Part shown: in pieces, positions 1 to 64,000 of the stretch
Layout: each line of letters begins with the position of its first letter
How positions within the stretch are numbered: the first letter of the stretch is position 1
Source: Candidatus Phelpsiimicrobium noxiivivens
Lineage (GTDB): Bacteria > Omnitrophota > Gorgyraeia > Velamenicoccales > Velamenicoccaceae
Length of the DNA stretch: 64,000 bases
Assembly (NCBI GenBank): GCA_001873995.1
Contig: MNVR01000008.1
Location: forward strand, 11,903-75,902
Direction of reading: 5' to 3'
Made by a program: the position numbers and the translations under genes
The notes under the pieces: model-generated
The model's input: the letters and a program-made list of their open reading frames with translations, nothing else
What the model was told of the DNA's origin: nothing
Databases searched by the model: none

Positions 1-267
1 GCCATGATTACCCGCGTAATAAATACCTTCTAAGCCCACCATAGACTTGATATCCGACAACGCTCTGCCGCTAACGATAGCCAACTTGCAGTTCGGCAGG
101 CCTGCCAAATGACTAAGGTAACTTCTCACATCTTGAGAAAGAATAGCTTCCTCGGGCCTAGGCGCAATGGGAACCAGCGTCCCGTCATAATCCAAGAATA
201 GAAAAATATTCTTATGTCTTAACCACTTTTCGACAGCGTCCCAATGAACAAACAAGCCGGATTCCAT
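1..267 (-). CDS. otsB: Trehalose-6-phosphate phosphatase, N-terminal part (cut by window edge)
   Basis: The first 89 codons are visible and the reading frame is open to position 1. The HAD-superfamily motif I is clear (FLDYDGTLVP), with the catalytic nucleophile Asp and the second Asp two residues on. A later segment (AIVSGRALSDI) matches motif II of OtsB-type phosphatases. The enzyme removes phosphate from trehalose-6-phosphate. It starts 25 bases after the otsA stop on the same strand, so the two steps of trehalose synthesis are co-transcribed. The 3' end lies outside the window. Confidence 0.9.
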   Translation of the reverse strand, partial: MESGLFVHWDAVEKWLRHKNIFLFLDYDGTLVPIAPRPEEAILSQDVRSYLSHLAGLPNCKLAIVSGRALSDIKSMVGLEGIYYAGNHG

Positions 268-292
268 GACTCAATCTCCGTTACGCGGTTTT

Positions 293-2542
293 TCAAACCG
301 CGGTTTTATTCAAACCGATCAATTCAGAAATAATGTTGCCCGCCCAGCGGTAAACATTGTTTTCCTTAATGACAAGGCGCATTTTTTCCAAACGCCTGCG
401 TTTCTCTTCCTGGGGCATTTCAATAGCAATTTTGAGCGCATCGGCAAATTCTTCAACAGAATAAGGATTGACCAAGATGGCATCAGTCAACTCTCTGGAA
501 GCACCTGTAAACTGACTCAAAACTAAAACACCTAATAAATCTTTTTTTGCGGCAATATATTCTTTTGCCACAAGATTCATGCCGTCATCAAGAGAACTCA
601 CTATGCAAATATCGCCTAAAGCATAATATGGCCCTATCTCTTCAGGAGCAAAATATCTTTTAAGATATACGATCGGCTTCCAGTTGCCATCCATATGCTT
701 CCAGTTTATTTTCTCAATTAATTCATCAATTTCACCCATAAGGTCATGATAGCGCTTGATATGGATCCTGCTTGGAGCCCCTATTTGAATAAACACAAAT
801 TTCTTTTTATACTGAGAATATTTTTCAAGGAACCTGTCAATAGCAAGAATACGTTCAACGATCCCTTTCGTATAGTCAATACGGTCTACGCCTACTGCTA
901 TGATCTTATCCTCTAAGTCAAATTCCTTGCGGATAATTTCTATAGCTTTTTTAACATCTGCCTCGGGCTTATAGGAATCCAAATGCCCATCTATGCTGAT
1001 CGGAAAAGCCCGAATGAATGTTTCCCTGCCTAAGCGCGACACGCTGAATTTTTCTGTATCAACACGTGATTCAAGCAACCTATTAGCCGTATCAAGAAAA
1101 TTATTACAATGATTCTGTATATGAAACCCTATCAGGTCACAACCTAGCATACCTTCTAAAATATCTTTTCTATAAGGGCAGATAGAAAATGCCTCCGGAT
1201 TAGGCCACGGAATATGCCAAAAAAGAGCTACAATAGCATCCGGCCTTTTTTCTTTGATCATTTTTCCCAAAAGAGTAAAATGATAATCCTGAATAAAAAC
1301 AACCGGGCTCTTTGCAGGAAGTTCTTCAATAAGGCTATCACAGAACTTTTGGTTAACTTTCTTATACATCTGCCAATCATTTTCCCGAAAAATAGGCCTG
1401 GTATGTGTATTATGGCATAAAGGCCAAAGGCCTTCGTTTGAAAATCCATAATAATATCCGTCTTCCTCTTCTTTGGAAAGCCAGACCCTTTTTAAGATAT
1501 AGCCATTATCCTCGGGTGGAATACCCAATTTATCTTTGGAATTCACGAATTTTTTATCCGCGTTTCCAGCGCCATGCGCTACCCATGTCCCTCCGCAAGC
1601 GCTAAGAATTGGGTGTATTGCTGTAACAACTCCGCTTGCCGGGCGTATACACTTTATTGTACCGGTCGCTTCATCAAATACGTGCATGTAAGGCTCTCTA
1701 TTGGAAACAACGAAAAACGCGCTGTCTCCGAGCTTTGCGTGAACAAGATCTTTCAATTTCGCCTGTGTCCAGATATCCTCTTTCTGCAATCTCGCCTCCG
1801 CGTCATTAGAAAGGCTCCTGCGCGCCACACGAAGGCTTAACGCAACCTGTTCAACTTCGCTGGCAAGTTTGCCGATATCTCCCTTTTCTTTTATCGGGTG
1901 CTTAACATCCGTCTCGCCTCTTTGAAAATGATGGAACCAGTCCGTCAAACGCTTAACAGGCAAAATGAACATCCGCCACTGGATCAAACCCGCTATTAAA
2001 GCAATGGAAAATATCAAGATAATGAGTGTAAAGCTGATGCGCCTCCATGATCCGGCAATTTGCGTAAACATATAGGAGGTATCATAAGCAACTTCCACAA
2101 GGCCTAAGACGTTATCTTCTTCACCTAAAACAGGCAAGATATAACTATAAAACGAATATTCTTTAAATTGCTCTACTAAGCCGCGAGGAATTTTTGTAAT
2201 TATGATATCTTGAAGGTAGGGCTTATCTTTTTGTTTCCAGTCGGCGATTCTTTCCGTTATAGCCAGAACCTGGCCGTCTTTGTCGTAAAGAACACAACCT
2301 TGCAGCCGCTCTCTCTTCTGAAAACTCTCTACAAGCCGCTGCGCAGATCTTAGATCGTTATTACTAAAAATATAGCTGGCTGTGACTTCAATGCTCTCGG
2401 CTACTGATTTGGCTTTTCTTTGAAGATCATCCTGCAGCCTCTCTTCTTCAAGGCGCACCTGAACAACACCGTAAACGGTAAAGACGACCGCAACGATAAT
2501 GAGTATCGGCAAAATAAATAAAAGTATTTTTTTTATAACCAT
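293..2542 (-). CDS. otsA: Trehalose-6-phosphate synthase fused to an N-terminal membrane sensor (HAMP)
   Basis: Residues about 275-740 are a GT20 trehalose-6-phosphate synthase, which makes trehalose-6-phosphate from a nucleotide-glucose and glucose-6-phosphate. The SNREPY, HIPWPNPEAF, VDRIDYTKGI and DGMNLVAKEY blocks are visible. The first 245 residues are unlike ordinary OtsA: TM helix at 5-28, an extracytoplasmic segment of about 140 residues, a second TM helix at 170-189, then a HAMP-like region. At 749 residues it is far longer than stand-alone OtsA (about 450-500). The start is fixed by an in-frame TAG two codons upstream; the GGGG just before the ATG is an oddly close ribosome site. 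A promoter and a terminator-like hairpin precede it, so synthesis may be gated both transcriptionally and by an external signal. Confidence 0.92.
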   Translation of the reverse strand: MVIKKILLFILPILIIVAVVFTVYGVVQVRLEEERLQDDLQRKAKSVAESIEVTASYIFSNNDLRSAQRLVESFQKRERLQGCVLYDKDGQVLAITERIADWKQKDKPYLQDIIITKIPRGLVEQFKEYSFYSYILPVLGEEDNVLGLVEVAYDTSYMFTQIAGSWRRISFTLIILIFSIALIAGLIQWRMFILPVKRLTDWFHHFQRGETDVKHPIKEKGDIGKLASEVEQVALSLRVARRSLSNDAEARLQKEDIWTQAKLKDLVHAKLGDSAFFVVSNREPYMHVFDEATGTIKCIRPASGVVTAIHPILSACGGTWVAHGAGNADKKFVNSKDKLGIPPEDNGYILKRVWLSKEEEDGYYYGFSNEGLWPLCHNTHTRPIFRENDWQMYKKVNQKFCDSLIEELPAKSPVVFIQDYHFTLLGKMIKEKRPDAIVALFWHIPWPNPEAFSICPYRKDILEGMLGCDLIGFHIQNHCNNFLDTANRLLESRVDTEKFSVSRLGRETFIRAFPISIDGHLDSYKPEADVKKAIEIIRKEFDLEDKIIAVGVDRIDYTKGIVERILAIDRFLEKYSQYKKKFVFIQIGAPSRIHIKRYHDLMGEIDELIEKINWKHMDGNWKPIVYLKRYFAPEEIGPYYALGDICIVSSLDDGMNLVAKEYIAAKKDLLGVLVLSQFTGASRELTDAILVNPYSVEEFADALKIAIEMPQEEKRRRLEKMRLVIKENNVYRWAGNIISELIGLNKTAV

Positions 2543-2550
2543 CCCCTACA

Positions 2551-2588
2551 AATAAAAACGCCATCTCGCGTTATTACGCAAGATGGCG
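2551..2588 (-). terminator. Terminator-like hairpin in the otsA leader
   Basis: Read on the minus strand, CGCCATCT..GCG pairs with CGC..AGATGGCG around a 6-base loop (one mismatch) and is followed by TTTTT. It lies between the otsA promoter and its start codon, ending about 9 bases before the ATG. That is where an attenuator or riboswitch expression platform would be. Confidence 0.65.
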
Positions 2589-2662
2589 GCCCGACCATCA
2601 ATAAATTTCTCCTCCGAGGTTCCTTCTCACAAATCAAACCCCGGACCCATTTCTTTTATGTT

Positions 2663-2690
2663 ATTATAAGCCCATCTAACAAAATTACAA
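2663..2690 (-). promoter_or_regulatory. Sigma-70-like promoter for otsA
   Basis: TTGTAA, a 16-base spacer and a perfect TATAAT on the minus strand. The implied leader is about 110 bases and contains the hairpin described at 2551-2588. Confidence 0.65.
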
Positions 2691-2716
2691 GGTTTTCCCA
2701 TTAATAGCAAAGCAAC

Positions 2717-2750
2717 AAAAAAGGAGCCAACTTTGGAACTTGTTGGCTCC
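2717..2750 (-). terminator. Rho-independent terminator downstream of the tRNA-fMet fragment
   Basis: On the minus strand GGAGCCAAC and GTTGGCTCC form a perfect 9-bp stem followed by six T. It sits just after the 3' tRNA-fMet fragment, so it may be the tRNA's original terminator, displaced when the island inserted. Confidence 0.8.
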
Positions 2751-2760
2751 CTTCGTGTTT

Positions 2761-2811
2761 AAACTGGTTGCGGGGAACCGATTTGAACGGCCGACCTCAA
2801 GGTTATGAACC
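2761..2811 (-). repeat. 3' fragment of tRNA-fMet, probable attachment-site duplicate
   Basis: 48 of 51 positions match the 3' part of the intact tRNA-fMet at 5900-5976 plus 4 flanking bases, in the same orientation. It runs from the CCA end back through the anticodon; the 5' half is absent. An intact tRNA at one end and a 3' copy at the other is the layout left by integrative elements that target tRNA genes. The three mismatches suggest an old event. Confidence 0.75.
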
Positions 2812-2890
2812 CTAAAACTCCATCAATTTCCAGTGTTTCTTAGAGCCATCCTCCTTTCATTTTCTTATCAATCTGATTAATATTCACTAA

Positions 2891-3214
2891 TTAAACCGCC
2901 AAAACTTCGAGTCCTTTTTTTTCAACAATCTGTAGAAGCCTAGAATTAGCACCTCCAGGTTCCTTAGCACCAATCTCCCATTTTCTAACAGTACTTTCGC
3001 TAGCATTTAATAGATGAGCAAATACTGCCTGACTAATATGAAGCTTCAACCGAAGCCTAACTACATCAACTCTTGAATAATGCTTTGGGGGGAGATATTT
3101 AATTTTATTAAATTCTCTAATACTCATAGAAACATCTTTCACTTCATTTATTGCATGAAGCTCTTCCTCGACCATATTTAAAACTTTTGAGTTATTACTA
3201 CGTTTTCTTAACAT
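2891..3214 (-). CDS. HTH antitoxin (HigA/NadS-like XRE family)
   Basis: 107 residues with a C-terminal XRE helix-turn-helix (about residues 48-100; SQAVFAHLLNASESTVRKWE) ending in the LLQIVEKKG helix typical of antitoxins paired with RelE/HigB toxins. I place the start at the ATG at 3214, because GGAGG lies six bases ahead of it; a TTG five codons upstream would only add toxin-frame sequence. The gene immediately upstream and overlapping it is a broken toxin. The antitoxin is intact and could still act as a DNA-binding repressor. Confidence 0.8.
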   Translation of the reverse strand: MLRKRSNNSKVLNMVEEELHAINEVKDVSMSIREFNKIKYLPPKHYSRVDVVRLRLKLHISQAVFAHLLNASESTVRKWEIGAKEPGGANSRLLQIVEKKGLEVLAV

Positions 3215-3439
3215 ATTCAACCTCCGCAAGCGTTTTTCTATTGATTATTTTTTCAATTTCCTTTTCTGTCAGCTTGTCATATACATTAGATAAAATCTTA
3301 AGTGCTTTTTTCTCATCTTGAGTTAAATCATCTTGCTCATTTTTGGTAAATAATAAACAAAATACTATAAGCTCATCCCTTTTCCAAAAAACAGACTTCT
3401 AAATCCTCCCCTTTTCCTTGCCTCCGGCAGCTTCAGAAG
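3198..3439 (-). pseudogene. Frameshifted RelE/HigB-type toxin remnant
   Basis: Two frames together spell a toxin C-terminal half: LLKLPEARKRGGFRS in one frame, then KRDELIVFCLLFTKNEQ and a Lys-rich tail in the next, ending at a TAG inside the antitoxin gene. The GGFR core followed by hydrophobic strands and a KNEQ-D-LT segment is the usual RelE/HigB ending. The shift falls near a run of six T. The N-terminal half is not recognisable; the region upstream runs into the abiEii stump, so a deletion joined two toxin genes. Confidence 0.6.
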
Positions 3440-3461
3440 TAGTTATGCAAACTGTTTGAGG

Positions 3462-3515
3462 TCAAACTCGCAAAAAAATTCCGGATGCCTGCAGGTTAGC
3501 TATATCTTTTTTCAT
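3462..3515 (-). pseudogene. Truncated start of an AbiEii nucleotidyltransferase toxin
   Basis: The ATG overlaps the abiEi stop (ATGA) and opens with MKKDIANLQAS, like the N-termini of many AbiEii proteins that I know (MKK-I-NL-ASV). After 17 codons it hits TGA. The rest of the toxin (normally more than 200 residues) is missing. The ATGA coupling with abiEi supports the assignment. Confidence 0.5.
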
Positions 3516-4114
3516 AATATAGTTTCCATCATCGGTTTTATAATATTATCAACACGACAGATCTTGGCGTAACGCATGATTTCTTTAGGTTTAATATGCT
3601 TCTCGGTAACAGCGATTTTAAGCGCTTCTCGCGCGACGTCAGTACCAATTTTATTACGAAATTTAAAACAATCAGCAACTGTCTTGGCGAGGCTATAAAT
3701 CCTAACTTTATGGCCACTGATTTCATGAATCTCTATTCCAGTTTCCCACACTTTAAAATCAAACCGGTAAAATCTTACTGGCGGGTAATTAATTTTGTTC
3801 GCATGAGTTCCCCGCGGTATAGCGACATCAACATATTTGGGAATTTCATTTGTTGCCTCATGAAAGCTGAGAGCAGAAAGAAGACAAATCGCTCCTTTGG
3901 AAACTTTAATCGAAATCGCGACAAGATCAGGATTGGAAATTGCTATACCTTGCGACAGCTTATATAATCCCCTGTCAAGCCGACTAATGCGATTAAACTT
4001 TAGACTGGTTTTAAGAAGAGCTTTATTAAAGCCAGCTTTGCTAATTTCTGCATAGCTTGCAAGCCCTCCTCTTCTTCTCAGAAAATCAATGAGTTCAGCT
4101 TCTTTTTTACCCAT
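3512..4114 (-). CDS. AbiEi-type antitoxin / transcriptional regulator (orphan)
   Basis: 200 residues: an N-terminal winged-helix segment (about 1-55, with the RRGGLASYAEI pattern of AbiEi_4) and a C-terminal AbiEi domain (about 60-200; KGAICLLSALSFHEAT and KTVADCFKFRNKIG are diagnostic). In AbiE type IV systems this protein represses its own promoter and counteracts the nucleotidyltransferase AbiEii. Here the toxin gene survives only as a 17-codon stump, so the antitoxin is an orphan. AGGGAG stands eight bases before the ATG. Confidence 0.85.
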   Translation of the reverse strand: MGKKEAELIDFLRRRGGLASYAEISKAGFNKALLKTSLKFNRISRLDRGLYKLSQGIAISNPDLVAISIKVSKGAICLLSALSFHEATNEIPKYVDVAIPRGTHANKINYPPVRFYRFDFKVWETGIEIHEISGHKVRIYSLAKTVADCFKFRNKIGTDVAREALKIAVTEKHIKPKEIMRYAKICRVDNIIKPMMETIL

Positions 4115-4147
4115 GGTAAATACTCCCTATTCATCTACAGTTATAAA

Positions 4148-4211
4148 CAAGTATATAGCATTAGGGATATCATGTCCAGCGTTTTTAAACACTATACAAA
4201 AAATATACTTG
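4148..4211. promoter_or_regulatory. Possible AbiEi operator (9-bp inverted repeat)
   Basis: CAAGTATAT (4148-4156) is mirrored by ATATACTTG (4203-4211) in the AT-rich gap between the divergent abiEi gene and transposase. AbiEi proteins repress through inverted repeats at their promoters. The wide spacing (46 bases) makes this a tentative call. Apart from this the gap shows nothing. Confidence 0.3.
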
Positions 4212-4309
4212 CCCATCTAAACAAACTATTTTCCACTAACCGTTCTGATAATACTGTACTATAAGACATCTTCGCTCAATAAGATTTTGTAAACAATTCA
4301 GGAGTTATA

Positions 4310-4633
4310 ATGCAAAACTGCTGGAAATTCACACAAAAGAATGTGTTTAGCGAACTCCTATCTTTGCTGGGTAAAATGACACAGGAAAATTTAAATCAGC
4401 AAATAGAATACCTGAGGGTTGAGAACGAAATACTGCGTAAACGCGTAAGCAAATGTATACGCCCAACTGCTGTCGAAAAAAGAAAGCTCTTAAAATTCGC
4501 CATTCCTCTCGGGAAAAATATCAGGAATATAATTTCTATCGTAAAATATGAAACTTTTCTTCTTTGGGTCCGAAAATATAAACGAAAAACAGAACCAAAA
4601 AGGTTAACAAGCGCGGCAGGCCTAAGACTCTAG
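4310..4633 (+). CDS. Transposase, N-terminal part (separated from the catalytic part by a frameshift)
   Basis: 107 residues: a short coiled-coil-like stretch (LNQQIEYLRVENEILRKRV, about 26-45) followed by an RPTAVEKRKLLKFA segment. It matches the N-terminal region of integrase-core transposases that are normally one chain of about 350 residues. AGGAG precedes the ATG. The frame leaves the family sequence at CCAAAAAGG (about 4596-4604); a -1 shift there continues as NKRGRPKTLEEIRQLV into the next gene. It could be programmed frameshifting on the A-run, or an inactivating mutation. Confidence 0.65.
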   Translation: MQNCWKFTQKNVFSELLSLLGKMTQENLNQQIEYLRVENEILRKRVSKCIRPTAVEKRKLLKFAIPLGKNIRNIISIVKYETFLLWVRKYKRKTEPKRLTSAAGLRL

Positions 4634-4647
4634 AAGAAATACGCCAA

Positions 4648-5379
4648 TTGGTAATAATGCTAGCTAAAGAAAACGCTTGGGGATACGTCAGAATCTTGGG
4701 CGAGCTAAAGAAGCTAGGTATTAATCGCTTGTCAAAAAGCAACATAAAGAACATCCTAAAAGAAAACAATCTTGATCCAGCTCCTCAAAGGTCTCAAGAC
4801 ACCTGGGATAGTTTTATCAAAAGACATTTTCAGACGCTCTGGGCATGCGATTTCTTTACTAAGCAAGTACTCACACCATTAGGACCAAGGATGTTCTTTG
4901 TGCTGTTTTTTATCAATATTAAAACACGAAAGGTATTCGTTGTTGAAGCAACTCAATATCCTCACCAAGAGTGGGTAAATAAACAAACCAAAAAGATCCT
5001 GCCCTTTCTTAGTAGTAATCAAGAAGATAAAAAGCTATTAATACATGGCAGAGATACAAAATTTTCTGAAAAGTTCGATGAGTTATTTAAGGACGGCGGA
5101 TTTAGCGTGCAAAAAACTCCTTTTATGTCACCTAATATGAATGCATACGCTGAAAGCTGGGTAGGAACAATTAAACGAGAATGCTTAAACCATTTTATTG
5201 TTTTTGGAGAACGACATCTACGATACCTTATCAGTGAGTATGTAAAACATTACAATACAACACGGCCACATTCATCTATGGATAACATGCCGCTTGAATT
5301 CAGAGCTAATAAAAGTAAAGAACAAATAAAATGTCAATCAAGCCTGGGAGGCGTAATCAAACATTATTATCGGGAATGA
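4648..5379 (+). CDS. Transposase catalytic domain (DDE integrase core)
   Basis: 243 residues in the -1 frame relative to the upstream part. The catalytic triad is visible: Asp in WACDFFT, Asp in LIHGRDTKFS and Glu in NAYAESWVGTIKREC, followed by the C-terminal YNTTRPHSSM block. This is the IS481/IS3-like single-chain integrase family common in environmental bacteria. The first Met is only a convenient start; the family sequence begins upstream of it at about 4600. I could not identify terminal inverted repeats. Confidence 0.75.
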   Translation: MVIMLAKENAWGYVRILGELKKLGINRLSKSNIKNILKENNLDPAPQRSQDTWDSFIKRHFQTLWACDFFTKQVLTPLGPRMFFVLFFINIKTRKVFVVEATQYPHQEWVNKQTKKILPFLSSNQEDKKLLIHGRDTKFSEKFDELFKDGGFSVQKTPFMSPNMNAYAESWVGTIKRECLNHFIVFGERHLRYLISEYVKHYNTTRPHSSMDNMPLEFRANKSKEQIKCQSSLGGVIKHYYRE

Positions 5380-5757
5380 AATAACGAGACATAAATAATG
5401 TGAATTTTCTACGGGAGGACTATGTCTAAATACGTCTAAAATCTGTTTTTGAACCATGTGAGACTTGATAAAACAATCAGTAGCATAAAAAGCTAAGCCA
5501 TTGATTGAAGAAACATTATTCTCTACGCTTTAAAATTCTGTATATAATTTTTGCACCGGCCGGGACCTTGATCGCCGATAACGCTAATTAGAACCTACCT
5601 GAAAATTCCAGTTTCTCGCCTATTGCCCGATCAAAATTACCGATATATCGCCGAATAATCGCGACACTAGCTCCGAGAAACTAATCGCCAATTATGAGAT
5701 AAAGAGATGGTTCGACGAGATTTACTCGGCAATTTTGCGCGAAATAAACAATGCCCT
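5380..5757. other. Gene-free stretch downstream of the transposase
   Basis: About 380 bases with short runs in every frame and no recognisable coding, RNA or repeat signal. Likely the right flank of the mobile island. Confidence 0.5.
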
Positions 5758-5803
5758 AGACCCTTCCCTTATATGGAATAGGGAAGGTCTGCACTTTCTG
5801 TGC
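5758..5803 (-). repeat. Two-hairpin repeat, copy 1
   Basis: A stem of AGACC-TTCCC with GGGAAGGTCT closes a 12-base loop (TTATATGGAATA). It is followed by a small hairpin GCAC-TTTCT-GTGC. Three further copies (39601, 52431, 63059) keep the 12-base loop length and the TTTCT loop while the stems differ in compensating ways. The strand is given as the transcription direction of the surrounding genes. Confidence 0.6.
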
Positions 5804-5834
5804 TAACTCTTTGACACATCAAACCATAGAAAAA

Positions 5835-5866
5835 GCCCTGACCAGTGAACCCGGTCAGGGCTTTTC
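5835..5866 (-). terminator. Terminator after tRNA-fMet
   Basis: GCCCTGACC (5835-5843) and GGTCAGGGC (5853-5861) form a 9-bp stem with T-runs on both sides, so it can stop transcription from either strand. It lies about 40 bases past the tRNA 3' end. Confidence 0.8.
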
Positions 5867-5899
5867 TTATCTCTCTGCGTGGAGTTCGAGAGATTAAAC

Positions 5900-5976
<77 letters not shown>

Positions 5977-6054
5977 ATCATTTAGTTAGTTTATAGTATA
6001 TAGTCAATAGACAAATACTATAAACATTATAAAGAACAAGATCTTTCTTAAAAT

Positions 6055-6333
6055 CTACTGCTGCGGCTTCTCACCATCACGGATCAACTTCAAAACTGTC
6101 TCACCCTTTTTGACTACGCCCATCTTTTCCCGCGCGACTATCTCAAGATACTCCTGATTAGTCCTCATCTGGGCTATTCTTTCTTCCAGGAAGGCGTTCC
6201 TCTTCTGGGCCTCACGTATCTTGCTTTCCGTTTCTGACAGCTTCATTTTCAACTCCTGGAGCTTGGCAAAACCGGGAAAGAACAAAGCGGCAAGTACACA
6301 TATGATAATGAAAAATCTAAGCCTTTTCAACAT
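6055..6333 (-). CDS. ftsB: Septum formation initiator, FtsB/DivIC family
   Basis: 92 residues: short N-terminus, one TM helix (about 6-22), then a coiled coil (about 25-62) and the conserved tail (YLEIVAREKMGVVKKGE) of FtsB/DivIC. These bitopic proteins bridge FtsL and FtsQ in the divisome. It follows eno on the same strand, a very common pairing. There is no ribosome binding site; TATAAT lies only a few bases before the ATG, so a leaderless transcript is possible. Confidence 0.85.
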   Translation of the reverse strand: MLKRLRFFIIICVLAALFFPGFAKLQELKMKLSETESKIREAQKRNAFLEERIAQMRTNQEYLEIVAREKMGVVKKGETVLKLIRDGEKPQQ

Positions 6334-6434
6334 GTTTTATTATATACACAGCAGGATCGTAAAAGGCCGTAAAAACCGTAAAAATCATAAAAATATTTTG
6401 CGCTTTTGTATATTTTCGCGTTTCAGCGATGTTC

Positions 6435-7751
<1,317 letters not shown>

Positions 7752-7807
7752 TTAAAAGATTAACACAATGCCTCTGAATGGTCAAGGTTTTATTGCTCTG
7801 CTACCTA

Positions 7808-7983
7808 CCATTGTTTTTATTGCTTGCGCCACTTCGGCATTCGCTCAAAGATTTTTCGGCGGCTACGGAACTCGCCCGTAAGCTGTCGCCATGACGGACT
7901 CAAACAGTCCTCGCCGAATGATCCCGAAAAACTTTTCACTCATAATATGCCTCTTTATGCGGCTTCAGCAACGAAAACAATGG
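7808..7983. repeat. Long inverted-repeat intergenic element
   Basis: Arms of 17 bases (7808-7824 and 7967-7983) match at 15 positions: CCATTGTTTTTATTGCT against AGCAACGAAAACAATGG. The 140-base interior is GC-rich with partial hairpins (TTCGGCGG, CTCGCCG). No gene fits the gap between the divergent eno and ftsH genes. The layout resembles the element at 55118-55278. Confidence 0.5.
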
Positions 7984-7991
7984 CATTATGT

Positions 7992-8020
7992 TTGACTTTA
8001 GAACAGTTTTGTGATATCTT
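7992..8020 (+). promoter_or_regulatory. Promoter of the ftsH-like gene
   Basis: TTGACT, 17 bases, TATCTT. The ATG follows 9 bases after the -10 box with no Shine-Dalgarno sequence, implying a leaderless or nearly leaderless mRNA. Confidence 0.6.
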
Positions 8021-8029
8021 CTACCTACT

Positions 8030-9667
8030 ATGAAAATTGATAAATTCACCTTCAAAAGACTTAAGATGTTCTTCAAGGATCACTGGATCGCGGTTTCAAG
8101 CACCATCGCGGTCATTGTCCTCATCGGGCTGTCCTACATCGGTTTCATGGGCCTTGAGTCTTTCTATCGCAAGATGCAGCTAGCACAGCTGCCCATAATG
8201 ATCCTCATCTACATATTTGCCGCGGCGATCTCAGCCATCATATATGTCTCACTCATGATGGGCCAATTCGGTCGCATTGACAAAAAAGAGGTCAAAGGGG
8301 CTAATGTAAACGTAAAGTTCTCAGAAGTCTTAGGCATAGATGAAGTCAAAGAAGAAGCCTTAGAGATCGTCCAACTTTTAAAAGACCACACAGCCATCAA
8401 AAAGATCGGAGGAAAAATAATAAAGGGCCTTCTTATGATCGGGCCGCCTGGCTGCGGCAAGACGTATCTTGCCAAAGCGATAGCTACAGAAGCAGGGTTG
8501 CCTTTCTTATCTCTGGCAGGCAGTGAGTTCACTGAGATCTTTGTCGGTGTAGGCGCCAGGCGCGCGCGTCAACTTTTTCAAAAAGCAAGAAGGTTATCCT
8601 ACGCGCACGGCGGGGCCATAATATTCATAGACGAAATTGACGCTGTGGGGCGGGGCCGGCAATATAGCTTTATGGGCGGACAAGAAACAAATTCAACTCT
8701 AAACCAGCTCTTAGTTGAAATGGACGGTATCCAGGATGAAAAAGAAAATGTAGTGGTCATAGGCGCGACCAACTCCCCTGAAGAAACGCTTGACGCGGCT
8801 CTCCTCCGTCCCGGGCGTTTTGACCGAAAAATATATATTGAGCGCCCCACCCTTAAGGGCCGGGAAGACATCTTTAAGTTTTACTTAGGCAAAGTCCAAT
8901 TCGATCCCTCTATTGATGTCGGCAGATTAGCCAGAAAATCTGTCTTTAAAACACCCGCTGACATTGAGAATATCGTAAAAGAAGCTTCACTTATCTGCAT
9001 CAGGAATAAACGCGATGTCGTAACCGCTAAAGACCTTTCAGAAGCTATAGACCGCATAGACCTTGGCGTCAAACACCGTAAGCACATGACGCCAGAAGAA
9101 CGCCGCATGGTCGCTTACCATGAAGCGGGCCACCTTATCATATTGTATCTTTTGCATCCTACAGATGATGTCTTTAAAGCGTCCATCATATCGCGAAGAG
9201 GCTTCTTAGGGGTCGTCCATCACCAGCCACGCGAAGAATTATTCACGGAAAGCAAAGAAAAACTCACCGCGGATATCAAAGTCTCCATGTCAGGGTATAT
9301 ATCCGAAAAATTAAAGTTCCATACTACATCCAGCGGTGTCTCTTCAGATTTTCATCACGCTATGAACATAGCGCACATGATGGTCTGGCAATTAGGCATG
9401 GGCGAAAAACATATAGGCGATTTTACCGCGATACCCGAAGCGCAGCTTTCAGACAGCATAAAACAAGAACTCAACGAAGAGACAGAACGCATCATAAAAG
9501 CCTGCGCTAAAGACGCCGAAGACGTCTTAACAAAAGAGATGGCGCTTTTGGACCGCTTCGCCAACGAACTCATTGAACACGAAGAACTTGACTATGATGA
9601 AATTGACGCTATCTTTAAAGAATTCCACAAAACAAAATTCAGCGGCCCCTCAAAACCAGAAGCCTAA
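8030..9667 (+). CDS. ftsH: FtsH-like membrane AAA+ zinc protease, short form
   Basis: 545 residues. Two TM helices (about 21-42 and 53-77) are separated by only some ten residues, so the periplasmic domain of ordinary FtsH is missing. The AAA+ module carries Walker A GPPGCGKT (138-145), Walker B IIFIDE (197-202) and the second-region-of-homology arginines ([10 protein letters not shown]). The M41 protease domain has HEAGH (364-368) and a third zinc ligand candidate, Asp440 in GVSSDFHHA. Such enzymes unfold and degrade membrane and soluble proteins in an ATP-dependent way. It may be an accessory paralogue instead of the housekeeping FtsH. Confidence 0.85.
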
Positions 9668-10502
9668 GCTTAGCCTCCTATTAATTCTGCTCTGCGCGCA
9701 GCTTATTCTGTCTTCCTGCGCTCCCACATATCCCGCAAGGACATTGACGCAACAATTAGCCAAGCTTGCCAAAGAAGAAGGTTTAAACGTTACCTGCCGC
9801 ATAGCCGGTAAGACTATGTGGGTTTATATCAATTTTGAAGACCTTATTGATAAAACAACGATGGCGTGGAACGCCAAGGAATTGGAAAAAGTCGGCAAGG
9901 TGATATCCATTGTCCACCGCGCGATCTTAAGCACTGACGCGAAACTTGATTTCCTTGCCATTGTGGCAACAGACACAAAGAATTTCGGCGTGGAATTAAA
10001 GACCTTTGAATATGTGCCGGATATCAGCCAGGCGATGCTTGAAAAATTCTCAAGGGGCGAGTTCTTCGCCCGCTCTATCAGGGACGTCAGCTATAATCCT
10101 CACGCCATCAACGATAAAATAGGCGAATCAAATAAATTTTATGATATCACGTTCAACCAGTTCCTTTGCCTGCAGATCATCCACCGCGCGAAAAATCTTT
10201 TTTATAAAGACAGGGAGTTATCAAAACTATTTGAGGTCAGGTCATCTTCGTGGAGTGAAAAATTCGGGGTTTTAAAAATAGAACTGGAGGTTATGAAGAA
10301 GCGGTATGACTTAACGCCCGAGGAAGAAAAGATAGACCCGCTGGATTATGTTAAGATGCTGACTGCCCAAATAGTCAAAAATTACGACCACAAAGCATTC
10401 CAGGCCATAGAGCTCACTGACACGTTCTCTAAAAAAATGGTTAAACTCTCTTTGACTGATCTAAAAAAGATCAGAATCAAACTGCCTGAAGTCCCGGAAT
10501 GA
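9573..10502 (+). CDS. Predicted lipoprotein of unknown function
   Basis: 309 residues with a hydrophobic stretch LSLLLILLCAQLILSSC ending in a lipobox-like Cys at about 50, so it is probably an anchored lipoprotein. The mature part is mixed alpha/beta with no family I recognise. The first Met lies 95 bases inside ftsH in another frame, giving a long N-region; the Mets at 9594 or 9597 are equally possible starts. Overlap with ftsH implies translational coupling. The stop codon lies inside the hairpin repeat at 10499-10550. Confidence 0.7.
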   Translation: MNTKNLTMMKLTLSLKNSTKQNSAAPQNQKPKLSLLLILLCAQLILSSCAPTYPARTLTQQLAKLAKEEGLNVTCRIAGKTMWVYINFEDLIDKTTMAWNAKELEKVGKVISIVHRAILSTDAKLDFLAIVATDTKNFGVELKTFEYVPDISQAMLEKFSRGEFFARSIRDVSYNPHAINDKIGESNKFYDITFNQFLCLQIIHRAKNLFYKDRELSKLFEVRSSSWSEKFGVLKIELEVMKKRYDLTPEEEKIDPLDYVKMLTAQIVKNYDHKAFQAIELTDTFSKKMVKLSLTDLKKIRIKLPEVPE

Positions 10503-10550
10503 GACAAATCAAACGAATGAGACAAATCATCCTGTTTGATTTGTCTCATT
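10499..10550. repeat. ATGAGACAAATC hairpin repeat, copy 1 (bidirectional terminator)
   Basis: Two left arms (AATGAGACAAATC, near 10499 and 10515) and one right arm (GATTTGTCTCATT, 10538-10550) form a strong hairpin between convergent genes. It provides the TGA of the lipoprotein gene and the TGA of purN. Related copies at 38885 and 47776. Confidence 0.7.
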
Positions 10551-11145
10551 CAACCCGCCTGCCGCGGATAGATAACTTACCTGAAAGAACTTTTCCAATA
10601 GCAATAGAATACAGCTTGTGTTCCAGCTTATGTATCCTTTTTTCAAGCTCTGCTATAGACTCCAAACCGGAAACAGTTTCTGATCCCTGAAGGACAATGG
10701 GGCCGTGGTCAACCTTCTCATCAACAAAGTGGACTGTTACGCCGATCACTTTGACGCCATAGCTATACGCGTCCCTTATGGCATGAGCGCCTTTAAACGC
10801 GGGAAGTAAAGCGGGGTGGATATTCAGGATCCTGTTCTTATATTTCTTTATAATAAACGGGCTCAATATTCTCATAAAACCTGCCAAAACTATCAATTCA
10901 ACATTATCTTTCTTCAAGCGCTCAATAATAAACTTTTCGTAATACTGTTTTGTAGCAAACTTCTTTGGATCAGCGTATAGCGTATTTATACCGGCCTTGC
11001 GCGCCCTCTTTAGCGCGAAAGCGCCTTTTTTGTCACTAACTACAAGCGCGATACGCGCGTTTAAACTCCCCGCGGTGATACTATCAATGATCGCCCCTAA
11101 ATTTGTGCCGTTGCCCGAGACAAACACCGCGATATTTCTCTTCAT
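10546..11145 (-). CDS. purN: Phosphoribosylglycinamide formyltransferase
   Basis: 199 residues, usual size for PurN, which transfers a formyl group from 10-formyl-THF to GAR in purine synthesis. Visible: the N-terminal FVSGNGTNLGAII phosphate-binding loop, the catalytic Asn-His pair in ILNIHPALLPAFKG, and the catalytic Asp in FVDEKVDHGPIV. It overlaps rnfB by 4 bases as the last gene of the rnf run, a position with no obvious functional logic. Confidence 0.95.
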   Translation of the reverse strand: MKRNIAVFVSGNGTNLGAIIDSITAGSLNARIALVVSDKKGAFALKRARKAGINTLYADPKKFATKQYYEKFIIERLKKDNVELIVLAGFMRILSPFIIKKYKNRILNIHPALLPAFKGAHAIRDAYSYGVKVIGVTVHFVDEKVDHGPIVLQGSETVSGLESIAELEKRIHKLEHKLYSIAIGKVLSGKLSIRGRRVE

Positions 11146-11948
11146 ACTATGCCTCTTTGTTTAATAACCTTAGTAGGGCAAGCCTTTACGCACTCAAGAC
11201 AACCCGAACATTTAGTATAATCTATACGCGCCAGATTATCTATAACTTCCATAGCGCCATGCGGGCACGCCTTCTCGCACTTATGGCAGGCTATACAACC
11301 AACAGGACAAATACCCATTACAACTTTGCCCATATCGCGCGAAGAACAGGCTACATATATCGCCGCTTTCTCAATATCGTAAGGTATGAACGCGTAAAGG
11401 TGTTTCGGGCAAACGTTAACGCATACGCCGCAGGCAGTGCATTTTTCTTCTATGATCCTTGGAAAACCATCGCCTGTCATGACAATAGCGTCATAAGGGC
11501 AGGCCTTGACGCAAGTACCATATGTCAGGCACCCATATTGACATTCTTTCTGGCCGCCTAAAATAAGGCTTGCCGCCAGGCAATCCTTCATGCCATCATA
11601 AAGATATTTATCTTTTGTATTATTGCCTCCGCAGCAATGAAGTGATGAAACCATCTTTGTTTTTAGCTCAAGGCTTAAGCCTAATAATTCTGCCAGGGTC
11701 TTCTTGCTCTCCTCTGCCATAGAAACACAGGTATGCAGGTCTAACTCTCCCGCAAGCAAGGCTTGCGCGAAACCAGCGCAGCCGGCCTTTCCGCACGCCC
11801 CGCAGTTGGCTCCGGGTAATTTAGTGATTATCTTTTCAAGCGCAGGGTCAACAGGCACGCGAAATTTGCTGGCTGCGAAAGCAAGGCAAAGCCCGAATAA
11901 TATCCCAAGGCTGCCTAAAGTTATAATAGGTGGAAAAAGATCTTTCAT
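11142..11948 (-). CDS. rnfB: Rnf complex subunit B (polyferredoxin)
   Basis: 268 residues: one N-terminal membrane anchor (about 7-27), the RnfB [4Fe-4S] motif (GANCGACGKAGCAGFA, about 46-61), then a ferredoxin-like array with repeated CxxCxxCxxxCP motifs (for example CTACGVCVNVCP and CSGCLECVKACP). RnfB is the entry point for electrons from ferredoxin in the ion-translocating ferredoxin:NAD+ oxidoreductase. It abuts rnfA without a gap. Confidence 0.95.
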   Translation of the reverse strand: MKDLFPPIITLGSLGILFGLCLAFAASKFRVPVDPALEKIITKLPGANCGACGKAGCAGFAQALLAGELDLHTCVSMAEESKKTLAELLGLSLELKTKMVSSLHCCGGNNTKDKYLYDGMKDCLAASLILGGQKECQYGCLTYGTCVKACPYDAIVMTGDGFPRIIEEKCTACGVCVNVCPKHLYAFIPYDIEKAAIYVACSSRDMGKVVMGICPVGCIACHKCEKACPHGAMEVIDNLARIDYTKCSGCLECVKACPTKVIKQRGIV

Positions 11949-12547
11949 TATTTAATACCTAAAAGCCCCATAAAAGCCAGGCCCATAATGGAAGCGACGA
12001 TAAACGCTATTGGCAATCCATCAAGAGACTCAGGCGTATCCGTTAAAGCTAAACGTTCCCTTATACCTGACATAAGAAGAAGCACTAACATAAAACCAAG
12101 GCCAGCGGCAAACACCTGCAAGACAGAATAAGCAAAACTCCACGCTATTGGTTTGCCAGCCGCGAAGAAGTCCTCAGTATTGATGACCGTAACACCCAAA
12201 ACTATGCAATTGGTCGTGATCAATGGCAGATAAATACCTAACGCCTTGTAAAGGACAGGTGATACTTTTAAGATCATCATTTCAATAAACTGCACGGACG
12301 AAGCGATTATTAAAATAAACACGACAGTCCGCATATATTCTATATGGAACGGCAGGATAACATACGCATAAATGATCCACGTCATAATACCTGATATAAG
12401 AAGCACAAAAATGACAGCCAGGCCCATGCTTATGGCGGGTTTTGTCTGTTTAGACACCCCCAGAAAAGGGCACAGCCCCATAAATTTAAAAAGAATATAG
12501 TTGTTGGTTATGATATTCGCGATTAAGATCGCAAGGACTTTATCCAT
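11948..12547 (-). CDS. rnfA: Rnf complex subunit A (membrane)
   Basis: 199 residues with six predicted TM helices and the RnfA/RnfE family pattern ITNNYILFKFMGLCPFLGVS at the N-terminus, containing the Cys proposed to ligate the intramembrane iron-sulfur centre. It pairs with its paralogue RnfE. The start overlaps the end of rnfE by 25 bases. Confidence 0.95.
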   Translation of the reverse strand: MDKVLAILIANIITNNYILFKFMGLCPFLGVSKQTKPAISMGLAVIFVLLISGIMTWIIYAYVILPFHIEYMRTVVFILIIASSVQFIEMMILKVSPVLYKALGIYLPLITTNCIVLGVTVINTEDFFAAGKPIAWSFAYSVLQVFAAGLGFMLVLLLMSGIRERLALTDTPESLDGLPIAFIVASIMGLAFMGLLGIK

Positions 12548-13116
12548 CTGATCCCTCCCATAAGCAGGCCCAATACCAAAAGCGCCCCTGGGGCCAATAC
12601 CAAGATCGCCGCCGGCTCAAAAGTCACGGGTATAGCAAAACCAGCGAACTTTCCGCTGCCTAATACTTCTCGAACAGCTGAAATCACAAATAATGCCAGA
12701 AAAAATCCGACGCCCATGCCCAAGCCGTCAATAAGAGACGCTATGACCGGATTTTTTGAAGCAAAAGCCTCCGCTCGGCCCAAGATAATACAATTAACAA
12801 CTATCAAAGGGACATATACTCCCAATGCCTTATCCAATGCCGGCGCGTACGCCTTCATCGCCATTTCCACGATACCGACAAATGACGCTATAACTACGAT
12901 ATAACAAGGTATCCTTATCTTATCCGGGATAATATTCCTCATCATAGAGATGATGACGTTGGAACAAACCAACACAAAAATAACAGCCACGCCCATGCCA
13001 ACCGCGTTATTAACGCTGGTTGAAACAGCCAGGGTAGGGCACAACCCTAACACAATAAAAAATATTGGGTTCTCCGTCCAAATACCTTTTATGAATTCGC
13101 GCCAGAGCTTCTTCAT
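12523..13116 (-). CDS. rnfE: Rnf complex subunit E (membrane)
   Basis: 197 residues, six TM helices, paralogous to RnfA: FIKGIWTENPIFFIVLGLCP at the N-terminus holds the equivalent Cys. Overlaps rnfD by 4 bases (ATGA type), indicating translational coupling within the operon. Confidence 0.95.
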   Translation of the reverse strand: MKKLWREFIKGIWTENPIFFIVLGLCPTLAVSTSVNNAVGMGVAVIFVLVCSNVIISMMRNIIPDKIRIPCYIVVIASFVGIVEMAMKAYAPALDKALGVYVPLIVVNCIILGRAEAFASKNPVIASLIDGLGMGVGFFLALFVISAVREVLGSGKFAGFAIPVTFEPAAILVLAPGALLVLGLLMGGIRWIKSLRS

Positions 13117-14051
13117 ATACCTACCCCGTATCTTCTGGGTTTTACAAAACGGTCTATCAACGGGACAGTGGCATTAGCTATAAGTATAGCGTAACACACG
13201 CCCTCAGGGTAACCGCCCCAGATACGTATCACGCTTGTCAACAAGCCGCACAGAACACCAAATATGACCTGTCCTATCTTGGTTATCGGCGAGGTCACAT
13301 AATCCGTTGCCATAAACACGGCGCCAAGGACAAGCCCCCCGGAAAGAATATTAAATAAATAATCGCCTTTGAATATTTGCGTAAAAACAGCCACAGTCAA
13401 AATAAAACTTATTGGTATATGCCAGGTGATGATCTTTTTATACAAAAGATAAATACCTCCAAGCAATAAAGCAAAAATGCATACCTCGCCTAAACAGCCG
13501 CTTTTATTGCCCAAGAACAGATCCCAATAAGTCAATCCCATATCAACTACGCTATGCGCTTTGCCTTCTTTTAACAGGCCTAACGGCGTTGCCTGCGTCA
13601 CCGCGTCATATACAAAAGGCTTATTAAATACCGTCAAATATTTCGGCCATGCCGCCATCAAAAAAGCCCTGCCAGCCAAGGCTGGATTAAATATATTCCT
13701 CCCCAACCCGCCAAAAGCCTGTTTACATATGGCGATCGCGAAAAAACTGCCGAATGCGCCCACCCATAAAGGGCAATAAGCCGGAAGATTAAACGCGAGA
13801 AGAAGCCCGGTCATAAAAGCGCTGCCATCTGATACGGTGATCGGCTGCCTACGGCCTTTTTGTATAACATACTCCGTGGCCATGGCTGTAAGAATGCACG
13901 CCGCGACTAACCAAAATCCAGCCTTTCCAAAAACAGCTATTCCTATTATGCCGGCTGGCAAAAGCGCGATATTCACCGTCCACATGATAGACGGTATAGA
14001 CTCTTTACCTACGAAATGCGGCGAAGAAGAAACAATATATTTATCTGCCAT
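13113..14051 (-). CDS. rnfD: Rnf complex subunit D (FMN-carrying membrane subunit)
   Basis: About 312 residues with multiple TM helices. The covalent-FMN threonine region is visible as YDAVTQATPL, close to the family form. I prefer the ATG at 14051 (GGAG seven bases ahead) over a GTG two codons upstream at 14057. The gene overlaps rnfG. RnfD relays electrons through the membrane and helps drive ion translocation. Confidence 0.93.
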   Translation of the reverse strand: MADKYIVSSSPHFVGKESIPSIMWTVNIALLPAGIIGIAVFGKAGFWLVAACILTAMATEYVIQKGRRQPITVSDGSAFMTGLLLAFNLPAYCPLWVGAFGSFFAIAICKQAFGGLGRNIFNPALAGRAFLMAAWPKYLTVFNKPFVYDAVTQATPLGLLKEGKAHSVVDMGLTYWDLFLGNKSGCLGEVCIFALLLGGIYLLYKKIITWHIPISFILTVAVFTQIFKGDYLFNILSGGLVLGAVFMATDYVTSPITKIGQVIFGVLCGLLTSVIRIWGGYPEGVCYAILIANATVPLIDRFVKPRRYGVGI

Positions 14052-14574
14052 GGACACGCTCCATTATCTCTTTGGCTTTTTCATTAATAGAACTAATAAC
14101 CGCGCGGGATGTTATGGTAGCGCCCGTGATCGCCTGCACGCCGTTACTCAAGTTATCGGACTTCTTTCCGCGAAACTGTTCCTGAAACCATAATGCCTCT
14201 ATTATCCTAGTGCCTAAGCCAGGCGTCTCATTTTGTGACAAGATCTTGACGCGCGATATCACGCCCGCCTGATCTACTCCTACCAAGGTGGCTATTTCGC
14301 TGGAATACCCTTTTTTAGAAGCCTTAAACACATAACCTAAAACATTCTCGCCCGGGCCAAACGCTGTAAAATAAAGAATATTTTCACCTTCTTTGACAGC
14401 TTCAAAACTTTTTGCCTCAGGTAAAACCTCTCTTAAGCCGCTCTGTTCCTGCAGCGCTTGCTGGCTTAAGATAATAGGGTTTGTCACACTGTAAACAGCG
14501 CCCAGCAAAGCCGACGCTACAAAACAGATAACAGCCAAGATCAAAGTGTATTTGAAATAATCATTTCTTACCAC
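14041..14574 (-). CDS. rnfG: Rnf complex subunit G (covalent flavin subunit)
   Basis: 177 residues: N-terminal TM helix (about 9-29) and an FMN-binding domain with the flavinylation motif ITGATITSRAV near 148-158, where the Thr carries FMN by phosphoester bond. It lies between rnfC and rnfD; the common order in other bacteria is C-D-G-E-A-B. Confidence 0.95.
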   Translation of the reverse strand: MVRNDYFKYTLILAVICFVASALLGAVYSVTNPIILSQQALQEQSGLREVLPEAKSFEAVKEGENILYFTAFGPGENVLGYVFKASKKGYSSEIATLVGVDQAGVISRVKILSQNETPGLGTRIIEALWFQEQFRGKKSDNLSNGVQAITGATITSRAVISSINEKAKEIMERVHGR

Positions 14575-15880
14575 TTCTTATCCTCACCTTAGCGGCTTTT
14601 ATCGCCTGAACGATATTTCGGCGGCTCGGGCATAGATACGCGCACAAGCCGCATTCAATACAATCTAAAATACCATATTCCTCTGCAAGGTCTAATCTAT
14701 CCTTCGCTATAGCAAGAGCTATAAACCCAGGGTTAAGGCCCACCGGGCAATGTTCTACACACTCTCCGCAACGCACGCAAAAACTTTCTTTATCGAGGCC
14801 CAGCCTCGGCCCCGAATGCCAAGGCCCGGCCTCGGTATCATCTAATAGGATAATACCACTAGTGCCCTTGATAACAGGAATATCCATAGTGAATTGGGCG
14901 ATGCCCATCATAGGCCCGCCCATAATGATCTTTTTAGGCTCTCGTATAAGCGGGCCGCACTGCTGAACAAGGTCCTTAACAGGCGTACCTATCCTGGCAA
15001 GAATATTTTTCGGATGAGTAAGGCACGTCCCTGAAACAGTGATAACCCTTTCATAAAGAGGCTTACGCAAATACACAGCCTCGTATATCGCGTAAATAGT
15101 AGCGACGTTATGGACAAGGACGCCTATATCAAAAGGGAGTTTACCAGAAGGAACTTCTCTGCCTAAGCAAGACTTGATAACTTGCTTTTCTCCCCCCTGC
15201 GGATAACCCGTCTTTAAAACTACGACCTCCCAGTTGAACGCCCTGGCCTGCTCTCGCATGATCTTAATGGCCTGTGGCTTATTATCCTCTATAGCTATAT
15301 AACAATTATGCGGGTTTACTATTTTTGTAATAAGCTTTACGCCTTTTATGATCTGCTCAGGCTTTTCAACCATCAGGCGATAATCTGTAGTCAGGTAAGG
15401 CTCACATTCAGCGCCATTGACAATAAAGTCATTAATAGGCCGAGCAGGAGTAAGTTTTATATGGGAAGGAAAAGCCGCGCCGCCGAGGCCTACTATACCG
15501 GCCTCAAAGACCACCTGCCTTAGTTCATCAACAGATAAAGCATCCACTTCTTCAGGGCTGCGTGGCACCATAGCCTCGTGGCCTTCGTCTAAAGCGTCTC
15601 CTTCAACGGCAATACCGCGGCAAAACCCAATTAAAGGATGAGGATAATTGCCGATGCCTTTTACGACGCCTGAGATAGAAGCGTGCACTGGTGAAAATAA
15701 ACCTTTATCAGAAGCAGCCAGGCACTGGCCTCGCTTAACAAGATCGCCTGTTTTGACCTTTATAATATCAAGAGGTTTACCTAAATGTTGCTGGAGGGAT
15801 ATAAAAACCCGAGGCGGTAGAGAAGCAGATTCAATGTTCTTGTCTTCAGTAAGATCCTTGTGTTCTTGTAATTTTATCAT
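14561..15880 (-). CDS. rnfC: Rnf complex subunit C (NADH-binding, iron-sulfur)
   Basis: 439 residues. The N-terminal barrel-sandwich region, the central NADH/FMN-binding region (GGAAFPSHIKL, GAECEPYLTTDYRLM) and two C-terminal clusters (CVRCGECVEHCP and CIECGLCAYLCP) are all seen. RnfC passes electrons to NAD+. About ten residues before the first cluster (GPWHSGPRLGL) are encoded by an inserted palindromic repeat. It begins 35 bases inside the end of the MFS gene. Confidence 0.95.
   Translation of the reverse strand: MIKLQEHKDLTEDKNIESASLPPRVFISLQQHLGKPLDIIKVKTGDLVKRGQCLAASDKGLFSPVHASISGVVKGIGNYPHPLIGFCRGIAVEGDALDEGHEAMVPRSPEEVDALSVDELRQVVFEAGIVGLGGAAFPSHIKLTPARPINDFIVNGAECEPYLTTDYRLMVEKPEQIIKGVKLITKIVNPHNCYIAIEDNKPQAIKIMREQARAFNWEVVVLKTGYPQGGEKQVIKSCLGREVPSGKLPFDIGVLVHNVATIYAIYEAVYLRKPLYERVITVSGTCLTHPKNILARIGTPVKDLVQQCGPLIREPKKIIMGGPMMGIAQFTMDIPVIKGTSGIILLDDTEAGPWHSGPRLGLDKESFCVRCGECVEHCPVGLNPGFIALAIAKDRLDLAEEYGILDCIECGLCAYLCPSRRNIVQAIKAAKVRIRSGKK
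14794..14836 (-). repeat. In-frame 43-bp palindromic insertion in rnfC
   Basis: Matches the segment 41139-41181 in rluB at 36 of 43 positions. Both are read in the same frame and encode PW-SGPRLGL. It contains the inverted core GAGGCC-AGCCTCGG. In RnfC it falls in the linker just before the first iron-sulfur motif, a place that tolerates extra residues. Confidence 0.65.
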
Positions 15881-17120
15881 TTCTTCCCAAAAGGCCTATA
15901 AGGCCTATTAAAAAAAGTAAAGAACTCACAGTCAAGAGTATATTAACAGAGCCAATACGGTCTGCCAAAGACGCTGAAATAAGCATGGCCAACAAAAAAG
16001 CCAAATGCACGACTATTTCAAGAGAGCTAAACACCTTGCCCCGCATAGAGTTATCAGTAAACTGCTGGACCATGGTATTAGATATCACCATGATAGGAGA
16101 AACTACCAAACCAAGGATAAAAGCTAATATCATCGCTATCATAAGGTTTGGTATCTTCAAAACTGCTAAAACAAATGAGAATAATACCATCCCAGCCAGC
16201 AAAATACAAGCAAAAACAGTTTTAAAGCCCGATGCCTTATACCCTAACCTGCCATAAGCCAAAGAGCCCAAGAACAACCCCAGGCCAAGCGCTACGACAA
16301 GGAGTCCTATCTCTTTTGTGACTGAAGAAAAGGCCTTCTGCACAAAAACAATTGATACCACATATATAGAACCCAGGGCCGCCCACAAAAGAAAAAGGAT
16401 ACCGAAACACGACCTTATTTGTTTCTGATTCTTCAAAAATATTAAAGCTTCTTTCATCTCGTCAATAGCTGACTTACGTATAACTTCAGCTATTTCCTTG
16501 CCTACATCTATGAGGCGTTCTCTTTTAAGGTCTCTCATAGCTTTTGTACTTAAGAAAAATATCATAATGCCCGAAATAAGAAAACTGGCGCCATCGATCA
16601 AAAAGCCGCCTTCAGCCCCGACCATGCCCACAAGTATGCCGCCTAACCCTAAGCCAAACATCGCGGCAACCATGCCCGTAGTATTTACAAGCGAATTGGC
16701 TAAGAGCAGGTCATCGTTTTTAACAAGGTCAGGGATTATAGACATCTTGGCCGGGACATAAAACCTGCCTATGGAAAATACCAAAAAGACAATGATATAA
16801 ATAGGCAAAAGCGAATTCAGACGCATAAAATAAAAAGGTATAAATAAAACTAAAATACCACGCAGTATGTCGCAGACTACCATGGTGCGCCTGCGGTCCC
16901 ACCTGTCAACATATACGCCGGCAATAGGCCCTATAAGAAAAACCGGGATGATAGTGAAGCTCATGAGCTTGGCCATCTGCACAGTTGAGCCAGGAGCGAA
17001 TTTATAGATAAGCGCTATAAGCGCCATCTGGTCTAATCTGTCCCCGAACTGAGAAATTATCTGGCCTACCCAAAGAAGGGAAAAATTGCGGTTTCCTAAA
17101 ATATTCCTGAATCTTGCCAT
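15846..17120 (-). CDS. Major facilitator superfamily exporter
   Basis: 424 residues with about 12 TM helices. The N-terminal ILGNRNFSLLWVGQIISQFGDRLDQMAL and the loop GVYVDRWDRRRTMVVCD mark the MFS_3 group (EntS-like exporters). The substrate cannot be read from sequence. It is the first gene of the run leading into rnfC, which overlaps its 3' end. Confidence 0.85.
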   Translation of the reverse strand: MARFRNILGNRNFSLLWVGQIISQFGDRLDQMALIALIYKFAPGSTVQMAKLMSFTIIPVFLIGPIAGVYVDRWDRRRTMVVCDILRGILVLFIPFYFMRLNSLLPIYIIVFLVFSIGRFYVPAKMSIIPDLVKNDDLLLANSLVNTTGMVAAMFGLGLGGILVGMVGAEGGFLIDGASFLISGIMIFFLSTKAMRDLKRERLIDVGKEIAEVIRKSAIDEMKEALIFLKNQKQIRSCFGILFLLWAALGSIYVVSIVFVQKAFSSVTKEIGLLVVALGLGLFLGSLAYGRLGYKASGFKTVFACILLAGMVLFSFVLAVLKIPNLMIAMILAFILGLVVSPIMVISNTMVQQFTDNSMRGKVFSSLEIVVHLAFLLAMLISASLADRIGSVNILLTVSSLLFLIGLIGLLGRNDKITRTQGSY

Positions 17121-17227
17121 TACTATTCGCCTATATTTAGAATATCCCGACTCAGCGAAAAAACTGCTTCATCTGGATTTCGCTAAATGCGCCTGCATTT
17201 TAACCGCTGGGCGCACATTGTGCTCAA

Positions 17228-17300
17228 AGCCGATGAGTGGAATCGAACCACCGACCTTCGCTTTACGAAAGCGCTGCTCTACCAACTGAGCTACATCGGC
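17228..17300 (-). tRNA. tRNA-Thr (CGT)
   Basis: 73 bases without encoded CCA. Acceptor GCCGATG/CATCGGC, D-arm GCTCAGTTGGTAGAGC, anticodon loop TTCGTAA, T-loop TTCGATT. A 17-base copy of its 5' end lies 40 bases upstream (17340-17356). Confidence 0.95.
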
Positions 17301-17339
17301 ATTTTATCTAGCCTGCTCGTCCTAAGGCATAGCCGAAAG

Positions 17340-17356
17340 ACTGAGTTACATCGGCA
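17340..17356 (-). repeat. 5' fragment of tRNA-Thr
   Basis: On the minus strand GCCGATGTAACTCAGT repeats the first bases of the intact tRNA-Thr with one change. It starts about 23 bases after a good -10 box, where a tRNA would be expected. This looks like a partial tandem duplication that displaced the tRNA from its promoter. Confidence 0.55.
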
Positions 17357-17378
17357 TAATAACCGAGTTCGAGCTTAA

Positions 17379-17407
17379 AGTATACCAAATGAGTGCCAGG
17401 AACTCAA
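17379..17407 (-). promoter_or_regulatory. Promoter upstream of tRNA-Thr
   Basis: TTGAGT, 17 bases, TATACT on the minus strand. The -35 box overlaps the end of the glycosyltransferase remnant. Confidence 0.55.
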
Positions 17408-17592
17408 GAAAGTTCCTGCAATATCCCCTGCAGCTGTTTACCGAGAAGCGCCAAAGAATACTTTTTTTCAACATCCTGGCGTGCCTCCCTGCCCAACCTT
17501 TTGCATAAGCCTTCATCCTCTATTAAAGCTGACATCTTCTCAATAAACTCACTCTGACTGCCAGCCAAAAAACCATTAATACCGTCACGCAT
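17404..17592 (-). pseudogene. Glycosyltransferase (GT4-like) C-terminal remnant
   Basis: 62 codons: MRDGINGFLA followed by an amphipathic helix and LGREARQDVEKKYSLALLGKQL. This is the usual C-terminal end of GT-B family 4 glycosyltransferases (DG-NG-L, then the final helix). Nothing resembling the missing 300 residues is upstream, where comEC ends 21 bases away. Probably a broken gene next to tRNA-Thr. Confidence 0.6.
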
Positions 17593-17613
17593 TATATTAT
17601 ACAGTTTAAATAG

Positions 17614-19179
17614 TTATCTCTTATATTTCAAGCAAAAGCTGATAAAAATGAACACGTATAAGCCTAAAACCAGCCAAAGGCCAATGCCAGGGAACTCATA
17701 GTAAGCAAATGGAAGGCCGCAAAAAAGGCCGTTTATTTTCAAAAGAAGGAAGATCAGAAACTCTACAGCCTGGGCTATAGGATGCGCCAAGCACAAAGAA
17801 AAACTCCCCAGGGCTACCAACACAAACCCTGATGTCACGACCAACATGGCCAATGGCACGATCACCATATTGGCCGGAACCGTTATGATAGAGAAACTCC
17901 CAAATACACCCGCAAGCAAGGGAGCCGTCCCTATCCAGGCGCACAGAGAAACAGAAAAATAACTTATAGCTATTTCCCAAGTTCTATTGATATCGCGATG
18001 CTTAAAGATGCCGTTTATCTTTGGAAAAAGCCAGACAATAAAAAATACGCTCAAAAATGATAGTTGAAACCCAACGTTAAATAACTGCAAAGGATCAAAA
18101 GCCAAAATTAAAAGAGCGGCTAACGCCAGGCTATTATAAAAAATAGGGTTGCGTTCTATCAAATAACTGAATAAAAAAACAATAGCCATAACAGTCGCGC
18201 GTGCCACAGGGCTGGATGAACCGGTAAGAAAACAATAAACTACTAAAAGTACTACGGTAAGTAAAAAACGCGTTGTCCTCGGTATCCTTATCGCTTTAAA
18301 GATCAGCAAAAAAATAAATGCCAGAAGCGCCGTGTGCGAGCCGCTGACAACCATAATATGCCAAGTCCCTGTTTTGACCATCATATCACGCACCGGGCGC
18401 ATCCCTATGCCCTGTTCTCCCAAAAGAATACCATTAAGTATGACCGCTGAAAACTGCCCCACTAACGAAGTGATCGTATTTTTCATCTGGTGTTTCAGAT
18501 CAAGGCTCAGGTGTTTTAGCTTACTCCCTTTTCTTATGCCAATACGCTCAACATAGCCGTTTTTTTTGACGCTCAACACTATCGGAGCTCCGCTTCGCGA
18601 TACACTGGAAACCACGGCCCCTTTTGTCCTAAAAAACCCGGAGGGCTTGTAAAGAGAACCCTCAAGAATAAGCTCGTCGCCATATGCAAGATCAAGTTTT
18701 TGATAACACCGCACCAAAACTTTTCCGGAAACCTTATAGGTGAGCCCATGGGGCAGGATAGAGCCCCCCAGGCTCACGCCCATAGCCTCTTTTCTTAATT
18801 CTGATACACCAAACACAAAAGAGATATTCTTGCCTGAAACTTGAGGCTCAGAAATAACGATACCTTTGACCCGCGCTGCCTGTCTGACTAATTGTGTCGC
18901 GCGGGCTATAGGATCAGGCGCCGGCATTTGTGAATTCGCAAGCGTCATAGCGCCGATCAAAAAAGCGCAGGTAAATATAAAAAAATGCGACCACACTCTT
19001 TTTTTCAATAAAACAATACCCATAGCCGCGGAAATAAAAGCAAGGCAAAAAATGATGTAAAAAGCGCTGCAGCTGTAAAACTCAAAGACAATGCCAGAGC
19101 AAAAAAATACAGCCAATGGCACAAGCGGAGGCAAATAAAGCTTCTCAAGCCGTTCAAGAATATAGGTCAGAATAGTCAT
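17614..19179 (-). CDS. comEC: ComEC/Rec2 competence channel protein
   Basis: 521 residues from the ATG at 19179. Domains: two or three N-terminal TM helices, an OB-like soluble segment (about 110-220), then the Competence domain with ILLGEQGIG, WHIMVVSGSHTALL and many TM helices. It forms the inner-membrane channel for DNA uptake. The C-terminal metallo-beta-lactamase domain of long ComEC forms is absent. The reading frame runs 53 codons further upstream, but that part crosses the palindrome at 19255-19298 (encoding RRPAGRQVC), so I reject it. No clear ribosome site supports any start. Confidence 0.85.
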   Translation of the reverse strand: MTILTYILERLEKLYLPPLVPLAVFFCSGIVFEFYSCSAFYIIFCLAFISAAMGIVLLKKRVWSHFFIFTCAFLIGAMTLANSQMPAPDPIARATQLVRQAARVKGIVISEPQVSGKNISFVFGVSELRKEAMGVSLGGSILPHGLTYKVSGKVLVRCYQKLDLAYGDELILEGSLYKPSGFFRTKGAVVSSVSRSGAPIVLSVKKNGYVERIGIRKGSKLKHLSLDLKHQMKNTITSLVGQFSAVILNGILLGEQGIGMRPVRDMMVKTGTWHIMVVSGSHTALLAFIFLLIFKAIRIPRTTRFLLTVVLLVVYCFLTGSSSPVARATVMAIVFLFSYLIERNPIFYNSLALAALLILAFDPLQLFNVGFQLSFLSVFFIVWLFPKINGIFKHRDINRTWEIAISYFSVSLCAWIGTAPLLAGVFGSFSIITVPANMVIVPLAMLVVTSGFVLVALGSFSLCLAHPIAQAVEFLIFLLLKINGLFCGLPFAYYEFPGIGLWLVLGLYVFIFISFCLKYKR

Positions 19180-19254
19180 AGTTATTAAAGTAACTGCCAC
19201 TAACTTTAGCCGGTGATCTGTTAAAAGAAAAAATTGGTTGGGCGTGGACGACTT

Positions 19255-19298
19255 CAAAGGAGCGCAGACCTGCCTACCGGCAGGCCTGCGCTCCTTTG
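19255..19298. repeat. 44-bp palindrome containing the CCTGCCGGCAGG-type core
   Basis: CAAAGGAGCGCAG-CCTGCC pairs with GGCAGG-CTGCGCTCCTTTG around a 4-base centre. It lies between exbD and the comEC start. Confidence 0.7.
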
Positions 19299-19408
19299 AC
19301 TGGAGCCGGAGCCTAAGCAATTTTTTCAAAGAACACAATACGGCAGGCTAAAATCGATGAATTGATATAAGTCACTGGAAAAGTACTTGAGGGGTCTAGG
19401 AGGGTAAG

Positions 19409-19828
19409 TTACTTCTCTTCTTCTGCCGCTATCTGCAGGCGCTCTATGCCGAGGCCATTTAATACATCTAAAACACGCACAACATTCTTGAAAGCAACAA
19501 GCCGGTCCACCTGAATGAACACATTAATGTCAGGATCACTTTTTGACATAATATCTAACTGGGATTCCAGCTCTTTTAGGGTCACTACAGCGCCCTCTAA
19601 ATACATAGGGCCTTCACTGGAAAGCGTTATGGTGGCCGCGTCCGTCTTCTGCGCCGAGCCGGATACGTGTTTTGCTTTCGGAAGATTTACCTTGATATGT
19701 TTTGACTCCGTTTGATACATCAGAGGCGTCGTTATCATAAATATAACCAGCAGCACCAAAATAACGTCTGTGAACGGCGTTATATTGATCTCGGAAATTA
19801 AAGCCTGTTTTCTTGATCTTCTGTTCAT
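19409..19828 (-). CDS. exbD: ExbD/TolR-family proton-channel subunit
   Basis: 139 residues: a short cytoplasmic N-terminus, one TM helix (about 18-38) with the essential Asp in ITPFTDVILVLLVIFM, and a periplasmic domain. With ExbB it harnesses proton motive force for TonB- or Tol-type work at the outer membrane. No TonB or TolA gene is nearby. Overlaps exbB by 4 bases. Confidence 0.9.
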   Translation of the reverse strand: MNRRSRKQALISEINITPFTDVILVLLVIFMITTPLMYQTESKHIKVNLPKAKHVSGSAQKTDAATITLSSEGPMYLEGAVVTLKELESQLDIMSKSDPDINVFIQVDRLVAFKNVVRVLDVLNGLGIERLQIAAEEEK

Positions 19829-20442
19829 GAATTTTTAACTGTGATCAAATCCATTATCTCTGACACGCACAATTCCATATCCGTAATGAAATTATCTATC
19901 TTTTTTATAGAATAATTATAGGCTATGACCGCGGGCACTGCCACGCAAAGGCCTGCGGCAGTACAAACAAGCGCCTCGGATATACCATTGATCACAACGC
20001 TGATGCCGCCCGTGCCCACCATGGCGATATCACGAAAAGCCCTTATGATACCTAAAACAGTCCCAAAAAGGCCTATATAGACCGAGGTAGAACCTATGGT
20101 GCCGATTATGCTCGTGTAACGCTCTAACTTTGTCGTCTCAATAGCTATCTCGCGCTCCATGGTATTGGCTATGACGATATCGCTATGACCATGCAGTTTA
20201 AGCCCCGAATACACAACAGCGGAAAATGGCGTATTAACGATATCACAGATCTCCAGCGTCCTATTAATATTGCCCTTCTCCAACTCTTTCTTTATCCGCG
20301 TCATAAACTCTACCCTCTTTATTCTGGACCTCTTTTTGAAATAAAAGAACCTTTCAAAAATAACGGCAAGCGACAAGACAGAACAAAATAAAAGGATATA
20401 CATCGTAAAACCACCTACCTGCACCAACTGCCATAAAGTCAT
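19825..20442 (-). CDS. exbB: ExbB/TolQ-family proton-channel subunit
   Basis: 205 residues with three TM helices and the MotA/TolQ/ExbB signature (GTIGSTSVYIGLFGTVLGII and GISEALVCTAAGLCVAVPAV). GGAG precedes the ATG; a TATAAT-like box lies in the upstream gap (minus strand near 20470). Co-transcribed with exbD. Confidence 0.92.
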   Translation of the reverse strand: MTLWQLVQVGGFTMYILLFCSVLSLAVIFERFFYFKKRSRIKRVEFMTRIKKELEKGNINRTLEICDIVNTPFSAVVYSGLKLHGHSDIVIANTMEREIAIETTKLERYTSIIGTIGSTSVYIGLFGTVLGIIRAFRDIAMVGTGGISVVINGISEALVCTAAGLCVAVPAVIAYNYSIKKIDNFITDMELCVSEIMDLITVKNS

Positions 20443-20484
20443 ATCAATCTCCTTATCTTTGCTTATTATAGGTACTTATTCCCC

Positions 20485-20566
20485 TCAAGGATAACTCCGA
20501 AGCGAGCGCAGTAAATTATTGCACAAGTATGTCGTGCAAAAATTTACAAGCGTTTTCGCAAGGAGC
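20485..20566. repeat. REP-like intergenic element, copy 1
   Basis: Pattern: ACTCCGAAGC, then GTAAATT, an inner hairpin (TTGCAC/GTGCAA), AAATTTAC, AAGCG and GCAAGGAG. Related copies are at 25893 (inverted), 52478 and 59592. Confidence 0.6.
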
Positions 20567-20569
20567 ACA

Positions 20570-20908
20570 TCATTTCACAACCAGATATCTCTGCAATCGT
20601 TTAAGTTTATCGTCAGTTATACCTCTGATATTTTTAAGTTCGGATAGGCCCTTGAATCCACCCTGCGATGCCCTGGCGGCTATTATCGCGTCCGCGGCCT
20701 TCTCTCCTATATCAGGCAACGCAATCAACTCCTGGCGCGTAGCCAGGTTTAAGTCCAGAGCCGCGGGCGCGGACTTTCGCGAATATATATCTATGAGACA
20801 AAAATTACAACCCGTTGTTTTCTTAAAAACGCTTAAACCCAACCCCAGAATAAAAAGAAAAGACAGAAATAAAATGACCTTGCGTTCTTGAATAGTAAGA
20901 TGGATCAT
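20570..20908 (-). CDS. comEA: ComEA-like helix-hairpin-helix protein
   Basis: About 112 residues: one N-terminal TM helix (about 8-27) and a C-terminal double HhH motif (LNLATRQELIALPDIGEKAADAIIAAR and LSELKNIRGITDDKLKRL). ComEA binds incoming DNA outside the membrane and hands it to ComEC, which is encoded nearby with only exbDB between. The ATG at 20908 is preferred to a GTG four codons upstream. Confidence 0.85.
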   Translation of the reverse strand: MIHLTIQERKVILFLSFLFILGLGLSVFKKTTGCNFCLIDIYSRKSAPAALDLNLATRQELIALPDIGEKAADAIIAARASQGGFKGLSELKNIRGITDDKLKRLQRYLVVK

Positions 20909-20964
20909 ATGGAATACCACAAATAATGAGATACAATGACATCCCGCCGAAGTCCGCCGTTGAT

Positions 20965-23442
20965 CTAGCCGCGGCCAGAGGCGGGAACTGCCACTATGCT
21001 GACTAATTTTCCAGGCACAACGATGATCTTTTTAACGCTAATGCCCTTAAGCCATTCTTTTACCTTAGGGTCGCCTAAAGCTAAGAGCTTTACCTCTTCT
21101 TCGGAAGCCTCAACACCGGCATTGACCTTAGACCTTACTTTACCATTGACCTGAATTACATAGCTCACTTCGTCTTCTTTTATAAAAGCTTCATCAAAAG
21201 ATGGCCATGAAGCCTTGAACACGCTTTCTTTTCCTCCCAGCATATGGTTCATCTCTTCGCAAACATGAGGAACAAAAGGCGCCAATAACGTCACAATAGC
21301 CCGCAACGCGTCCACAGCCTCTTCAGACTTCTGCTCCGGCTCGGATAATCTGTAGAGTTCATTAACCAGCTCCATAATGCTGGATATCGCCGTGTTGAAC
21401 TTAAAGCCGCCCTCCATATCCTGAGTGACTTTCTTTATCGTCTTGTGCATTTTTTTAATTACGGCGCAATGACGCCCGGGCAGCAATTGGCCCTTATCTT
21501 TACGCAAGGCCCCCGTATGGGGCAATGCCGCTACCAGCCGCCAGACGCGGCATAGAAAACGCCACGCGCCGTCCATTCCAGTATCATTCCAATCCAGCTC
21601 AGCCTCGGGCGGAGCCGCGAAAAGAATGAACAAACGAAGAGTATCAGCCCCATATTTCTTAATTATCTCATCTGGATCCACAATATTGCCTTTAGACTTA
21701 GACATAACTTCGCCATCTTTTAATACCATGCCCTGTGTAAGCAATCTGTCAAAAGGTTCGGCAAGGTGAACCTGGCCCAGATCTTTTAAAAACTTAGTGA
21801 AGAACCTTGAATATAAAAGATGCAAAACCGCGTGTTCAATACCGCCAATATATTGGTCCACGGGCATCCAGTATTTTGCCTCCTCTATATCAAAAGGCGC
21901 TTTTGTATCGCGCGGCGAACAAAATCTTAAAAAATACCACGAAGAATCCAGGAACGTCGCCATAGTATCTGTTTCACGCCTGGCTTTTTTACGGCACTTA
22001 GGGCATTGCGTCTCAACAAAACTTTTTACTTTGCCTAAAGGGCTGCCGCCTTCTCCGGATATCTTGACATTTTTAGGCAGGACAACTGGAAGGGCTTCTT
22101 CAGGCACAGGCACAACACCGCAGGAATCGCAATAAATGATAGGAATAGGCGTGCCCCAATACCGCTGGCGCGAAATAAGCCAATCACGCAGGCGCCAGTG
22201 AACTGACGCCTTGCCCATTAGCTTTTCTTCCATCCAAAGCGCTATCTTCTTTTTTCCTTCAGCGCTAGTGTAACCATTGAAAGCGCCTGAATTTACCATG
22301 ATGCCTTCGTCTTCGTAAGCTTCAACCATATCCTCAACGCGCGATTCTTTATCTTTCGGGGTAATTACAACGCGCATAGGCAGATTATTCTCTTTAGCAA
22401 AAAGAAAATCTCTCTGGTCGTGCGTAGGCACAGCCATGATAGCGCCTGTGCCATATTCCATAAGCACATAATCCGCTACCCAGATAGGTATCTTTTCACC
22501 ATTAACCGGATTGATCGCGTAGGCTCCGGTGAATTTACCCTCTTTTTTAACATCGGTTCCGACGCGCGCCAACTTACTTTCAGCTGCCACCTTATCAATA
22601 AATCCAAGGACCTCTTTTTCCTGCGGTTTATTGACTATCAATTGTTTGACTAAAGGATGTTCGGGGGCCAAAACTACATAAGTCGCGCCAAATATCGTAT
22701 CGGGCCGCGTGGTAAAAACACGCAATACCTCGCCATTCTCAAGTTTAAAATATATCTCAACGCCATAGCTCTTGCCTATCCAGTTCTTCTGCATAGTAAG
22801 GACGCGCTCAGGCCAATTTTTCAATGTATCCAAGCCGCTCAAGAGCTTATCCGAATAGGCTGTTATCTTCAGGTACCACTGATCAAGCTCTTTCTCAACA
22901 ACAGGCGTGGAACAACGCCAACACCCACCGCCTATGACCTCTTCGTTGGCCAATGTAGTCAAACAGCTCGGGCACCAATTCACATAAGAGGCCTTTTTAT
23001 ACGCCAGGCCTTTTTCAAACATCTTTAAGAATATCCACTGGTTCCATTTATAATATTCAGGCAGGCACGTGGCAAGCTCCCTGTCCCAATCATAAGAAAA
23101 CCCCATCCTGAACAATTCTTTCTTCATCCGGTCAATACACTCACACGTCCACTTTCCGGGATCGGTATTATTCTTGATAGCGGCATTTTCAGCTGGCTGG
23201 CCGAACGCGTCAAATCCTACAGGATGAAGTACATTAAAACCACGCAACATCTTATACCGGGCTATTACGTCGCCTATTGTATAATTGCGCACGTGGCCCA
23301 TGTGTATCCTTCCAGAAGGATATGGGAACATCTCCAGGACATAATATTTCCGCTTATCAGGCAGGCTTTGAGATCTATAGAGCTTGCGCTCCCTCCATAC
23401 TTTCTGCCACTTCTCTTCTATATGTTTAAAATCAAATTCCAT
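20965..23442 (-). CDS. leuS: Leucyl-tRNA synthetase
   Basis: About 825 residues, class I synthetase that charges tRNA-Leu. Visible: the HIGH-type motif in [11 protein letters not shown], a CxxC zinc segment ([13 protein letters not shown]...CWRC), the CP1 editing domain ([19 protein letters not shown] and GTGAIMAVP), the KMSKS motif VMSKSKGN, and the anticodon-binding C-terminus. I start at 23442 ([16 protein letters not shown]), the family N-terminus; the frame extends 18 codons further but that part has no family match. Confidence 0.96.
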
Positions 23443-23498
23443 GGTTTTACCGGTTAGCGATTTACGATCTGTGGAAACATGGACGCCAAGATACATCG

Positions 23499-23879
23499 TC
23501 AGCTATTGCAGGGCCCCTTTAAAAAATCAGCGATGGTAGCTAATAGTTCTACGCTATCAAAAGGTTTCAAAAAATAGGCATCCGCCCTTGAGATAGAATC
23601 TTTGATGCTGAACGCGTTTTGAGCAAGGCCTGTAACTACAATAATAGGAATGCTTTTAAATTTATCATTGTCTTTAAGTTCGTTTAATATCTGCTCCCCG
23701 CCTATCTTAGGAAGCACTAAGTCAAGCAAGATCAGGTCAGGCGACAATGTCTTGGCCTTTTGAAGGCCGTCCTGGCCGTCAAAGGCCTGAATGACATCAT
23801 AACCGCTGATCTCCAGGCGCATCCTTATAATGAGCGCTATTTCACGCTCATCTTCTATGACTAATATGCGTTTTTTCAT
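23499..23879 (-). CDS. Single-domain response regulator (CheY-like receiver)
   Basis: About 126 residues from [11 protein letters not shown]. Acidic pair EDE, phospho-acceptor Asp in [14 protein letters not shown], Thr in VVTG and Lys in FLKPFD are all present. No output domain, so it acts through protein contacts. It ends just before the leuS start. The frame extends 12 codons upstream, without family support. Confidence 0.85.
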
Positions 23880-23939
23880 ATGTAAAACTATACCAAAAAG
23901 CCATTCTGCTGGCAATGCCTATTTTAGTTGGGCAAAATG

Positions 23940-23968
23940 TTGACAATAAGGCCTATGTATACTATGAT
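23940..23968 (+). promoter_or_regulatory. Promoter of tRNA-Ala
   Basis: Consensus TTGACA, 17 bases, TATGAT; the tRNA begins 14 bases after the -10 box. Confidence 0.75.
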
Positions 23969-23982
23969 TATTGAGAAAATTT

Positions 23983-24058
23983 GGGGCTGTAGCTCAGCTG
24001 GGAGAGCACCTGCATGGCATGCAGGGGGTCAGGGGTTCGAACCCCCTCAGCTCCACCA
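23983..24058 (+). tRNA. tRNA-Ala (GGC)
   Basis: 76 bases with CCA encoded. Acceptor GGGGCTG/CAGCTCC, anticodon stem-loop CCTGC-ATGGCAT-GCAGG giving anticodon GGC, T-arm GGGGTTCGAACCCC. Confidence 0.96.
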
Positions 24059-24090
24059 ATTTTTTACGACAAGTAACCCCACATCCCTTC

Positions 24091-24480
24091 ATGCTAAAAA
24101 AATTCATCCCTGTTTTAGGGCTTACGGAGATCGTTATAGGCACAACGACCTTTATCGCTATAACCCACAGCCTCAACTCCGGAGTATCCACAAAACCGCC
24201 CAATACCTTAGCCTTCATTGTCTTAAGCAGCTTTATTTCAGCCTCGCTTGGCGCGGGGATACTGATGCGTTGGGAGTATTCAAGAAAGCTCTTTATATTT
24301 TTTGCAGGTTGGATCATCTTAAGCAAAATACTCATTTTTACGAACATCATTACGCTAAACGGCGCGCTTGAAACAACCGTACCCTTAAGCCTTAAAAACG
24401 CAATTTCCTGTGTTTACCACTTACTGGCTATTTTTTACTTCCACCACCCGGGCATAAAAGCGGAGTTCAAACATGAATGA
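24091..24480 (+). CDS. Small membrane protein of unknown function
   Basis: 129 residues with four predicted TM helices (about 5-25, 40-60, 68-88, 100-118) and no family I recognise. The frame is open through the tRNA-Ala, so only the ATG at 24091, 32 bases after the tRNA, is a sensible start; no good ribosome site is visible. It overlaps the nfeD gene by 8 bases and is probably co-transcribed with it. Confidence 0.65.
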   Translation: MLKKFIPVLGLTEIVIGTTTFIAITHSLNSGVSTKPPNTLAFIVLSSFISASLGAGILMRWEYSRKLFIFFAGWIILSKILIFTNIITLNGALETTVPLSLKNAISCVYHLLAIFYFHHPGIKAEFKHE

Positions 24481-25885
24481 TCAAAAAAAGGCCGTTCTTA
24501 CGCTAACGGCATTACTCTTCGTTATTTTCACGTCTTACGCCTCACCATTTCAAGGCCGGGCCAATAATAGCCTCCTTGTCCTGACGTTAGACAATAAGAT
24601 CATTGGGCCCGTTATTGCAGATTATATTTCAAAGGGCATTGACAAAGCTGCTAAAGAAAACTATTCAGGCATCATCCTGATCATGGATACACCAGGCGGC
24701 CTTCTTGAATCCACGCGTTCAATCGTAAAAAAGATCATGAATTCCCCTATACCCGTCATCACCTATATAGCTCCCAGCGGCTCCCGCGCGGGTTCAGCAG
24801 GCGTTTTTATCACTCTCGCGTCACATATAGCCGCAATGGCTCCGTCCACCAATATAGGCGCCGCGCATCCGGTGATACTCGGCGAAGGCGAAAAAAGCGA
24901 GCACTCGCTAAAAAGGTCTATAGAAGAACTTACGGACACGCTCAACCGCAAAAAGGCCAAAAACGCGGAGAAAAAAATTGAAGGTACTGATAACCCCATG
25001 GAAGACAAGGTAATGAATGACACGATTGCCTGGATAACAACTATCGCGAAGGCCAGGAACCGTAACGCGGATTGGGCAAAGCAGGCCGTGCTTGAAAGTG
25101 TTTCAGCGACAGAAAAAGAAGCCCTTGATAAACGAGTCATTAACCTTGTAGCAGACAATATGAATGACCTGCTTAAAAAAATTGACAATATCTCTATCGG
25201 AATGCCGCAAAACGTAGTGACGCTCCACACGAATAATGCCCAACTGGATCATTTCGATCTGACTACGGGCCAAAACATCCTAAACACCCTCATCAACCCT
25301 AATCTAGCGTATATCTTCATGCTGATGGCATTTCTGGGGCTATTTATTGAATTCACGCACCCGGGGGTGATCTTCCCAGGTATCGTCGGTGTAATATCGC
25401 TGATCCTCGCGTTCTATGGATTTGCTGTACTGCCTGTAAATTTTGCCGGGTTCCTTCTTATAGCTTTAGCCATAATCCTTTTTATCGCGGAGGCATTGAC
25501 CCCTGCCACATCCGGCCTAATGACACTCGCGGGCGCGGTCTCCATGCTCATAGGCTCCCTTATGCTCATAGACTCAACATTCTTAGGAATAGGGGTATCC
25601 TTGAACATCATTCTTCCATTCATCTTAGCCATAGCAGCAATAGTCATCTTCCTGGTTATGAATGTCGTTAAAACCCATAATAAAAAAGCCTCATCAGGCG
25701 CGTCTATGTTGATAGGAGAAATAGGCGTGGCCCAAACAGACCTAAACCCTGAAGGCCAGGCCTTTGTAGCCGGGGAAATATGGACCGCCTTTGCCCCATC
25801 AGGAGAAACCATAAAAAAAGGAGAAAAAATAAAAGTATTAGGGATTGACAAGATCAAGCTCAATGTGTCAAAATATGAAGCCTGA
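24473..25885 (+). CDS. NfeD-like membrane-bound serine protease (full length)
   Basis: 470 residues: signal peptide (about 7-24), ClpP-fold protease domain with the nucleophile Ser108 in SRAGSAGVF and a candidate general base Lys179 in MEDKVMND, four or five TM helices (about 280-400), and a C-terminal OB-fold NfeD domain. In archaea and bacteria such proteases cleave stomatin-like proteins, and a stomatin-like gene follows directly downstream. Confidence 0.92.
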   Translation: MNDQKKAVLTLTALLFVIFTSYASPFQGRANNSLLVLTLDNKIIGPVIADYISKGIDKAAKENYSGIILIMDTPGGLLESTRSIVKKIMNSPIPVITYIAPSGSRAGSAGVFITLASHIAAMAPSTNIGAAHPVILGEGEKSEHSLKRSIEELTDTLNRKKAKNAEKKIEGTDNPMEDKVMNDTIAWITTIAKARNRNADWAKQAVLESVSATEKEALDKRVINLVADNMNDLLKKIDNISIGMPQNVVTLHTNNAQLDHFDLTTGQNILNTLINPNLAYIFMLMAFLGLFIEFTHPGVIFPGIVGVISLILAFYGFAVLPVNFAGFLLIALAIILFIAEALTPATSGLMTLAGAVSMLIGSLMLIDSTFLGIGVSLNIILPFILAIAAIVIFLVMNVVKTHNKKASSGASMLIGEIGVAQTDLNPEGQAFVAGEIWTAFAPSGETIKKGEKIKVLGIDKIKLNVSKYEA

Positions 25886-25892
25886 TCTGAGT

Positions 25893-25986
25893 CAACCCCT
25901 TGCTTAGACACTTGTAAATTTCCTGCCTGAAAACCTGGCATAAAATTTACTGCGTAAGCCTGCCGGCAGGCAGGCTGCGGAGTTAA
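25893..25986. repeat. REP-like intergenic element, copy 2 (inverted)
   Basis: Reverse complement of the element at 52478: AACCCCTTGCTTAGAC, TGTAAATTT, inner hairpin, AAAATTTACTGCG, then the GCCTGCCGGCAGGC palindrome and TGCGGAGTTAAC. Fills the gap between nfeD and the slipin gene. Confidence 0.65.
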
Positions 25987-26035
25987 CTTTAGAAGGAATA
26001 AAAACTTACAATAGACAACATTAAGGAGGTACAAA

Positions 26036-26785
26036 ATGAGTTTTCCGATAATTTTTACTATTTTCGTAGTAATATACCTGCTCAATTCTATAAAAATATT
26101 AAATGAATACGAAAGGGGCGTCATATTTCGTTTAGGCAGGTTACTGCCCAACGTTAAAGGCCCCGGCATTATCCTGGTATTCGCTCCCATAGACAAAATA
26201 ATACGCGTGAGCCTGCGCACCGTGACCTTGGACGTGCCTCCACAGGACGTCATTACCAAAGACAACGTTTCAGTCAAAGTTAACGCGGTCATATATTACA
26301 AGGTTATGGACCCCAACCGAGCCATAGTTGAAGTTGAGGATTTCTCTTATGCCACGTCACAGATGTCACAGACGTCGCTACGCAGCACGTTAGGCCAGGT
26401 GAGCCTTGATGAATTATTGTCAGAAAGGGAAAAGATAAACTCAGAGTTGCAGAAGATCATTGATAAAGTTACAGACCCATGGGGCATTAAAGTCTCCCAT
26501 GTTGAAATAAAACACGTTGACCTGCCTCAGGAAATGCAGCGCGCCATAGCCAGGCAAGCTGAAGCTGAAAGAGAAAGGCGCGCCAAGGTCATATCAGCTG
26601 AAGGCGAATATCAGGCTTCGGAAAAACTTTCCATGGCAGCGGAAGTATTGCAGAAACAACCCATGTCTTTACAGATGCGCTATCTGCAGACGCTTATGGA
26701 TATCTCAACTGAAAAATCTTCCGTTATAGTCTTCCCTTTCCCTATGGAAATGCTGCAGTGGTTTAATAAGCAGGGGAGCAAATAG
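26036..26785 (+). CDS. Slipin/stomatin-family (SPFH) membrane protein
   Basis: 249 residues: N-terminal hydrophobic anchor (about 3-18), SPFH domain ([22 protein letters not shown], then [25 protein letters not shown]), a coiled coil rich in Glu/Arg (about 165-190) and a short C-terminus. It scaffolds membrane microdomains. AAGGAGG precedes the ATG. Pairing with the NfeD-like protease is the classic arrangement. Confidence 0.93.
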
Positions 26786-26797
26786 AGATATTTTCGC

Positions 26798-26883
26798 GCC
26801 GAAGTGGTGGAATGGCATACACGACGGTCTCAAAAACCGTTAGGTTCACGCCTGTGAGGGTTCGACTCCCTCCTTCGGCACCA
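26798..26883 (+). tRNA. tRNA-Leu (CAA)
   Basis: 86 bases, CCA encoded, with a long class II variable arm. Acceptor GCCGAAG/CTTCGGC; anticodon loop CTCAAAA gives CAA. It starts 12 bases after the slipin stop. Confidence 0.94.
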
Positions 26884-26904
26884 TTTCTTCACTACCCCTT
26901 GCCC

Positions 26905-26933
26905 TTGGAATAGTTATATCTATGATATATACT
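26905..26933 (+). promoter_or_regulatory. Promoter of the riboswitch-controlled receiver gene
   Basis: TTGGAA, 17 bases, TATACT. Transcription would begin at about 26940, at the 5' side of the aptamer. Confidence 0.55.
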
Positions 26934-27026
26934 TAAATGCAGATAAAGGTAAACCATTCGCAAGAATGGGGTACAAAGCTAAAGTATCCTGCCGAACAAT
27001 GCAGGACAGCCAGCTGCCTAAACAGT
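26934..27026 (+). promoter_or_regulatory. Cyclic di-GMP-I (GEMM-I) riboswitch aptamer
   Basis: Core elements in order: GGTAAACC, stem CCATTC-GCAA-GAATGG with a GNRA tetraloop, the ACAAAGC joining segment (family consensus ACGCAAAGCC), the second stem TCCTGC...GCAGGA, and AGCCAGCTGCC closing against GGTA. It sits between a promoter and an intrinsic terminator ahead of a receiver gene, so c-di-GMP very probably controls readthrough. Whether it prefers c-di-GMP or cGAMP cannot be settled by eye. Confidence 0.85.
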
Positions 27027-27028
27027 GG

Positions 27029-27060
27029 CCTATTCTTGGAGTAAAAGAATAGGTTTTTTA
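27029..27060 (+). terminator. Riboswitch expression-platform terminator
   Basis: CCTATTCTT and AAGAATAGG form a 9-bp stem around a 7-base loop, followed by TTTTTT. It lies 18 bases before the GTG start of the receiver gene. Confidence 0.85.
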
Positions 27061-27077
27061 TTTATAGGAGTTACTTC

Positions 27078-27482
27078 GTGCAGAATGCTACCGTACTGAC
27101 TAACCTTAAGAAAATACTCCTCGTTGATGATGAGCCGGATATATTAAATGTCCTTAAATCGTTTTTTGAGCGAACACAATTTTTTCATATCTGCTTGGCT
27201 TGCGACGGTGAAGAAGCGCTGCGCAAGATAAATACCGACCCACCTGACCTGATCATTCTAGATCTTGGCCTCCCCAAACTTCCAGGAATAGAAGTCTGTA
27301 AAAAAGTCAAAATGAATGAAAAACTTCAACATATACCTATTATTGTGCTTACGGTAAAAACCGAAGATGTTGATAGGATCATCTGCAAAGTCATCGGAGT
27401 GGATTTCTATATGGTCAAGCCGCTAAACCTGCGCGAACTGCTAGAAACTGTTAATAAAACGCTCAGGTTAGAGAACACTTAA
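27078..27482 (+). CDS. Single-domain response regulator under riboswitch control
   Basis: 134 residues from a GTG with AGGAG nine bases upstream. Receiver features: Asp pair in LLVDDEPD, phospho-acceptor Asp in DLIILDLGLPKLPG, Thr in VLTVKT and Lys in YMVKPL. No output domain. Being placed under a c-di-GMP-I riboswitch links a phosphorelay component to second-messenger level. Confidence 0.9.
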   Translation: MQNATVLTNLKKILLVDDEPDILNVLKSFFERTQFFHICLACDGEEALRKINTDPPDLIILDLGLPKLPGIEVCKKVKMNEKLQHIPIIVLTVKTEDVDRIICKVIGVDFYMVKPLNLRELLETVNKTLRLENT

Positions 27483-27494
27483 AAAACCGCCTGA

Positions 27495-27713
27495 TCAGAC
27501 CAATAATATAGCCCTGCCATGAACCTCAACCGTATCTCCTTTTCTAAGCTTCCTGCGGACCCTCTTTTCAACGACATTGTTGACTTTAACGGAATCCGCA
27601 ATAATAAGCATTTTTGCCTGTGCTCCGGTGGGCACAATATTCACCGCTTTCAGGAGATTATCCAGCTCAATATATTCAGATGAGAGTTTGAATTCCAGCG
27701 ATGGTTTGCTCAT
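27495..27713 (-). CDS. S4-domain RNA-binding protein (YaaA/YbcJ type)
   Basis: 72 residues forming one S4 fold: IELDNLLKAVNIVPTGAQAKMLI, then VKVNNVVEKRVRRKLRKGDTVEV. Small S4 proteins bind structured RNA, often rRNA or tRNA. The exact role is not readable. Its start abuts the purC stop. Confidence 0.85.
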   Translation of the reverse strand: MSKPSLEFKLSSEYIELDNLLKAVNIVPTGAQAKMLIIADSVKVNNVVEKRVRRKLRKGDTVEVHGRAILLV

Positions 27714-28612
27714 TAGTTCGTAAGAACTTTGAAGGCTTGGATGTATTTCTGAGATGTTTTTTCAATTATCTCAGGAGCGACTTGCGGGGCTGGAGGCGTT
27801 TTGTCCCAGTTAAGGGTTTCTAAATAATCGCGCACAAACTGCTTATCAAAACTAGGCTGAGGCTTTCCTGGCGTGTATCCTTCTGTTGGCCAAAACCTTG
27901 AAGAATCAGGCGTCAAGATTTCGTCAATAAGAATAAGTTTGCCTTCATATTCTCCGAATTCAAACTTGGTGTCAGCTATTATTATTCCTTTTGTCAGGGC
28001 GTACCTGGCTGCTTTCTCATAGAGCCCGATACTCTTTTCCTTTATCTCCCTAAACGCGTCTTTACCCACAAGCTTTATCGCCGCGGCCTCGTCAATATTG
28101 ATATCATGCCCTACTTCGGCTTTTGTGGAAGGCGTAAAGACAGCCTGAGGTAATTTTTCAGACTCCCTTAGGCCGCCTGGCAAGGCAATACCGCAAACAG
28201 AAGACTTGAGCCTATATTCCTTCCAGCCGGAACCCGATAAATAACCACGCACAATACACTCTATTGCCATAGGCCTGGCTTTTTTAACAAGCATAGAACG
28301 GCCGCTTAGCTCATCCTTATATTTTCGAAGTTCCTTGGGGTATTGCAGGACATCCGCGGTCAGTAAATGATCTCCCGTTATACCCTTCAAATAATCAAAC
28401 CAAAACAGGGATATCTTTGTCAAAACCCTGCCTTTTTCAGGTATGCCGCATCCGAGCACCACGTCAAAGCAAGAGATGCGGTCAGTAGCAACTATTAAAA
28501 GTTTATCGCCTAAGTCATAGACATCCCTGACCTTGCCGCGCCGCGATAGTTTTATATCTGGAAATTCTGTCTTTAGGACGATATTTTTCTGCATCGACAA
28601 GGCCCTACCCAT
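27713..28612 (-). CDS. purC: SAICAR synthetase
   Basis: 299 residues, the longer single-domain form of phosphoribosylaminoimidazole-succinocarboxamide synthase. Motifs: RRGKVRDVYDLGDKLLIVATDRIS at the N-terminus, PMAIECIVRGYLSGSGW, and DTKFEFGEYEGKLILIDEILTPDSSRFW. It joins CAIR and aspartate in purine synthesis. The ATG six codons later (28594) is an alternative start. Confidence 0.96.
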   Translation of the reverse strand: MGRALSMQKNIVLKTEFPDIKLSRRGKVRDVYDLGDKLLIVATDRISCFDVVLGCGIPEKGRVLTKISLFWFDYLKGITGDHLLTADVLQYPKELRKYKDELSGRSMLVKKARPMAIECIVRGYLSGSGWKEYRLKSSVCGIALPGGLRESEKLPQAVFTPSTKAEVGHDINIDEAAAIKLVGKDAFREIKEKSIGLYEKAARYALTKGIIIADTKFEFGEYEGKLILIDEILTPDSSRFWPTEGYTPGKPQPSFDKQFVRDYLETLNWDKTPPAPQVAPEIIEKTSQKYIQAFKVLTN

Positions 28613-28641
28613 AACCTATATGCTATTAACTATAAACTATT

Positions 28642-30450
28642 TTATTCTTGCAGCCTCTTATTCTGCGCTTCCCATTCCTGCCATAACTCCGCGGGGAGCC
28701 TATCGCCAAACATAGATAAGAATTCCTTCTGGCTCTTCATCTCTTGCAGCCATTCAAACCTATCGATCTCTAAAAGTTTCTTTAAATTTTCTTTTTGGAA
28801 ATGAAGCCCTGTCATGTCAAGACTGTCAAGGGCCGGAATAAAACCGATAGGCGTGCGCACGGCCTGCGCTTTATTATTGCACCTGTCTAATATCCACTCC
28901 AGCACCCTTAAATTTTCGCCAAAACCAGGCCATAATAATTTTCCGTTTTCATCAGCGCGAAACCAGTTTACATGGAAAATTTTAGGCACCTTTTCTAAAC
29001 GCTTGCCGATATTCAACCAATGCGCGAAATAATCTCCCATGTGATATCCACAAAAAGGCAGCATAGCCATGGGGTCACGCCTGACTTCACCCTGAAGGCC
29101 AAACTGGGCCGCTGTCCTCTCTGACGCCATTGTAGCGCCAACATAGACGCCGTGCTGCCAGCTAAAAGCTTCATAGACCAACGGCGCCACGTGGGCTCTC
29201 CTGCCGCCAAATACGATCGCTGAAATAGGCACACCGTGATGATGCTCAAGCCTAAAAGAAATAGAAGGGCACTGAGACGCGGGCGCGGTAAAACGGCCGT
29301 TGGGGTGAGCACCTTTAATTATCTGGCCTTTTTCATCTTTGGCTCCCGGATGCCAAGGCCTGCCTTGCCAATCAAGGCCTCCGTCTGGGGGCGGCTCATC
29401 TCCGCCTTCCCACCAAACAGTAAAATCCTTTTTCAGGAGAACGTTCGTAAAGATGGTATTCTTCTTTATTGTGGCCATGGCATTAGGATTAGTCTTTGAA
29501 TTCGTGCCAGGAGCTACACCAAAAAAACCTGCCTCCGGATTAATGGCCCATAGAGACCCATCAGTATCTATTCTCATCCATGATATATCGTCGCCAATAG
29601 TCCATATCTTATAACCTTTCACTTTCAGGCCTTCCGGAGGGATCAACATAGCCAGATTAGTCTTACCGCAAGAACTGGGAAAAGCCGCGGCAATATATTC
29701 TACACGGCCGTTAGGCTCTTCAACACCCATGATCAACATATGCTCGGCAAGCCATCCTTCACGCTTAGCTAAATAACTGGCTATACGAAGCGAAAGGCAT
29801 TTTTTTCCTAAAAGGACGTTACCACCGTAGCCAGACCCCACGCTCCATATAGCGTTATCTTCAGGAAAATGCAGGATAAGCCTCTTATTAATATCCAGAT
29901 CAGCCTTGGAATGAAGGCACTTAGTGAACTCACCATCCACGCCAAGATAATCTAAAACTTTTTGGCCTATTTTAGTTGTTATGCGCATATTAAGGACAAC
30001 GTAGATGCTGTCGGTTAACTCAACGCCTGTTTTGCTAAAATATGAACCCACGGGCCCCATAGAAAAAGGAATAGCATACATCGTCCTACCCTTCATCGCG
30101 TCGCGAAAATAAAGGCTCGCCTTCTTATAGCCATCTTTAGGTGACATCCAGTTATTGGTAGGGCCCGCATCTTCTTTTTTTTTGACGCAGATATAGGTGA
30201 GATGTTCAGTGCGCGCCACATCGTTGACAGCAGTACGGTGATAAAAACAGCCTGGAAGTTTCTCAGCGTTCAAGCGGATGAGCTCACCCGTTGCCACAGC
30301 TTCATCTTCCAGGCGTTTTTTTTCTTCCTCAGAACCATCTATCCAGACAACGCGATCAGGTTTGCATAGAGCCGCCATTTCAGCGACCCATGCTTTCAGT
30401 TTCGCGTGCCTGATATTTCCTGTTCCCCCTTTAGATAACAAAAAAGACAT
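28642..30450 (-). CDS. pckG: Phosphoenolpyruvate carboxykinase (GTP)
   Basis: 602 residues, GTP-dependent family length. Visible: the phosphate-binding loop FPSSCGKTNLAML, Mg/Mn ligands in IGDDISWMRID, the PEP-binding GSYFSKTGVELTDS region and the mobile-lid region ASERTAAQ. It interconverts oxaloacetate and PEP and links glycolysis to the C4 pool. Confidence 0.96.
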   Translation of the reverse strand: MSFLLSKGGTGNIRHAKLKAWVAEMAALCKPDRVVWIDGSEEEKKRLEDEAVATGELIRLNAEKLPGCFYHRTAVNDVARTEHLTYICVKKKEDAGPTNNWMSPKDGYKKASLYFRDAMKGRTMYAIPFSMGPVGSYFSKTGVELTDSIYVVLNMRITTKIGQKVLDYLGVDGEFTKCLHSKADLDINKRLILHFPEDNAIWSVGSGYGGNVLLGKKCLSLRIASYLAKREGWLAEHMLIMGVEEPNGRVEYIAAAFPSSCGKTNLAMLIPPEGLKVKGYKIWTIGDDISWMRIDTDGSLWAINPEAGFFGVAPGTNSKTNPNAMATIKKNTIFTNVLLKKDFTVWWEGGDEPPPDGGLDWQGRPWHPGAKDEKGQIIKGAHPNGRFTAPASQCPSISFRLEHHHGVPISAIVFGGRRAHVAPLVYEAFSWQHGVYVGATMASERTAAQFGLQGEVRRDPMAMLPFCGYHMGDYFAHWLNIGKRLEKVPKIFHVNWFRADENGKLLWPGFGENLRVLEWILDRCNNKAQAVRTPIGFIPALDSLDMTGLHFQKENLKKLLEIDRFEWLQEMKSQKEFLSMFGDRLPAELWQEWEAQNKRLQE

Positions 30451-30461
30451 TTTCTAAAAAC

Positions 30462-30914
30462 CTAATCAGCAGAGCTGGTGTTTAAAGCATTCTTTAAAGC
30501 AGCCCAGGTTTTCGGCCCGACCTTGCCGTCAGCAGCCAAGCTATTCTTGCTCTGAAATTCCTTAATAGCCTCTTTGGTTTTAGGGCCGATGCTTCCGTCA
30601 ACTTCTCCCGCGTAAAGGCCTAGGTTCTTTAAGGCCTGCTGGATCATCTTTTCGTCCAGGTTCTCCGATACTTGGCCCGCGGCCGTATCTACCAATGGGG
30701 CCTCTGTATTAACAACGATGTTGGAGACTGGCTGGGCCGCGGATGGAACAGATCTTTGTTTAGCCGCGTCTACCGGCTGTGCCAAAAGTGTATCGGCTTC
30801 ATTTAAAGTAAATGTCTCAGAGTTTACGCTCGCCGTCTGCGCGGGGGCCTGCGTTTTGCCGCACCCCATCATAGCCACACCCAATAAAACCACTAACAAA
30901 ATTCTCGTCTTCAC
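30462..30914 (-). CDS. Peptidoglycan-binding lipoprotein (PG_binding_1), first copy
   Basis: About 150 residues: short lipoprotein signal (ILLVVLLGVAMMGCG), a low-complexity Ala/Gln/Val linker, and a C-terminal PG_binding_1 domain (MIQQALKNLGLYAGEVDGSIGPKTKEAIKEF). The GTG at 30914 has AAAGGAG nine bases ahead and gives a normal signal peptide; the frame opens six codons earlier with a TTG. The next gene encodes a similar protein. Confidence 0.8.
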   Translation of the reverse strand: MKTRILLVVLLGVAMMGCGKTQAPAQTASVNSETFTLNEADTLLAQPVDAAKQRSVPSAAQPVSNIVVNTEAPLVDTAAGQVSENLDEKMIQQALKNLGLYAGEVDGSIGPKTKEAIKEFQSKNSLAADGKVGPKTWAALKNALNTSSAD

Positions 30915-30939
30915 CTTAAAAACTCCTTTCAAAAATATA

Positions 30940-31338
30940 TTATTGTAAGTATTTTAAAAGTTTTTCTTTGGTATTTCTACCCGCGATACCGTCAGCCTTT
31001 AACTCCATATTTTTCTGGAATTCCATAATGGCAGTTCGTGTTTTCGGGCCGATCTTACCATCAACAACACCATCATAATAACCGGCATTTTTAAGCGCTT
31101 TCTGGATCTGCTTCTTGGTCATGGTATCTGCGCTTACGCCCTTTTCCGTCATCTCAGAGCCGCTTGATATTGAAGCGCCCGCGGTAGACGAAGTATCAGT
31201 TTCAAGCATTCCAACCTTGCTCTCTAAGGCCTGCACGCGGCTTTCAAGAGATGCCGAAGAACTAGGTCTAGTAGAAGCGCACCCTGCCAGGCAGATAATG
31301 CCTACGCAACCCAAAATTGTAAAAAGATAGTTTTTCAT
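30940..31338 (-). CDS. Peptidoglycan-binding lipoprotein (PG_binding_1), second copy
   Basis: 132 residues: lipoprotein signal with LAGCA, a short coiled coil (SLESRVQALESKVGMLE), a Ser/Thr linker and a PG_binding_1 domain (IQKALKNAGYYDGVVDGKIGPKTRTAIMEFQ). GGAGG precedes the ATG. Its domain closely resembles that of the downstream gene, which suggests a local duplication. Confidence 0.82.
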   Translation of the reverse strand: MKNYLFTILGCVGIICLAGCASTRPSSSASLESRVQALESKVGMLETDTSSTAGASISSGSEMTEKGVSADTMTKKQIQKALKNAGYYDGVVDGKIGPKTRTAIMEFQKNMELKADGIAGRNTKEKLLKYLQ

Positions 31339-31449
31339 AAAGCCCTCCTCCCCCTTTTGTTATATCACATTATCCATATAAACTGTGATAGTTTGCGGCT
31401 TCAAATGGTTATAACTATATCACAAAGACCCCGAAAGTCAAACAATGGG

Positions 31450-32727
31450 TTAGCACAACACGTTAAAACCCTGGACATTCTGGAAAAATGCGAAAAATAA
31501 CAAAAACAAAGATAAGGTGATCATAATAATAACCGTTGCCCAAGCTATAAGATTATATGCCCTGGAATTTACAAGATCTCCCATCAGGCGCTTATTATTG
31601 ATAAGGCGAAGCATAAGTATAAGGATAAACGGCAAAAGGACGCCATTGGCTACCTGAGAAATAAGCATGATCTTGACAAGCGGTATATTAGGTATAAGGA
31701 TGAACGCGGCGCCAAAAATAATTATGCCCGTGTAAAGAGAATAGAATTGCGGCGCCTCTTTGAAGCTTTTATTTACCCCCAATTCCCACCCCATACCTTC
31801 GCACACGGAATACGCGGTAGAAAGAGGCAGTATGGAAGTGGCAAATAACGAGGCGTTAAACAGGCCAAAGGCAAAAAGCAGATAGCAGTACTCGCCGGCT
31901 AAAGGCTTAAGCGCGAGCGCCGCGTCCTTGGCTGTTTCTATGCTTACACCGTGTTTAAAAAGCGTATCCGCGCACACGATCACAATAAAAAATGCTACTA
32001 TATTTACTACAAAAGCTCCTATGATAATATCAAGGCGATGATACGCGTATTCTTTAAGCTTGATACCTTTTTCCACCACAGAAGCCTGCTGATAAAATTG
32101 CATCCAGGGCGCTATGGTCGTGCCAATAACTCCGATCAGCATAACAAGGTAAGCTCCCTTAAATTGAAATTGAGGCCTCAAAGTTTCGGAGCTGATCATC
32201 GCCCAATCGGGTTTTGTGATAAACCCTGAAATAATATACGAAACATAGAAAATGCAGGCTCCCAGGAAAACTTTTTCTACTGACTTATAATTACCTTTAA
32301 CTACCAGCCACCAGACAAAGAACGCGCACGCAATAATCAAAACCGGCCTATTGATACCAAAAAGATCAGCGCTAGCCGCGATACCGGCAAACTCCGCCAT
32401 AACATTCCCGATATTAGCCAAAACCAGGACGAACATGGAATAAAAGATCACTTTTACGCCGAATTCTTCACGGATAAGATCTGCCAAACCCTTGCCCGTA
32501 ACAACAGCCATACGGCTGGCCATTTCCTGGATGACTATAAGAACAACAATGATGGGGATAAACGACCAAAGCAGAGAGAAACCGAAATGAGCCCCGGCAA
32601 CCGAATATGTAGCGATACCGCCCGCGTCATTGTCAACATTGGCCGTGATAATGCCAGGGCCCATGACAGACAAAAATAACAAGATCTGCCGCCATCGTGA
32701 ATTAATAAAATCCCTTAATTTTGACAT
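31450..32727 (-). CDS. NRAMP-like metal transporter with a non-canonical metal site
   Basis: 425 residues, 11 TM helices, SLC11/NRAMP fold. The TM1 motif DPGN of Mn/Fe transporters is replaced by DAGG (residues 34-37 in NVDNDAGGIAT), and the TM6 MPH motif by APW (GTTIAPWMQF). Loss of the soft Met ligand and the Asn is what distinguishes the magnesium-transporting NRAMP-related branch, so Mg2+ is my inferred substrate. It is followed upstream (same operon, 11 bases) by a soluble MgtE-N/CBS protein. Confidence 0.85.
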   Translation of the reverse strand: MSKLRDFINSRWRQILLFLSVMGPGIITANVDNDAGGIATYSVAGAHFGFSLLWSFIPIIVVLIVIQEMASRMAVVTGKGLADLIREEFGVKVIFYSMFVLVLANIGNVMAEFAGIAASADLFGINRPVLIIACAFFVWWLVVKGNYKSVEKVFLGACIFYVSYIISGFITKPDWAMISSETLRPQFQFKGAYLVMLIGVIGTTIAPWMQFYQQASVVEKGIKLKEYAYHRLDIIIGAFVVNIVAFFIVIVCADTLFKHGVSIETAKDAALALKPLAGEYCYLLFAFGLFNASLFATSILPLSTAYSVCEGMGWELGVNKSFKEAPQFYSLYTGIIIFGAAFILIPNIPLVKIMLISQVANGVLLPFILILMLRLINNKRLMGDLVNSRAYNLIAWATVIIMITLSLFLLFFAFFQNVQGFNVLC

Positions 32728-32737
32728 AGATCAATAC

Positions 32738-34057
32738 TCACAACTGTTTCTTTCTGCGTGTCCTGCGCCAGGCTATAGTCACCAAGCGGCTGAAAATATC
32801 GTCAATAGTAATGATACCTGCCAATACGCCGGAGGCGTCAACGACAGGAAGAGCATAGATCTTGTATTTATCCATAAGGAGGGCAATTTTTTTCACCTCA
32901 TCGTCCACGTGGATAGAAACCGTTTTTTTCAAAGCCGCCTTCATCACGCTGTCAAGAGGATCGGCTGTTAGCAGGCGGCGCAGAACAGTTAAACCCTTAA
33001 GATGATTTTCCTGATCCACTATATAAATGTTATGGATTGTCTCGGCCTTAAGCGTCTTTTCTTTTATGATCCTCAAGGCCTCTTCAATGGTGGCGGCCTC
33101 AGATACAGCGATATATTCCGTAGTCATAAGACCGCCGGCTGATTCTCCCGCGTAACCTAAGAGCGTAGAAAGCATCTTGGCATTTTTTGATTCCATGAGC
33201 CCCAGAACATTGTGCACGGCCGCCTTAGGAAGCTCACCTAAAAAGTCCACAGCTTCATCCGTAGGCAAATGGTTTAAGATCTCTACCGATTCGGCCTCTC
33301 CTAAGTCTTCAAGCAATGACTTCTGCTCTTTGATATCCAGAAGCGAAAATATCTGGCTTTTGGTGGTTATGTCCAAGGTCTTAAAAAGCGCAAGCCGATG
33401 TTTAGGAGATAGATCAAGCATGATCTCGCTAAGATCTGCCGCGGGAATTTCTAAAAGTTGTTTAGAAGAAACATCTACCTTAACCGTCATACTCACGGGA
33501 TTGATAGACAGGGGCTGGATATGTTTCCAGGATATAAGGCGCGGCTTATTGATATAATCCGAATTCTTATTAAATAACTTAACGACAGCATCAACAAGGG
33601 CCTCAAAGCCTAATCTGCGAACGATACCTTTTAGGCCAATATCTACGTGCGCGACCACCATGTCACGATCAGCTAAAAGAAAGTGAATATCATTGACCCT
33701 AATAACATTCTGGTTGTTTGTATCTACTACCTGCTGGTCTAAGATATCCTGCCTTAAGGACAACTCGCTCTTGTGATTTAAAACAGCTGAAAAATTCAGG
33801 CCAGACGCCCCAATGTCAATCCGTATGCCGTTTTGCGTCACCTCAGAAACATGCGCCCACCCTACCGACGCGTAAGACTTGCGCCAAGAGCCGCTTTCAA
33901 CTATCAAGATCTTTGACCGCGCGTATTTACCTATAGGCTCAATGATCATATCGTAAAAAATACCTACGGTGTTGTTATCTTTATCAGTGACACGAAGGCC
34001 CTCAAGCTCTGAGAAAAAAATGAACATTGAATCTGTTTTTGGGTAGGATAAGGCCAT
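32738..34057 (-). CDS. PRC-barrel + MgtE N-domain + CBS pair, soluble regulator of the NRAMP-like transporter
   Basis: 439 residues without TM helices. Order: PRC-barrel-like repeats (about 10-190), MgtE intracellular N domain (about 210-310; AESVEILNHLPTDEAVDFLGELP), and two CBS motifs (about 315-430; AGGLMTTEYIAV to ITIDDIFSRL). In MgtE channels this cytosolic part senses Mg2+ and gates a membrane domain; here the membrane domain is absent and the adjacent transporter probably takes its place. Confidence 0.85.
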   Translation of the reverse strand: MALSYPKTDSMFIFFSELEGLRVTDKDNNTVGIFYDMIIEPIGKYARSKILIVESGSWRKSYASVGWAHVSEVTQNGIRIDIGASGLNFSAVLNHKSELSLRQDILDQQVVDTNNQNVIRVNDIHFLLADRDMVVAHVDIGLKGIVRRLGFEALVDAVVKLFNKNSDYINKPRLISWKHIQPLSINPVSMTVKVDVSSKQLLEIPAADLSEIMLDLSPKHRLALFKTLDITTKSQIFSLLDIKEQKSLLEDLGEAESVEILNHLPTDEAVDFLGELPKAAVHNVLGLMESKNAKMLSTLLGYAGESAGGLMTTEYIAVSEAATIEEALRIIKEKTLKAETIHNIYIVDQENHLKGLTVLRRLLTADPLDSVMKAALKKTVSIHVDDEVKKIALLMDKYKIYALPVVDASGVLAGIITIDDIFSRLVTIAWRRTRRKKQL

Positions 34058-34129
34058 GATCAGTTTACCTTTTGCGCCTAAAAATATTAGATTTTATTAT
34101 ACTCGCGGTTCTTGAAATAGCAAGCGGGA

Positions 34130-34150
34130 CTCCGAGGCCTGGCCTCGGAG
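34130..34150. repeat. 21-bp palindrome of the GAGGCC type
   Basis: CTCCGAGGCC-t-GGCCTCGGAG, a perfect 10-bp stem, in the gap between the CBS gene and the PAS-GGDEF gene. It shares the GAGGCC/GGCCTC core with the in-frame insertions in rnfC and rluB. Confidence 0.6.
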
Positions 34151-34190
34151 TTAGGCCTCGTGCTTAGAAGCCTCAATGTTCCAGGGGAAC

Positions 34191-36650
34191 TTAAGATCCT
34201 GAGAAGTATTCTAGAAAGTGTTGAACAACCTTTGGGTCAAATTGTTTTCCGGATTCTTTTTTAATGATCAGCAGGGCCTCTTTTTTTGAATAGGCTGTAG
34301 CGCGGTAGGGCCGAGGAACAATAAGAGCTTCAAATGTCTCCGCCACAAAAATAAACCGTGAAATAAAAGGAATATCTCCGCCTTTAATGCCTTCTGGATA
34401 ACCACGCCCGTCATAACGTTCATGGTGGTAAAGTATCGCCTTTGCCACAGGCGCCAAAAAAGGAACATCACGGATAATGTCCAAGCCGCGCTGTGGATGT
34501 TCCTTTATGAATAGCATTTCTTCTTTGGCCATATCTTTTCGTTGTTTTGATAAAACCTCCCGGGACAAGGTTAAAAATCCAAGATTGCACAACAACGCGG
34601 CCCGGCGCGCGTCACGGCATTCTTTTTCTTTCATCTTAAAACTTTTTGCTAATGCCTCCACGTGTTCATAAAGCCTTTCGCAATAATTATGGGCATGGCC
34701 CTGCCTGAGATACGCCTCTCTGGCCATAGGACGCATAGACTCTAGAATAGATTCTTCGTTCCTTGAATTAATAGACCTTAGCCTCGCCCTCAGATTCCCG
34801 CATAAGCCTTCATCCTTGGCATCTTTTTCTTCCAATACCCCCTGGCCTTCAGGCTCCTGATTATTCTGGCTGTATACCGTAATACTATTCCTGCCTTTCT
34901 GTTTGCTCTGATACATCGCCTGATCACTAGCATCCATAAGCGACGTGACATCCGTTATTCCAGACTCAGGATAAGAGGCGATACCTATGCTGATAGAGAG
35001 TTGCACTTTCTTTTTATCTTCCCCCAATAAATTATCTTTGACGGCTTTTATGATCTTCTGCGCGACAGTCACGGAACCAAAAGCGTCTGTTTCCGACAAG
35101 AATACTACAAATTCCTCCCCGCCAGACCTCACTACCACATCCGTATCGCGGACGCTCTTTTTCAACAACTCTGTAAAATCCTTCAGGATAACATCACCAT
35201 AACTATGGCCATACGCGTCATTGATAGCCTTAAAATAATCTATATCTATCATGATTATAGATAAAGGCCTTAAATAACGTTTGCACCTTTTTATCTCTTC
35301 GGAAAGCCTTTCGTTCAGATATCTAAAATTGTAAACGCCTGTGCGCACGTCCCTCAGCGATACGTCAAGAAGAGAATCATTCAAAGCCCTAAGCGTCAAA
35401 TTCGCGTCCCTCAATTTAAGAGACGCCATCTTAGTCTCAGTTATGTCAGAGATAAAACACAACGCGTGAGGAGGCTGGGTCCCGAACACAAGCGGGATGC
35501 TTGATATCAACGTATACAACAGGGTGCCGTCTTTTTTGACAAAAATTACTTCCCTGGCCTTGCGGATCAACTTTACGGAAGCCAACTTCATTCTTTCATC
35601 CGGCAGGATAAAATCAGAAAGGCTCCTGGCCAACATCTCTGTGTCGCAATAACCTAAAACATCCTGGAAGCTCTTATTAACGAACTGAACAGTATTGTCC
35701 GTTTTAAGTTCAACAATACCCTCCACCGCATGTTCCATGATCGCGTGGATCTTCTTATAATAATACTCCAGCATTTCTTCCGATTTTTTCCTGGCTGTGA
35801 TATCGCGGAAGATCTCTATCCTACCGCCCTTCAGATCGCCCTGAATGACCGGATAGCTCCAGTGTTCCAAAAATAAATTTTCCCCGCCTCCGAGGGGTAC
35901 AAGCTCACATTCAAAACTCTCCACGCACGTATTTGTTTCATAGGCTGAAAAAATGTTCTTTAGAAAGGATTCATCGTGTTGGATCAACGGTTTGACCTTG
36001 CTCTTTAGTATCTCCCTCATGTCCTCGCCGATAATAGCCGTCTTGTCTAACCCAAAATACTGCGCTACACTAGTGCTCGCCCACTTCACGAGGAAACCAC
36101 GGTCCAAAATGATTATGACATAATCAAGGGTGTTAATACCGTCTTCCAGCATTGACTCGTATTTTCTTTCCAAGGACTCAATAGCAAGGATCTTTGTGCT
36201 GTCTTTAAAAACCGACTTTGCCCCGCAGTATTTACCGGCATTGTCATAGAACGCCATAGACCTCATCTCACCTGTTATCTTTCCGTCAAACTTAGTCTTT
36301 ATGACGAAACCCTCAATAACAGTCTTGCCGCTCTTTAAAAACTCCTTGGCTTTATCCGAAAAGGCCGCGCGGCTCTCTATTGCCACAATATCCCACATAT
36401 ACATCCCAAGCATATGTTTTTTCGTGTAGCCTAAGGAATCAGCTAATTTTTTATTGACGTATATGAACTTACCGTCACGGTCAGTAATACACATAAAATC
36501 GCTGGACTCATCCAGGAGCGTGCTATACTTCTCATCTATCATCTGATAGAGAAGCCTGGACACCAAAGGCATGTCACCTTCGCTCGGATTTATAGGCCCC
36601 TGCATCTCGCTCATACATGCCTCGTCGCTTTCTGCCGCAGAAGGTGGCAT
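34191..36650 (-). CDS. PAS-GGDEF-HD-GYP signalling protein (HD motif degenerate)
   Basis: 819 residues, no TM helix. Three PAS domains (about 35-160, 165-290, 300-410), a GGDEF domain with intact GGEEF (510-514) and an RxxD inhibitory site (501-504), then an HD-GYP-like domain (about 640-819). The HHERYDGRGYP segment (742-752) is kept, but the catalytic LLHDIGK is LLCNLGF (His to Cys688, Asp to Asn689). It should make c-di-GMP, and the C-terminal domain probably binds instead of cleaving. A promoter and terminator lie in its leader. Later Mets (13, 16, 27) are possible starts. Confidence 0.88.
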   Translation of the reverse strand: MPPSAAESDEACMSEMQGPINPSEGDMPLVSRLLYQMIDEKYSTLLDESSDFMCITDRDGKFIYVNKKLADSLGYTKKHMLGMYMWDIVAIESRAAFSDKAKEFLKSGKTVIEGFVIKTKFDGKITGEMRSMAFYDNAGKYCGAKSVFKDSTKILAIESLERKYESMLEDGINTLDYVIIILDRGFLVKWASTSVAQYFGLDKTAIIGEDMREILKSKVKPLIQHDESFLKNIFSAYETNTCVESFECELVPLGGGENLFLEHWSYPVIQGDLKGGRIEIFRDITARKKSEEMLEYYYKKIHAIMEHAVEGIVELKTDNTVQFVNKSFQDVLGYCDTEMLARSLSDFILPDERMKLASVKLIRKAREVIFVKKDGTLLYTLISSIPLVFGTQPPHALCFISDITETKMASLKLRDANLTLRALNDSLLDVSLRDVRTGVYNFRYLNERLSEEIKRCKRYLRPLSIIMIDIDYFKAINDAYGHSYGDVILKDFTELLKKSVRDTDVVVRSGGEEFVVFLSETDAFGSVTVAQKIIKAVKDNLLGEDKKKVQLSISIGIASYPESGITDVTSLMDASDQAMYQSKQKGRNSITVYSQNNQEPEGQGVLEEKDAKDEGLCGNLRARLRSINSRNEESILESMRPMAREAYLRQGHAHNYCERLYEHVEALAKSFKMKEKECRDARRAALLCNLGFLTLSREVLSKQRKDMAKEEMLFIKEHPQRGLDIIRDVPFLAPVAKAILYHHERYDGRGYPEGIKGGDIPFISRFIFVAETFEALIVPRPYRATAYSKKEALLIIKKESGKQFDPKVVQHFLEYFSGS

Positions 36651-36685
36651 ACCCGCGCAATTCCTTATAAGCGCGGGGTGTGCGA

Positions 36686-36712
36686 CAAAAAAAGAACCCG
36701 CACTTTGGGTTC
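36686..36712 (-). terminator. Terminator in the leader of the PAS-GGDEF gene
   Basis: On the minus strand GAACCC-AAAGTGC-GGGTTC is followed by TTTTTTT. It lies about 36 bases before the start codon and after a promoter at 36792-36820, so the leader looks like an attenuator or riboswitch. Confidence 0.7.
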
Positions 36713-36791
36713 CTCTTGTAACTTACCTGACACATTCTGCCTGGCATCGTTTTTCATGATAGCCCCGGCTTTTTTGTATTTACCTACATAA

Positions 36792-36820
36792 ATATTACCA
36801 CGAAAACACGAGTTTTACAA
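36792..36820 (-). promoter_or_regulatory. Promoter of the PAS-GGDEF gene
   Basis: TTGTAA, 17 bases, TAATAT on the minus strand; predicted leader of about 130 bases. Confidence 0.5.
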
Positions 36821-36837
36821 TTCCAATCATTTTAATC

Positions 36838-36902
36838 AGGGACACATCCTATTTTTTAACCTCTCAGTTTCGATCCCCTTATAAAAAATAGGATGTGTCC
36901 CT
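36838..36902. repeat. Perfect 21-bp inverted repeat of the GGGACACATCC type
   Basis: AGGGACACATCCTATTTTTTA (21 bases, 36838-36858) is mirrored exactly at 36882-36902 around a 23-base loop. It follows cbiO by three bases. The form resembles REP sequences mobilised by RAYT (IS200-like) transposases; none is in this window. It can also act as a terminator. Confidence 0.7.
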
Positions 36903-36905
36903 AAT

Positions 36906-37712
36906 TTAATGATGGTCCGTGTGCTGGTGCGGGTGGACGTGAACAATATCTTTATGCCTATGGGCGTGTATATGCACCAGGTTATGCTCCATAAGCAATC
37001 GCTCATCCTTTAATATTTCAGAGCTGCTGCCAAAGGCGGCTATTTTCTTATCCGAGCCAAAAACATAAACCGTATCTGATATCTCCTCAACGATATGAAG
37101 GTCATGCGTAGAAGTAATTATGGTCTTTCCCGAAGAACTCGCCAAATTAAGCAGATCTATAATATGCCTGGTAGTTAGTGGATCCAACCCGGCCGTAGGT
37201 TCATCCAACAGAAGGACATCAGGGCCTATTATCAGCGTAGTTGCTATCGCGACCTTGCGCCTTTCGCCGATGCTTAACTGGTGAGGAGACCTGTCAAGCA
37301 AGTCTGTTATCCCTAACATAGCGGTAAGTTCTTCAAGGCATTTCTCTATCTCTATTTTTGACGCCCCAAGTTGCAGCGGCCCAAAGATTATATCCTCTCT
37401 TACAGTAGGACAAAATAACTGTATATCCGGATTCTGAAAAACCAGCCCCACCGACTTCCTGAAATTCCTGGAAAAACCGGCATCATTAAGATCACCTTCT
37501 CTCAACTCTTTGCCAAAGGCCCTTATTATCCCCTTATCCGGAAAAATGAGCCCATCAAGCATATGCAAGAGCGTTGATTTTCCGGAGCCGTTCGCGCCAA
37601 TAACCGATATTTTCTCTCCCCGCTTTATAGTGATATTGATATCCCACAGAGCCGGATACTTTCCAAGATAAGAAAAATTCACATCCTTTAGTTCAAAAAT
37701 AATATCATCCAT
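36906..37712 (-). CDS. cbiO: ECF transporter ATPase for cobalt/nickel, with a His-rich tail
   Basis: 268 residues. ABC ATPase with Walker A (GANGSGKST), signature LSIGERRKVAIA, Walker B VLLLDEPTAG and the H-loop in STHDLH. The last 26 residues contain twelve His, a likely metal-binding tail. Together with cbiM, cbiN and cbiQ it powers Ni2+ or Co2+ uptake; nickel fits the hydrogenase genes in the window. Overlaps cbiQ by 8 bases. Confidence 0.92.
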   Translation of the reverse strand: MDDIIFELKDVNFSYLGKYPALWDINITIKRGEKISVIGANGSGKSTLLHMLDGLIFPDKGIIRAFGKELREGDLNDAGFSRNFRKSVGLVFQNPDIQLFCPTVREDIIFGPLQLGASKIEIEKCLEELTAMLGITDLLDRSPHQLSIGERRKVAIATTLIIGPDVLLLDEPTAGLDPLTTRHIIDLLNLASSSGKTIITSTHDLHIVEEISDTVYVFGSDKKIAAFGSSSEILKDERLLMEHNLVHIHAHRHKDIVHVHPHQHTDHH

Positions 37713-38535
37713 ATTTCCTCATCGCCGTAAACATTATCGCCGCAAATATGAACCAAACCAGATCTTTTGGCTTAAACCTGAAATCCGTTAATACGGCCGG
37801 CTCTCCCGCGTATCCCCGGGAAAGCATCGCCTTATATACCTCTTCGTTAAGCTGATATGAGCGATGCCAAAGATACGCGATGTTCCAGGCCACAAGATGT
37901 TGTCCTCTTTTATAATGAACAAGCGTCCCAACGCGGCTTTTGATAGCCAAATAAGTATCTTCTATTATCTCAGCAAAAAGATAAATATAACGGTAGCACA
38001 TGCCGAGTGTCATAACAAAAACCTGAGGTATCTTAAAAATACGCAAAACCTTGAGCAGTTCAAAATGCTTGGTTGTAATGCTCAAAAGAACAACAAATGA
38101 AACTGAAGTAATGACGCGCGTAACAAATAACTCCGCCCCTGATAGGCCTTGATGAGTAATGGTAAGTTTGTGCCCGATCAGGCTGAATGAAACCAAAGGA
38201 TCGCCGGGTGTAAAGATACTAAACAGGGCAGGAATGGCGATAAAAAGTGAGAACAAGGGAATGAATACCCACGTTCGCTTTAAGAAAAATAAAAGATCTA
38301 TCCTGGAGACTTGGGCCAGCATCAGGCATAGCGCGTAAAGATACAATAAGACCAGGATATTTTTGGTAAACAGTATTTGGAGAAGAAACAAAAGAAAAGT
38401 CGCGGCCTTTATTCTCGGGTCTAGAGACTGTAAAAAACCGATCCTTGACGCGTACCCCTCAGCGAAAATAGATCCTTTTATAAAAGACAAGGCGCCTGTC
38501 AGCGAGCGCTCTATGAAATTGCTTTTTTTAAACAA
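37705..38535 (-). CDS. cbiQ: ECF transporter T component
   Basis: 276 residues with several TM helices; SLDPRIKAATFLLFLLQ near the N-terminus and the coupling-helix motif AMLSRGYAGE near the C-terminus are the CbiQ signatures. It couples the ATPase to the substrate-binding subunit. Confidence 0.9.
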   Translation of the reverse strand: MFKKSNFIERSLTGALSFIKGSIFAEGYASRIGFLQSLDPRIKAATFLLFLLQILFTKNILVLLYLYALCLMLAQVSRIDLLFFLKRTWVFIPLFSLFIAIPALFSIFTPGDPLVSFSLIGHKLTITHQGLSGAELFVTRVITSVSFVVLLSITTKHFELLKVLRIFKIPQVFVMTLGMCYRYIYLFAEIIEDTYLAIKSRVGTLVHYKRGQHLVAWNIAYLWHRSYQLNEEVYKAMLSRGYAGEPAVLTDFRFKPKDLVWFIFAAIMFTAMRKYG

Positions 38536-38536
38536 T

Positions 38537-38872
38537 CTATTCGCCTTTCCTGGAAAGCATCCTACCTATCAACAATGCCAAAATGACTACTATGGCTATA
38601 CCTATAATAGCTGACATAATATAGGCAAAGCTAAAATGTAGCAACCCCTTTTCTTCCCAGCCCTTGAAAGCGTAGTCCGGAAAAGGCGCGCTCCAGATAT
38701 TTGAGAGCCTCTCTAAACCCTGGGGTATATACCCTACAAGTTTCTGCATTTCATCCATTCCCCATTCTCCCCAGGCGCTACCTGCCATAAAATGTTCAGG
38801 CAATAACAATCCGAGCGGAGAAAGGACGATCAATATTGCCAATCCTATCAAAAATTTTGTCGTAATTTTCAT
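38537..38872 (-). CDS. cbiN: CbiN-like small transporter subunit (PDGLE type)
   Basis: 111 residues: TM helix at 5-24, extracytoplasmic loop containing the PQGLERL segment (PDGLE-like), and TM helix at about 80-104. Such small subunits accompany CbiM in cobalt/nickel importers. One base separates it from cbiQ. Confidence 0.75.
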   Translation of the reverse strand: MKITTKFLIGLAILIVLSPLGLLLPEHFMAGSAWGEWGMDEMQKLVGYIPQGLERLSNIWSAPFPDYAFKGWEEKGLLHFSFAYIMSAIIGIAIVVILALLIGRMLSRKGE

Positions 38873-38883
38873 GATGAAATCTC

Positions 38884-39585
38884 CTAATGAGACAAATCGT
38901 CCTGGTTGATTTGTCTCATTAAAAGAAGATCCGGGGAGTGCTTCTGCAAATATTTAACTACGAGCGCCGTCACAATAGCTTCAACCCATCCAAATATCAA
39001 AATATGCTCGCCTACCATCGCAGGCACAGCGGCATTAAGGCCATAAGGACAATAAAGAGCCTGACCGCTGGCAGTATGATGCAGCAAAGGCTGTAATCCG
39101 AATTCAAAGCCAGCTAAAAAAGCAGCTACATTGATACCAATATATCCAGCCACGCCGGCTGCGAATATCTTTCTGCCAGAATCCTCAGATGCCTTGCAGC
39201 TAACAGCCCTATACACGTAGTAACCAACGAACGGCAGCACAAAAGCCATATTAAAACAGTTTGCTCCTATCGCGGTTATGCCGCCATCTCCGAATAACAG
39301 CGCCTGAACCACTAAAGCAACAGTTATAGAAATGCAGGCTGCCCACGGCCCCAATAATATCGCGACAAGCACCCCGCCTACCGCGTGTCCGGTTGAACCT
39401 CCGGGTATAGGCACATTAAACATCATAATAACAAAACTAAAAGCAGCGCCTATGGCCAACATAGGCACTTGCCGCGCTTTTAGCGTTTTCTTAACGATCT
39501 TTGACGCGGCTGTCCATATCGGCAACATCACAGCGTAGAAAACACCGCATGTCGCCGGCCCTAAGTATCCATCCGGAATATGCAT
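38884..39585 (-). CDS. cbiM: ECF transporter substrate-binding subunit for cobalt/nickel
   Basis: 233 residues with the invariant metal-binding N-terminus MHIPDGYL and a polytopic membrane fold (GGSTGHAVGG, ANCFNMAFV). The last twelve codons (MRQINQDDLSH and stop) come from the hairpin repeat at 38885-38921, so the natural C-terminus was replaced or extended. A two-hairpin element lies 15 bases upstream of the start. Confidence 0.92.
   Translation of the reverse strand: MHIPDGYLGPATCGVFYAVMLPIWTAASKIVKKTLKARQVPMLAIGAAFSFVIMMFNVPIPGGSTGHAVGGVLVAILLGPWAACISITVALVVQALLFGDGGITAIGANCFNMAFVLPFVGYYVYRAVSCKASEDSGRKIFAAGVAGYIGINVAAFLAGFEFGLQPLLHHTASGQALYCPYGLNAAVPAMVGEHILIFGWVEAIVTALVVKYLQKHSPDLLLMRQINQDDLSH
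38885..38921. repeat. ATGAGACAAATC hairpin repeat, copy 2 (overlaps cbiM end)
   Basis: TAATGAGACAAATC (38885-38898) pairs with GATTTGTCTCATTA (38908-38921) around a 9-base loop. It encodes the C-terminus and TAG of cbiM. Confidence 0.75.
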
Positions 39586-39600
39586 ATCTCGTACTCAAGC

Positions 39601-39643
39601 CTTTTCTTAATTTGGTATCAGGAGAGCCTACACTTTCTGTGTA
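39601..39643 (-). repeat. Two-hairpin repeat, copy 2
   Basis: CTTTTCT/AGGAGAG (with G-U pairs) closes a 12-base loop, then TACAC-TTTCT-GTGTA. It fills the gap between the radical SAM gene and cbiM, 15 bases before the cbiM ATG. Confidence 0.6.
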
Positions 39644-39647
39644 AAAA

Positions 39648-40919
39648 TTATAACACGAATCTCTCTTTTGGAAGATTGAAATATCCTAATCGCACGCTTT
39701 TGCATTCTTTCTTTAACAAAGATATCATCTTTGCTACTCCAATAAGCCTACCGCTTGGATAAGGAACCCGCGCTATAAGAAGATCAGGGTCTATGCTTAA
39801 ATTGCGCAACTGCAAGAGGTCAACAAACCCATATTCGAGGAATTTTACGAGCGCTTTGACTTCACTTTCAGAGTCTGTAAATCCAGGCATGACTAAAAGA
39901 TTTATTGAAACAAAAAGGCCGCTCTTTTTGGCGCGCCTGACAGAATCCAAGACATCACGCAATCGGTATCCCCTGGGCCGGTAATAATTATTATATGACT
40001 TTTCGCGGACACTGTTTAGACTAATACGCACGCTATCCAAACCCGCATTGGATAATCTTTCAAGATAATCAGGGTTAAAACCATTGGTGTTTAAATGGAT
40101 TGTACCTTTAGGCGTATATTTACGCAATAGCAAGATAGCTTCTTTTAAAACAGAGAACTGCAGCAACGGTTCTCCTTCGCATCCCTGGCCAAAACTAACG
40201 AGCGCTTGTTTCGCGTTTTTTATATGATATGAAGCTACCTCAAATACCTCCCGAGCTGTAGGTACAAAAGAGACGCGTTCGTGAGAAGCAAGGCTGCAAC
40301 CGCTCTCTTGCGAAGAAAGGCACCCCAAGCATCTCGCGTTGCATTGAGGCGATACAGGAAGCGGCGCCTCTCCCCTGTTTAAATATAGGTCCTGGGCATT
40401 GCGGCAATTATAGGAAAGCGCGCAAAAAGAAAGATGTTTAAACAACCTGTTTTTTGGAAATTTTCTTAATACTCTTGAGATATTTGCCCGCATCACGGAC
40501 TTCTGTTCATAATAAAAAGGCCTCTGCCTTCTGGCAAGGTCTATCTGTAAAGCACAGGCATAAAATTTGCCTTGTCTCCATCCGACTGCAGTATATGGCC
40601 ATAAAGGCAGAATGACGCGGGTAGATATCTTCTGCGCGGCGGGCAGACAAGTCCTTGTAAAACCAGGTATCAAAAACGCGGATACAGGAAAACATTTAAA
40701 ATCGCGGAATCTATTTACTGTAACGAAAGCACGATCACGCTCATCCCAGGCAACGAGCGCGTGGTGGGGCATAAAAAAAAGCGTGCTGCCTTTGGGCAGG
40801 ACGACCATGCTATCGTAACTAGGCACTATAAAACTACGACCGGCAGAAGCAGCCATCTTTAAAACAGGATGGACAAATATATTACCTTTTATGTCAGATA
40901 GGACTAAATTAGGCATCAT
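39648..40919 (-). CDS. Radical SAM protein of unknown function
   Basis: 423 residues. The first 185 residues match no domain I know. A radical SAM core follows, with the cluster motif CNARCLGCLSSQ (about 191-202; CxxxCxxC), a GGEP-like segment QGCEGEPLL, and TIHLNTNG / VRISLNSV typical of the SPASM/Twitch type group. No substrate can be inferred; its neighbours are rluB and the nickel transporter. Confidence 0.8.
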   Translation of the reverse strand: MMPNLVLSDIKGNIFVHPVLKMAASAGRSFIVPSYDSMVVLPKGSTLFFMPHHALVAWDERDRAFVTVNRFRDFKCFPVSAFLIPGFTRTCLPAAQKISTRVILPLWPYTAVGWRQGKFYACALQIDLARRQRPFYYEQKSVMRANISRVLRKFPKNRLFKHLSFCALSYNCRNAQDLYLNRGEAPLPVSPQCNARCLGCLSSQESGCSLASHERVSFVPTAREVFEVASYHIKNAKQALVSFGQGCEGEPLLQFSVLKEAILLLRKYTPKGTIHLNTNGFNPDYLERLSNAGLDSVRISLNSVREKSYNNYYRPRGYRLRDVLDSVRRAKKSGLFVSINLLVMPGFTDSESEVKALVKFLEYGFVDLLQLRNLSIDPDLLIARVPYPSGRLIGVAKMISLLKKECKSVRLGYFNLPKERFVL

Positions 40920-40929
40920 ATCAAACCAC

Positions 40930-41676
40930 CTAAATTATCTTCAGAGCTGCACGCAACCGCTCAACTTCATCTTTTGTTAAAAACCTCCACTGTCCCTCTT
41001 TCAGATTCCCAAGTTCTAAAGAGCCCTGCCTGATACGCGTCAGTTCTTTTACGTGATAACGCAGTGCCGCGAACATCCTCCTTACCTGCCGCTTGCGGCC
41101 TTCACGGATAACTATCTCCACCTCTTGCCCACGGTTCACGAGGCCCAGCCTCGGACCCGATCGCCAAGGCTGGGCCAAGGTAATTCTGCATAGAGAAGTC
41201 ATCTCCGCGTCAAGCAAAACACCCTTTTCTATTTTATATTTGTCATGCAATTTTAGCGGTTTATCTAATACCACCCTGTAGGCCTTATCAACTTCAAAAG
41301 AAGGATGGCTCATTCGATGCGTCAATATACCGTCGTTAGTCAAAAGTATCAGCCCTGTTGTATCCTTATCCAACCTGCCTACAGGATAGAGGCCTTTGAA
41401 CTGAGGCGGCAGTACATCAAGGATCTTATGCTCGGCAAACCTGTCGCTCTTGGTAGTTGTAACACCTTTAGGCTTATTCAAAAGTATATAAATATTTTCT
41501 TTATGGGGAAGGACGCGTTTACCGTTAAGTGCTACGGATAAGGAAGAACTTGTCAGTTGATAAGAGGGTTCAAGAATAGTTTTACCGTCAACAGTCACAC
41601 AGCCGCTGAGTATAAGGTCTAGTGCCTTTCTGCGTGAGCAGGCGCCGGAATGGGAAAGGAATACCTGGAGGCGCAT
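40930..41676 (-). CDS. rluB: 23S rRNA pseudouridine synthase, RsuA/RluB family
   Basis: 248 residues: S4 RNA-binding domain (about 1-50), then the synthase domain with the catalytic Asp in PVGRLDKDTTGLILLTND and the EGRKRQVRRMF motif. It isomerises a uridine in large-subunit rRNA, though RsuA (16S) is possible. A palindromic element inserts PWRSGPRLGL in the loop before the EGRKRQVRRM motif. Confidence 0.9.
   Translation of the reverse strand: MRLQVFLSHSGACSRRKALDLILSGCVTVDGKTILEPSYQLTSSSLSVALNGKRVLPHKENIYILLNKPKGVTTTKSDRFAEHKILDVLPPQFKGLYPVGRLDKDTTGLILLTNDGILTHRMSHPSFEVDKAYRVVLDKPLKLHDKYKIEKGVLLDAEMTSLCRITLAQPWRSGPRLGLVNRGQEVEIVIREGRKRQVRRMFAALRYHVKELTRIRQGSLELGNLKEGQWRFLTKDEVERLRAALKII
41139..41181 (-). 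repeat. In-frame 43-bp palindromic insertion in rluB
   Basis: 36 of 43 positions identical with 14794-14836 in rnfC, same reading frame, encoding PWRSGPRLGL. The insertion point is a surface loop between two strands. Confidence 0.65.
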
Positions 41677-41680
41677 CTTT

Positions 41681-42067
41681 TTAAGCAGGGCCGATGCGGT
41701 TTTTGATTAGTTCTAATATCTCATCAGAGCGGCAAGGTTTAGCTACAATACAGCGATTAGCAATGATCTCACCTGTTTTCTCCTGCTCTGCTTTAGTCAC
41801 AACACTCGTCAAAAAGATAACTGGTATTTCGCGAGTCAAAGAATTCTGAAGTAATTCTGCCGCGATGTCCGAGCCGTCAATATCAGGCAGCATAAGGTCT
41901 AAGATAATAAGGCTGGGAATGTCTTTTTTAGCGAGTTTAAGGCCTTCCGCGCCTGAATCAGTGACAGCCACGCCGTAACCGCTTCTTCTTAAAAAACCTG
42001 ACAAAGAATCCAAAATGTCTTTTTCATCATCAACTATCAAAACACTTTTTCTTACGCCTGGGCACAT
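41681..42067 (-). CDS. Single-domain response regulator
   Basis: 128 residues: acidic pocket in LIVDDEKD, phospho-acceptor Asp in SLIILDLMLPDIDG, Thr/Ser in FLTSVV, Lys in VAKPCR. No output domain. Five bases separate its end from the rluB start; the third stand-alone receiver in the window. Confidence 0.88.
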   Translation of the reverse strand: MCPGVRKSVLIVDDEKDILDSLSGFLRRSGYGVAVTDSGAEGLKLAKKDIPSLIILDLMLPDIDGSDIAAELLQNSLTREIPVIFLTSVVTKAEQEKTGEIIANRCIVAKPCRSDEILELIKNRIGPA

Positions 42068-42093
42068 ATTTCACCTCTCATAATTCTCGCTTA

Positions 42094-42158
42094 CCCCGAG
42101 AGATCAAGAGGATTTCCGGGGCTTAAGTACCAGAGATTTCTTGAATAGAAATTTCTGG
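42094..42158. repeat. Two hairpins in the gap between the M48 and receiver genes
   Basis: CCCCG...CGGGG (42094-42121) and CCAGAgATTTCT...AGAAATTTCTGG (42130-42158, one mismatch). No T-run follows, so they are not clear intrinsic terminators. Confidence 0.45.
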
Positions 42159-42185
42159 GTGCGCGGTGTTCAAATTATAGCACAA

Positions 42186-42953
42186 TCAGGTATTTTTTGT
42201 GACTTCTTCTTTAACTTTTCGGATACGCTCCTCCATGCGCGGATGGTCGCTCAAAATTTCAAATATCCTGCCCGAAGGGCCTTTTTCCTTATTTAATAGC
42301 TCCAATGTCCTGACTAAGCCATAAGGGTCATATCCCGCGCGCAACATATATTTAACAGCCAACTTATCAGCTAAGAATTCGTCTTCGCGGCCGTATCCCT
42401 TAGACAATAGGCCATAGACCGCGTCAGTAGCGCCTGATATTTCTTTAGCAAGCTGAGGGTCATTATTGCCAAAACCGGCTAAGGCTAAAGCCATTAAAAA
42501 ATTATAACCCAGCGCGGCCTGCATTTTTTTAACAGAGTGTTTTGCTGCTGCATGCCCTACTTCATGGGATAGAATAGCAGCGAGCTCCTGTTCGTCTATC
42601 CTATCCAAAAGGCCTTTATAGATATATACATATCCGCCCGGAAGCGTAAAAGCGTTCAGGTCGCTGCTGTCTAATACCATAAAATGATAGACAATATCCC
42701 TTCTGTCTGAGGCTTGGGCTATCCTTTGGCCTATCTTATTGACAAGAAGCTGTTTTGCCGCGTCCTTAAACGGCGGGATCTCATTTTTTATAATATTATC
42801 CGACATACTGCGGCCTATCTGCACTTCTTGCATACTATTTATCAAAATAAGTTCTTTCTTTTGTGTCGCTGAATTATAGACAGTGGCGCAGCCAGTCAAC
42901 GCCATGATCGGCAATAAAAAAACAAGGATTTTAAATTTTACAGGAATAGTCAC
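42186..42953 (-). CDS. M48-family metalloprotease lipoprotein
   Basis: 255 residues: lipoprotein signal with lipobox LTGCA (Cys near 22), then an M48 peptidase domain with the zinc motif HEVGHAAAKH and the downstream EDEFLADKLAV Glu ligand. LoiP/YcaL-like proteases of this kind act in periplasmic quality control of the outer membrane. Overlaps the thioesterase gene by 4 bases. Confidence 0.9.
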   Translation of the reverse strand: MTIPVKFKILVFLLPIMALTGCATVYNSATQKKELILINSMQEVQIGRSMSDNIIKNEIPPFKDAAKQLLVNKIGQRIAQASDRRDIVYHFMVLDSSDLNAFTLPGGYVYIYKGLLDRIDEQELAAILSHEVGHAAAKHSVKKMQAALGYNFLMALALAGFGNNDPQLAKEISGATDAVYGLLSKGYGREDEFLADKLAVKYMLRAGYDPYGLVRTLELLNKEKGPSGRIFEILSDHPRMEERIRKVKEEVTKNT

Positions 42954-43351
42954 GTCAGGAGGCTCTTTATATTTTGAGGTATCTTACGGGGCTTGACATC
43001 CTTATCAATAAGGACGTGCGTCGTATAGCCCTCAGCCAGAAGAAGGCCGTCTTTTTTGCGCAGGACCTTATAGTTAAACTTTAAGCTTGAGCTCCTAACA
43101 TCGCTGGGCCACGTATGAACAACAACAATATCGGCATAACGCGCGGGCGACTTATAAACACAATTGGACTCAACTACAGCCATAAACAACCCTTCTTTTT
43201 CAACATCGCAATAATCCAGACCCTGCGCGAGAAGATATTCAGTACGGCCTACTTCAAACCATACTAAATAATTAGCGTAATAAACAATACCCATCTTATC
43301 CGTTTCGGCATACCTGACCTTTATTTCAGTTGTATGGACTTTAACAGGCAT
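42950..43351 (-). CDS. Acyl-CoA thioesterase, YbgC/FadM family
   Basis: 133 residues, single hot-dog fold. The catalytic pattern YAETDKMGIVYYANYLVWFE with Asp17 and the following Tyr/Asn is typical of 4-hydroxybenzoyl-CoA/YbgC thioesterases. Substrate unknown; overlaps rlmN by 11 bases. Confidence 0.88.
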   Translation of the reverse strand: MPVKVHTTEIKVRYAETDKMGIVYYANYLVWFEVGRTEYLLAQGLDYCDVEKEGLFMAVVESNCVYKSPARYADIVVVHTWPSDVRSSSLKFNYKVLRKKDGLLLAEGYTTHVLIDKDVKPRKIPQNIKSLLT

Positions 43352-44390
43352 CTTGTTTCCTCGCTTTCAGCGTCTTATATTTAAGCTGGCCGCAGGCAGC
43401 CGATATATCCGCGCCCCGCGGCATCCGAATTGTTGCCTCAATGCCATTTTTTGCTAAATAACTCTTAAAAAATAATACTTCAAGCTTGCTCGGAGCCTGA
43501 AACCCTATCCTGGAAATAACCGGATTATACGGGATGATATTGACCTTGGCATTCAATCCGCGCATAAGCCTTATCAAACTCTGAGCGTCCTCAACGCCGG
43601 TGTTATATCCCCCGAGGAGCACATATTCAAACGTAACCTTTCTTTTCGTAGCATCATAATATTTGCGTATTGCTTCAAATAATACATTTATTGGGAACCT
43701 CTTATTAATCGGAAGTATTCCACTGCGCTTCTCATCGGTAGCGGCATGCAGGGAAACAGAAAGCTCAACCTGCAGGCCTTCCTTGCTCAAACGCTCTATT
43801 CCCGGGGCAAATCCCGCAGTTGATATAGTCATCTTTCTAGCGCCCAGACGAATACCTGATCCAGAGTTCATAATCCTTATGGCGCGCATTACATTATCGT
43901 AATTATCAAGCGGTTCGCCTATACCCATAAATACAACGTTAGTTATGGGGCTTGAGACATTTTTTCTGATGGTGATAAACTCAGAGAGGATCTCAGACGT
44001 TGATAGATCCCTCTTAAAACCAAGAAGGCCGCTGGCGCAAAACGCGCAGGAAAACTTACACCCGGCCTGAGCCGATAGGCATACGGTAACGCGGGATTTA
44101 AAAGGAATGGATACGCCCTCAATAAGGGCGTCATCTTTAAGCCTGAATAAGAATTTCTGCGTTAAGTCACGCGAAGTCTCTATTTCTTCCAAGCCCAATT
44201 TTTCTATCACGAATACTTTTTTCAGCCTTTCCTTGACATCTTTAGGCAGATTGACCATCAAAGAAAAATCTTCAACGCCCTGCTTATAAAGCCAGCTGTA
44301 AACCTGCCGGGCACGGTAAGACGGCAGGCCTAAACTTTTAAATTTTTCTTCCAGTTCTTTAAGCGTGTGATTTCTTATGTCTTCAACCAT
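43341..44390 (-). CDS. rlmN: 23S rRNA (adenine-2503-C2) methyltransferase
   Basis: 349 residues, radical SAM enzyme. Cluster motif CKFSCAFCAS (CxxxCxxC), GIGEPLDNYDNV, SVSLHA, and the second methyl-carrying Cys in GADISAACGQL near the C-terminus are all present, as needed for the mechanism. Overlaps the MOSC gene by 16 bases. Confidence 0.95.
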   Translation of the reverse strand: MVEDIRNHTLKELEEKFKSLGLPSYRARQVYSWLYKQGVEDFSLMVNLPKDVKERLKKVFVIEKLGLEEIETSRDLTQKFLFRLKDDALIEGVSIPFKSRVTVCLSAQAGCKFSCAFCASGLLGFKRDLSTSEILSEFITIRKNVSSPITNVVFMGIGEPLDNYDNVMRAIRIMNSGSGIRLGARKMTISTAGFAPGIERLSKEGLQVELSVSLHAATDEKRSGILPINKRFPINVLFEAIRKYYDATKRKVTFEYVLLGGYNTGVEDAQSLIRLMRGLNAKVNIIPYNPVISRIGFQAPSKLEVLFFKSYLAKNGIEATIRMPRGADISAACGQLKYKTLKARKQDAC

Positions 44391-44854
44391 GAAAATAGTG
44401 CCTTCTGCCTTGAGAGCGTTACGCGGTCATGCAAGTTGACAATGCCGCCCTTTTCAACCGAAGCAAAAACACCCTGCTTGGGCATGATACAACGGCCCAC
44501 GCGCTGCATGATCGCGCACGCGCTATGGCACTCCTTGCCTATTTGTGTTACTTTTAAAACAACACTTTGCCCTATATGTATCATATCACCTGTTTTAAGT
44601 TTTGACAGCTCAATACCCGCTGTCGTGATATTTTCGGCAAAAATACCCGGCCTGAGATCCATATCACGCGACGCTGAACTTGCCTCAACTTTTTCTATCT
44701 CTTCAATGGAAAGTAAACTCACCTGCCTGATACCACCCGTGGCATGCACGTCGTCTTCTACACCGCGCCCTTCTTTAAAGACAGCAGACTTTACCATCTC
44801 CTTAGGCTTACCTTTTTCTTTCCCGATATTAATTGAAAATACCTTCCCAGTCAT
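44375..44854 (-). CDS. MOSC-domain protein
   Basis: 159 residues covering one MOSC domain: GVEDDVHATGGIRQVSLLSIEEI, RPGIFAENITTAGIEL, and the conserved Cys in GKECHSACAIM. MOSC domains handle the molybdenum cofactor or its sulfur; moaC, moaA and moeA lie just upstream in the same direction, which supports a role in molybdopterin chemistry. Confidence 0.88.
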   Translation of the reverse strand: MTGKVFSINIGKEKGKPKEMVKSAVFKEGRGVEDDVHATGGIRQVSLLSIEEIEKVEASSASRDMDLRPGIFAENITTAGIELSKLKTGDMIHIGQSVVLKVTQIGKECHSACAIMQRVGRCIMPKQGVFASVEKGGIVNLHDRVTLSRQKALFSWLKT

Positions 44855-44869
44855 AATTTATTTGAATGG

Positions 44870-45115
44870 CAGCCTATATTGATTTGTCTTGCCATCTCTG
44901 GGGAACCATCCCGTGGTTCCCCCGTCTCGCCTTCGGCGGACGGCCCCCCTTCCGCTACGGGAGTCTTCGGGCGGCCATCATTGCCAACCCCATCGCAAGT
45001 GTCGCAAGTGAAACTGTTTCCAAGCTGTTCGGGACAGTGGGTACTCAACTACTCCAGCCAACCCACTTTCCCGATTGACTCAGAAACAGTTTCCCGATTG
45101 ACTTGGAAACAGTTT
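44870..45115. repeat. GC-rich intergenic repeat region with a tandem duplication
   Basis: Contains hairpins (GGGAACCA-TCCCG-TGGTTCCC near 44900), GAAACTGTTTCCAAG (about 45008) mirrored by CTTGGAAACAGTTTC, and a 23-base unit CCCGATTGACT--GAAACAGTTT repeated twice in tandem (45070-45092, 45093-45115) up to the moaC stop. Open frames here are incidental. Confidence 0.6.
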
Positions 45116-45544
45116 CTAAAACTGGCTTTTGCCGCCGGACTTCTTCAGCAACTTCAAGTCCGTAATAACAATATCTTTACTTTCGGTCTTTGCCATATCG
45201 TAAATAGTGAGGGCCGCGGCCGCGCAGGCTGTCAGAGCCTCCATCTCAACACCAGTAGCATAACTCGCTTTCGCTGTAGCAGTGATCGTCACAACAAGCC
45301 TTTCAAAGCTAAAATCTATTCCGACATAAGTCAAAGAGAGCGGATGGCACAACGGGATCATAGCTGCCGTATTCTTTGCCGCTAAAATACCCGCTGCTTG
45401 GGCCGCGGCCAAACAATCGCCTTTTGGCAAAGTACCGTTCTTTATCTTTTTTATAGTCTTTAATGCGCTAAGGACCTTCACCGAAGCCACAGCAACGCGT
45501 TTTGTGAACTTTTTATCCGAAATATCTACCATTCTTATATTCAT
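45116..45544 (-). CDS. moaC: Cyclic pyranopterin monophosphate synthase
   Basis: 142 residues, slightly short of the usual 155-160. MIPLCHPLSLT, TGVEMEALTACAAAALTIYDM and the active-site Lys-Asp region SKDIVITDLKLLKKSGGKS are present. It converts the MoaA product to cPMP. The stop codon is at the edge of a tandem repeat. Confidence 0.95.
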   Translation of the reverse strand: MNIRMVDISDKKFTKRVAVASVKVLSALKTIKKIKNGTLPKGDCLAAAQAAGILAAKNTAAMIPLCHPLSLTYVGIDFSFERLVVTITATAKASYATGVEMEALTACAAAALTIYDMAKTESKDIVITDLKLLKKSGGKSQF

Positions 45545-45595
45545 CTACATCACCTATAACCTATAAACTATTAATGATAAACTATAGACTAATTT

Positions 45596-46552
45596 TCATC
45601 CCCCGATGCTTGACATCTCAAAATCGCGGCTGCATTGAGCTTTATTAAATATCCTTTTGTCAACTATCGTATCTTCTATCAACCTTGCAAATTGCGCGTC
45701 GTCAGATGCCCTTAGGGGCACTTTCAAGTCCGCGCAATGCTCCGAATGAAGGCACGGATAAAGCTTGCCATCCGCGGTAAGACGCAACCTATTGCATGTG
45801 CCGCAGAAAAAGTCTGTTACAGAACTGATAAAACCGATACGTCCTGATTCGCGCCTTATCTTAAAATACTGCGCCGGGCCGCAAAAAGGATCGCTTCCTA
45901 AAGGTTCTAACCGCCCATAGGCGGATGAAATGATCTTTTCCACGGCTGACGAAGAAAAAAATATCTGTTTTAAAGAATCACACCGGCTGTGCGTCGGAAA
46001 AAATTCTATAAAGCGCACGTCTAAGCCATATTTTGATCCGAATTCCACAAAATCTAGTATCTCATCATCGTTAAAACCTTTCATGACAATACAATTAAGT
46101 TTAACATGCATGAAACCTAAACGAGCCGCTTTTACCACGGCCTCTTTTACTTTAAAAAATCCGTCTTTACCTGTAAGGCGCCTGAACCTATCTCTTTTTA
46201 AAGTATCCAGGCTGATATTTATCTTGGTAACCCCACTTTCTTTTAAACCGGCTAACGCCTTTGAGAGCCCATAGCCGTTTGTGGTCAAAGATAAAAACTC
46301 CAGGCCAGGTATAGCCGAAAGCCTTCTGGCAAAAGGAACTATCTGCGGACGCTGTAGGGGTTCTCCGCCCGTAAGCCTTACGTGCCTTATGCCGCGCGCG
46401 ACAAGACGGCTTACCAACACAAAAGCCTCGTCAAAACTTAAGTAATCTGTATTTTTCAAAAAGTGCCGGCGAAGAGCTGGCTGGCAATAAAAACAATTAA
46501 AATTGCATTGGTCCGTGATCGAAAACCTTAAATACGTATAGGAATGGTTCAT
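45596..46552 (-). CDS. moaA: GTP 3',8-cyclase
   Basis: 318 residues. N-terminal radical SAM cluster CNFNCFYC, GGEPLQRPQI, C-terminal second [4Fe-4S] cluster (CGTCNRLRLTADGKLYPCL) and the terminal Gly-Gly (MSSIGG) required for catalysis. First step of molybdopterin synthesis. Overlaps moeA by 4 bases. Confidence 0.96.
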   Translation of the reverse strand: MNHSYTYLRFSITDQCNFNCFYCQPALRRHFLKNTDYLSFDEAFVLVSRLVARGIRHVRLTGGEPLQRPQIVPFARRLSAIPGLEFLSLTTNGYGLSKALAGLKESGVTKINISLDTLKRDRFRRLTGKDGFFKVKEAVVKAARLGFMHVKLNCIVMKGFNDDEILDFVEFGSKYGLDVRFIEFFPTHSRCDSLKQIFFSSSAVEKIISSAYGRLEPLGSDPFCGPAQYFKIRRESGRIGFISSVTDFFCGTCNRLRLTADGKLYPCLHSEHCADLKVPLRASDDAQFARLIEDTIVDKRIFNKAQCSRDFEMSSIGG

Positions 46553-47751
46553 ATATACAGCCTTAAAAAATCAACCTGCGAACCTGCGGTCGCTATTTTG
46601 CCTTTATCAAGCATAAAAAAAGCGTCTGCCTGAGCTACGGCACGTATATCGGCACTACCATTATAATGGACTGGATCAATAAAAATACGCCCCTTTTTCA
46701 TGATCATCGCGGCTGGAAAGAGACTATATCTATCATTTTTATTATACACACCTTTTTGCAAAATGCCTTTTTCTAACAAAAACTCTTCCCTTAAACCCGA
46801 CATCTTTCTTATGGCAGGAAGGACGAACAATAAAAATGACACCAGGCTTGAGACGGGATTTCCAGGAAGGCCGAAAACAAGACAATTGCCTTTGACCGCG
46901 AAAAGGAACGGCTTACCTGGACGAAGCTCTACCTTGTGAAATTTAATACTTACCCCGGACTTTATAAGCGTGGATGGCACAATATCAAGGTCTCCTTCGG
47001 ATACTGCGCCTGTTATAATGAAGACATCGTATTTAAGGCCTTCCTTTATTTTATTAAGAAGCCCACGAGGTTTATCTTCTGATAACCCCAGATAACGCGG
47101 GACTATATTAAACCTACGCAAGGCAACGGACAGCATAGAAGCTGTTATATTCCAAACCTGCCCTGCTTTTTTTGGCATACCCGGTTCTACGACTTCGTCG
47201 CCCGTTGAAAGGAACGCAACGCTGAGAGGCTTAAACACTAAGACTTTATTTTTGCCCTGTGACGCGAGAAGCCCGATACGCGCTGTGTTTAAAAGAGAGC
47301 CTTTCTTTAACAACAGGCTGCCCTTTCTAAAATCTTGGCCTTTAAAAGAAATATTTTCACCGTTTTTTATCTTCTTTAATATTTTTACGTAGCGCCCAGC
47401 GCGAGGAGACGCGTCTTCTTTCATAACCACAGAATCCGCGCCGCAAGGCACCATAGCTCCGGTCGCGATTTTTACGCATTCTCCTTTTTTTATGGGCCTT
47501 TTAGGGAAAACACCAGCTGGGACAAAACCTGTAATCTTCAAAACGGCCCCGGGATGACGAATATCGCGGCTTTTGAGCGCGTAACCATCCATAACAGACC
47601 TATTAAAATCAGGGCGATCGCACACAGCCCGCAGGCCCTGGGCCAAAACTCTGCTAAAGGAGTCCTTAAGAAAGACACGCATTGCCTTGCGCGCTGGCGC
47701 GCGCATGGCGTGTTTCAAAACGATAGCCTGTGCCTGTTTTAGTTTGATCAT
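46549..47751 (-). CDS. moeA: Molybdopterin molybdenumtransferase
   Basis: 400 residues from MIKLKQAQAIV. MoeA signatures: FNRSVMDGYALKSRDI, the substrate loop GAVSEGDLDIVP, and KPGKPFLF-like LRPGKPFLFAVKG with GLPGNPVSSLVSF. It inserts molybdate into the cofactor. The frame opens 13 codons earlier inside a hairpin repeat (MFCLIHL), which I exclude. Confidence 0.94.
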   Translation of the reverse strand: MIKLKQAQAIVLKHAMRAPARKAMRVFLKDSFSRVLAQGLRAVCDRPDFNRSVMDGYALKSRDIRHPGAVLKITGFVPAGVFPKRPIKKGECVKIATGAMVPCGADSVVMKEDASPRAGRYVKILKKIKNGENISFKGQDFRKGSLLLKKGSLLNTARIGLLASQGKNKVLVFKPLSVAFLSTGDEVVEPGMPKKAGQVWNITASMLSVALRRFNIVPRYLGLSEDKPRGLLNKIKEGLKYDVFIITGAVSEGDLDIVPSTLIKSGVSIKFHKVELRPGKPFLFAVKGNCLVFGLPGNPVSSLVSFLLFVLPAIRKMSGLREEFLLEKGILQKGVYNKNDRYSLFPAAMIMKKGRIFIDPVHYNGSADIRAVAQADAFFMLDKGKIATAGSQVDFLRLYI

Positions 47752-47775
47752 ATTAAACCATGGGCTCATTAAATG

Positions 47776-47810
47776 AATGAGACAAAACATCCTGCTTGAT
47801 CTGTCTCATT
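47776..47810. repeat. ATGAGACAAATC hairpin repeat, copy 3
   Basis: AATGAGACA (47776-47784) pairs with TGTCTCATT (47802-47810); the interior ATCCTG is shared with copies 1 and 2. Lies between the hydrogenase protease gene and moeA. Confidence 0.65.
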
Positions 47811-47830
47811 GGGATACCCTTCCTAAAATA

Positions 47831-48307
47831 TTACTTTAATCCCCAAGTTCCTAAGAAACTTCGTATCTCTTCGGCAATACGGCCCTTGGACTTTTCAAGC
47901 TCTTTTGTCATCTCAATGCCATAAGAAGTATCTTTAACCTGGACGCCCGCGATATGCACATCAGTGGAGACGCTTAACGAACTGCATAAACCCAAAAGGT
48001 CGGAAAGAGATAATTCGTGGGAAGAAAGTTTATTATCTTTGATCTGGTAAGAGGCTTCGTTGGGCCTGAATATTTTTAAGCTCGCCGGTTCTAGGCCAGC
48101 ATCCATAGCATCTATTAAAAGAACTTTTTTGAAATCTGTTATGTAATTGATAAGACCGAAACTGGCGATCCCAAAATTCAGGAATTTGACGCTCTTATCT
48201 TTCAGCTGATCTTCAAGGATGGATAGTATATGTATGCCAATACCGTCGTCACGGCGCAGGGTATTGCCCAATCCTATGATCGCGATACCTTTAGACGAAT
48301 TTAACAT
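47831..48307 (-). CDS. [NiFe] hydrogenase maturation protease (HycI/HyaD family)
   Basis: About 158 residues from the ATG at 48307. Motifs: GLGNTLRRDDGIGIHI, the Asp in LLIDAMDAG and the His in SSHELSLSDLL, which together bind nickel in the family. It removes the C-terminal tail of the large subunit after nickel insertion. The start lies inside hydA, overlapping exactly the codons of the tail it would cleave. The frame extends 19 codons further upstream without family support. Confidence 0.9.
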   Translation of the reverse strand: MLNSSKGIAIIGLGNTLRRDDGIGIHILSILEDQLKDKSVKFLNFGIASFGLINYITDFKKVLLIDAMDAGLEPASLKIFRPNEASYQIKDNKLSSHELSLSDLLGLCSSLSVSTDVHIAGVQVKDTSYGIEMTKELEKSKGRIAEEIRSFLGTWGLK

Positions 48308-49631
48308 CAAGCATATGAGCAGAGCAGGAAATGCATGGATCGTAGGCGCGAGCCAGCATCTCAAGCGTCAGTGTCATTTCTGCCTGATCCTGGCTGGCTA
48401 TGATCTCAGGAACTATTTTCCTCATATCAGCTTCTAAATTATTAATGTTCTGATTTGTCGGAATAATACAATTAGCGTTAGTGACAATACCGCCCTCATC
48501 GACGGTGTAATCGTGAAAAAGTATCCCCCGCGGCACTTCAACCGCTCCTACGCCGCGGCCTGCCTTAGTCTTTATTGGCCACTTATCCATTTTTGGATAA
48601 GTAGTAACTAAAACCTTTTCCTTGTTGATCCCGGATTTTAATATCCTCTCTAAGATCAGAATGGATCGCTCCAGGCAATATCCCCATTCCACAACCTGTG
48701 CTATCGTATTCATAAATGTATTATAGCAGGGCCTCTTCAGACCAAGGTGCTCTGCGACTTGTCTTGACTTCTTATCCAGCTTATCGCCATTTAAGTTGAA
48801 ACGGGCAAGCGCCCCCACCATGTAAGGAGCGTTATTGACGCTTACGAACTTCGCGGAAGAATAATCGCGGACCTCTTCTTTGATGACCGAGAGATAATCC
48901 TGAGGGTCTGCCAGACTTTGACCGTTGATATTTATCTTGCCGTCATAAAAAGCGTATTCGCTATCACTGGACAAAGCTACGTATTGCGCCTTTCTTTCAA
49001 AATTAGGCAGTTTGAGTTTCTTAAACAGCGCTACAGTTTCTTCAAAATCACCCCTCGCATCCAACATCATCTGATAAAGCTTTTTTAAAAGCGCTGCGTC
49101 AGGGATCTTTGTCAATCCGCCAATGGCGAAAGAAATAGGATGGACATGACGCCCTGCCAATACTTCACCGGCGAAATCAGAAAGCTTTTTCATCCTGAAT
49201 GCCATCTCGATGACCGGTTTATGCGTCTTTATAAGGGGCATAATACTTTTTACCCCTAAAAGATCAGGGGCTACCAACACATAGGCATGAAGAACGTGGC
49301 TATCCATCTGCTCGCTATGCAAAAGAAGTTTGCGCAGCATGACCGTATCCTCGTGAGGCGCTACACCTATAGCGCGCTCTGAGGCCTTGATAGATGCCAG
49401 GCTATGCCCGCAAGCGCAGATCCCGCAAATACGGCTCGTCAAATGCTGAGCTTCATAGACCGACCTTGAACGCAGCATCGTCTCAAAAAAACGGGCTGAT
49501 TCTATTACTTTGAATTTGCACTCTTTTAGTTCACCGGCTTTTACATCTACGGTGATATCTCCATGCCCCTCGACGCGGGTAAGATAATGGACGTTTATTT
49601 TAACTGTCTTATTTTTGGGATTCTTTTCCAT
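48291..49631 (-). CDS. hydA: [NiFe] hydrogenase large subunit, group 3b type
   Basis: 446 residues from the second Met. L1 motif RICGICACGHSLAS and L2 motif DPCISCSAH hold the four nickel-binding cysteines. After the His come MLDVKFV, the seven-residue tail that the maturation protease removes. Its companions (AsrA- and AsrB-like subunits) define the NADP-linked group 3b or sulfhydrogenase type. An ATG eight codons upstream (49655) is an alternative start; both overlap hydD. Confidence 0.94.
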   Translation of the reverse strand: MEKNPKNKTVKINVHYLTRVEGHGDITVDVKAGELKECKFKVIESARFFETMLRSRSVYEAQHLTSRICGICACGHSLASIKASERAIGVAPHEDTVMLRKLLLHSEQMDSHVLHAYVLVAPDLLGVKSIMPLIKTHKPVIEMAFRMKKLSDFAGEVLAGRHVHPISFAIGGLTKIPDAALLKKLYQMMLDARGDFEETVALFKKLKLPNFERKAQYVALSSDSEYAFYDGKININGQSLADPQDYLSVIKEEVRDYSSAKFVSVNNAPYMVGALARFNLNGDKLDKKSRQVAEHLGLKRPCYNTFMNTIAQVVEWGYCLERSILILERILKSGINKEKVLVTTYPKMDKWPIKTKAGRGVGAVEVPRGILFHDYTVDEGGIVTNANCIIPTNQNINNLEADMRKIVPEIIASQDQAEMTLTLEMLARAYDPCISCSAHMLDVKFV

Positions 49632-50379
49632 ATTTAGCTCTCTCTTTTTTACCATTGCAATACAACGTGAATTTATCCAGTATACCCTCTACGGTCAATC
49701 CATATTTTTGGAGTATATCTTTTTGAGCGTCAGCCGCGGGATTATCAATAAGCCCGCGGCATCCCACACATACGCTTCCATAATTAGGCAGCCATGAATT
49801 ACATCCGGCCTTTGTCACGGGGCCTAAGCAAAACTGCCCCTTCTCATAGGCGCACACATTCTCATTTTGTTTGCACTCAACGCAAACAGGATATTGCGGA
49901 ACATTATAAGGCTTACCCAACAAGACGCATTCCATGACTTTCAAGAATTCCGGGCCATAAATAGGGCACCCATGGACGTAATAATCAACATGCACGACTT
50001 CATCTATTGACTTAGTCTCAATGGCATCCGGCACTGGATCAACGCTTCCGTATACAGCCTTCTTCTGCTCTGCTAATGGTTTTAGATTTTTTAAGTTATT
50101 GACACCGCCTATTGTAGCGCAAGCTCCCATGGCCACTATTACCTTGGCCTTGGATGCTATTTTTTTTAAACGCTCCTCGTCATGCTTTGAAGCAACGCTG
50201 CCCTCCACCACCAAAACGTCGTATTCTTCGCCGGCCTCGCTCATGATCTCCCTGAAATTAACTATATCCACGACCTTAGCCAGTTCGAGTAAACTGGCTC
50301 CGAGATTAGCCACCTGAAGCTGACAACCTTCACAATCAGTAAATTCAAAAAAAGCTACTTTGGGTTTAGGCTTAGACAT
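49609..50379 (-). CDS. hydD: [NiFe] hydrogenase small subunit, group 3b type
   Basis: About 256 residues. Proximal cluster ligands in FTDCEGCQLQ, GACATIGGV and HGCPIYGPEF, and further Cys groups (CVECKQNENVCAY; CLGPVTKAGC; CVGCRG) for the medial and distal clusters. GGAGAG stands five bases before the ATG at 50379; an in-frame extension of 38 codons upstream lies inside hydG and is spurious. Electrons pass from the nickel site to HydG and HydB. Confidence 0.93.
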   Translation of the reverse strand: MSKPKPKVAFFEFTDCEGCQLQVANLGASLLELAKVVDIVNFREIMSEAGEEYDVLVVEGSVASKHDEERLKKIASKAKVIVAMGACATIGGVNNLKNLKPLAEQKKAVYGSVDPVPDAIETKSIDEVVHVDYYVHGCPIYGPEFLKVMECVLLGKPYNVPQYPVCVECKQNENVCAYEKGQFCLGPVTKAGCNSWLPNYGSVCVGCRGLIDNPAADAQKDILQKYGLTVEGILDKFTLYCNGKKERAKYGKESQK

Positions 50380-51244
50380 GGCACTCTCCTTCATGGCACT
50401 CCCCTTCCATTTCTCGCAGCTGCTCAAAAGTAAAGACCGGCCCGCACTGACAGACATAAACATTGCGGATCTGGCAGTGGCCGCACTTCCCAAGGCCGCA
50501 CTTCATCTTTCTTTCCAAAGACACAATTATCTGGCGCGCCGGGATCTCTTTCTTTAAGAATTCCAATATGACAAACTTATACATAATGGGCGGCCCGACT
50601 ACTACCGCGTAAGTCTGCTTAGGCCGAATGGTCACTCCCGGTATAAGGCTCGTGATCAGCCCGACATTACCTTTCCAGTCAGGGTCAGCCTTGTCCACGG
50701 TGCAATTAAATTTAATATCGGCCCTCTTCTGCCAACTGGCGATCTCATCGCCAAACAACATATCTTTAGGGGTCTTGCACCCCAAAAGTATCTGAACTTC
50801 TCCAAAATCTTTACGCTTATCTAAAATATACTGAATAAGCGACCTTAACGGCACTATGCCTAAACCTCCCGCTACGATAAGAATATTATTGCCAAGCATC
50901 TTATCTAAAGGAAATCCATTGCCAAAAGGGCCGCGTATGCCTATGGTGTCGCCACTCTCAAGTTTATGAAGCGCGGATGTCACAGTTCCCAATTTTCTTA
51001 CGGTCAGATCAAAATACTCCTTTTGCGTTGATGAAGAGCATATGGATATCGGAGCTTCACCATACCCAAAGAGAGAGGCTTGAACAAACTGTCCTGGCAA
51101 ATGGCCTAATTCCTTCTTGCCTTCCAGTTCTATTCTGAAAAATTTTTCGTGTTCAGTTACCTTGTTGGCCTTAACGATCTTTGCCTTCATCGGCCTATAG
51201 GGAGAGGCGCTTAAGATCTCCTGAAATGCCTGATCGTATTTCAT
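50372..51244 (-). CDS. hydG: Hydrogenase FAD/NAD(P)-binding subunit (AsrB-like gamma)
   Basis: 290 residues: ferredoxin-reductase-type FAD domain (about 20-110; RGPFGNGFPLD), NAD(P) domain (about 115-235; ILIVAGGLGIVPLRSLIQYIL) and a C-terminal [2Fe-2S] motif (MKCGLGKCGHCQI ... CQCG). It transfers electrons to NAD(P)+. The last residues (CHEGECHV) come from a short direct repeat at the overlap with hydD. Confidence 0.93.
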   Translation of the reverse strand: MKYDQAFQEILSASPYRPMKAKIVKANKVTEHEKFFRIELEGKKELGHLPGQFVQASLFGYGEAPISICSSSTQKEYFDLTVRKLGTVTSALHKLESGDTIGIRGPFGNGFPLDKMLGNNILIVAGGLGIVPLRSLIQYILDKRKDFGEVQILLGCKTPKDMLFGDEIASWQKRADIKFNCTVDKADPDWKGNVGLITSLIPGVTIRPKQTYAVVVGPPIMYKFVILEFLKKEIPARQIIVSLERKMKCGLGKCGHCQIRNVYVCQCGPVFTFEQLREMEGECHEGECHV

Positions 51245-52278
51245 TTTGCCTCCTTGCCGCTCAAAAGCTGATTTATGGTCTCAACCAAGCTGATCTTGGC
51301 CATGCAAGTGCGGGTGCAACGGCCGCACCCGGTACAAAAATACTTATTATATTTTTGAACGGAATACTTAAATTTTCTATAATAGCGGTGCCTTTGGCGC
51401 GCGTCCCTGCCGGCCCTGAAATCTTCTCCGGTTGAGACCTTCGCGAAATCGTCCATCTGGCAGTAATTCCATACTCGGTATCTATCACCATCATTAAGGT
51501 TCAACGAAACTTCATCAACAACGTCAAAACAATAACATGTAGGGCATACGGCCGTGCAATTAGTGCATCCAACGCAGCGTGCCCCTAGATCTTTCCACAC
51601 AGGGCTGAAAAAACCTTTTTCAAACGCTTTGTCTATCCTTTCCATGTCGCCATCGAATTCATTGTTGAATTTTTTTAATTTCTCTTCAAATGCCTTGTTA
51701 AGCTTCTCTTTATCTTTAGCGTTCATTTCACGTATATACTTTTTGCCGGTAACAAGTTTATCGCCTTTCTCAGAATTAATATGTATGGCATACTCATCGC
51801 CTAAGTCAGTAAGCATGATGTCATATCCGCCTTTATATACGTGAGTGCCTACTGCCGCACACGAAGCATACTTATCGCAATAATCCATGCACTCTAACCC
51901 GATAATAGTCATTTTCTCTTTTCTGTTCAGATAATTCGGATCAGCTGGTTTTTCGTTAAAGACCACATCCATGCACTGGATACCGGCTATATCGCAGGTG
52001 TGCACGCCGAAAAGGATAAATTCTTCAAATTCCCTAATGGCCTTACCAGTAGAGAACGGATTGATCTTGAATTTGAGCAAGAATTCCTTCTGCGGAAAAT
52101 AATACTTTTTTGGCGGAAGAATGGTAGGTATGTATTTCAGGGACATCTCTTCAAACTCCTGGATAGGCCGAAAGACATAAGCGCTCTCTTTTTTCTTAGG
52201 GCCATATATCTTTCCCCTATCTTTCAAAGAATCAAACCACCTACCCATATCCATTCTATTAATGATCGCGTACTTCAT
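51241..52278 (-). CDS. hydB: Hydrogenase iron-sulfur subunit (AsrA-like beta)
   Basis: 345 residues with two C-terminal [4Fe-4S] motifs: CVGCTNCTAVCPTCYC and CTGCGRCTRTCMAKI. The N-terminal region (HTCDIAGIQCMD) is typical of anaerobic sulfite reductase A-like subunits in group 3b enzymes. AAGGAG is nine bases ahead of the ATG. First gene of hydBGDA, with ATGA-type overlaps throughout. Confidence 0.93.
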   Translation of the reverse strand: MKYAIINRMDMGRWFDSLKDRGKIYGPKKKESAYVFRPIQEFEEMSLKYIPTILPPKKYYFPQKEFLLKFKINPFSTGKAIREFEEFILFGVHTCDIAGIQCMDVVFNEKPADPNYLNRKEKMTIIGLECMDYCDKYASCAAVGTHVYKGGYDIMLTDLGDEYAIHINSEKGDKLVTGKKYIREMNAKDKEKLNKAFEEKLKKFNNEFDGDMERIDKAFEKGFFSPVWKDLGARCVGCTNCTAVCPTCYCFDVVDEVSLNLNDGDRYRVWNYCQMDDFAKVSTGEDFRAGRDARQRHRYYRKFKYSVQKYNKYFCTGCGRCTRTCMAKISLVETINQLLSGKEAK

Positions 52279-52430
52279 GATATTTGCTCCTTAACGTTGC
52301 ATTATTTAGGCTTATTCCCTACAACGTTAATCCTGTCGAATGCGCTAAAATTATCGTAAAGAGAATTTTGGCGCTTCTTATGAGACAAGATAACTTTGCC
52401 TATTGTAGGTATCTCTTCCTTACAATATCA

Positions 52431-52477
52431 GACCCGACCCTTATAATGGATTGGGTCGGTCTACCCCTTTCTGGGGT
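52431..52477 (-). repeat. Two-hairpin repeat, copy 3
   Basis: GACC(C)GACCC/GGGTCGGTC around a 12-base loop (TTATAATGGATT), then ACCCC-TTTCT-GGGGT. It lies inside the 290-base gap between hypA and hydB, directly against REP-like copy 3. Confidence 0.65.
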
Positions 52478-52582
52478 GATCCCGAAGCCTGCCTGCCGGC
52501 AGGCCTGCGTTAGTAAATTTTATGCCCGGGTGCGCCGGGCAAGACTGCGCTTAAAATTTACGAGCGCTTAAGCAAGGGGTTC
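52478..52582. repeat. REP-like intergenic element, copy 3 (overlaps hypA end)
   Basis: CCCGAAGCC, the GCCTGCCGGCAGGC palindrome, GTAAATTTT, inner hairpin GCCCGG...CCGGGC, AAAATTTAC, GAGCGCTTAAGCAAGGGGTT. Its right end supplies the last codons (EPLA) and stop of hypA. Confidence 0.65.
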
Positions 52583-52828
52583 TTCCCTAAAACTCACGTG
52601 CGTCAATCTTGCGCCAACTCCAAAAGAGACGCGCACGATCTCAAGCTGTAAACCTTTCCAGGGCGTGTTCTTAACAGCTTCATTAAAATGGAATCTGAAA
52701 TGTTCTTCGTTGAGCGCTCCGAACTCAGGCAGCTCAACAGTTATCCCAACAGCTTCCTTATCGCTGTTGTCTTTTTTTACCTGCTCAACCACATCTAGCA
52801 TATTTTTGATCAAAGAATATTCGTGCAT
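52568..52828 (-). CDS. hypA: HypA nickel chaperone lacking its zinc domain
   Basis: 86 residues from MHEYSLIKNM, whose Met1-His2 is the nickel site of HypA. The alpha/beta part is normal (VELPEFGALNEEHFRFHF), but at the point where the CxxC zinc-finger region should begin the sequence turns into FGVGARLTHVSFREEPLA and stops inside a repeat. Normal HypA is about 113-118 residues with two CxxC pairs; none occurs here or in the next 290 bases. Probably truncated, so HypB interaction or nickel delivery may be impaired. Confidence 0.8.
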   Translation of the reverse strand: MHEYSLIKNMLDVVEQVKKDNSDKEAVGITVELPEFGALNEEHFRFHFNEAVKNTPWKGLQLEIVRVSFGVGARLTHVSFREEPLA

Positions 52829-52859
52829 AAGCGAACACTCCATAAATTACGGCCTCGCA

Positions 52860-53858
52860 TCAGCATATCCTGGGAATAGGCTCCGTGAGAGGAGAAGAAA
52901 GCGCCTTTTCCCCACCCAGAATAGTTTTCAAATACACGCGTCCATTTTTTTCTTTAAGCACTGAACCTATGATAGCGGCCTCTTTGCCTAAACGCGAAGA
53001 CTTAAGCAAGCGTAAAGCTTTGGCCGAATCGCGGGCAGATACAAAAAAAAGCATCTTGCCTTCGTTGGCAATATCAAGAAGCTCCAGGCCTAAGATATCA
53101 GCCAGGTTCCTGCAAGGAGCCGTTACGGGGATACGCTTTTCTTCCAAAATAAGGGAATATCCACAAAGATCGGCAATCTCGTTCGTTGCCGCTGAGACCC
53201 CGCCGCGAGTCGCGTCTCGCATAAAATGAACATCAATACAATTTTGAAGTAGTAATTTTACAATACACCACAAAGAATTGCAATCACTTTTTATAGCGGC
53301 ATGATAATTGAACTTTTCCCTGGACAAAAGGATGCTTAGGCCGTGCTGGGCTATTGGGCCATTGATCAAGACCATATCCCCAGGCTTGATCATGGAGGCG
53401 GCAAGCCGTTTTTGAACTGTGCCTATGCCTGAAGTATTGATAAAGACCTTATCAGTTTTGCCGCGAGGCACAACTTTTGTGTCTCCTGCTACTATTTTGA
53501 CGCGCTGGGTTTTTGCTTCTTTGGCCATTGATAAAACGATCTTTTCTAGGTCACGAAAGGCGAAGCCTTCTTCTAAAATAAAACCAGCTGTAAGGAACTT
53601 AGGCTCAGCTGCGCAAGAGGCAAGGTCGTTCATCGTGCCACAGACAGCCAATTTACCTATGTCGCCGCCAGGAAAAAATATGGGGTCTATAACATAAGAA
53701 TCAGTTGTATAAGCATAGGTGCCTTTACCCAGATCAAAGATCGCGGAATCATCCAGCTCGTCAAGATATTCGTTCTTAAAAGCCGCGGCAAACACCTCTG
53801 TCACAAGCTTATGCGTCAATACCCCACCGCTTCCGTATGATAAAGTTATTTTATCCAT
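52860..53858 (-). CDS. hypE: Hydrogenase maturation protein HypE
   Basis: 332 residues from MDKITLSYGSGG. AIR-synthase fold with DDSAIFDLG, TTDSYVIDPIFFPGGDIGKLA, VKIVAGDTKVV and FMRDATRGGVS, ending in the conserved PRIC whose Cys carries the thiocarbamate that becomes cyanide of the Fe(CN)2CO group. The frame continues 17 codons upstream into a hairpin repeat. Confidence 0.95.
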   Translation of the reverse strand: MDKITLSYGSGGVLTHKLVTEVFAAAFKNEYLDELDDSAIFDLGKGTYAYTTDSYVIDPIFFPGGDIGKLAVCGTMNDLASCAAEPKFLTAGFILEEGFAFRDLEKIVLSMAKEAKTQRVKIVAGDTKVVPRGKTDKVFINTSGIGTVQKRLAASMIKPGDMVLINGPIAQHGLSILLSREKFNYHAAIKSDCNSLWCIVKLLLQNCIDVHFMRDATRGGVSAATNEIADLCGYSLILEEKRIPVTAPCRNLADILGLELLDIANEGKMLFFVSARDSAKALRLLKSSRLGKEAAIIGSVLKEKNGRVYLKTILGGEKALSSPLTEPIPRIC

Positions 53859-53895
53859 AGATCTTCCCAAATCCCAACCTCGTCTTCCAAATGTC

Positions 53896-53938
53896 TTCCA
53901 AACCCGCATTGGAATTTACTTCCAATGCGGGTTTGGAA
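53896..53938. repeat. Perfect 19-bp inverted repeat between hypE and hypD
   Basis: TTCCAAACCCGCATTGGAA, a 5-base loop, and its exact complement. Flanked by extra TTCCAA/TTGGAA sequence. Strong hairpin on either strand. Confidence 0.75.
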
Positions 53939-53978
53939 GAATTGGAAAAATGGAAGAAAGTTGGAAAAAGACCACTAT

Positions 53979-55076
53979 TTATTGATACTCAAAATATGAC
54001 CGGCAAGTGCCTTCGCGCGAGACCATGCAAGGCCCCTTAGGCGCCAGCGGCGTGCACGACTTGCCAAAAAACGGGCACTGCGTAGGCGCTATTTTACCTT
54101 TTAAAACATCCGCGCACAAACAACCCCGCGCGGCACGCAAAGCACGTGTATTTTTAACTTCATTTTTTAAATTATACTTCTTCTGCGCGTCAAATTCCGA
54201 ATACACGCTCCTGACAAACAACCCGCTATTTTTAATAACACCCAGGCCGCGCCATAAGCTGTCTTTCTGTATAAACGCTTTTTTCAACAATGCTTTGGCG
54301 CGCGTATTGCCTTTATTCCGCACGATACGCGTGTATTCATTTTCTAAAATAGGCCGCCTGTCATTTACAGCTTTGACTATACGGTATATGGCAAACAGTA
54401 TATCCGAAGATTCAAACCCGGTGATCACTGAAGGTAACGCTATTTTTTTAAAAACCCTGGCATACCCTGACACACCAATAATAGCGCTGACATGGCCAGG
54501 CAATAAAAAACCATTCAGAGCAAGCTCTCTATCTTCTCCGAGCGCGATAAGCGCTTCAGGAATTGTCTTATGCGCCGAATAGACGCTGAAATTCCTTAAT
54601 TTTTCCTTTTTAGCTGTTTCCAAAGCTATGGCTGTGCCGGGGGCAGTCGTCTCAAAACCTACGGCAAGAAAAACGACTTCTTTTTTAGGCAGTCGCCTCG
54701 CGATATCCAAAGCGTCAAGCGCGGAATTTACGCCGCGTATATCAGCGCCCTCACTTCTGAGCGTCTCAAGAGATTCTCCATCCGCGGGCACGCGCAACAT
54801 ATCCGGATAAGTCGTGATAACAATATCTTTATGCCTGGCGAGAAACAAGGCATTCTTGAGATAACCGTCGCTAGTCACGCACACAGGGCAGCCAGGCCCT
54901 GAGATCAACTCTATTTTTTGCGAAAGCATACTTTTTATGCCGAACCTTCTGATCGCGGCTGTATGCGTGCCACAGACCTCCATTATCTTATAAACAGGCC
55001 TGACAACCTCAGAATTGATCAGATCAACTAAGCGCCTGACTTTTTTCGGATCCCTATATTCGTCTATGTATTTCAT
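53979..55076 (-). CDS. hypD: Hydrogenase maturation protein HypD
   Basis: 365 residues. Signatures: MEVCGTHTAAIRRFGI, SGPGCPVCVT, AVGFETTAPGTA, GFLLPGHVSAIIG and the C-terminal Cys cluster (GCLCADVLKG...CPFFGKSCTP...GPCMVSREGTC). With HypC it assembles the Fe(CN)2CO unit on its [4Fe-4S] protein. Confidence 0.96.
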   Translation of the reverse strand: MKYIDEYRDPKKVRRLVDLINSEVVRPVYKIMEVCGTHTAAIRRFGIKSMLSQKIELISGPGCPVCVTSDGYLKNALFLARHKDIVITTYPDMLRVPADGESLETLRSEGADIRGVNSALDALDIARRLPKKEVVFLAVGFETTAPGTAIALETAKKEKLRNFSVYSAHKTIPEALIALGEDRELALNGFLLPGHVSAIIGVSGYARVFKKIALPSVITGFESSDILFAIYRIVKAVNDRRPILENEYTRIVRNKGNTRAKALLKKAFIQKDSLWRGLGVIKNSGLFVRSVYSEFDAQKKYNLKNEVKNTRALRAARGCLCADVLKGKIAPTQCPFFGKSCTPLAPKGPCMVSREGTCRSYFEYQ

Positions 55077-55117
55077 TAACTTTGCCTATATACAGCAAAC
55101 AATATTATTGAATGGAT

Positions 55118-55278
55118 CTTGGTTTGGTTCGTCTTACGCAGGCACGCTCGTCTCGCCCAGCGGCTCGCCTTCGCTCTGTTTTCGGCCTCGCTCTCCCGCC
55201 TTTGGCGGGAACCATGCCCGCCTGCCGGCAGGCAGGCTCGGCCTCAAAACGGCCTGCTTCAAGCCAAACCAAACCAAG
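55118..55278. repeat. Inverted-repeat intergenic element with GC-rich interior
   Basis: Arms CTTGGTTTGGTT (55118-55129) and AACCAAACCAAG (55267-55278) enclose hairpin-forming GC-rich sequence including CCGCCTTTGGCGGG and the GCCTGCCGGCAGGC palindrome. The remaining bases to hypC (55279-55465) hold short AT-rich TTTCTA repeats and no gene. Confidence 0.6.
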
Positions 55279-55465
55279 CTCCACCTAGATCTGCCCGCTT
55301 GATTTAGCTTATATAAGCAGTGTATGTTTCTGCCGCAGGCGGCAAAAATACCGTGGGCAAAGAAGTTTCCATTGATTTCGCGTTATTCAATAATTATTAA
55401 AAATATTAAGTTTCTATAAATTCCCATGAGTTTCTACTAATTTCTATAAGTTTCTATTTTCAATC

Positions 55466-55696
55466 TCAACTTTCTTTATCCACCTTCTGGCCTAATTCTG
55501 TGATCAAAGAAAGTATCTCTTTAGCCCTTACCTTATTTATCTTTTCAATAGCTATGCCTGCGTGAACAAGGACATAATCGCCCTTTTTCGGCTTCTCTAT
55601 CAATTGAATGCTAACCGAACTTTTTATGGACCCCACTGAAACTTTGGCCATGGCGCCCTCAATATGCTCTATTTTCATTGGATATGCTATACACAC
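55466..55696 (-). CDS. hypC: Hydrogenase maturation chaperone HypC
   Basis: 76 residues. MCIAYPMKI gives the essential Cys2, followed by the OB-like core (GDYVLVHAGIAIEKI) of HypC/HupF. It escorts the Fe(CN)2CO unit from HypD to the large subunit. Confidence 0.93.
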   Translation of the reverse strand: MCIAYPMKIEHIEGAMAKVSVGSIKSSVSIQLIEKPKKGDYVLVHAGIAIEKINKVRAKEILSLITELGQKVDKES

Positions 55697-55744
55697 AGAA
55701 CACCACTTTTGGATTGTAGGCCGTGTCTTGCTTATATTTTACGT

Positions 55745-55836
55745 AGGGGCGTTTGTTTTGCCCCTGCGAGGCGAAACTGCACTCCGATTTTTCGGCTCGC
55801 TCTCAGGCTATGATCTTATATAAGATCATAGCCTGA
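55745..55836. repeat. Intergenic hairpins including a 34-bp perfect palindrome
   Basis: AGGGGC-GTTTGTTTT-GCCCCT (55745-55765) and a perfect palindrome at 55803-55836 whose half is TCAGGCTATGATCTTAT. Located between hypF and hypC. Confidence 0.7.
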
Positions 55837-55911
55837 TCCATGCCCGCTCGCGCGAAAAATAGACCCTACTTTAAAACATAACCAAACCACTCCCTTCTGA
55901 TCAAGAAAACA

Positions 55912-57063
55912 TCACACCCTAGAACAAGCATTCCTCTCCATACAATACGCTGCTATCTGGCCCTGCGAAATACCCAGATCCGTAGTCAACGGCCTTTTCG
56001 CGAAAAATAGCCGAAACGCGTCTTTTGCGAAAACCTTCTTTATTTCATCTACAAGTATGTTATTCATAAATACGCCTCCAGAAAAATAAACGTCCGAAAT
56101 ACCTGTTTTAGCACGTAACTTCAGGCACGTCTTTCTTACAATATGAGCTAATGTAACGTGAAAGCGATATGCTATTTTCTCTACCGCGCTATTTAAAGCG
56201 ATATCATTGACTATTTTCCGAAATAATGAAGTACTGCCTAAGATTAAAATACCATTTTTTTGCTTTATATCAAAAGCATAGCTTTGCGCAGGAAACTTAT
56301 ACCTGGCTGCCGCTTTTTCTAAAAGAACGGCAGCTTCCGCCTCTTTTACAACTACGGCCTTTAACCCTAAAATAGCGCAAACAGCGTCAAATATCCTTCC
56401 AACGCTGGAAGTAAGCGGAGAATTGAATTTTTTTTCAATCATCTGGCGGACCATAAAAATATTTTGAGCAGGTACACCTTCAAGAAATTTAAATTTCATG
56501 CCGCGGACATCTCTCGGATATATCTTATCAAGAATACCTAAAGTCACGCGCCAAGGCTCGCGTATAGCTGCTTCGCTGCCCGGCAGGGCCTGATACTCAA
56601 AATGGGCTAACCTCTCAAATCGCTTGTTCTGATAAACAAAAAACTCCCCGCCCCAAACATTTCCGTCTGAGCCAAAACCAGTGCCGTCAAAAGTCAAGGC
56701 GATAAACCGCCCTGGGCCGGCCTCTATGCCAAAATTCGCCGCGTGCGCGATATGGTGAAATATTGGCGCAAGGCTTGCTTTTGGAAAATAAGACCCGCGA
56801 ATGCTATCAACTTCTTTTTTACAGACAAAATTGGGGTGCGGGTCAAACGTTATTGTATCCGGGCTCAAACGAAACGCGCGCTTAAGAAACCGAGCAGCTT
56901 GAAAATAAAATCCTCTTATATCACTAAGATCTTTTTTAGGCGACAGGGAATATATCTTTTGACTCTGCGTCCAGGAGACCCTCTGGCGGGTATCGGCCCC
57001 TAATGCAAGTATTGTCAGATCAGGCTTTAAAAATGAAGAAATTTGATTGATGATAAACTGCAT
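55912..57063 (-). CDS. hypF: HypF carbamoyltransferase, C-terminal (Kae1-like) half only
   Basis: 383 residues corresponding to the second half of HypF (usually about 750). Motifs HHIAHAANFGIEA, TFDGTGFGSDGNVWGGEFF and SGGVFMNN are those of the carbamoyl-transfer domain. The acylphosphatase, zinc-finger and YrdC-like domains are absent; upstream there are only a palindromic repeat and another gene. Either hypF is split, with the other half elsewhere, or it is truncated. The ATG at 57063 is preferred to a TTG three codons earlier. Confidence 0.85.
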   Translation of the reverse strand: MQFIINQISSFLKPDLTILALGADTRQRVSWTQSQKIYSLSPKKDLSDIRGFYFQAARFLKRAFRLSPDTITFDPHPNFVCKKEVDSIRGSYFPKASLAPIFHHIAHAANFGIEAGPGRFIALTFDGTGFGSDGNVWGGEFFVYQNKRFERLAHFEYQALPGSEAAIREPWRVTLGILDKIYPRDVRGMKFKFLEGVPAQNIFMVRQMIEKKFNSPLTSSVGRIFDAVCAILGLKAVVVKEAEAAVLLEKAAARYKFPAQSYAFDIKQKNGILILGSTSLFRKIVNDIALNSAVEKIAYRFHVTLAHIVRKTCLKLRAKTGISDVYFSGGVFMNNILVDEIKKVFAKDAFRLFFAKRPLTTDLGISQGQIAAYCMERNACSRV

Positions 57064-57085
57064 ATTTCTCAATTCTCGCTAAAAC

Positions 57086-57108
57086 CCTGCCTGCCGGCAG
57101 GCAGGCGA
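57086..57108. repeat. CCTGCCGGCAGG palindrome upstream of the hypF half
   Basis: CCTGCCTGCCGGCAGGCAGG, the same core as at 19267, 25964, 52493 and 55215. It lies where the missing HypF N-terminal coding region would join. Confidence 0.7.
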
Positions 57109-57120
57109 ATACCGAAATAA

Positions 57121-58608
57121 TCACTCTTTACCCACATAGGATTTAGTGCCATGAGTTTCTTTTTCGTAATTGTTGGCATTCTCCATAAAATCGCGCACGC
57201 AGACACTGACCAAAGGATCATATTTCTTGTTATGCATAGCGCGTTGTATGCGGCCTGGTTTAGAGAAAAATTCCCTAAATGCCCATGACGCCAAGTCCGC
57301 CAATGCCGGCGTAGATAAATACTTCGTAGGCATTATAGGCTGATGAAAATCCCACTGCTTGATCTTTTTATTCAAATCTTCCATTTTAAGCAACCCTCTG
57401 GCCGTCACATCGTCCCATATCGGCGAGCCCGGGATAGGTGTTAAGAACTGCAACGCGATTATGTCCGGGTCTATCTCATCAATAGCCGCGAAGCGGCTTT
57501 TGATTATTTCCTCATTATCATCTTCAAACCCTATCATCCAGGTCAGGACTGTTGCAATACCAGCTTCGCGCAGTTTGGCAACGGTCTCTTTGACCTGCTC
57601 TACTGTTATGCCTTTCTTTATTTTTTTCAGCTCTTCGTCATCAGCCACTTCAAGGCCTACCAGGCACATAAAACAACCCGTCTTCTTTAAGTCCTTAAAA
57701 AGATCAATATCTCTTATAAAATAAGGGGCGCGGCCTAACGGCATCCACTTCATTTGCACATTTTTTTTCAAGCACAGCTCTATTGTCTCCTCCATCCTCT
57801 TGCGTGAGACATTATAACAATCATCCATCATGACAATGACCCTTGTGCCATACTGGTTATAAAGTATTTCCATCTCTTCTACGACTTTCGCGGCGGAGCG
57901 AAAACGATAATTCTTTAAGTCCTGGTTACCTCTAGGGTCATACTGGCCCCACTCGTAACAAAAAGTACAGGCAGCAGGGCAACCACGCGAATTCCAGGTT
58001 TCGGAATAGTTTTTCCAATAGGTATGGCCTACATATTTATCCATCGGGAACAGGTCATAAGCCGGCATTGGCAAAGAATCCAGATCCTTGATCAGCGGCC
58101 TGTAGGCATTTAATATTATCTTGCCATTTTGTCTCCACGCGGCGCCCTTAACTAAAGAAAAATCAGGTTTAGAACTGGAGAGCGCTTTTACGATATCACT
58201 TAGTGTCTCTTCACATTCGCCGGATATACAAAAATCGATCTTCGGATTTTCCTGCATCGTAAATTCGGTGGCCGACGCATAAAATATGCCCCCGACAATA
58301 GTATGCACGCGAGGAAAACGCTCTTTAACCTTGCGCGCCGCCTCATTATAAATAAATACTACGGCAAGCCCCCCGGTAGTATGAAGGATATCACCTACAT
58401 AGACAATATCAGGCTTGATCTCTCCGACTCGTTCTAACATTTGGGCATCATTCAAACCCAAAGCTCTGCAATCCAGGGCCTCCATTTGAATACCAGGATT
58501 GTGGGCACGAAGATACCCGGCTAATTGCGCGTGCCCTATGTTAATGGCTCTATGCGTTCCCCACATAGCCCACGCGCCTAAAGGCGGCTGTAAAAATAAT
58601 ATTTTCAT
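57121..58608 (-). CDS. B12-binding radical SAM protein (BchE-like class)
   Basis: About 495 residues. N-terminal cobalamin-binding domain (about 1-150; INIGHAQLAGYLRAH, VYVGDILHTTGG, TIVGGIFYAS), then a radical SAM core with the cluster motif CPAACTFCYEW and a C-terminal helical part. Members methylate or cyclise unactivated carbons. In this position it may tailor the polyketide product. AAGGGAG precedes tandem ATGs (58611, 58608). Confidence 0.85.
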   Translation of the reverse strand: MKILFLQPPLGAWAMWGTHRAINIGHAQLAGYLRAHNPGIQMEALDCRALGLNDAQMLERVGEIKPDIVYVGDILHTTGGLAVVFIYNEAARKVKERFPRVHTIVGGIFYASATEFTMQENPKIDFCISGECEETLSDIVKALSSSKPDFSLVKGAAWRQNGKIILNAYRPLIKDLDSLPMPAYDLFPMDKYVGHTYWKNYSETWNSRGCPAACTFCYEWGQYDPRGNQDLKNYRFRSAAKVVEEMEILYNQYGTRVIVMMDDCYNVSRKRMEETIELCLKKNVQMKWMPLGRAPYFIRDIDLFKDLKKTGCFMCLVGLEVADDEELKKIKKGITVEQVKETVAKLREAGIATVLTWMIGFEDDNEEIIKSRFAAIDEIDPDIIALQFLTPIPGSPIWDDVTARGLLKMEDLNKKIKQWDFHQPIMPTKYLSTPALADLASWAFREFFSKPGRIQRAMHNKKYDPLVSVCVRDFMENANNYEKETHGTKSYVGKE

Positions 58609-58631
58609 CATTAACTCCCTTCTCAAAAGCC

Positions 58632-59552
58632 TTACAATTTTACCTGTTTAAAGATCTTTTCTATATTCCCACCCAGGATATTTTTCTTATCAATTTCAGC
58701 CAGGCTCAAACGATCTAAGACATCCATAGAAGCGGCAATATCTTTTTTGGCCGGATAATCGCTGCCCCAGACGATATGTTCAGGGCCAAATAGTTCTAAA
58801 GATGCAATAAAATTAGATGCCGTCTTGTCGCCGCTGGTATCTACGTAGATCTGCTTTAAATAAACTGACGGTTTATTGCGCAGGTCCTTGACAAAATCTA
58901 TCCCCCTAAGCATCGTGTAAGTCGCGTCATAGCGATGCGCTATAAAAGGCGTGACTCCTCCAAAATACGAAAATATAAGTTTTAGGCCAGGAAACTGTTC
59001 AAATACGCCTGCCATCAAAAGTTTTCCCACGCACATTGTAGTCTCAAAGACATATTCTATTACCGGCGTTAACAAAGGATCGTTAACCTGAGAAAAACCA
59101 ATGGGTTTTATTATCTGCGGATGCACGAAAATGGGGACGCCCGACTTCTGCGCTGCCTTATACAAGCTCATATAGCGCGCGTCATCCAAGAATAATCCGT
59201 TAAAGCTTGTGGCAAGGGAAATGGCCTTAAAGCCAAGCTCGAGTGTTGCCCTTTTAAACTCGGCCATCATCTTCTTCTCATCATCGATCGGCAAGATGGC
59301 CGCTCCAATAAACCTATCGGGCCGCATCTTTAAAATAGCCGCGACTCGTTCGTTATATATCTCAACGACCTTCTCGTAATTCCCCATATGGATATGGGCG
59401 TCTGACGTAGGATAACTAAGGACGACCTTATCTACGCCTGCCTTATCCATGGCCGCTACGTGCGTTTCAATATCGCCCCACGCTTTAGAGAAAAAATGAG
59501 CGTTATCTATTATCTCCTGCGGCAACCAATGACTATGCGCGTCTATTATCAT
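58632..59552 (-). CDS. Amidohydrolase, ACMSD/decarboxylase-like
   Basis: 306 residues, TIM barrel. Metal ligands: MIIDAHSHW at the N-terminus, His in IFVHPQI, His in PFIAHRYD, and Asp in VWGSDYPA near the C-terminus. This is the amidohydrolase-2 set, which includes nonoxidative aromatic acid decarboxylases. Next to an aromatic polyketide gene set a decarboxylase role is plausible but inferred. Confidence 0.85.
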   Translation of the reverse strand: MIIDAHSHWLPQEIIDNAHFFSKAWGDIETHVAAMDKAGVDKVVLSYPTSDAHIHMGNYEKVVEIYNERVAAILKMRPDRFIGAAILPIDDEKKMMAEFKRATLELGFKAISLATSFNGLFLDDARYMSLYKAAQKSGVPIFVHPQIIKPIGFSQVNDPLLTPVIEYVFETTMCVGKLLMAGVFEQFPGLKLIFSYFGGVTPFIAHRYDATYTMLRGIDFVKDLRNKPSVYLKQIYVDTSGDKTASNFIASLELFGPEHIVWGSDYPAKKDIAASMDVLDRLSLAEIDKKNILGGNIEKIFKQVKL

Positions 59553-59591
59553 AAGTTTTGCCTATTTTAGGTATCTTACCCTGCAAAATTC

Positions 59592-59668
59592 ACCCCGGAG
59601 TCTGCCGAGAAAAATGTCTTGCCCAGGTACGCCGGGCAGAGATTTTCCCGGCGTCTAAACAAGGGGCA
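59592..59668. repeat. REP-like intergenic element, copy 4
   Basis: CCCCGGAGTCTGCCGAGAAAAAT, inner hairpin TGCCC-GG...CC-GGGCA, GATTTTCCCGGCG, TCTAAACAAGGGG. More diverged than copies 2 and 3 but with the same order of parts. A GCCTATTTTAGGTATC module precedes it, as in copies 1 and 3. Confidence 0.5.
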
Positions 59669-59681
59669 ATGTTTCTTTCCC

Positions 59682-60455
59682 TTATTTCTCCGGATGATTC
59701 TGTTTGAACGGAATGACCGGTTTTGTCCACGGCGTCTGTTGATTGATAACGGATATCTCTAACGGACAGACATTCGCAGGAACCGTCAAGGCAAACTTCA
59801 CCGCGTTCTCTATCGCCTCTGTCGTCATAAGCCTTGAGCTATCCTTCGAGATATCATTAAGCTTCCCGGTCAATTCAGTATTAGTCACTCCTGGCAAAAG
59901 AGACGTCACCTTAATACCGAGATCGCGCATCTCCCAAAATAGCCCCTTGCCCCATTTGCGTAATGCCCATTTAAGCGACGTGTAAACTATAAAGTTGCGC
60001 GGCGGAGGATCTACCATAGTAGAGCCCGATACCATATTAATAACAGCGCCTCCCTTATTTTCAACAAAGTGATTTATGATAAGGCGCGTCAGCATCACAT
60101 AGCCGAAAAAATTCGTATACATGAGCTTCTCTATATCTTCCAACGGCTGCTCGTGAAATGGATACTGGCTTGAAACACCCGCGTTATTGATAAGCGCGTC
60201 TATTTTCTTAAACTCCTTCAAAGAAACATTTACCAGATTTTCCAGGTCCGCCTGCTTTGACACATCACACACGACACCTACAACTTTTGTCTTATATTTT
60301 TTAGCAATCTCATCGACAGTTTTATCCAAAACATCTTTGCCGCGCGCGGCCAAAACAAGGTTCATGCCTTCGCGAGCCAAAGACTCGGCAATCGCCCGTC
60401 CTATCCCGCGGCTGGAACCTGTTATTATCGCTGTCTTGCCTTTTAACTCTGACAT
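59682..60455 (-). CDS. SDR-family ketoreductase
   Basis: 257 residues from the ATG at 60455, preceded by AGCGGAGG. Rossmann motif TGSSRGIGRAIA, NNAG segment (LINNAGVSSQ), catalytic Ser in MVSGSTMV and YxxxK in VYTSLKWAL. FabG-like reductases in type II polyketide clusters reduce a poly-beta-keto intermediate, which fits the neighbours. Confidence 0.88.
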   Translation of the reverse strand: MSELKGKTAIITGSSRGIGRAIAESLAREGMNLVLAARGKDVLDKTVDEIAKKYKTKVVGVVCDVSKQADLENLVNVSLKEFKKIDALINNAGVSSQYPFHEQPLEDIEKLMYTNFFGYVMLTRLIINHFVENKGGAVINMVSGSTMVDPPPRNFIVYTSLKWALRKWGKGLFWEMRDLGIKVTSLLPGVTNTELTGKLNDISKDSSRLMTTEAIENAVKFALTVPANVCPLEISVINQQTPWTKPVIPFKQNHPEK

Positions 60456-60471
60456 AAGATCCTCCGCTAAT

Positions 60472-60912
60472 TTATTTCCCAGCTTCTTTTTCAATTACTT
60501 TCTTAAATATCTCAAGATTCTCTTTTGAATGCTTATTGATAAAACCTTCCACCTGTTCATCATTGAACTTTGCTTTTTTGTCCATTGTAAAATGCTGTAT
60601 CCATGTAAGGATAACGCCGTCTGTGGCCTGCGTGTAAAGCCAGACTATCTTCATATACTCAAAAGGAAATTTTGGTTCAAACCTTTCTGAATAAGTAAAA
60701 AAATCCTCTTTAAATAATAATCTAATCGATTGCCAGGAGCGCCCCTCATCATCTGTAAGCTGAAACGTAATTTTATTGCCTTCTTTTTTTACAATTTTGG
60801 CTTCCTTATATTCCCCGCCAAAAAGTTCTGTCCAACGTGGTATATCGTTTGATATATCAAATATCTTCTCATAAAGTGCTTTGATCGTTATAGAATTACA
60901 AGTATGTCCCAC
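60472..60912 (-). CDS. SRPBCC-fold aromatase/cyclase-like protein
   Basis: 146 residues with the START/SRPBCC layout of polyketide cyclases such as TcmN-type aromatases: N-terminal IKALYEKIFDISNDIPRWTELF, central beta strands, and a long C-terminal helix (about 118-143). Such proteins fold and aromatise polyketide chains. It ends 16 bases before the SDR start. Confidence 0.75.
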   Translation of the reverse strand: MGHTCNSITIKALYEKIFDISNDIPRWTELFGGEYKEAKIVKKEGNKITFQLTDDEGRSWQSIRLLFKEDFFTYSERFEPKFPFEYMKIVWLYTQATDGVILTWIQHFTMDKKAKFNDEQVEGFINKHSKENLEIFKKVIEKEAGK

Positions 60913-61064
60913 GGTTCGCCCCCTCTTTTATACTTTTGCCAATCATTCCGAGTCTCAATCTGCTGCATCAAGAGACGAGAAATAATTTCTTATTATTCTA
61001 AAATCGCAGCTGCTCTCGTTTAGTCAGTTCCTACCTGGCTCACTTCTACAGCAAAAACTACATA

Positions 61065-61190
61065 TTAAAATTTCCCTGAACGCTCTAAAATCAAAATGAT
61101 TAAAGCACTAATTATAAATAAGGCACTATAAAAATTTCGCCCTAAAAATTTTCTCTCAAGGCCCCATACAAACCCCAATACTATCACCAT
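61065..61190 (-). CDS. Possible very small membrane protein
   Basis: 41 codons (MVIVLGFVWGLERKF, then ALFIISALIILILERSGKF), two hydrophobic stretches. It overlaps the end of the next membrane ORF in another frame. It may be the frameshifted C-terminus of that protein. No ribosome site seen. The 150 bases downstream to the SRPBCC gene show nothing. Confidence 0.3.
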   Translation of the reverse strand: MVIVLGFVWGLERKFLGRNFYSALFIISALIILILERSGKF

Positions 61191-61449
61191 CCAATTTGTG
61201 TCTCAGTAGAAATGCGATAAAAATAGTAAAAAACCCGATTGCGCCACCAGTGACGGTAGATAATATAATCGGTGCTCTACTCAAATACAAATACCACCAA
61301 AAAAATAAAATTACTGATCCAAAAATCAAATTTGAGATATACTCTAGCCCTAAAAATGCAAAAATTATAGTCAAAATAGATAATGGAATAGCTATCTTTA
61401 CAACATGACTCCCAGAAAATATAATTTTCTTAATTATAGCTCTGTCCAA
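61156..61449 (-). CDS. Small membrane protein, unknown
   Basis: 97 residues with three predicted TM helices (about 13-35, 38-56, 60-82). Base use is AT-rich compared with the polyketide genes on either side. No family recognised; the C-terminal HKLDGDSIGVCMGP is unlike a natural ending and the reading may continue in the frame of 61065-61190 after a frameshift. Confidence 0.45.
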   Translation of the reverse strand: MDRAIIKKIIFSGSHVVKIAIPLSILTIIFAFLGLEYISNLIFGSVILFFWWYLYLSRAPIILSTVTGGAIGFFTIFIAFLLRHKLDGDSIGVCMGP

Positions 61450-61493
61450 AATCTTTACCTTTTACTCTCTTAACATATTCCAGATTATTTTCC

Positions 61494-61691
61494 TTAAAGC
61501 TTATTCAAACTTGTCTTTGTCGACTGCCGTGACTCTTTAAAAGATCCAAAAATATCCTGAATATTGTTAAGAAAAACAAGATATTGGTCAAATGAAAGAT
61601 AATCCATTCCCTTCGCAGTTCTAAAATCCTGGCACCGAGCCGCACTTTTGGCATCTTCTAACATTTCTTTTTTTTCTTCTTTAGTCAGCAC
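61494..61691 (-). CDS. Small partner protein of the nucleotidyltransferase
   Basis: 65 residues, acidic and Lys/Asp-rich N-terminus (LTKEEKKEMLEDAKSAARCQ), then YLSFDQYLVFLNNIQDIF. I recall proteins of this size and pattern next to stand-alone nucleotidyltransferases, but the role is unknown. It overlaps the nucleotidyltransferase gene by 11 bases. Confidence 0.6.
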   Translation of the reverse strand: MLTKEEKKEMLEDAKSAARCQDFRTAKGMDYLSFDQYLVFLNNIQDIFGSFKESRQSTKTSLNKL

Positions 61692-62232
61692 CTTTTACAT
61701 CCTTAATGATCTTTCCCAACTCATCAGTCCTGCCAAATAAATCAAAATATTCTTTCAATAATTTCATGTCAAGTTGTGCATAATGCTCTTTAACAAGCCC
61801 TTGAACATCCGCCATATCTTGAAGGCGGCGCCGTGGATCATTTGAACTTGACTGAACTTTCAGGCCTATTTGATCTTCAAAACGCAACACTTTAATTTTA
61901 AATTGTCCGCCAAAAATATCTTTTTCTCCAGCGCGCCGTAACATCGCCAATGCGTACTTACGATGCGCCAATAAAAAATCCACACGGCCAAATTCTCTTG
62001 CCGAATGACAAAAATTCAATACATCCTTACTTTCATGAATAAGCTCATACCCTTGAGCGCACATGATATCTTTGATCTTCTGACCTTCTGTAGCCAAAAT
62101 AAGCATATCAATATCAAGCGTCGAGCGTGAAATGCCTGCTGATTGTAATGCCAATCCACCAATAAGAGCAAAATCAATATGCTCTTTTTCAAATGCTTCC
62201 AATAAAAACTTAAAAACTCTAATAAAATCCAT
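61681..62232 (-). CDS. Stand-alone nucleotidyltransferase (AbiEii/MNT-like)
   Basis: 183 residues. N-terminal active-site pattern DFALIGGLALQSAGISRSTLDIDMLI (GG...SxxTxDxD) and a later Asp in GRVDFLLA. Related enzymes include type IV toxins and antibiotic nucleotidyltransferases. With the 65-residue partner it forms a toxin-antitoxin-like two-gene cassette dropped into the polyketide gene set, 10 bases from the cyclase gene. Confidence 0.75.
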   Translation of the reverse strand: MDFIRVFKFLLEAFEKEHIDFALIGGLALQSAGISRSTLDIDMLILATEGQKIKDIMCAQGYELIHESKDVLNFCHSAREFGRVDFLLAHRKYALAMLRRAGEKDIFGGQFKIKVLRFEDQIGLKVQSSSNDPRRRLQDMADVQGLVKEHYAQLDMKLLKEYFDLFGRTDELGKIIKDVKGAD

Positions 62233-62242
62233 AATAAATCCG

Positions 62243-63049
62243 TTAATCCCCTAAAATAGCCACAGCCCTCGTCCAGCCGGCGCCCGTATCCTTTATTTTG
62301 ACAGGCAGGCACGAAACAGTAAATCCATAAGGCTTAGGTATGGTACCCAAATTAGCCATCCGTTCCATATGGCAATACTCGCGCCTACGGCCTAAAAAAT
62401 GACACGGCCATATCTTAGACCTATCTTTGGTGGACAAAAATTCGTTAAACATTTCAAAACACGGCCTATCCAGGCCGATAGTATCAATACCGATCATCTT
62501 AACACCCTGATCAAGGATAAATTCAAGCGCGTCAGGCATCATGCCTACGTATTTATTGACATAATCAGGCGTCCCTATAAGTTTATCGCAACCTGTATAT
62601 ATCAAAACAATATCCATAGGTTTAATTGTATATCTTGCGCGGTTAAGAGCTGCCATTACTTCCTCTTTATTAATATTCTGAGGATATTTTAGATGAGTAA
62701 GGTCAAGGACAACGCCCGGACAAAAGCACCACTCCAGCGGCACATCCGCTATCATGCGGGCAGGCCGGCCCTCACACTTTGAACCATAATGGAACGGCGC
62801 GTCCACGTGTGTACCCATATGCACCGAGGCGTGGACTATCTCCAATGACAACATTTCGACATCAGGCACATCATTAGGCTTTGCCACACGCTCGCCCTTT
62901 GCAAAACGCTCTTTGCCTCCGGGCTGTTTGGACATTACAACCTCATTAAAATGCTCCACACCCGCCGCGTGAGTGATACGATCAACGGTAGCGGCGTGCG
63001 TTTCAATAAGAGTATCATCAATAGGAAGACTCAAATCAATAATGCGCAT
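62243..63049 (-). CDS. Cyclase-family protein (PF04199, kynurenine formamidase fold)
   Basis: 268 residues. Metal-binding motif HMGTHVDAPFHY (HxGTHxDxPxH) and the later IGIDTIGLDRP segment define the family, which was named for putative cyclases of antibiotic polyketide clusters and also includes arylformamidases. Beside an ACP and KS-beta the cyclase reading is favoured. Confidence 0.85.
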   Translation of the reverse strand: MRIIDLSLPIDDTLIETHAATVDRITHAAGVEHFNEVVMSKQPGGKERFAKGERVAKPNDVPDVEMLSLEIVHASVHMGTHVDAPFHYGSKCEGRPARMIADVPLEWCFCPGVVLDLTHLKYPQNINKEEVMAALNRARYTIKPMDIVLIYTGCDKLIGTPDYVNKYVGMMPDALEFILDQGVKMIGIDTIGLDRPCFEMFNEFLSTKDRSKIWPCHFLGRRREYCHMERMANLGTIPKPYGFTVSCLPVKIKDTGAGWTRAVAILGD

Positions 63050-63058
63050 GTTTTGGAT

Positions 63059-63098
63059 CCTTCCTCTATGTGGGATTAGGAAGGCCCACCCTTTCTGG
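63059..63098 (-). repeat. Two-hairpin repeat, copy 4
   Basis: CCTTCCT/AGGAAGG closes a 12-base loop (CTATGTGGGATT), then CC-CTTTCT-GG, where the second stem is only two pairs. It lies 9 bases before the cyclase ATG. Confidence 0.5.
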
Positions 63099-63099
63099 A

Positions 63100-63339
63100 T
63101 TACTTTTTTTTGGAATCTATGACTTTAGCTATCTGTTCAACGGAATGTTGCTTAGCCACCTCTTTTTCATAGATAGATATACCAAACTCTTTTTGAAGCG
63201 CTATACAGACCTCTACCATCTCAGTTGAATCAACGCCCAGGCTCTGCTCAAGCGATAAGCCTTCCCTGACCTCTTCAGGCTTTACCTTAAGAAGTTTCAC
63301 AATGACATCCTTAACTTTTGTTTTTGTATCCATATTCAC
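63100..63339 (-). CDS. Acyl carrier protein of the polyketide system
   Basis: 79 residues with the phosphopantetheine attachment Ser in LGVDSTEMVEV (DSxxxVE form of the usual DSL). Acidic helices typical of ACP. It overlaps the KS-beta gene by 4 bases, reproducing the KS-CLF-ACP order of minimal type II polyketide synthases. Confidence 0.9.
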   Translation of the reverse strand: MNMDTKTKVKDVIVKLLKVKPEEVREGLSLEQSLGVDSTEMVEVCIALQKEFGISIYEKEVAKQHSVEQIAKVIDSKKK

Positions 63340-64000
63340 CCTTTCTCCAATGCCAACACCGCATTGATACCGGCGCGGCCCCTTGAGATCACAATGGCCC
63401 GTCGGATATTATGTTCTTTAGCTCTATCCCTGCAATAGTTCAACCCCGCGCATTTCGGGTCTATATCTTTTAAGTTCAAAATCGGAGGTATAAGGCTGTG
63501 CTCCATAGCCAGGACCGTCACGAGCACATCCACGGCGCCTGAGGCGCCCAACAAATTACCAAACATAGTCTTAGGCGCGCTTACCGGGACATCTTTGGCG
63601 TATTTACCAAAAACTTCTTTGATGGCGGCGACTTCTGATATGTCGCCCTCTAATGTCGCTGCGCCATCAAGCGAAATATAATCTATTGTCTTAGGGCTAT
63701 AACCCGCGTCATCTAACGCCATCCTTATTGCCCGCGCCAATTGTTTACCGTTAGGGTCTGATTTGATCCTATCTACGCCATCGCACGTCGTGCCATAACC
63801 CGTAATATAGGCAAAGGCTTTCTTGCCTCTTTTTTTTGCCCTCTCTTCGCTTTCCAATATCATAATGCCAGCGCCTTCACCTACAACAAAACCATCGCGA
63901 TGCTTATCAAAAGGCCTATAAGCCTCCTCGGGATGTTCATTATTTTTGGATATTTGCCCGTTAGTATTACAACAAAGAAGCCCATACGGCGAAAGCGGGG
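63336..64000 (-). CDS. Ketosynthase-like chain-length factor (KS-beta), C-terminal part
   Basis: The frame is open to the window edge; 221 residues are visible. It aligns with the second half of KAS II/KS proteins: YRPFDKHRDGFVVGEGAG, then the position of the first catalytic His (normally HGTST) reads SLDGAAT, and that of the second (normally TGHLLGAAG) reads FGNLLGASGA. Asp and Asn in place of both His is the pattern of catalytically inactive KS-beta/CLF partners. The KS-alpha gene should lie just beyond the edge. Confidence 0.88.
   Translation of the reverse strand, partial: PLSPYGLLCCNTNGQISKNNEHPEEAYRPFDKHRDGFVVGEGAGIMILESEERAKKRGKKAFAYITGYGTTCDGVDRIKSDPNGKQLARAIRMALDDAGYSPKTIDYISLDGAATLEGDISEVAAIKEVFGKYAKDVPVSAPKTMFGNLLGASGAVDVLVTVLAMEHSLIPPILNLKDIDPKCAGLNYCRDRAKEHNIRRAIVISRGRAGINAVLALEKG

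Follow-up and report, generated by a model that had tools for sequence, protein, structure and literature searches.

A two-hairpin, REP-like repeat family of Candidatus Omnitrophota with subfamily-specific targets, probably spread as mobile DNA

The window analysed here is a stretch of 64,000 nucleotides from Candidatus Phelpsiimicrobium noxiivivens (contig MNVR01000008.1), which carries hypA, cbiM and a PF04199 cyclase gene among others. A preliminary description listed four copies of a structured repeat, at 5758, 39601, 52431 and 63059. All four are present at these positions, and a fifth, missed in that count, lies on the opposite strand. The features are as follows (the bar marks a junction).

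5758..5804, minus strand: unit of subfamily I-AG, P1 GCAC/GTGC (sequence, model matches)
36633-36682, plus strand: fifth unit, subfamily III, P1 TGCC.., P2 CATACC CGCGC/GCGCG G GGTGTG (model matches, fold)
39597..39643, minus strand: unit whose P2 is decayed, lying between cbiM and a radical-SAM gene (sequence, model matches)
52392..52429, minus strand: hairpin module 'B' (GATATTGTAAGG...AGGCAAAGTT), T|A junction (sequence)
52430..52477, minus strand: flagged unit, subfamily I-AG (sequence, covariance-model matches)
52473-52477/52463-52467, minus strand: arms of its P1, with loop AGAAA at 52468-52472
52453-52462/52430-52440, minus strand: arms of its P2, with bulged G at 52435 and 12-nt loop at 52441-52452
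52478..52569, minus strand: hairpin module 'A' (AAGCGCTCGTAAATTTT...AAAATTTA...GGGATC), starting at T|AA of the hypA stop (sequence)
63055..63101, minus strand: unit of subfamily I-GG (sequence, target-site mapping)

A unit is 46-50 nt long, begins with AA, ends with CT (or CC, GT), and one of its strands folds into two adjacent hairpins. In the natural orientation the order is AA-P1-P2, where P1 is a stem of 4-5 bp closing the loop AGAAA, and P2 consists of 5 bp, a bulged G, 5 bp and the 12-nt loop nATnCCAtatAa. The preliminary description read the structure on the other strand: the genes and these elements lie on the minus strand, with P1 preceding P2. The loop bases it named on its own strand (A3, T4, G8, A10 and T11 of the 12-base loop, and the small loop TTTCT) occur in all four copies. 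The small stem of the 63059 copy, given as CC/GG (2 bp), is actually a 4-bp stem with a wobble (AUCC/GGGU). Good long stems are found in three of the four; the exception is the cbiM copy, whose P2 is largely decayed (DNA fold z = -0.09, compared with -5.16 for the unit at 5758..5804 and -4.33 for the flagged one).

The unit at 5758..5804 is located downstream of a tRNA and a terminator-like hairpin. The cbiM copy is squeezed between the upstream stop codon, 4 nt before it, and the cbiM start, 10 nt downstream. The copy at 63055..63101 interrupts the stop codon of an ORF of at least 79 aa, at T|AA, and the cyclase gene starts 4 nt downstream. The flagged unit has a 94% identical copy between nusA and infB of the same genome (G000:C22:23918). 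The fifth unit is antisense, just upstream of a gene at about 34191-36614; its stems are very unlike those of the other four, yet its loops and bulge are the same. The corresponding ORF (34191-36650, minus strand) has a first start codon which overlaps this antisense unit at 36633, and the true start is probably an ATG near 36614. The window also contains two known RNAs above the Rfam gathering score, a c-di-GMP-I riboswitch (26938-27021, plus strand) and an nhaA-I RNA (2581-2648, minus strand).

Three hairpin modules make up a 178-bp mosaic (52392-52569) with the flagged copy in the middle; the mosaic starts from the T|AA within the hypA stop codon (52568-52570). Modules related to 'A' (AACGCTTGTAAATTT...GGAGTT|AA) adjoin units in stretches L088, L113, L160 and L173, and six other relatives of module 'B' have the form AAnTTTGnAAGG...GCAAAnTT and are bounded by T|AA. 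At least two further hairpin families (AAnTTTGnAAGG...GCAAAnTT and AACGCTTGTAAATTT...GGAGTT) share AA...T ends and T|AA junctions with the units and occur together with them in mosaics; besides the two window modules (52392-52429 and 52478-52569, both on the minus strand), they were located in L088, L095, L102, L113, L123, L160, L171, L173 and L178.

A pattern made from the copies matched three times in the window and never in 100 shuffles. A first covariance model, trained on three window copies and two from other parts of the genome, recovered about 36 copies at E < 1e-4 in the 1.56-Mb genome. A second model, built from 116 copies and scored on at most 150 candidates per genome, raised this to at least 50, mostly intergenic, and found at least 72 in Ca. 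Velamenicoccus archaeovorus. Among 106 distinct copies, 96.9% of stem cells are paired, two-sided changes occur in 13 of the 14 stem pairs, and there are 234 doubly changed cells against 58 in shuffles. Control structures slid by 1-3 columns lower the pairing to 35-57%; the alignment was fitted to the structure, which biases this control in favour of the structure, and the copies are related to one another; even so, the effect is very large. Covariation exceeds all controls run, and the earlier claim that the stem structure is selected or maintained is strongly supported. Counts of G.T and A.C pairs (29 and 20), tried for choosing the folded strand, were not informative.

Template switching can create and repair stems (PMC8794818), and quasi-palindrome correction might therefore account for most of the covariation as a mutational product, with no selection on folding. 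We consider this improbable. The loops and the unpaired bulged G stay constant while the stems covary, even across subfamilies with entirely different stems, whereas correction would tend to erase the bulge.

Within the searches made, the repeat family was found only in Omnitrophota. A strict pattern run over 84,980 species matched 46 stretches; Candidatus Omnitrophota accounts for 45, Ca. Velamenicoccus archaeovorus LiM among them. The remaining one (KSB1, L099) falls within a gene, lacks P2 and is a chance match. Units are present in 51 of 237 Omnitrophota genomes, patchily across families. The pattern had no match in a virus contig collection, Rfam scans returned no family for the repeat, and our literature search found no relevant open-access paper on repeats in Omnitrophota or on repeats targeted to stop codons or Shine-Dalgarno sequences.

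Covarying stems and fixed loops are what one would expect of a cis-acting RNA, a riboswitch or protein-binding leader which acts on the downstream gene via two hairpins and a nearby Shine-Dalgarno sequence, and about half of the class I copies of the Phelpsiimicrobium genome are in sense orientation 4-19 nt before a start codon. Two window copies had been described as lying 9-15 bases before start codons, which could be taken for a regulatory signature. The downstream genes are unrelated, though (cbiM, cyclase, acsB, infB, rmuC, topA and others; acsB, infB, rmuC, topA, dprA and panE were named by eye from protein sequences). Placements are sense, antisense and convergent, with nearly random orientation in V. 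archaeovorus, copies occur in tandem and nested, no Rfam family matches, and the single orthologous site tested (dprA-topA) is filled in one of nine genomes. We regard a cis-acting RNA as very unlikely. The cyclase copy is close to a start codon because the unit was inserted at the preceding stop codon in a tight operon. Of the 'RNA or mobile DNA hairpin' proposed earlier, the mobile DNA half fits, while a regulatory RNA agrees poorly with the unrelated downstream genes and the unconserved tested site.

Empty and filled sites bear directly on movement. Between panE and rmuC, the empty form reads TT|AACGGGGGAAAT and the filled one TT|unit|AACGGGGGAAAT: the Phelpsiimicrobium genome has TT, a 46-nt unit and AACGGGGGAAATATATGG, and genome G005 has TTAACGGGGGAAATCTATGG, a clean empty site. 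At dprA-topA, a unit is located exactly at the dprA stop codon in G005 and is absent from the eight other genomes, including G002 of the same genus. Units also follow one another head to tail in direct tandems that repeat every unit length, and they nest within each other's loops, to a depth of three levels in L116, where class I junctions are T|AA. Comparison of these sites and arrays shows that units were gained lineage by lineage and insert beside and inside one another. Multi-level nests in genome DeMMO3_15 (G031) can be read as an insertion history (L116 2500-2720, L090 1230-1430, L111 640-850). In V. archaeovorus, two class III units (L120 3607, L164 225) are directly followed by further P1/P2-like halves (CGCAGAAGGCGAAACACCTGCGCCATT), which suggests partial tandem copies.

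The base preceding a unit is T in 89% of cases, and the right flank is AA in 83/86%. With AA at its start and T at its end, a unit inserted at T|AA recreates TAA on both sides. Judging from these junctions, subfamily I units insert precisely between T and AA and regenerate TAA at both ends. The flanking TAA could also be a 3-bp target duplication left by a DDE transposase moving a MITE-like element in double-stranded form, an explanation we find most improbable: no inverted terminal repeats were found (the ends AA(C/T)CC... and ...GGNCT are different and are not inverted copies of each other), class III uses another junction, and the flank base changes together with the first base of P2.

The three subfamilies differ in their preferred targets, which are stop codons (in sense orientation), the anti-Shine-Dalgarno edge (antisense) and the loops of other units. 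The following counts refer to the Phelpsiimicrobium genome and rest on mechanical ORFs as gene calls. Nine of 24 I-AG units start right at the upstream gene's stop codon or no more than 3 nt from it (p = 7e-6, with 6% of noncoding TAA sites in the window being stops; p = 0.001 for sense sites only). In class III units (P2 foot ACACC/GGTGT), the left edge reads CTCCT or nearly so in 10 of 19 cases; this edge is the Shine-Dalgarno sequence of a gene on the opposite strand, whose ATG is 10-18 nt away in 10 of 19. Six of the seven I-GG units interrupt a class III unit within its P2 loop, with (G/C)C|AAT as the junction. In V. archaeovorus, just one of 29 mapped copies is placed at a stop codon, and lineages may vary in their preference for stop codons.

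The first base of P2 goes along with the flank. When it is A, the flank is T in 96 of 102 cases; when it is G, the flank is C in five of six (96:6 versus 1:5, Fisher p = 2e-5). The G cases come from one genome, possibly share ancestry, and some I-GG copies may derive from one composite, so the test includes few independent events. A similar switch was reported for Marinomonas REP, where changing GTAG to GTGG shifts cleavage from CT to CC, and E. coli TnpA-REP requires the bulge and cleaves at CT (PMC8266576). By analogy, the natural A/G series in the units appears to follow the rule of the published guide change, and the junction CT|AA would fit CT cleavage of the TnpA-REP type. In V. archaeovorus, the unit strand is on the lagging-strand template in 33 of 51 clusters, which is borderline (p = 0.05, with strands assigned from sampled GC skew that changes sign near 0 and 1 Mb); such a bias is expected for IS200/IS605-like movement. 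The unequal ends, the fold of one strand and the match between P2 and flank base therefore favour transposition as single-stranded DNA, as in those known systems.

We propose that a TnpA-REP/IS200-IS605-type HUH/Y1 transposase, provided in trans, would recognise the folded single strand by its loops and bulge. The bases at the P2 foot (AG, GG or AC) may then serve as a guide pairing with the cleavage site: AG would pair with CT and GG with CC, at the right end of the unit as well as in the target. With about 90% of the genome coding, T|AA in stop codons and the anti-Shine-Dalgarno edge (CTCCT|) would be safe targets, because insertion leaves the stop codon or ribosome-binding site intact. We consider it probable that the units are a REP-like non-autonomous mobile DNA family of Omnitrophota, presumably moved by a TnpA-REP/IS200-type HUH enzyme acting in trans. 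Effects on mRNA stability or translation are possible as side effects; in E. coli, lowered translation was reported for REPs no more than 15 nt from a stop codon (PMC12306157).

More tentatively, and with our own opinion leaning slightly to doubt, the units could represent a new class of minimal transposons. These would consist of two hairpins with the P2 foot as a built-in guide, and their subfamilies would be re-targeted either to gene-expression signals (TAA stop codons, the edge of the Shine-Dalgarno sequence) or to sister-unit loops, allowing an HUH enzyme in trans to spread them harmlessly through 90%-coding genomes.

Among the closest known systems are the REP elements of TnpA-REP (RAYT) group 2, e.g., E. 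coli REP. Both are small extragenic bulged hairpins in many dispersed copies, form mosaics, have a (G)TAG-like motif at the 5' foot of the stem and CT at the ends, and a change of the putative guide from A to G accompanies a site change from CT to CC, as in Marinomonas REP (PMC8266576). The group 2 definition, an imperfect bulged palindrome of 20-50 nt in many extragenic copies, describes P2 and the at least 50 copies of the Phelpsiimicrobium genome. The units might then be classic GTAG-REP/BIME repeats mobilised by a RAYT of the same genome, where three PF01797 (RAYT) genes are found. This we consider unlikely. The units have an extra constant hairpin, P1, and occur in direct tandems and nests, not in inverted pairs; the 12-nt loop is conserved while the stems covary widely, and the targets are precise, either T|AA (stop codon) or CTCCT|. 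A constant unpaired GTAG tag was not found at the 5' foot of P2: TAG is present in most class I units, where the bases before it belong to the covarying P1, CAG, TGG and AAC also occur at the foot, and the four-base motif varies as GCAG, GTGG and AACA.

The RAYT genes are neither flanked by units nor correlated with them. PF01797 genes are common in the phylum and occur with and without units, and the distribution of RAYT orthologues does not track that of the units. No transposase gene flanked by units was found. In unit-bearing genomes, the PF01797 loci retrieved have no unit directly beside them; the closest unit lies about 400 nt off, and a different repeat stands in between. RAYT as the cognate enzyme is thus unsupported by adjacency, orthologue distribution and flanks.

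With IS200/IS605 elements and their non-autonomous derivatives (PATEs), the units share asymmetric hairpin ends and the lack of inverted terminal repeats, and possibly also guide-target complementarity and strand bias. They differ in having both hairpins adjacent within 46-50 nt, too short to encode a Y1 TnpA, in lacking tnpA/tnpB, and in the TAA on both sides of class I units. Integron attC sites are likewise structure-conserved, sequence-variable hairpins with extrahelical bases, but R''/R' boxes (RYYYAAC/GTTRRRY) are absent from the unit ends and flanks, units abut directly with no cassettes or integrase link seen, and the junction is T|AA. Small leader RNAs and riboswitches in Rfam resemble the units in their covarying stems and fixed loops, and differ in that the units are mobile, have no common gene context and no Rfam match. 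Since a constant GTAG tag and an associated transposase were both sought and not found, we place the family in neither REP nor IS200: it is a phylum-specific two-hairpin REP-like element with subfamily-specific targets, which appears to work like both. It is ordinary if seen as a 'structured RNA' and unusual as mobile DNA.

To our knowledge, the spread of REP-like repeats is poorly understood. Such spread is recorded here in the nesting of copies, in one exact empty site and in guide-target changes of natural origin (AG/CT, GG/CC), and the guide model is directly testable. Stop codons and Shine-Dalgarno edges as safe harbours would offer a simple explanation for the persistence of repeats in streamlined genomes, and suggest that parasitic DNA can spread in very compact genomes without gene breakage. 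They also call for caution, as structured repeats just before start codons can mimic riboswitches.

A different repeat, GGAAACTGTTTCC...CAACCTGTTCGGGA, brackets a RAYT-like Y1 transposase gene (160 aa) on contig C30 of the Phelpsiimicrobium genome (L132, about 2780-2830 and 3330-3400), and is probably the REP of that gene.

Follow-up and report, generated by a model that had tools for sequence, protein, structure and literature searches.

A 64,000-nucleotide stretch of a Candidatus Omnitrophota genome (C2:11903-75902; hereafter the window) carries the downstream half of what is probably (at a probability of about 0.8) a complete non-actinobacterial type II polyketide synthase (PKS) cluster with cobalamin radical SAM (rSAM) tailoring and a dedicated set of nucleoside-processing enzymes. 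This reading builds on observed gene content, active-site residues, tree placement, conservation and co-occurrence. The host genome comprises 1.56 Mb (91% complete), and the contig extends 12.7 kb beyond the window end. The first-pass annotation had proposed a type II PKS gene set in a candidate-phylum genome, naming genes for rSAM, amidohydrolase-2, SDR, SRPBCC, PF04199, ACP and KS-beta; all of these were found on the minus strand, the phylum is Omnitrophota, and with the KS-alpha located past the window edge, KS-alpha, KS-beta and ACP are now all present. The genes are listed below by window position (position x of locus L004 corresponds to window position x + 54097).

L004:10478-11743, beyond the window edge: KS-alpha, 421 aa, abutting KS-beta with no gap
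63336..64000, minus strand: KS-beta (chain-length-factor type, 412 aa), 3' 220 codons; the remainder runs to L004:10477
63100..63339, minus strand: acyl carrier protein (ACP) with attachment Ser38 in GVDSTEM (PF00550, 34.9 bits)
62243..63049, minus strand: PF04199 metal-dependent cyclase-like hydrolase with an HxGTHxDxPxH motif (107.5 bits)
61681..62232, minus strand: AbiEii/DUF2204-like nucleotidyltransferase, absent from nearly all other loci
61156..61449, minus strand: 97-aa membrane ORF of no family, outside the conserved cluster
60472..60912, minus strand: SRPBCC aromatase/cyclase-like protein, with a weak Pfam score here and an orthologue (L053) above the cut-off
59682..60494, minus strand: SDR ketoreductase-like protein with TGxxxGIG and YxxxK (PF00106, 163 bits)
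58632..59552, minus strand: amidohydrolase-2 of the ACMSD/resorcylate decarboxylase superfamily (PF04909, 100.7 bits)
57121..58626, minus strand: B12-binding rSAM enzyme no. 2, BchE/HpnJ-like, with CxxxCxxC (PF02310 and PF04055)
55912..57072, minus strand: HypF C-terminal (Kae1-like) carbamoyltransferase half (PF22521, 232 bits), at the cluster boundary

KS-beta and ACP share 4 bases, at the 3' end of the former and the start of the latter. The single direction of the genes stands as first described, but their gaps are not uniformly short: the nucleotidyltransferase and the membrane ORF, neither of which is in the conserved cluster, both lie between the PF04199 cyclase and the SRPBCC gene. The nucleotidyltransferase is a lineage-specific insertion, the membrane ORF is likewise inserted in the window genome, and both are probably non-pathway genes. 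The carbamoyltransferase was considered as a tailoring enzyme and set aside, since it is the C-terminal half of HypF, a hydrogenase maturation protein. The whole cluster comprises approximately 18-20 genes, with a second B12-rSAM gene and the nucleoside-processing module upstream. The contig stops before the region upstream of the acyl-CoA ligase, where other family members encode DUF212, an L,D-transpeptidase, AccA and a PadR regulator.

The neighbour beyond position 64000, where a KS-alpha had been anticipated, encodes one with an intact Cys-His-His-Lys set: C169, H309, K341 and H346 are invariant among Omnitrophota homologues (n=17). KS-beta has D303 and N340 at the catalytic His positions, the Asp and Asn seen at first reading, both invariant in 18 Omnitrophota homologues, and it keeps an invariant K335; its Cys position, on which the first reading was silent, is occupied by Arg or Lys in every Omnitrophota sequence compared. 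The locus has the components of a minimal type II PKS, namely a KS-alpha with Cys-His-His and Lys, a Cys-less paired KS-beta and a discrete ACP, with both ketosynthases in the corresponding tree clades. This minimal architecture, the KS-alpha catalytic triad and the His-to-Asp change of KS-beta are shared with actinobacterial systems (actinorhodin, auricin). In contrast to KS-beta here, the actinobacterial CLFs compared mostly have Gln at the Cys position, together with Asp at the first and Arg at the second His position. Unlike the actinobacterial surroundings, where flavin monooxygenases lie nearby, the Omnitrophota cluster contained no flavin monooxygenase. Among the points that run against the type II PKS reading, KS-beta is without the Gln of most actinobacterial CLFs, and SRPBCC similarity is weak.

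In both maximum-likelihood trees KS-alpha joined the KS-alpha clade of type II PKSs and KS-beta their CLF clade; the first tree gave these placements support of 99/99 and 99/98, the second 100/99 for each. FabF, FabB, KasB and an aryl-polyene-type (APE) pair fell outside both type II clades in the second tree; the single APE-type pair compared has long branches and is weakly placed. Some reference branches are long (Azospirillum KS-beta, AntE KS-beta and the APE rows), and the branching within the CLF clade is accordingly tentative. Among proteins of solved structure, KS-alpha scored best against 6smo_B (AntD from Photorhabdus; 397 bits) and actinorhodin KS-alpha (381), with the top FabF behind them at 354. 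Among NCBIfam ketosynthase models FabF scored highest, mostly under the cut-off, which would fit duplicated fatty-acid synthase ketosynthases and no PKS at all. That reading is extremely improbable given the tree placement, the invariant loss of Cys/His/His in KS-beta and the fact that FabF and FabD have their own locus on contig 11. Neither tree grouped the proteins with the FabF/FabB fatty-acid ketosynthases, and both trees rule out a FabF/FabB or degenerate-thiolase reading. A search of a phage collection returned FabF-like matches alone, with at most 38% identity among the matches listed.

KS-alpha groups with AntD of the Photorhabdus anthraquinone type II PKS (AntD/AntE/AntF; 6smo), and the Omnitrophota KS-beta has a WFPAA.QGQ...SKT stretch in common with Photorhabdus AntE and with an Azospirillum plasmid KS-beta. 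The Photorhabdus tailoring genes are unlike those found here, and the Cys position is taken by Asp in AntE (PMC6638757) but by Arg or Lys in the Omnitrophota proteins. Arg also occurs at this position in the Azospirillum KS-beta, and the same motif reads DRASG in Priestia and DKSSG in Apilactobacillus, the latter two sharing the R/K with Omnitrophota. Arg or Lys at the Cys position looks like a trait of part of the non-actinobacterial CLFs. The plasmid clusters of Bacillota (Apilactobacillus kunkeei pPKS, PMC9648514; Priestia megaterium) have KS-alpha, KS-beta, a ligase, a kynurenine-formamidase-like cyclase-family protein and an SRPBCC/polyketide cyclase in common with the Omnitrophota cluster. 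They differ in being plasmid-borne, whereas the latter is conserved across a class, and in having neither an rSAM nor a nucleoside module in the stretches read.

The cyclase, SRPBCC, SDR and rSAM tailoring genes first named were supported, as was the ACP with its attachment Ser, DS(38) being kept in 15/15 homologues. In the PF04199 protein H77, G79, H81, D83 and H87 are invariant in 20/20, and Y171 and K175 of the SDR are found in 16/16 homologues. The SRPBCC gene scores below the Pfam cut-off in the window genome itself (21.7 vs 27.4 bits), and its assignment holds because the orthologue L053 scores above (38 vs 23.4 bits). The amidohydrolase retains its metal ligands, but Tyr196 stands where 7/13 homologues have His, and decarboxylation in the window genome is doubtful for this reason. 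A further point against the type II PKS reading is that we know of no aromatase or cyclase with proven function in this branch. In most relatives an MFS exporter gene is positioned between the SRPBCC and SDR genes; it is absent at the window locus, and a search of the whole assembly gave no homologue.

Every reaction and product of the proposed pathway is predicted from sequence. The KS-alpha/KS-beta heterodimer would iteratively elongate an ACP-bound chain from malonyl units, with KS-beta performing no condensation and setting the geometry and length of the chain. Malonyl and phosphopantetheine transfer would be borrowed from fatty-acid synthesis, the genome having one FabD and one AcpS. Folding or cyclisation of the chain would fall to the PF04199 and SRPBCC proteins, and its reduction to the SDR and the KPR-like enzyme. 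A cobalamin rSAM enzyme (two in the family) would then modify the product in an O2-free reaction. The nucleoside phosphorylase, isomerase, SCP2-aldolase and ALDH would then handle the adenosyl product or by-product of the rSAM step, and the MFS exporter encoded by most relatives may also take part. That the product is aromatic is an assumption. Type II-like KS pairs can yield non-aromatic products, as in cispentacin, and the SDR, the KPR-like reductases and the SCP2 domain in the cluster would suit a partly reduced or non-aromatic chain, either aryl-polyene-like or a lipid. We consider such a chain unlikely: no dehydratase or enoyl reductase was recognised in the cluster, the APE ketosynthase and its CLF lie outside both type II clades, and a PF04199-type cyclase and SRPBCC protein also occur in type II PKS clusters of Bacillota. 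A polyketide quinone for respiration found no support; UbiA, the sole quinone gene examined, has two homologues, one of them with stops.

A scan of GTDB with the KS-beta profile returned 192 loci encoding relatives. The best 80 of the 192 are nearly all from Candidatus Omnitrophota, the few others being vaguely or probably wrongly named bins. Within the phylum, KS-beta was detected in 139 of the 384 genomes sampled (~36%; E 1e-100 or better, at least 51% identity), well apart from FabF-type matches at ~40% identity, and all but one of these 139 genomes belong to the class of the window genome. KS-alpha is adjacent to KS-beta in 96 loci, mostly with gaps of less than 100 bases. The cluster is beyond chance, since largely the same gene order recurs over ~100 loci (from two locus sets that overlap in part). 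Seven core genes (PCP_red-like, KPR-like, KS-alpha, KS-beta, ACP, PF04199 and SRPBCC) are present in all 36 loci with at least 7 kb on each side. The others follow with rSAM in 35, SDR in 35, amidohydrolase in 34, isomerase in 31, PNP in 30, aldolase in 29 and MFS in 29, the distal genes being undercounted because the flanks are 10 kb. Pairwise distances of KS-alpha and KS-beta are correlated at r = 0.945 (91 loci) and those of the other cluster genes at 0.57-0.83, values reached in 0/500 permutations each. Common descent of the genomes would by itself produce such correlations as well.

Carbon methylation by the rSAM enzyme is conjectural; its nearest NCBIfam models are BchE and HpnJ, with which it shares domain order. 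It differs in scoring far below their cut-offs (202 vs 481 bits for BchE TIGR02026; 151-162 vs 578 for HpnJ), and the ladderane B12-rSAM model TIGR04072 gave 76-94 bits against a cut-off of 360; membership of all three families was rejected on these scores.

The nucleoside module consists of an acyl-CoA ligase, a hexameric-type nucleoside phosphorylase (PNP), an MtnA-like isomerase, a class II aldolase-SCP2 fusion and an ALDH, with a truncated second isomerase also in many loci. Their membership of the cluster is new here. The module lies upstream of KS-alpha in the window genome and up- or downstream in others. Of the 384 genomes, 129 have both KS-beta and an aldolase-SCP2 (full-length or split), 10 have KS-beta but no such aldolase, 11 have the aldolase but no KS-beta, and 234 have neither (Fisher p ~2e-75, relatedness ignored); the nucleoside-cleaving set thus tracks the PKS across genomes. 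Some of the 21 discordant genomes are contig breaks (e.g. L166, which starts with SDR, rSAM and amidohydrolase). Several families (L163-L165, L167, L168 and L170) have a genuine PKS-free module of ligase, rSAM, PNP, isomerase, aldolase and mostly ALDH, which runs into MMPL, LolA-like/DUF1329 and DUF1302 genes.

With a phosphorylase, an MtnA and a class II aldolase that have catalytic residues in place, the module resembles the published DHAP shunt (PMC10986504), whose enzyme classes (MtnP/MtnK, MtnA, Ald2) and reaction order it shares. The aldolase Zn ligands E74/H92/H94/H153 are invariant in 11/11 and the MtnA Cys and Asp motifs of the isomerase in 12/12. At roughly even odds, the module would be a dedicated shunt disposing of 5'-deoxyadenosine from the cluster rSAMs to DHAP and acetaldehyde, and then to acetate/acetyl-CoA by ALDH and ligase, possibly returned to the PKS; its position next to the rSAM also in PKS-free genomes is consistent with this. 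Such disposal is harder to reconcile with canonical MtnP and MtnA, which score above cut-off elsewhere in the window genome and in 12/12 others (all KS-beta-bearing), and it accounts neither for the SCP2 fusion nor for the ribose site of the PNP, where E is changed to V (AVDMVSS). Given the canonical pair, the cluster copies are divergent, dedicated paralogues whose substrate may differ. They also differ from the shunt in their SCP2-fused aldolase and their location inside a biosynthetic cluster. By inference, an unusual lipophilic substrate is favoured by the SCP2 domain, by the export genes and by the change in the ribose site.

A less probable alternative, which we hold as tentative, is that the rSAM adenosylates a polyketide or lipid, after which the PNP would strip adenine, isomerase and aldolase would release DHAP, and ALDH and ligase would turn R-CH2-CHO into an acid or thioester, so that two ribose carbons of SAM are grafted. 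Adenosylation has precedents in HpnH/HpnG and MqnE/MqnB; it would account for divergent paralogues dedicated to the pathway, the aldolase SCP2 domain and the ligase, and the MMPL, LolA-like and DUF1302 genes adjoining PKS-free modules suggest lipid export. Against it, the PNP resembles uridine and DeoD phosphorylases more than it does HpnG, and to our knowledge no B12-dependent rSAM adenosylates a substrate. Slightly more doubtful still is that such a pathway runs class-wide in Omnitrophota, with a cobalamin rSAM transferring the adenosyl moiety of SAM onto a polyketide or lipid before a dedicated phosphorylase, isomerase and SCP2-aldolase trim the ribose to a two-carbon graft; we know this carbon-extension chemistry from no PKS. 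The cluster suggests a tailoring route that needs no O2, and a testable case of nucleoside-cleaving enzymes recruited into biosynthesis.

The usual picture of a type II PKS is a secondary-metabolite gene set that turns up sporadically in large actinobacterial genomes. In the present case one is retained through many families of a single class of uncultured small-genome bacteria (some ~1 Mb), and this class-wide retention with co-inherited tailoring genes suggests a basic function, either ecological or in the cell envelope. 'Candidatus Omnitrophica' is one of 14 phyla for which a 2023 catalogue of type II PKS clusters lists KS-CLF hits (PMC10132072), and a large Omnitrophota genome study leaves polyketides unmentioned (PMC10066038); no description of the cluster was found in the literature searched, chiefly non-subscription papers. 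Fold searches gave no useful match for the TIGR04076 protein, and the top two matches of the small core protein were PCP_red-type structures (E ~0.2).

Immediately downstream of the PKS cluster lies an apparent hydrogenase/Hyp gene set, and the operon itself contains an insertion. These and two RNA elements have the following window coordinates:

2581-2648, nhaA-I RNA, exceeding the Rfam threshold
26938-27021, c-di-GMP-I riboswitch, exceeding the Rfam threshold
47831-55076, what looks like a [NiFe] hydrogenase that includes diaphorase-type subunits, together with genes for Hyp maturation, as read from ORF translations
55912-57072, C-terminal half of HypF, adjoining hypD/hypE/hypA, with no N-terminal half next to it
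61681-62232, AbiEii/DUF2204-like nucleotidyltransferase, inserted within the PKS operon

A gene similar to this nucleotidyltransferase is also found close to KS-beta in L064, a stretch from another genome. Elsewhere in the assembly of the window's organism, a UbiA-family gene (G000:C32:46575-47243) contains two in-frame stops and represents either a pseudogene or an assembly error.

The module of radical SAM enzyme, nucleoside phosphorylase, MtnA-like isomerase and aldolase-SCP2 fusion also occurs without PKS genes in six comparison stretches (L163, L164, L165, L167, L168 and L170), where it is followed by MMPL, LolA-like/DUF1329 and DUF1302 genes, which suggests lipid export.

A different family of Omnitrophota has a KS whose catalytic positions carry Phe/Ser/Glu, located close to an intact KS (L141:9922-11223 and 3271-4551; L145); the two possibly represent a second, unrelated KS/degenerate-KS system. 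A type II PKS cluster with KS, KS-like and ACP genes is present on plasmid p3 of Azospirillum brasilense Sp7 (L136:8977-11687); the cluster also encodes an RND pump and several antibiotic monooxygenases.
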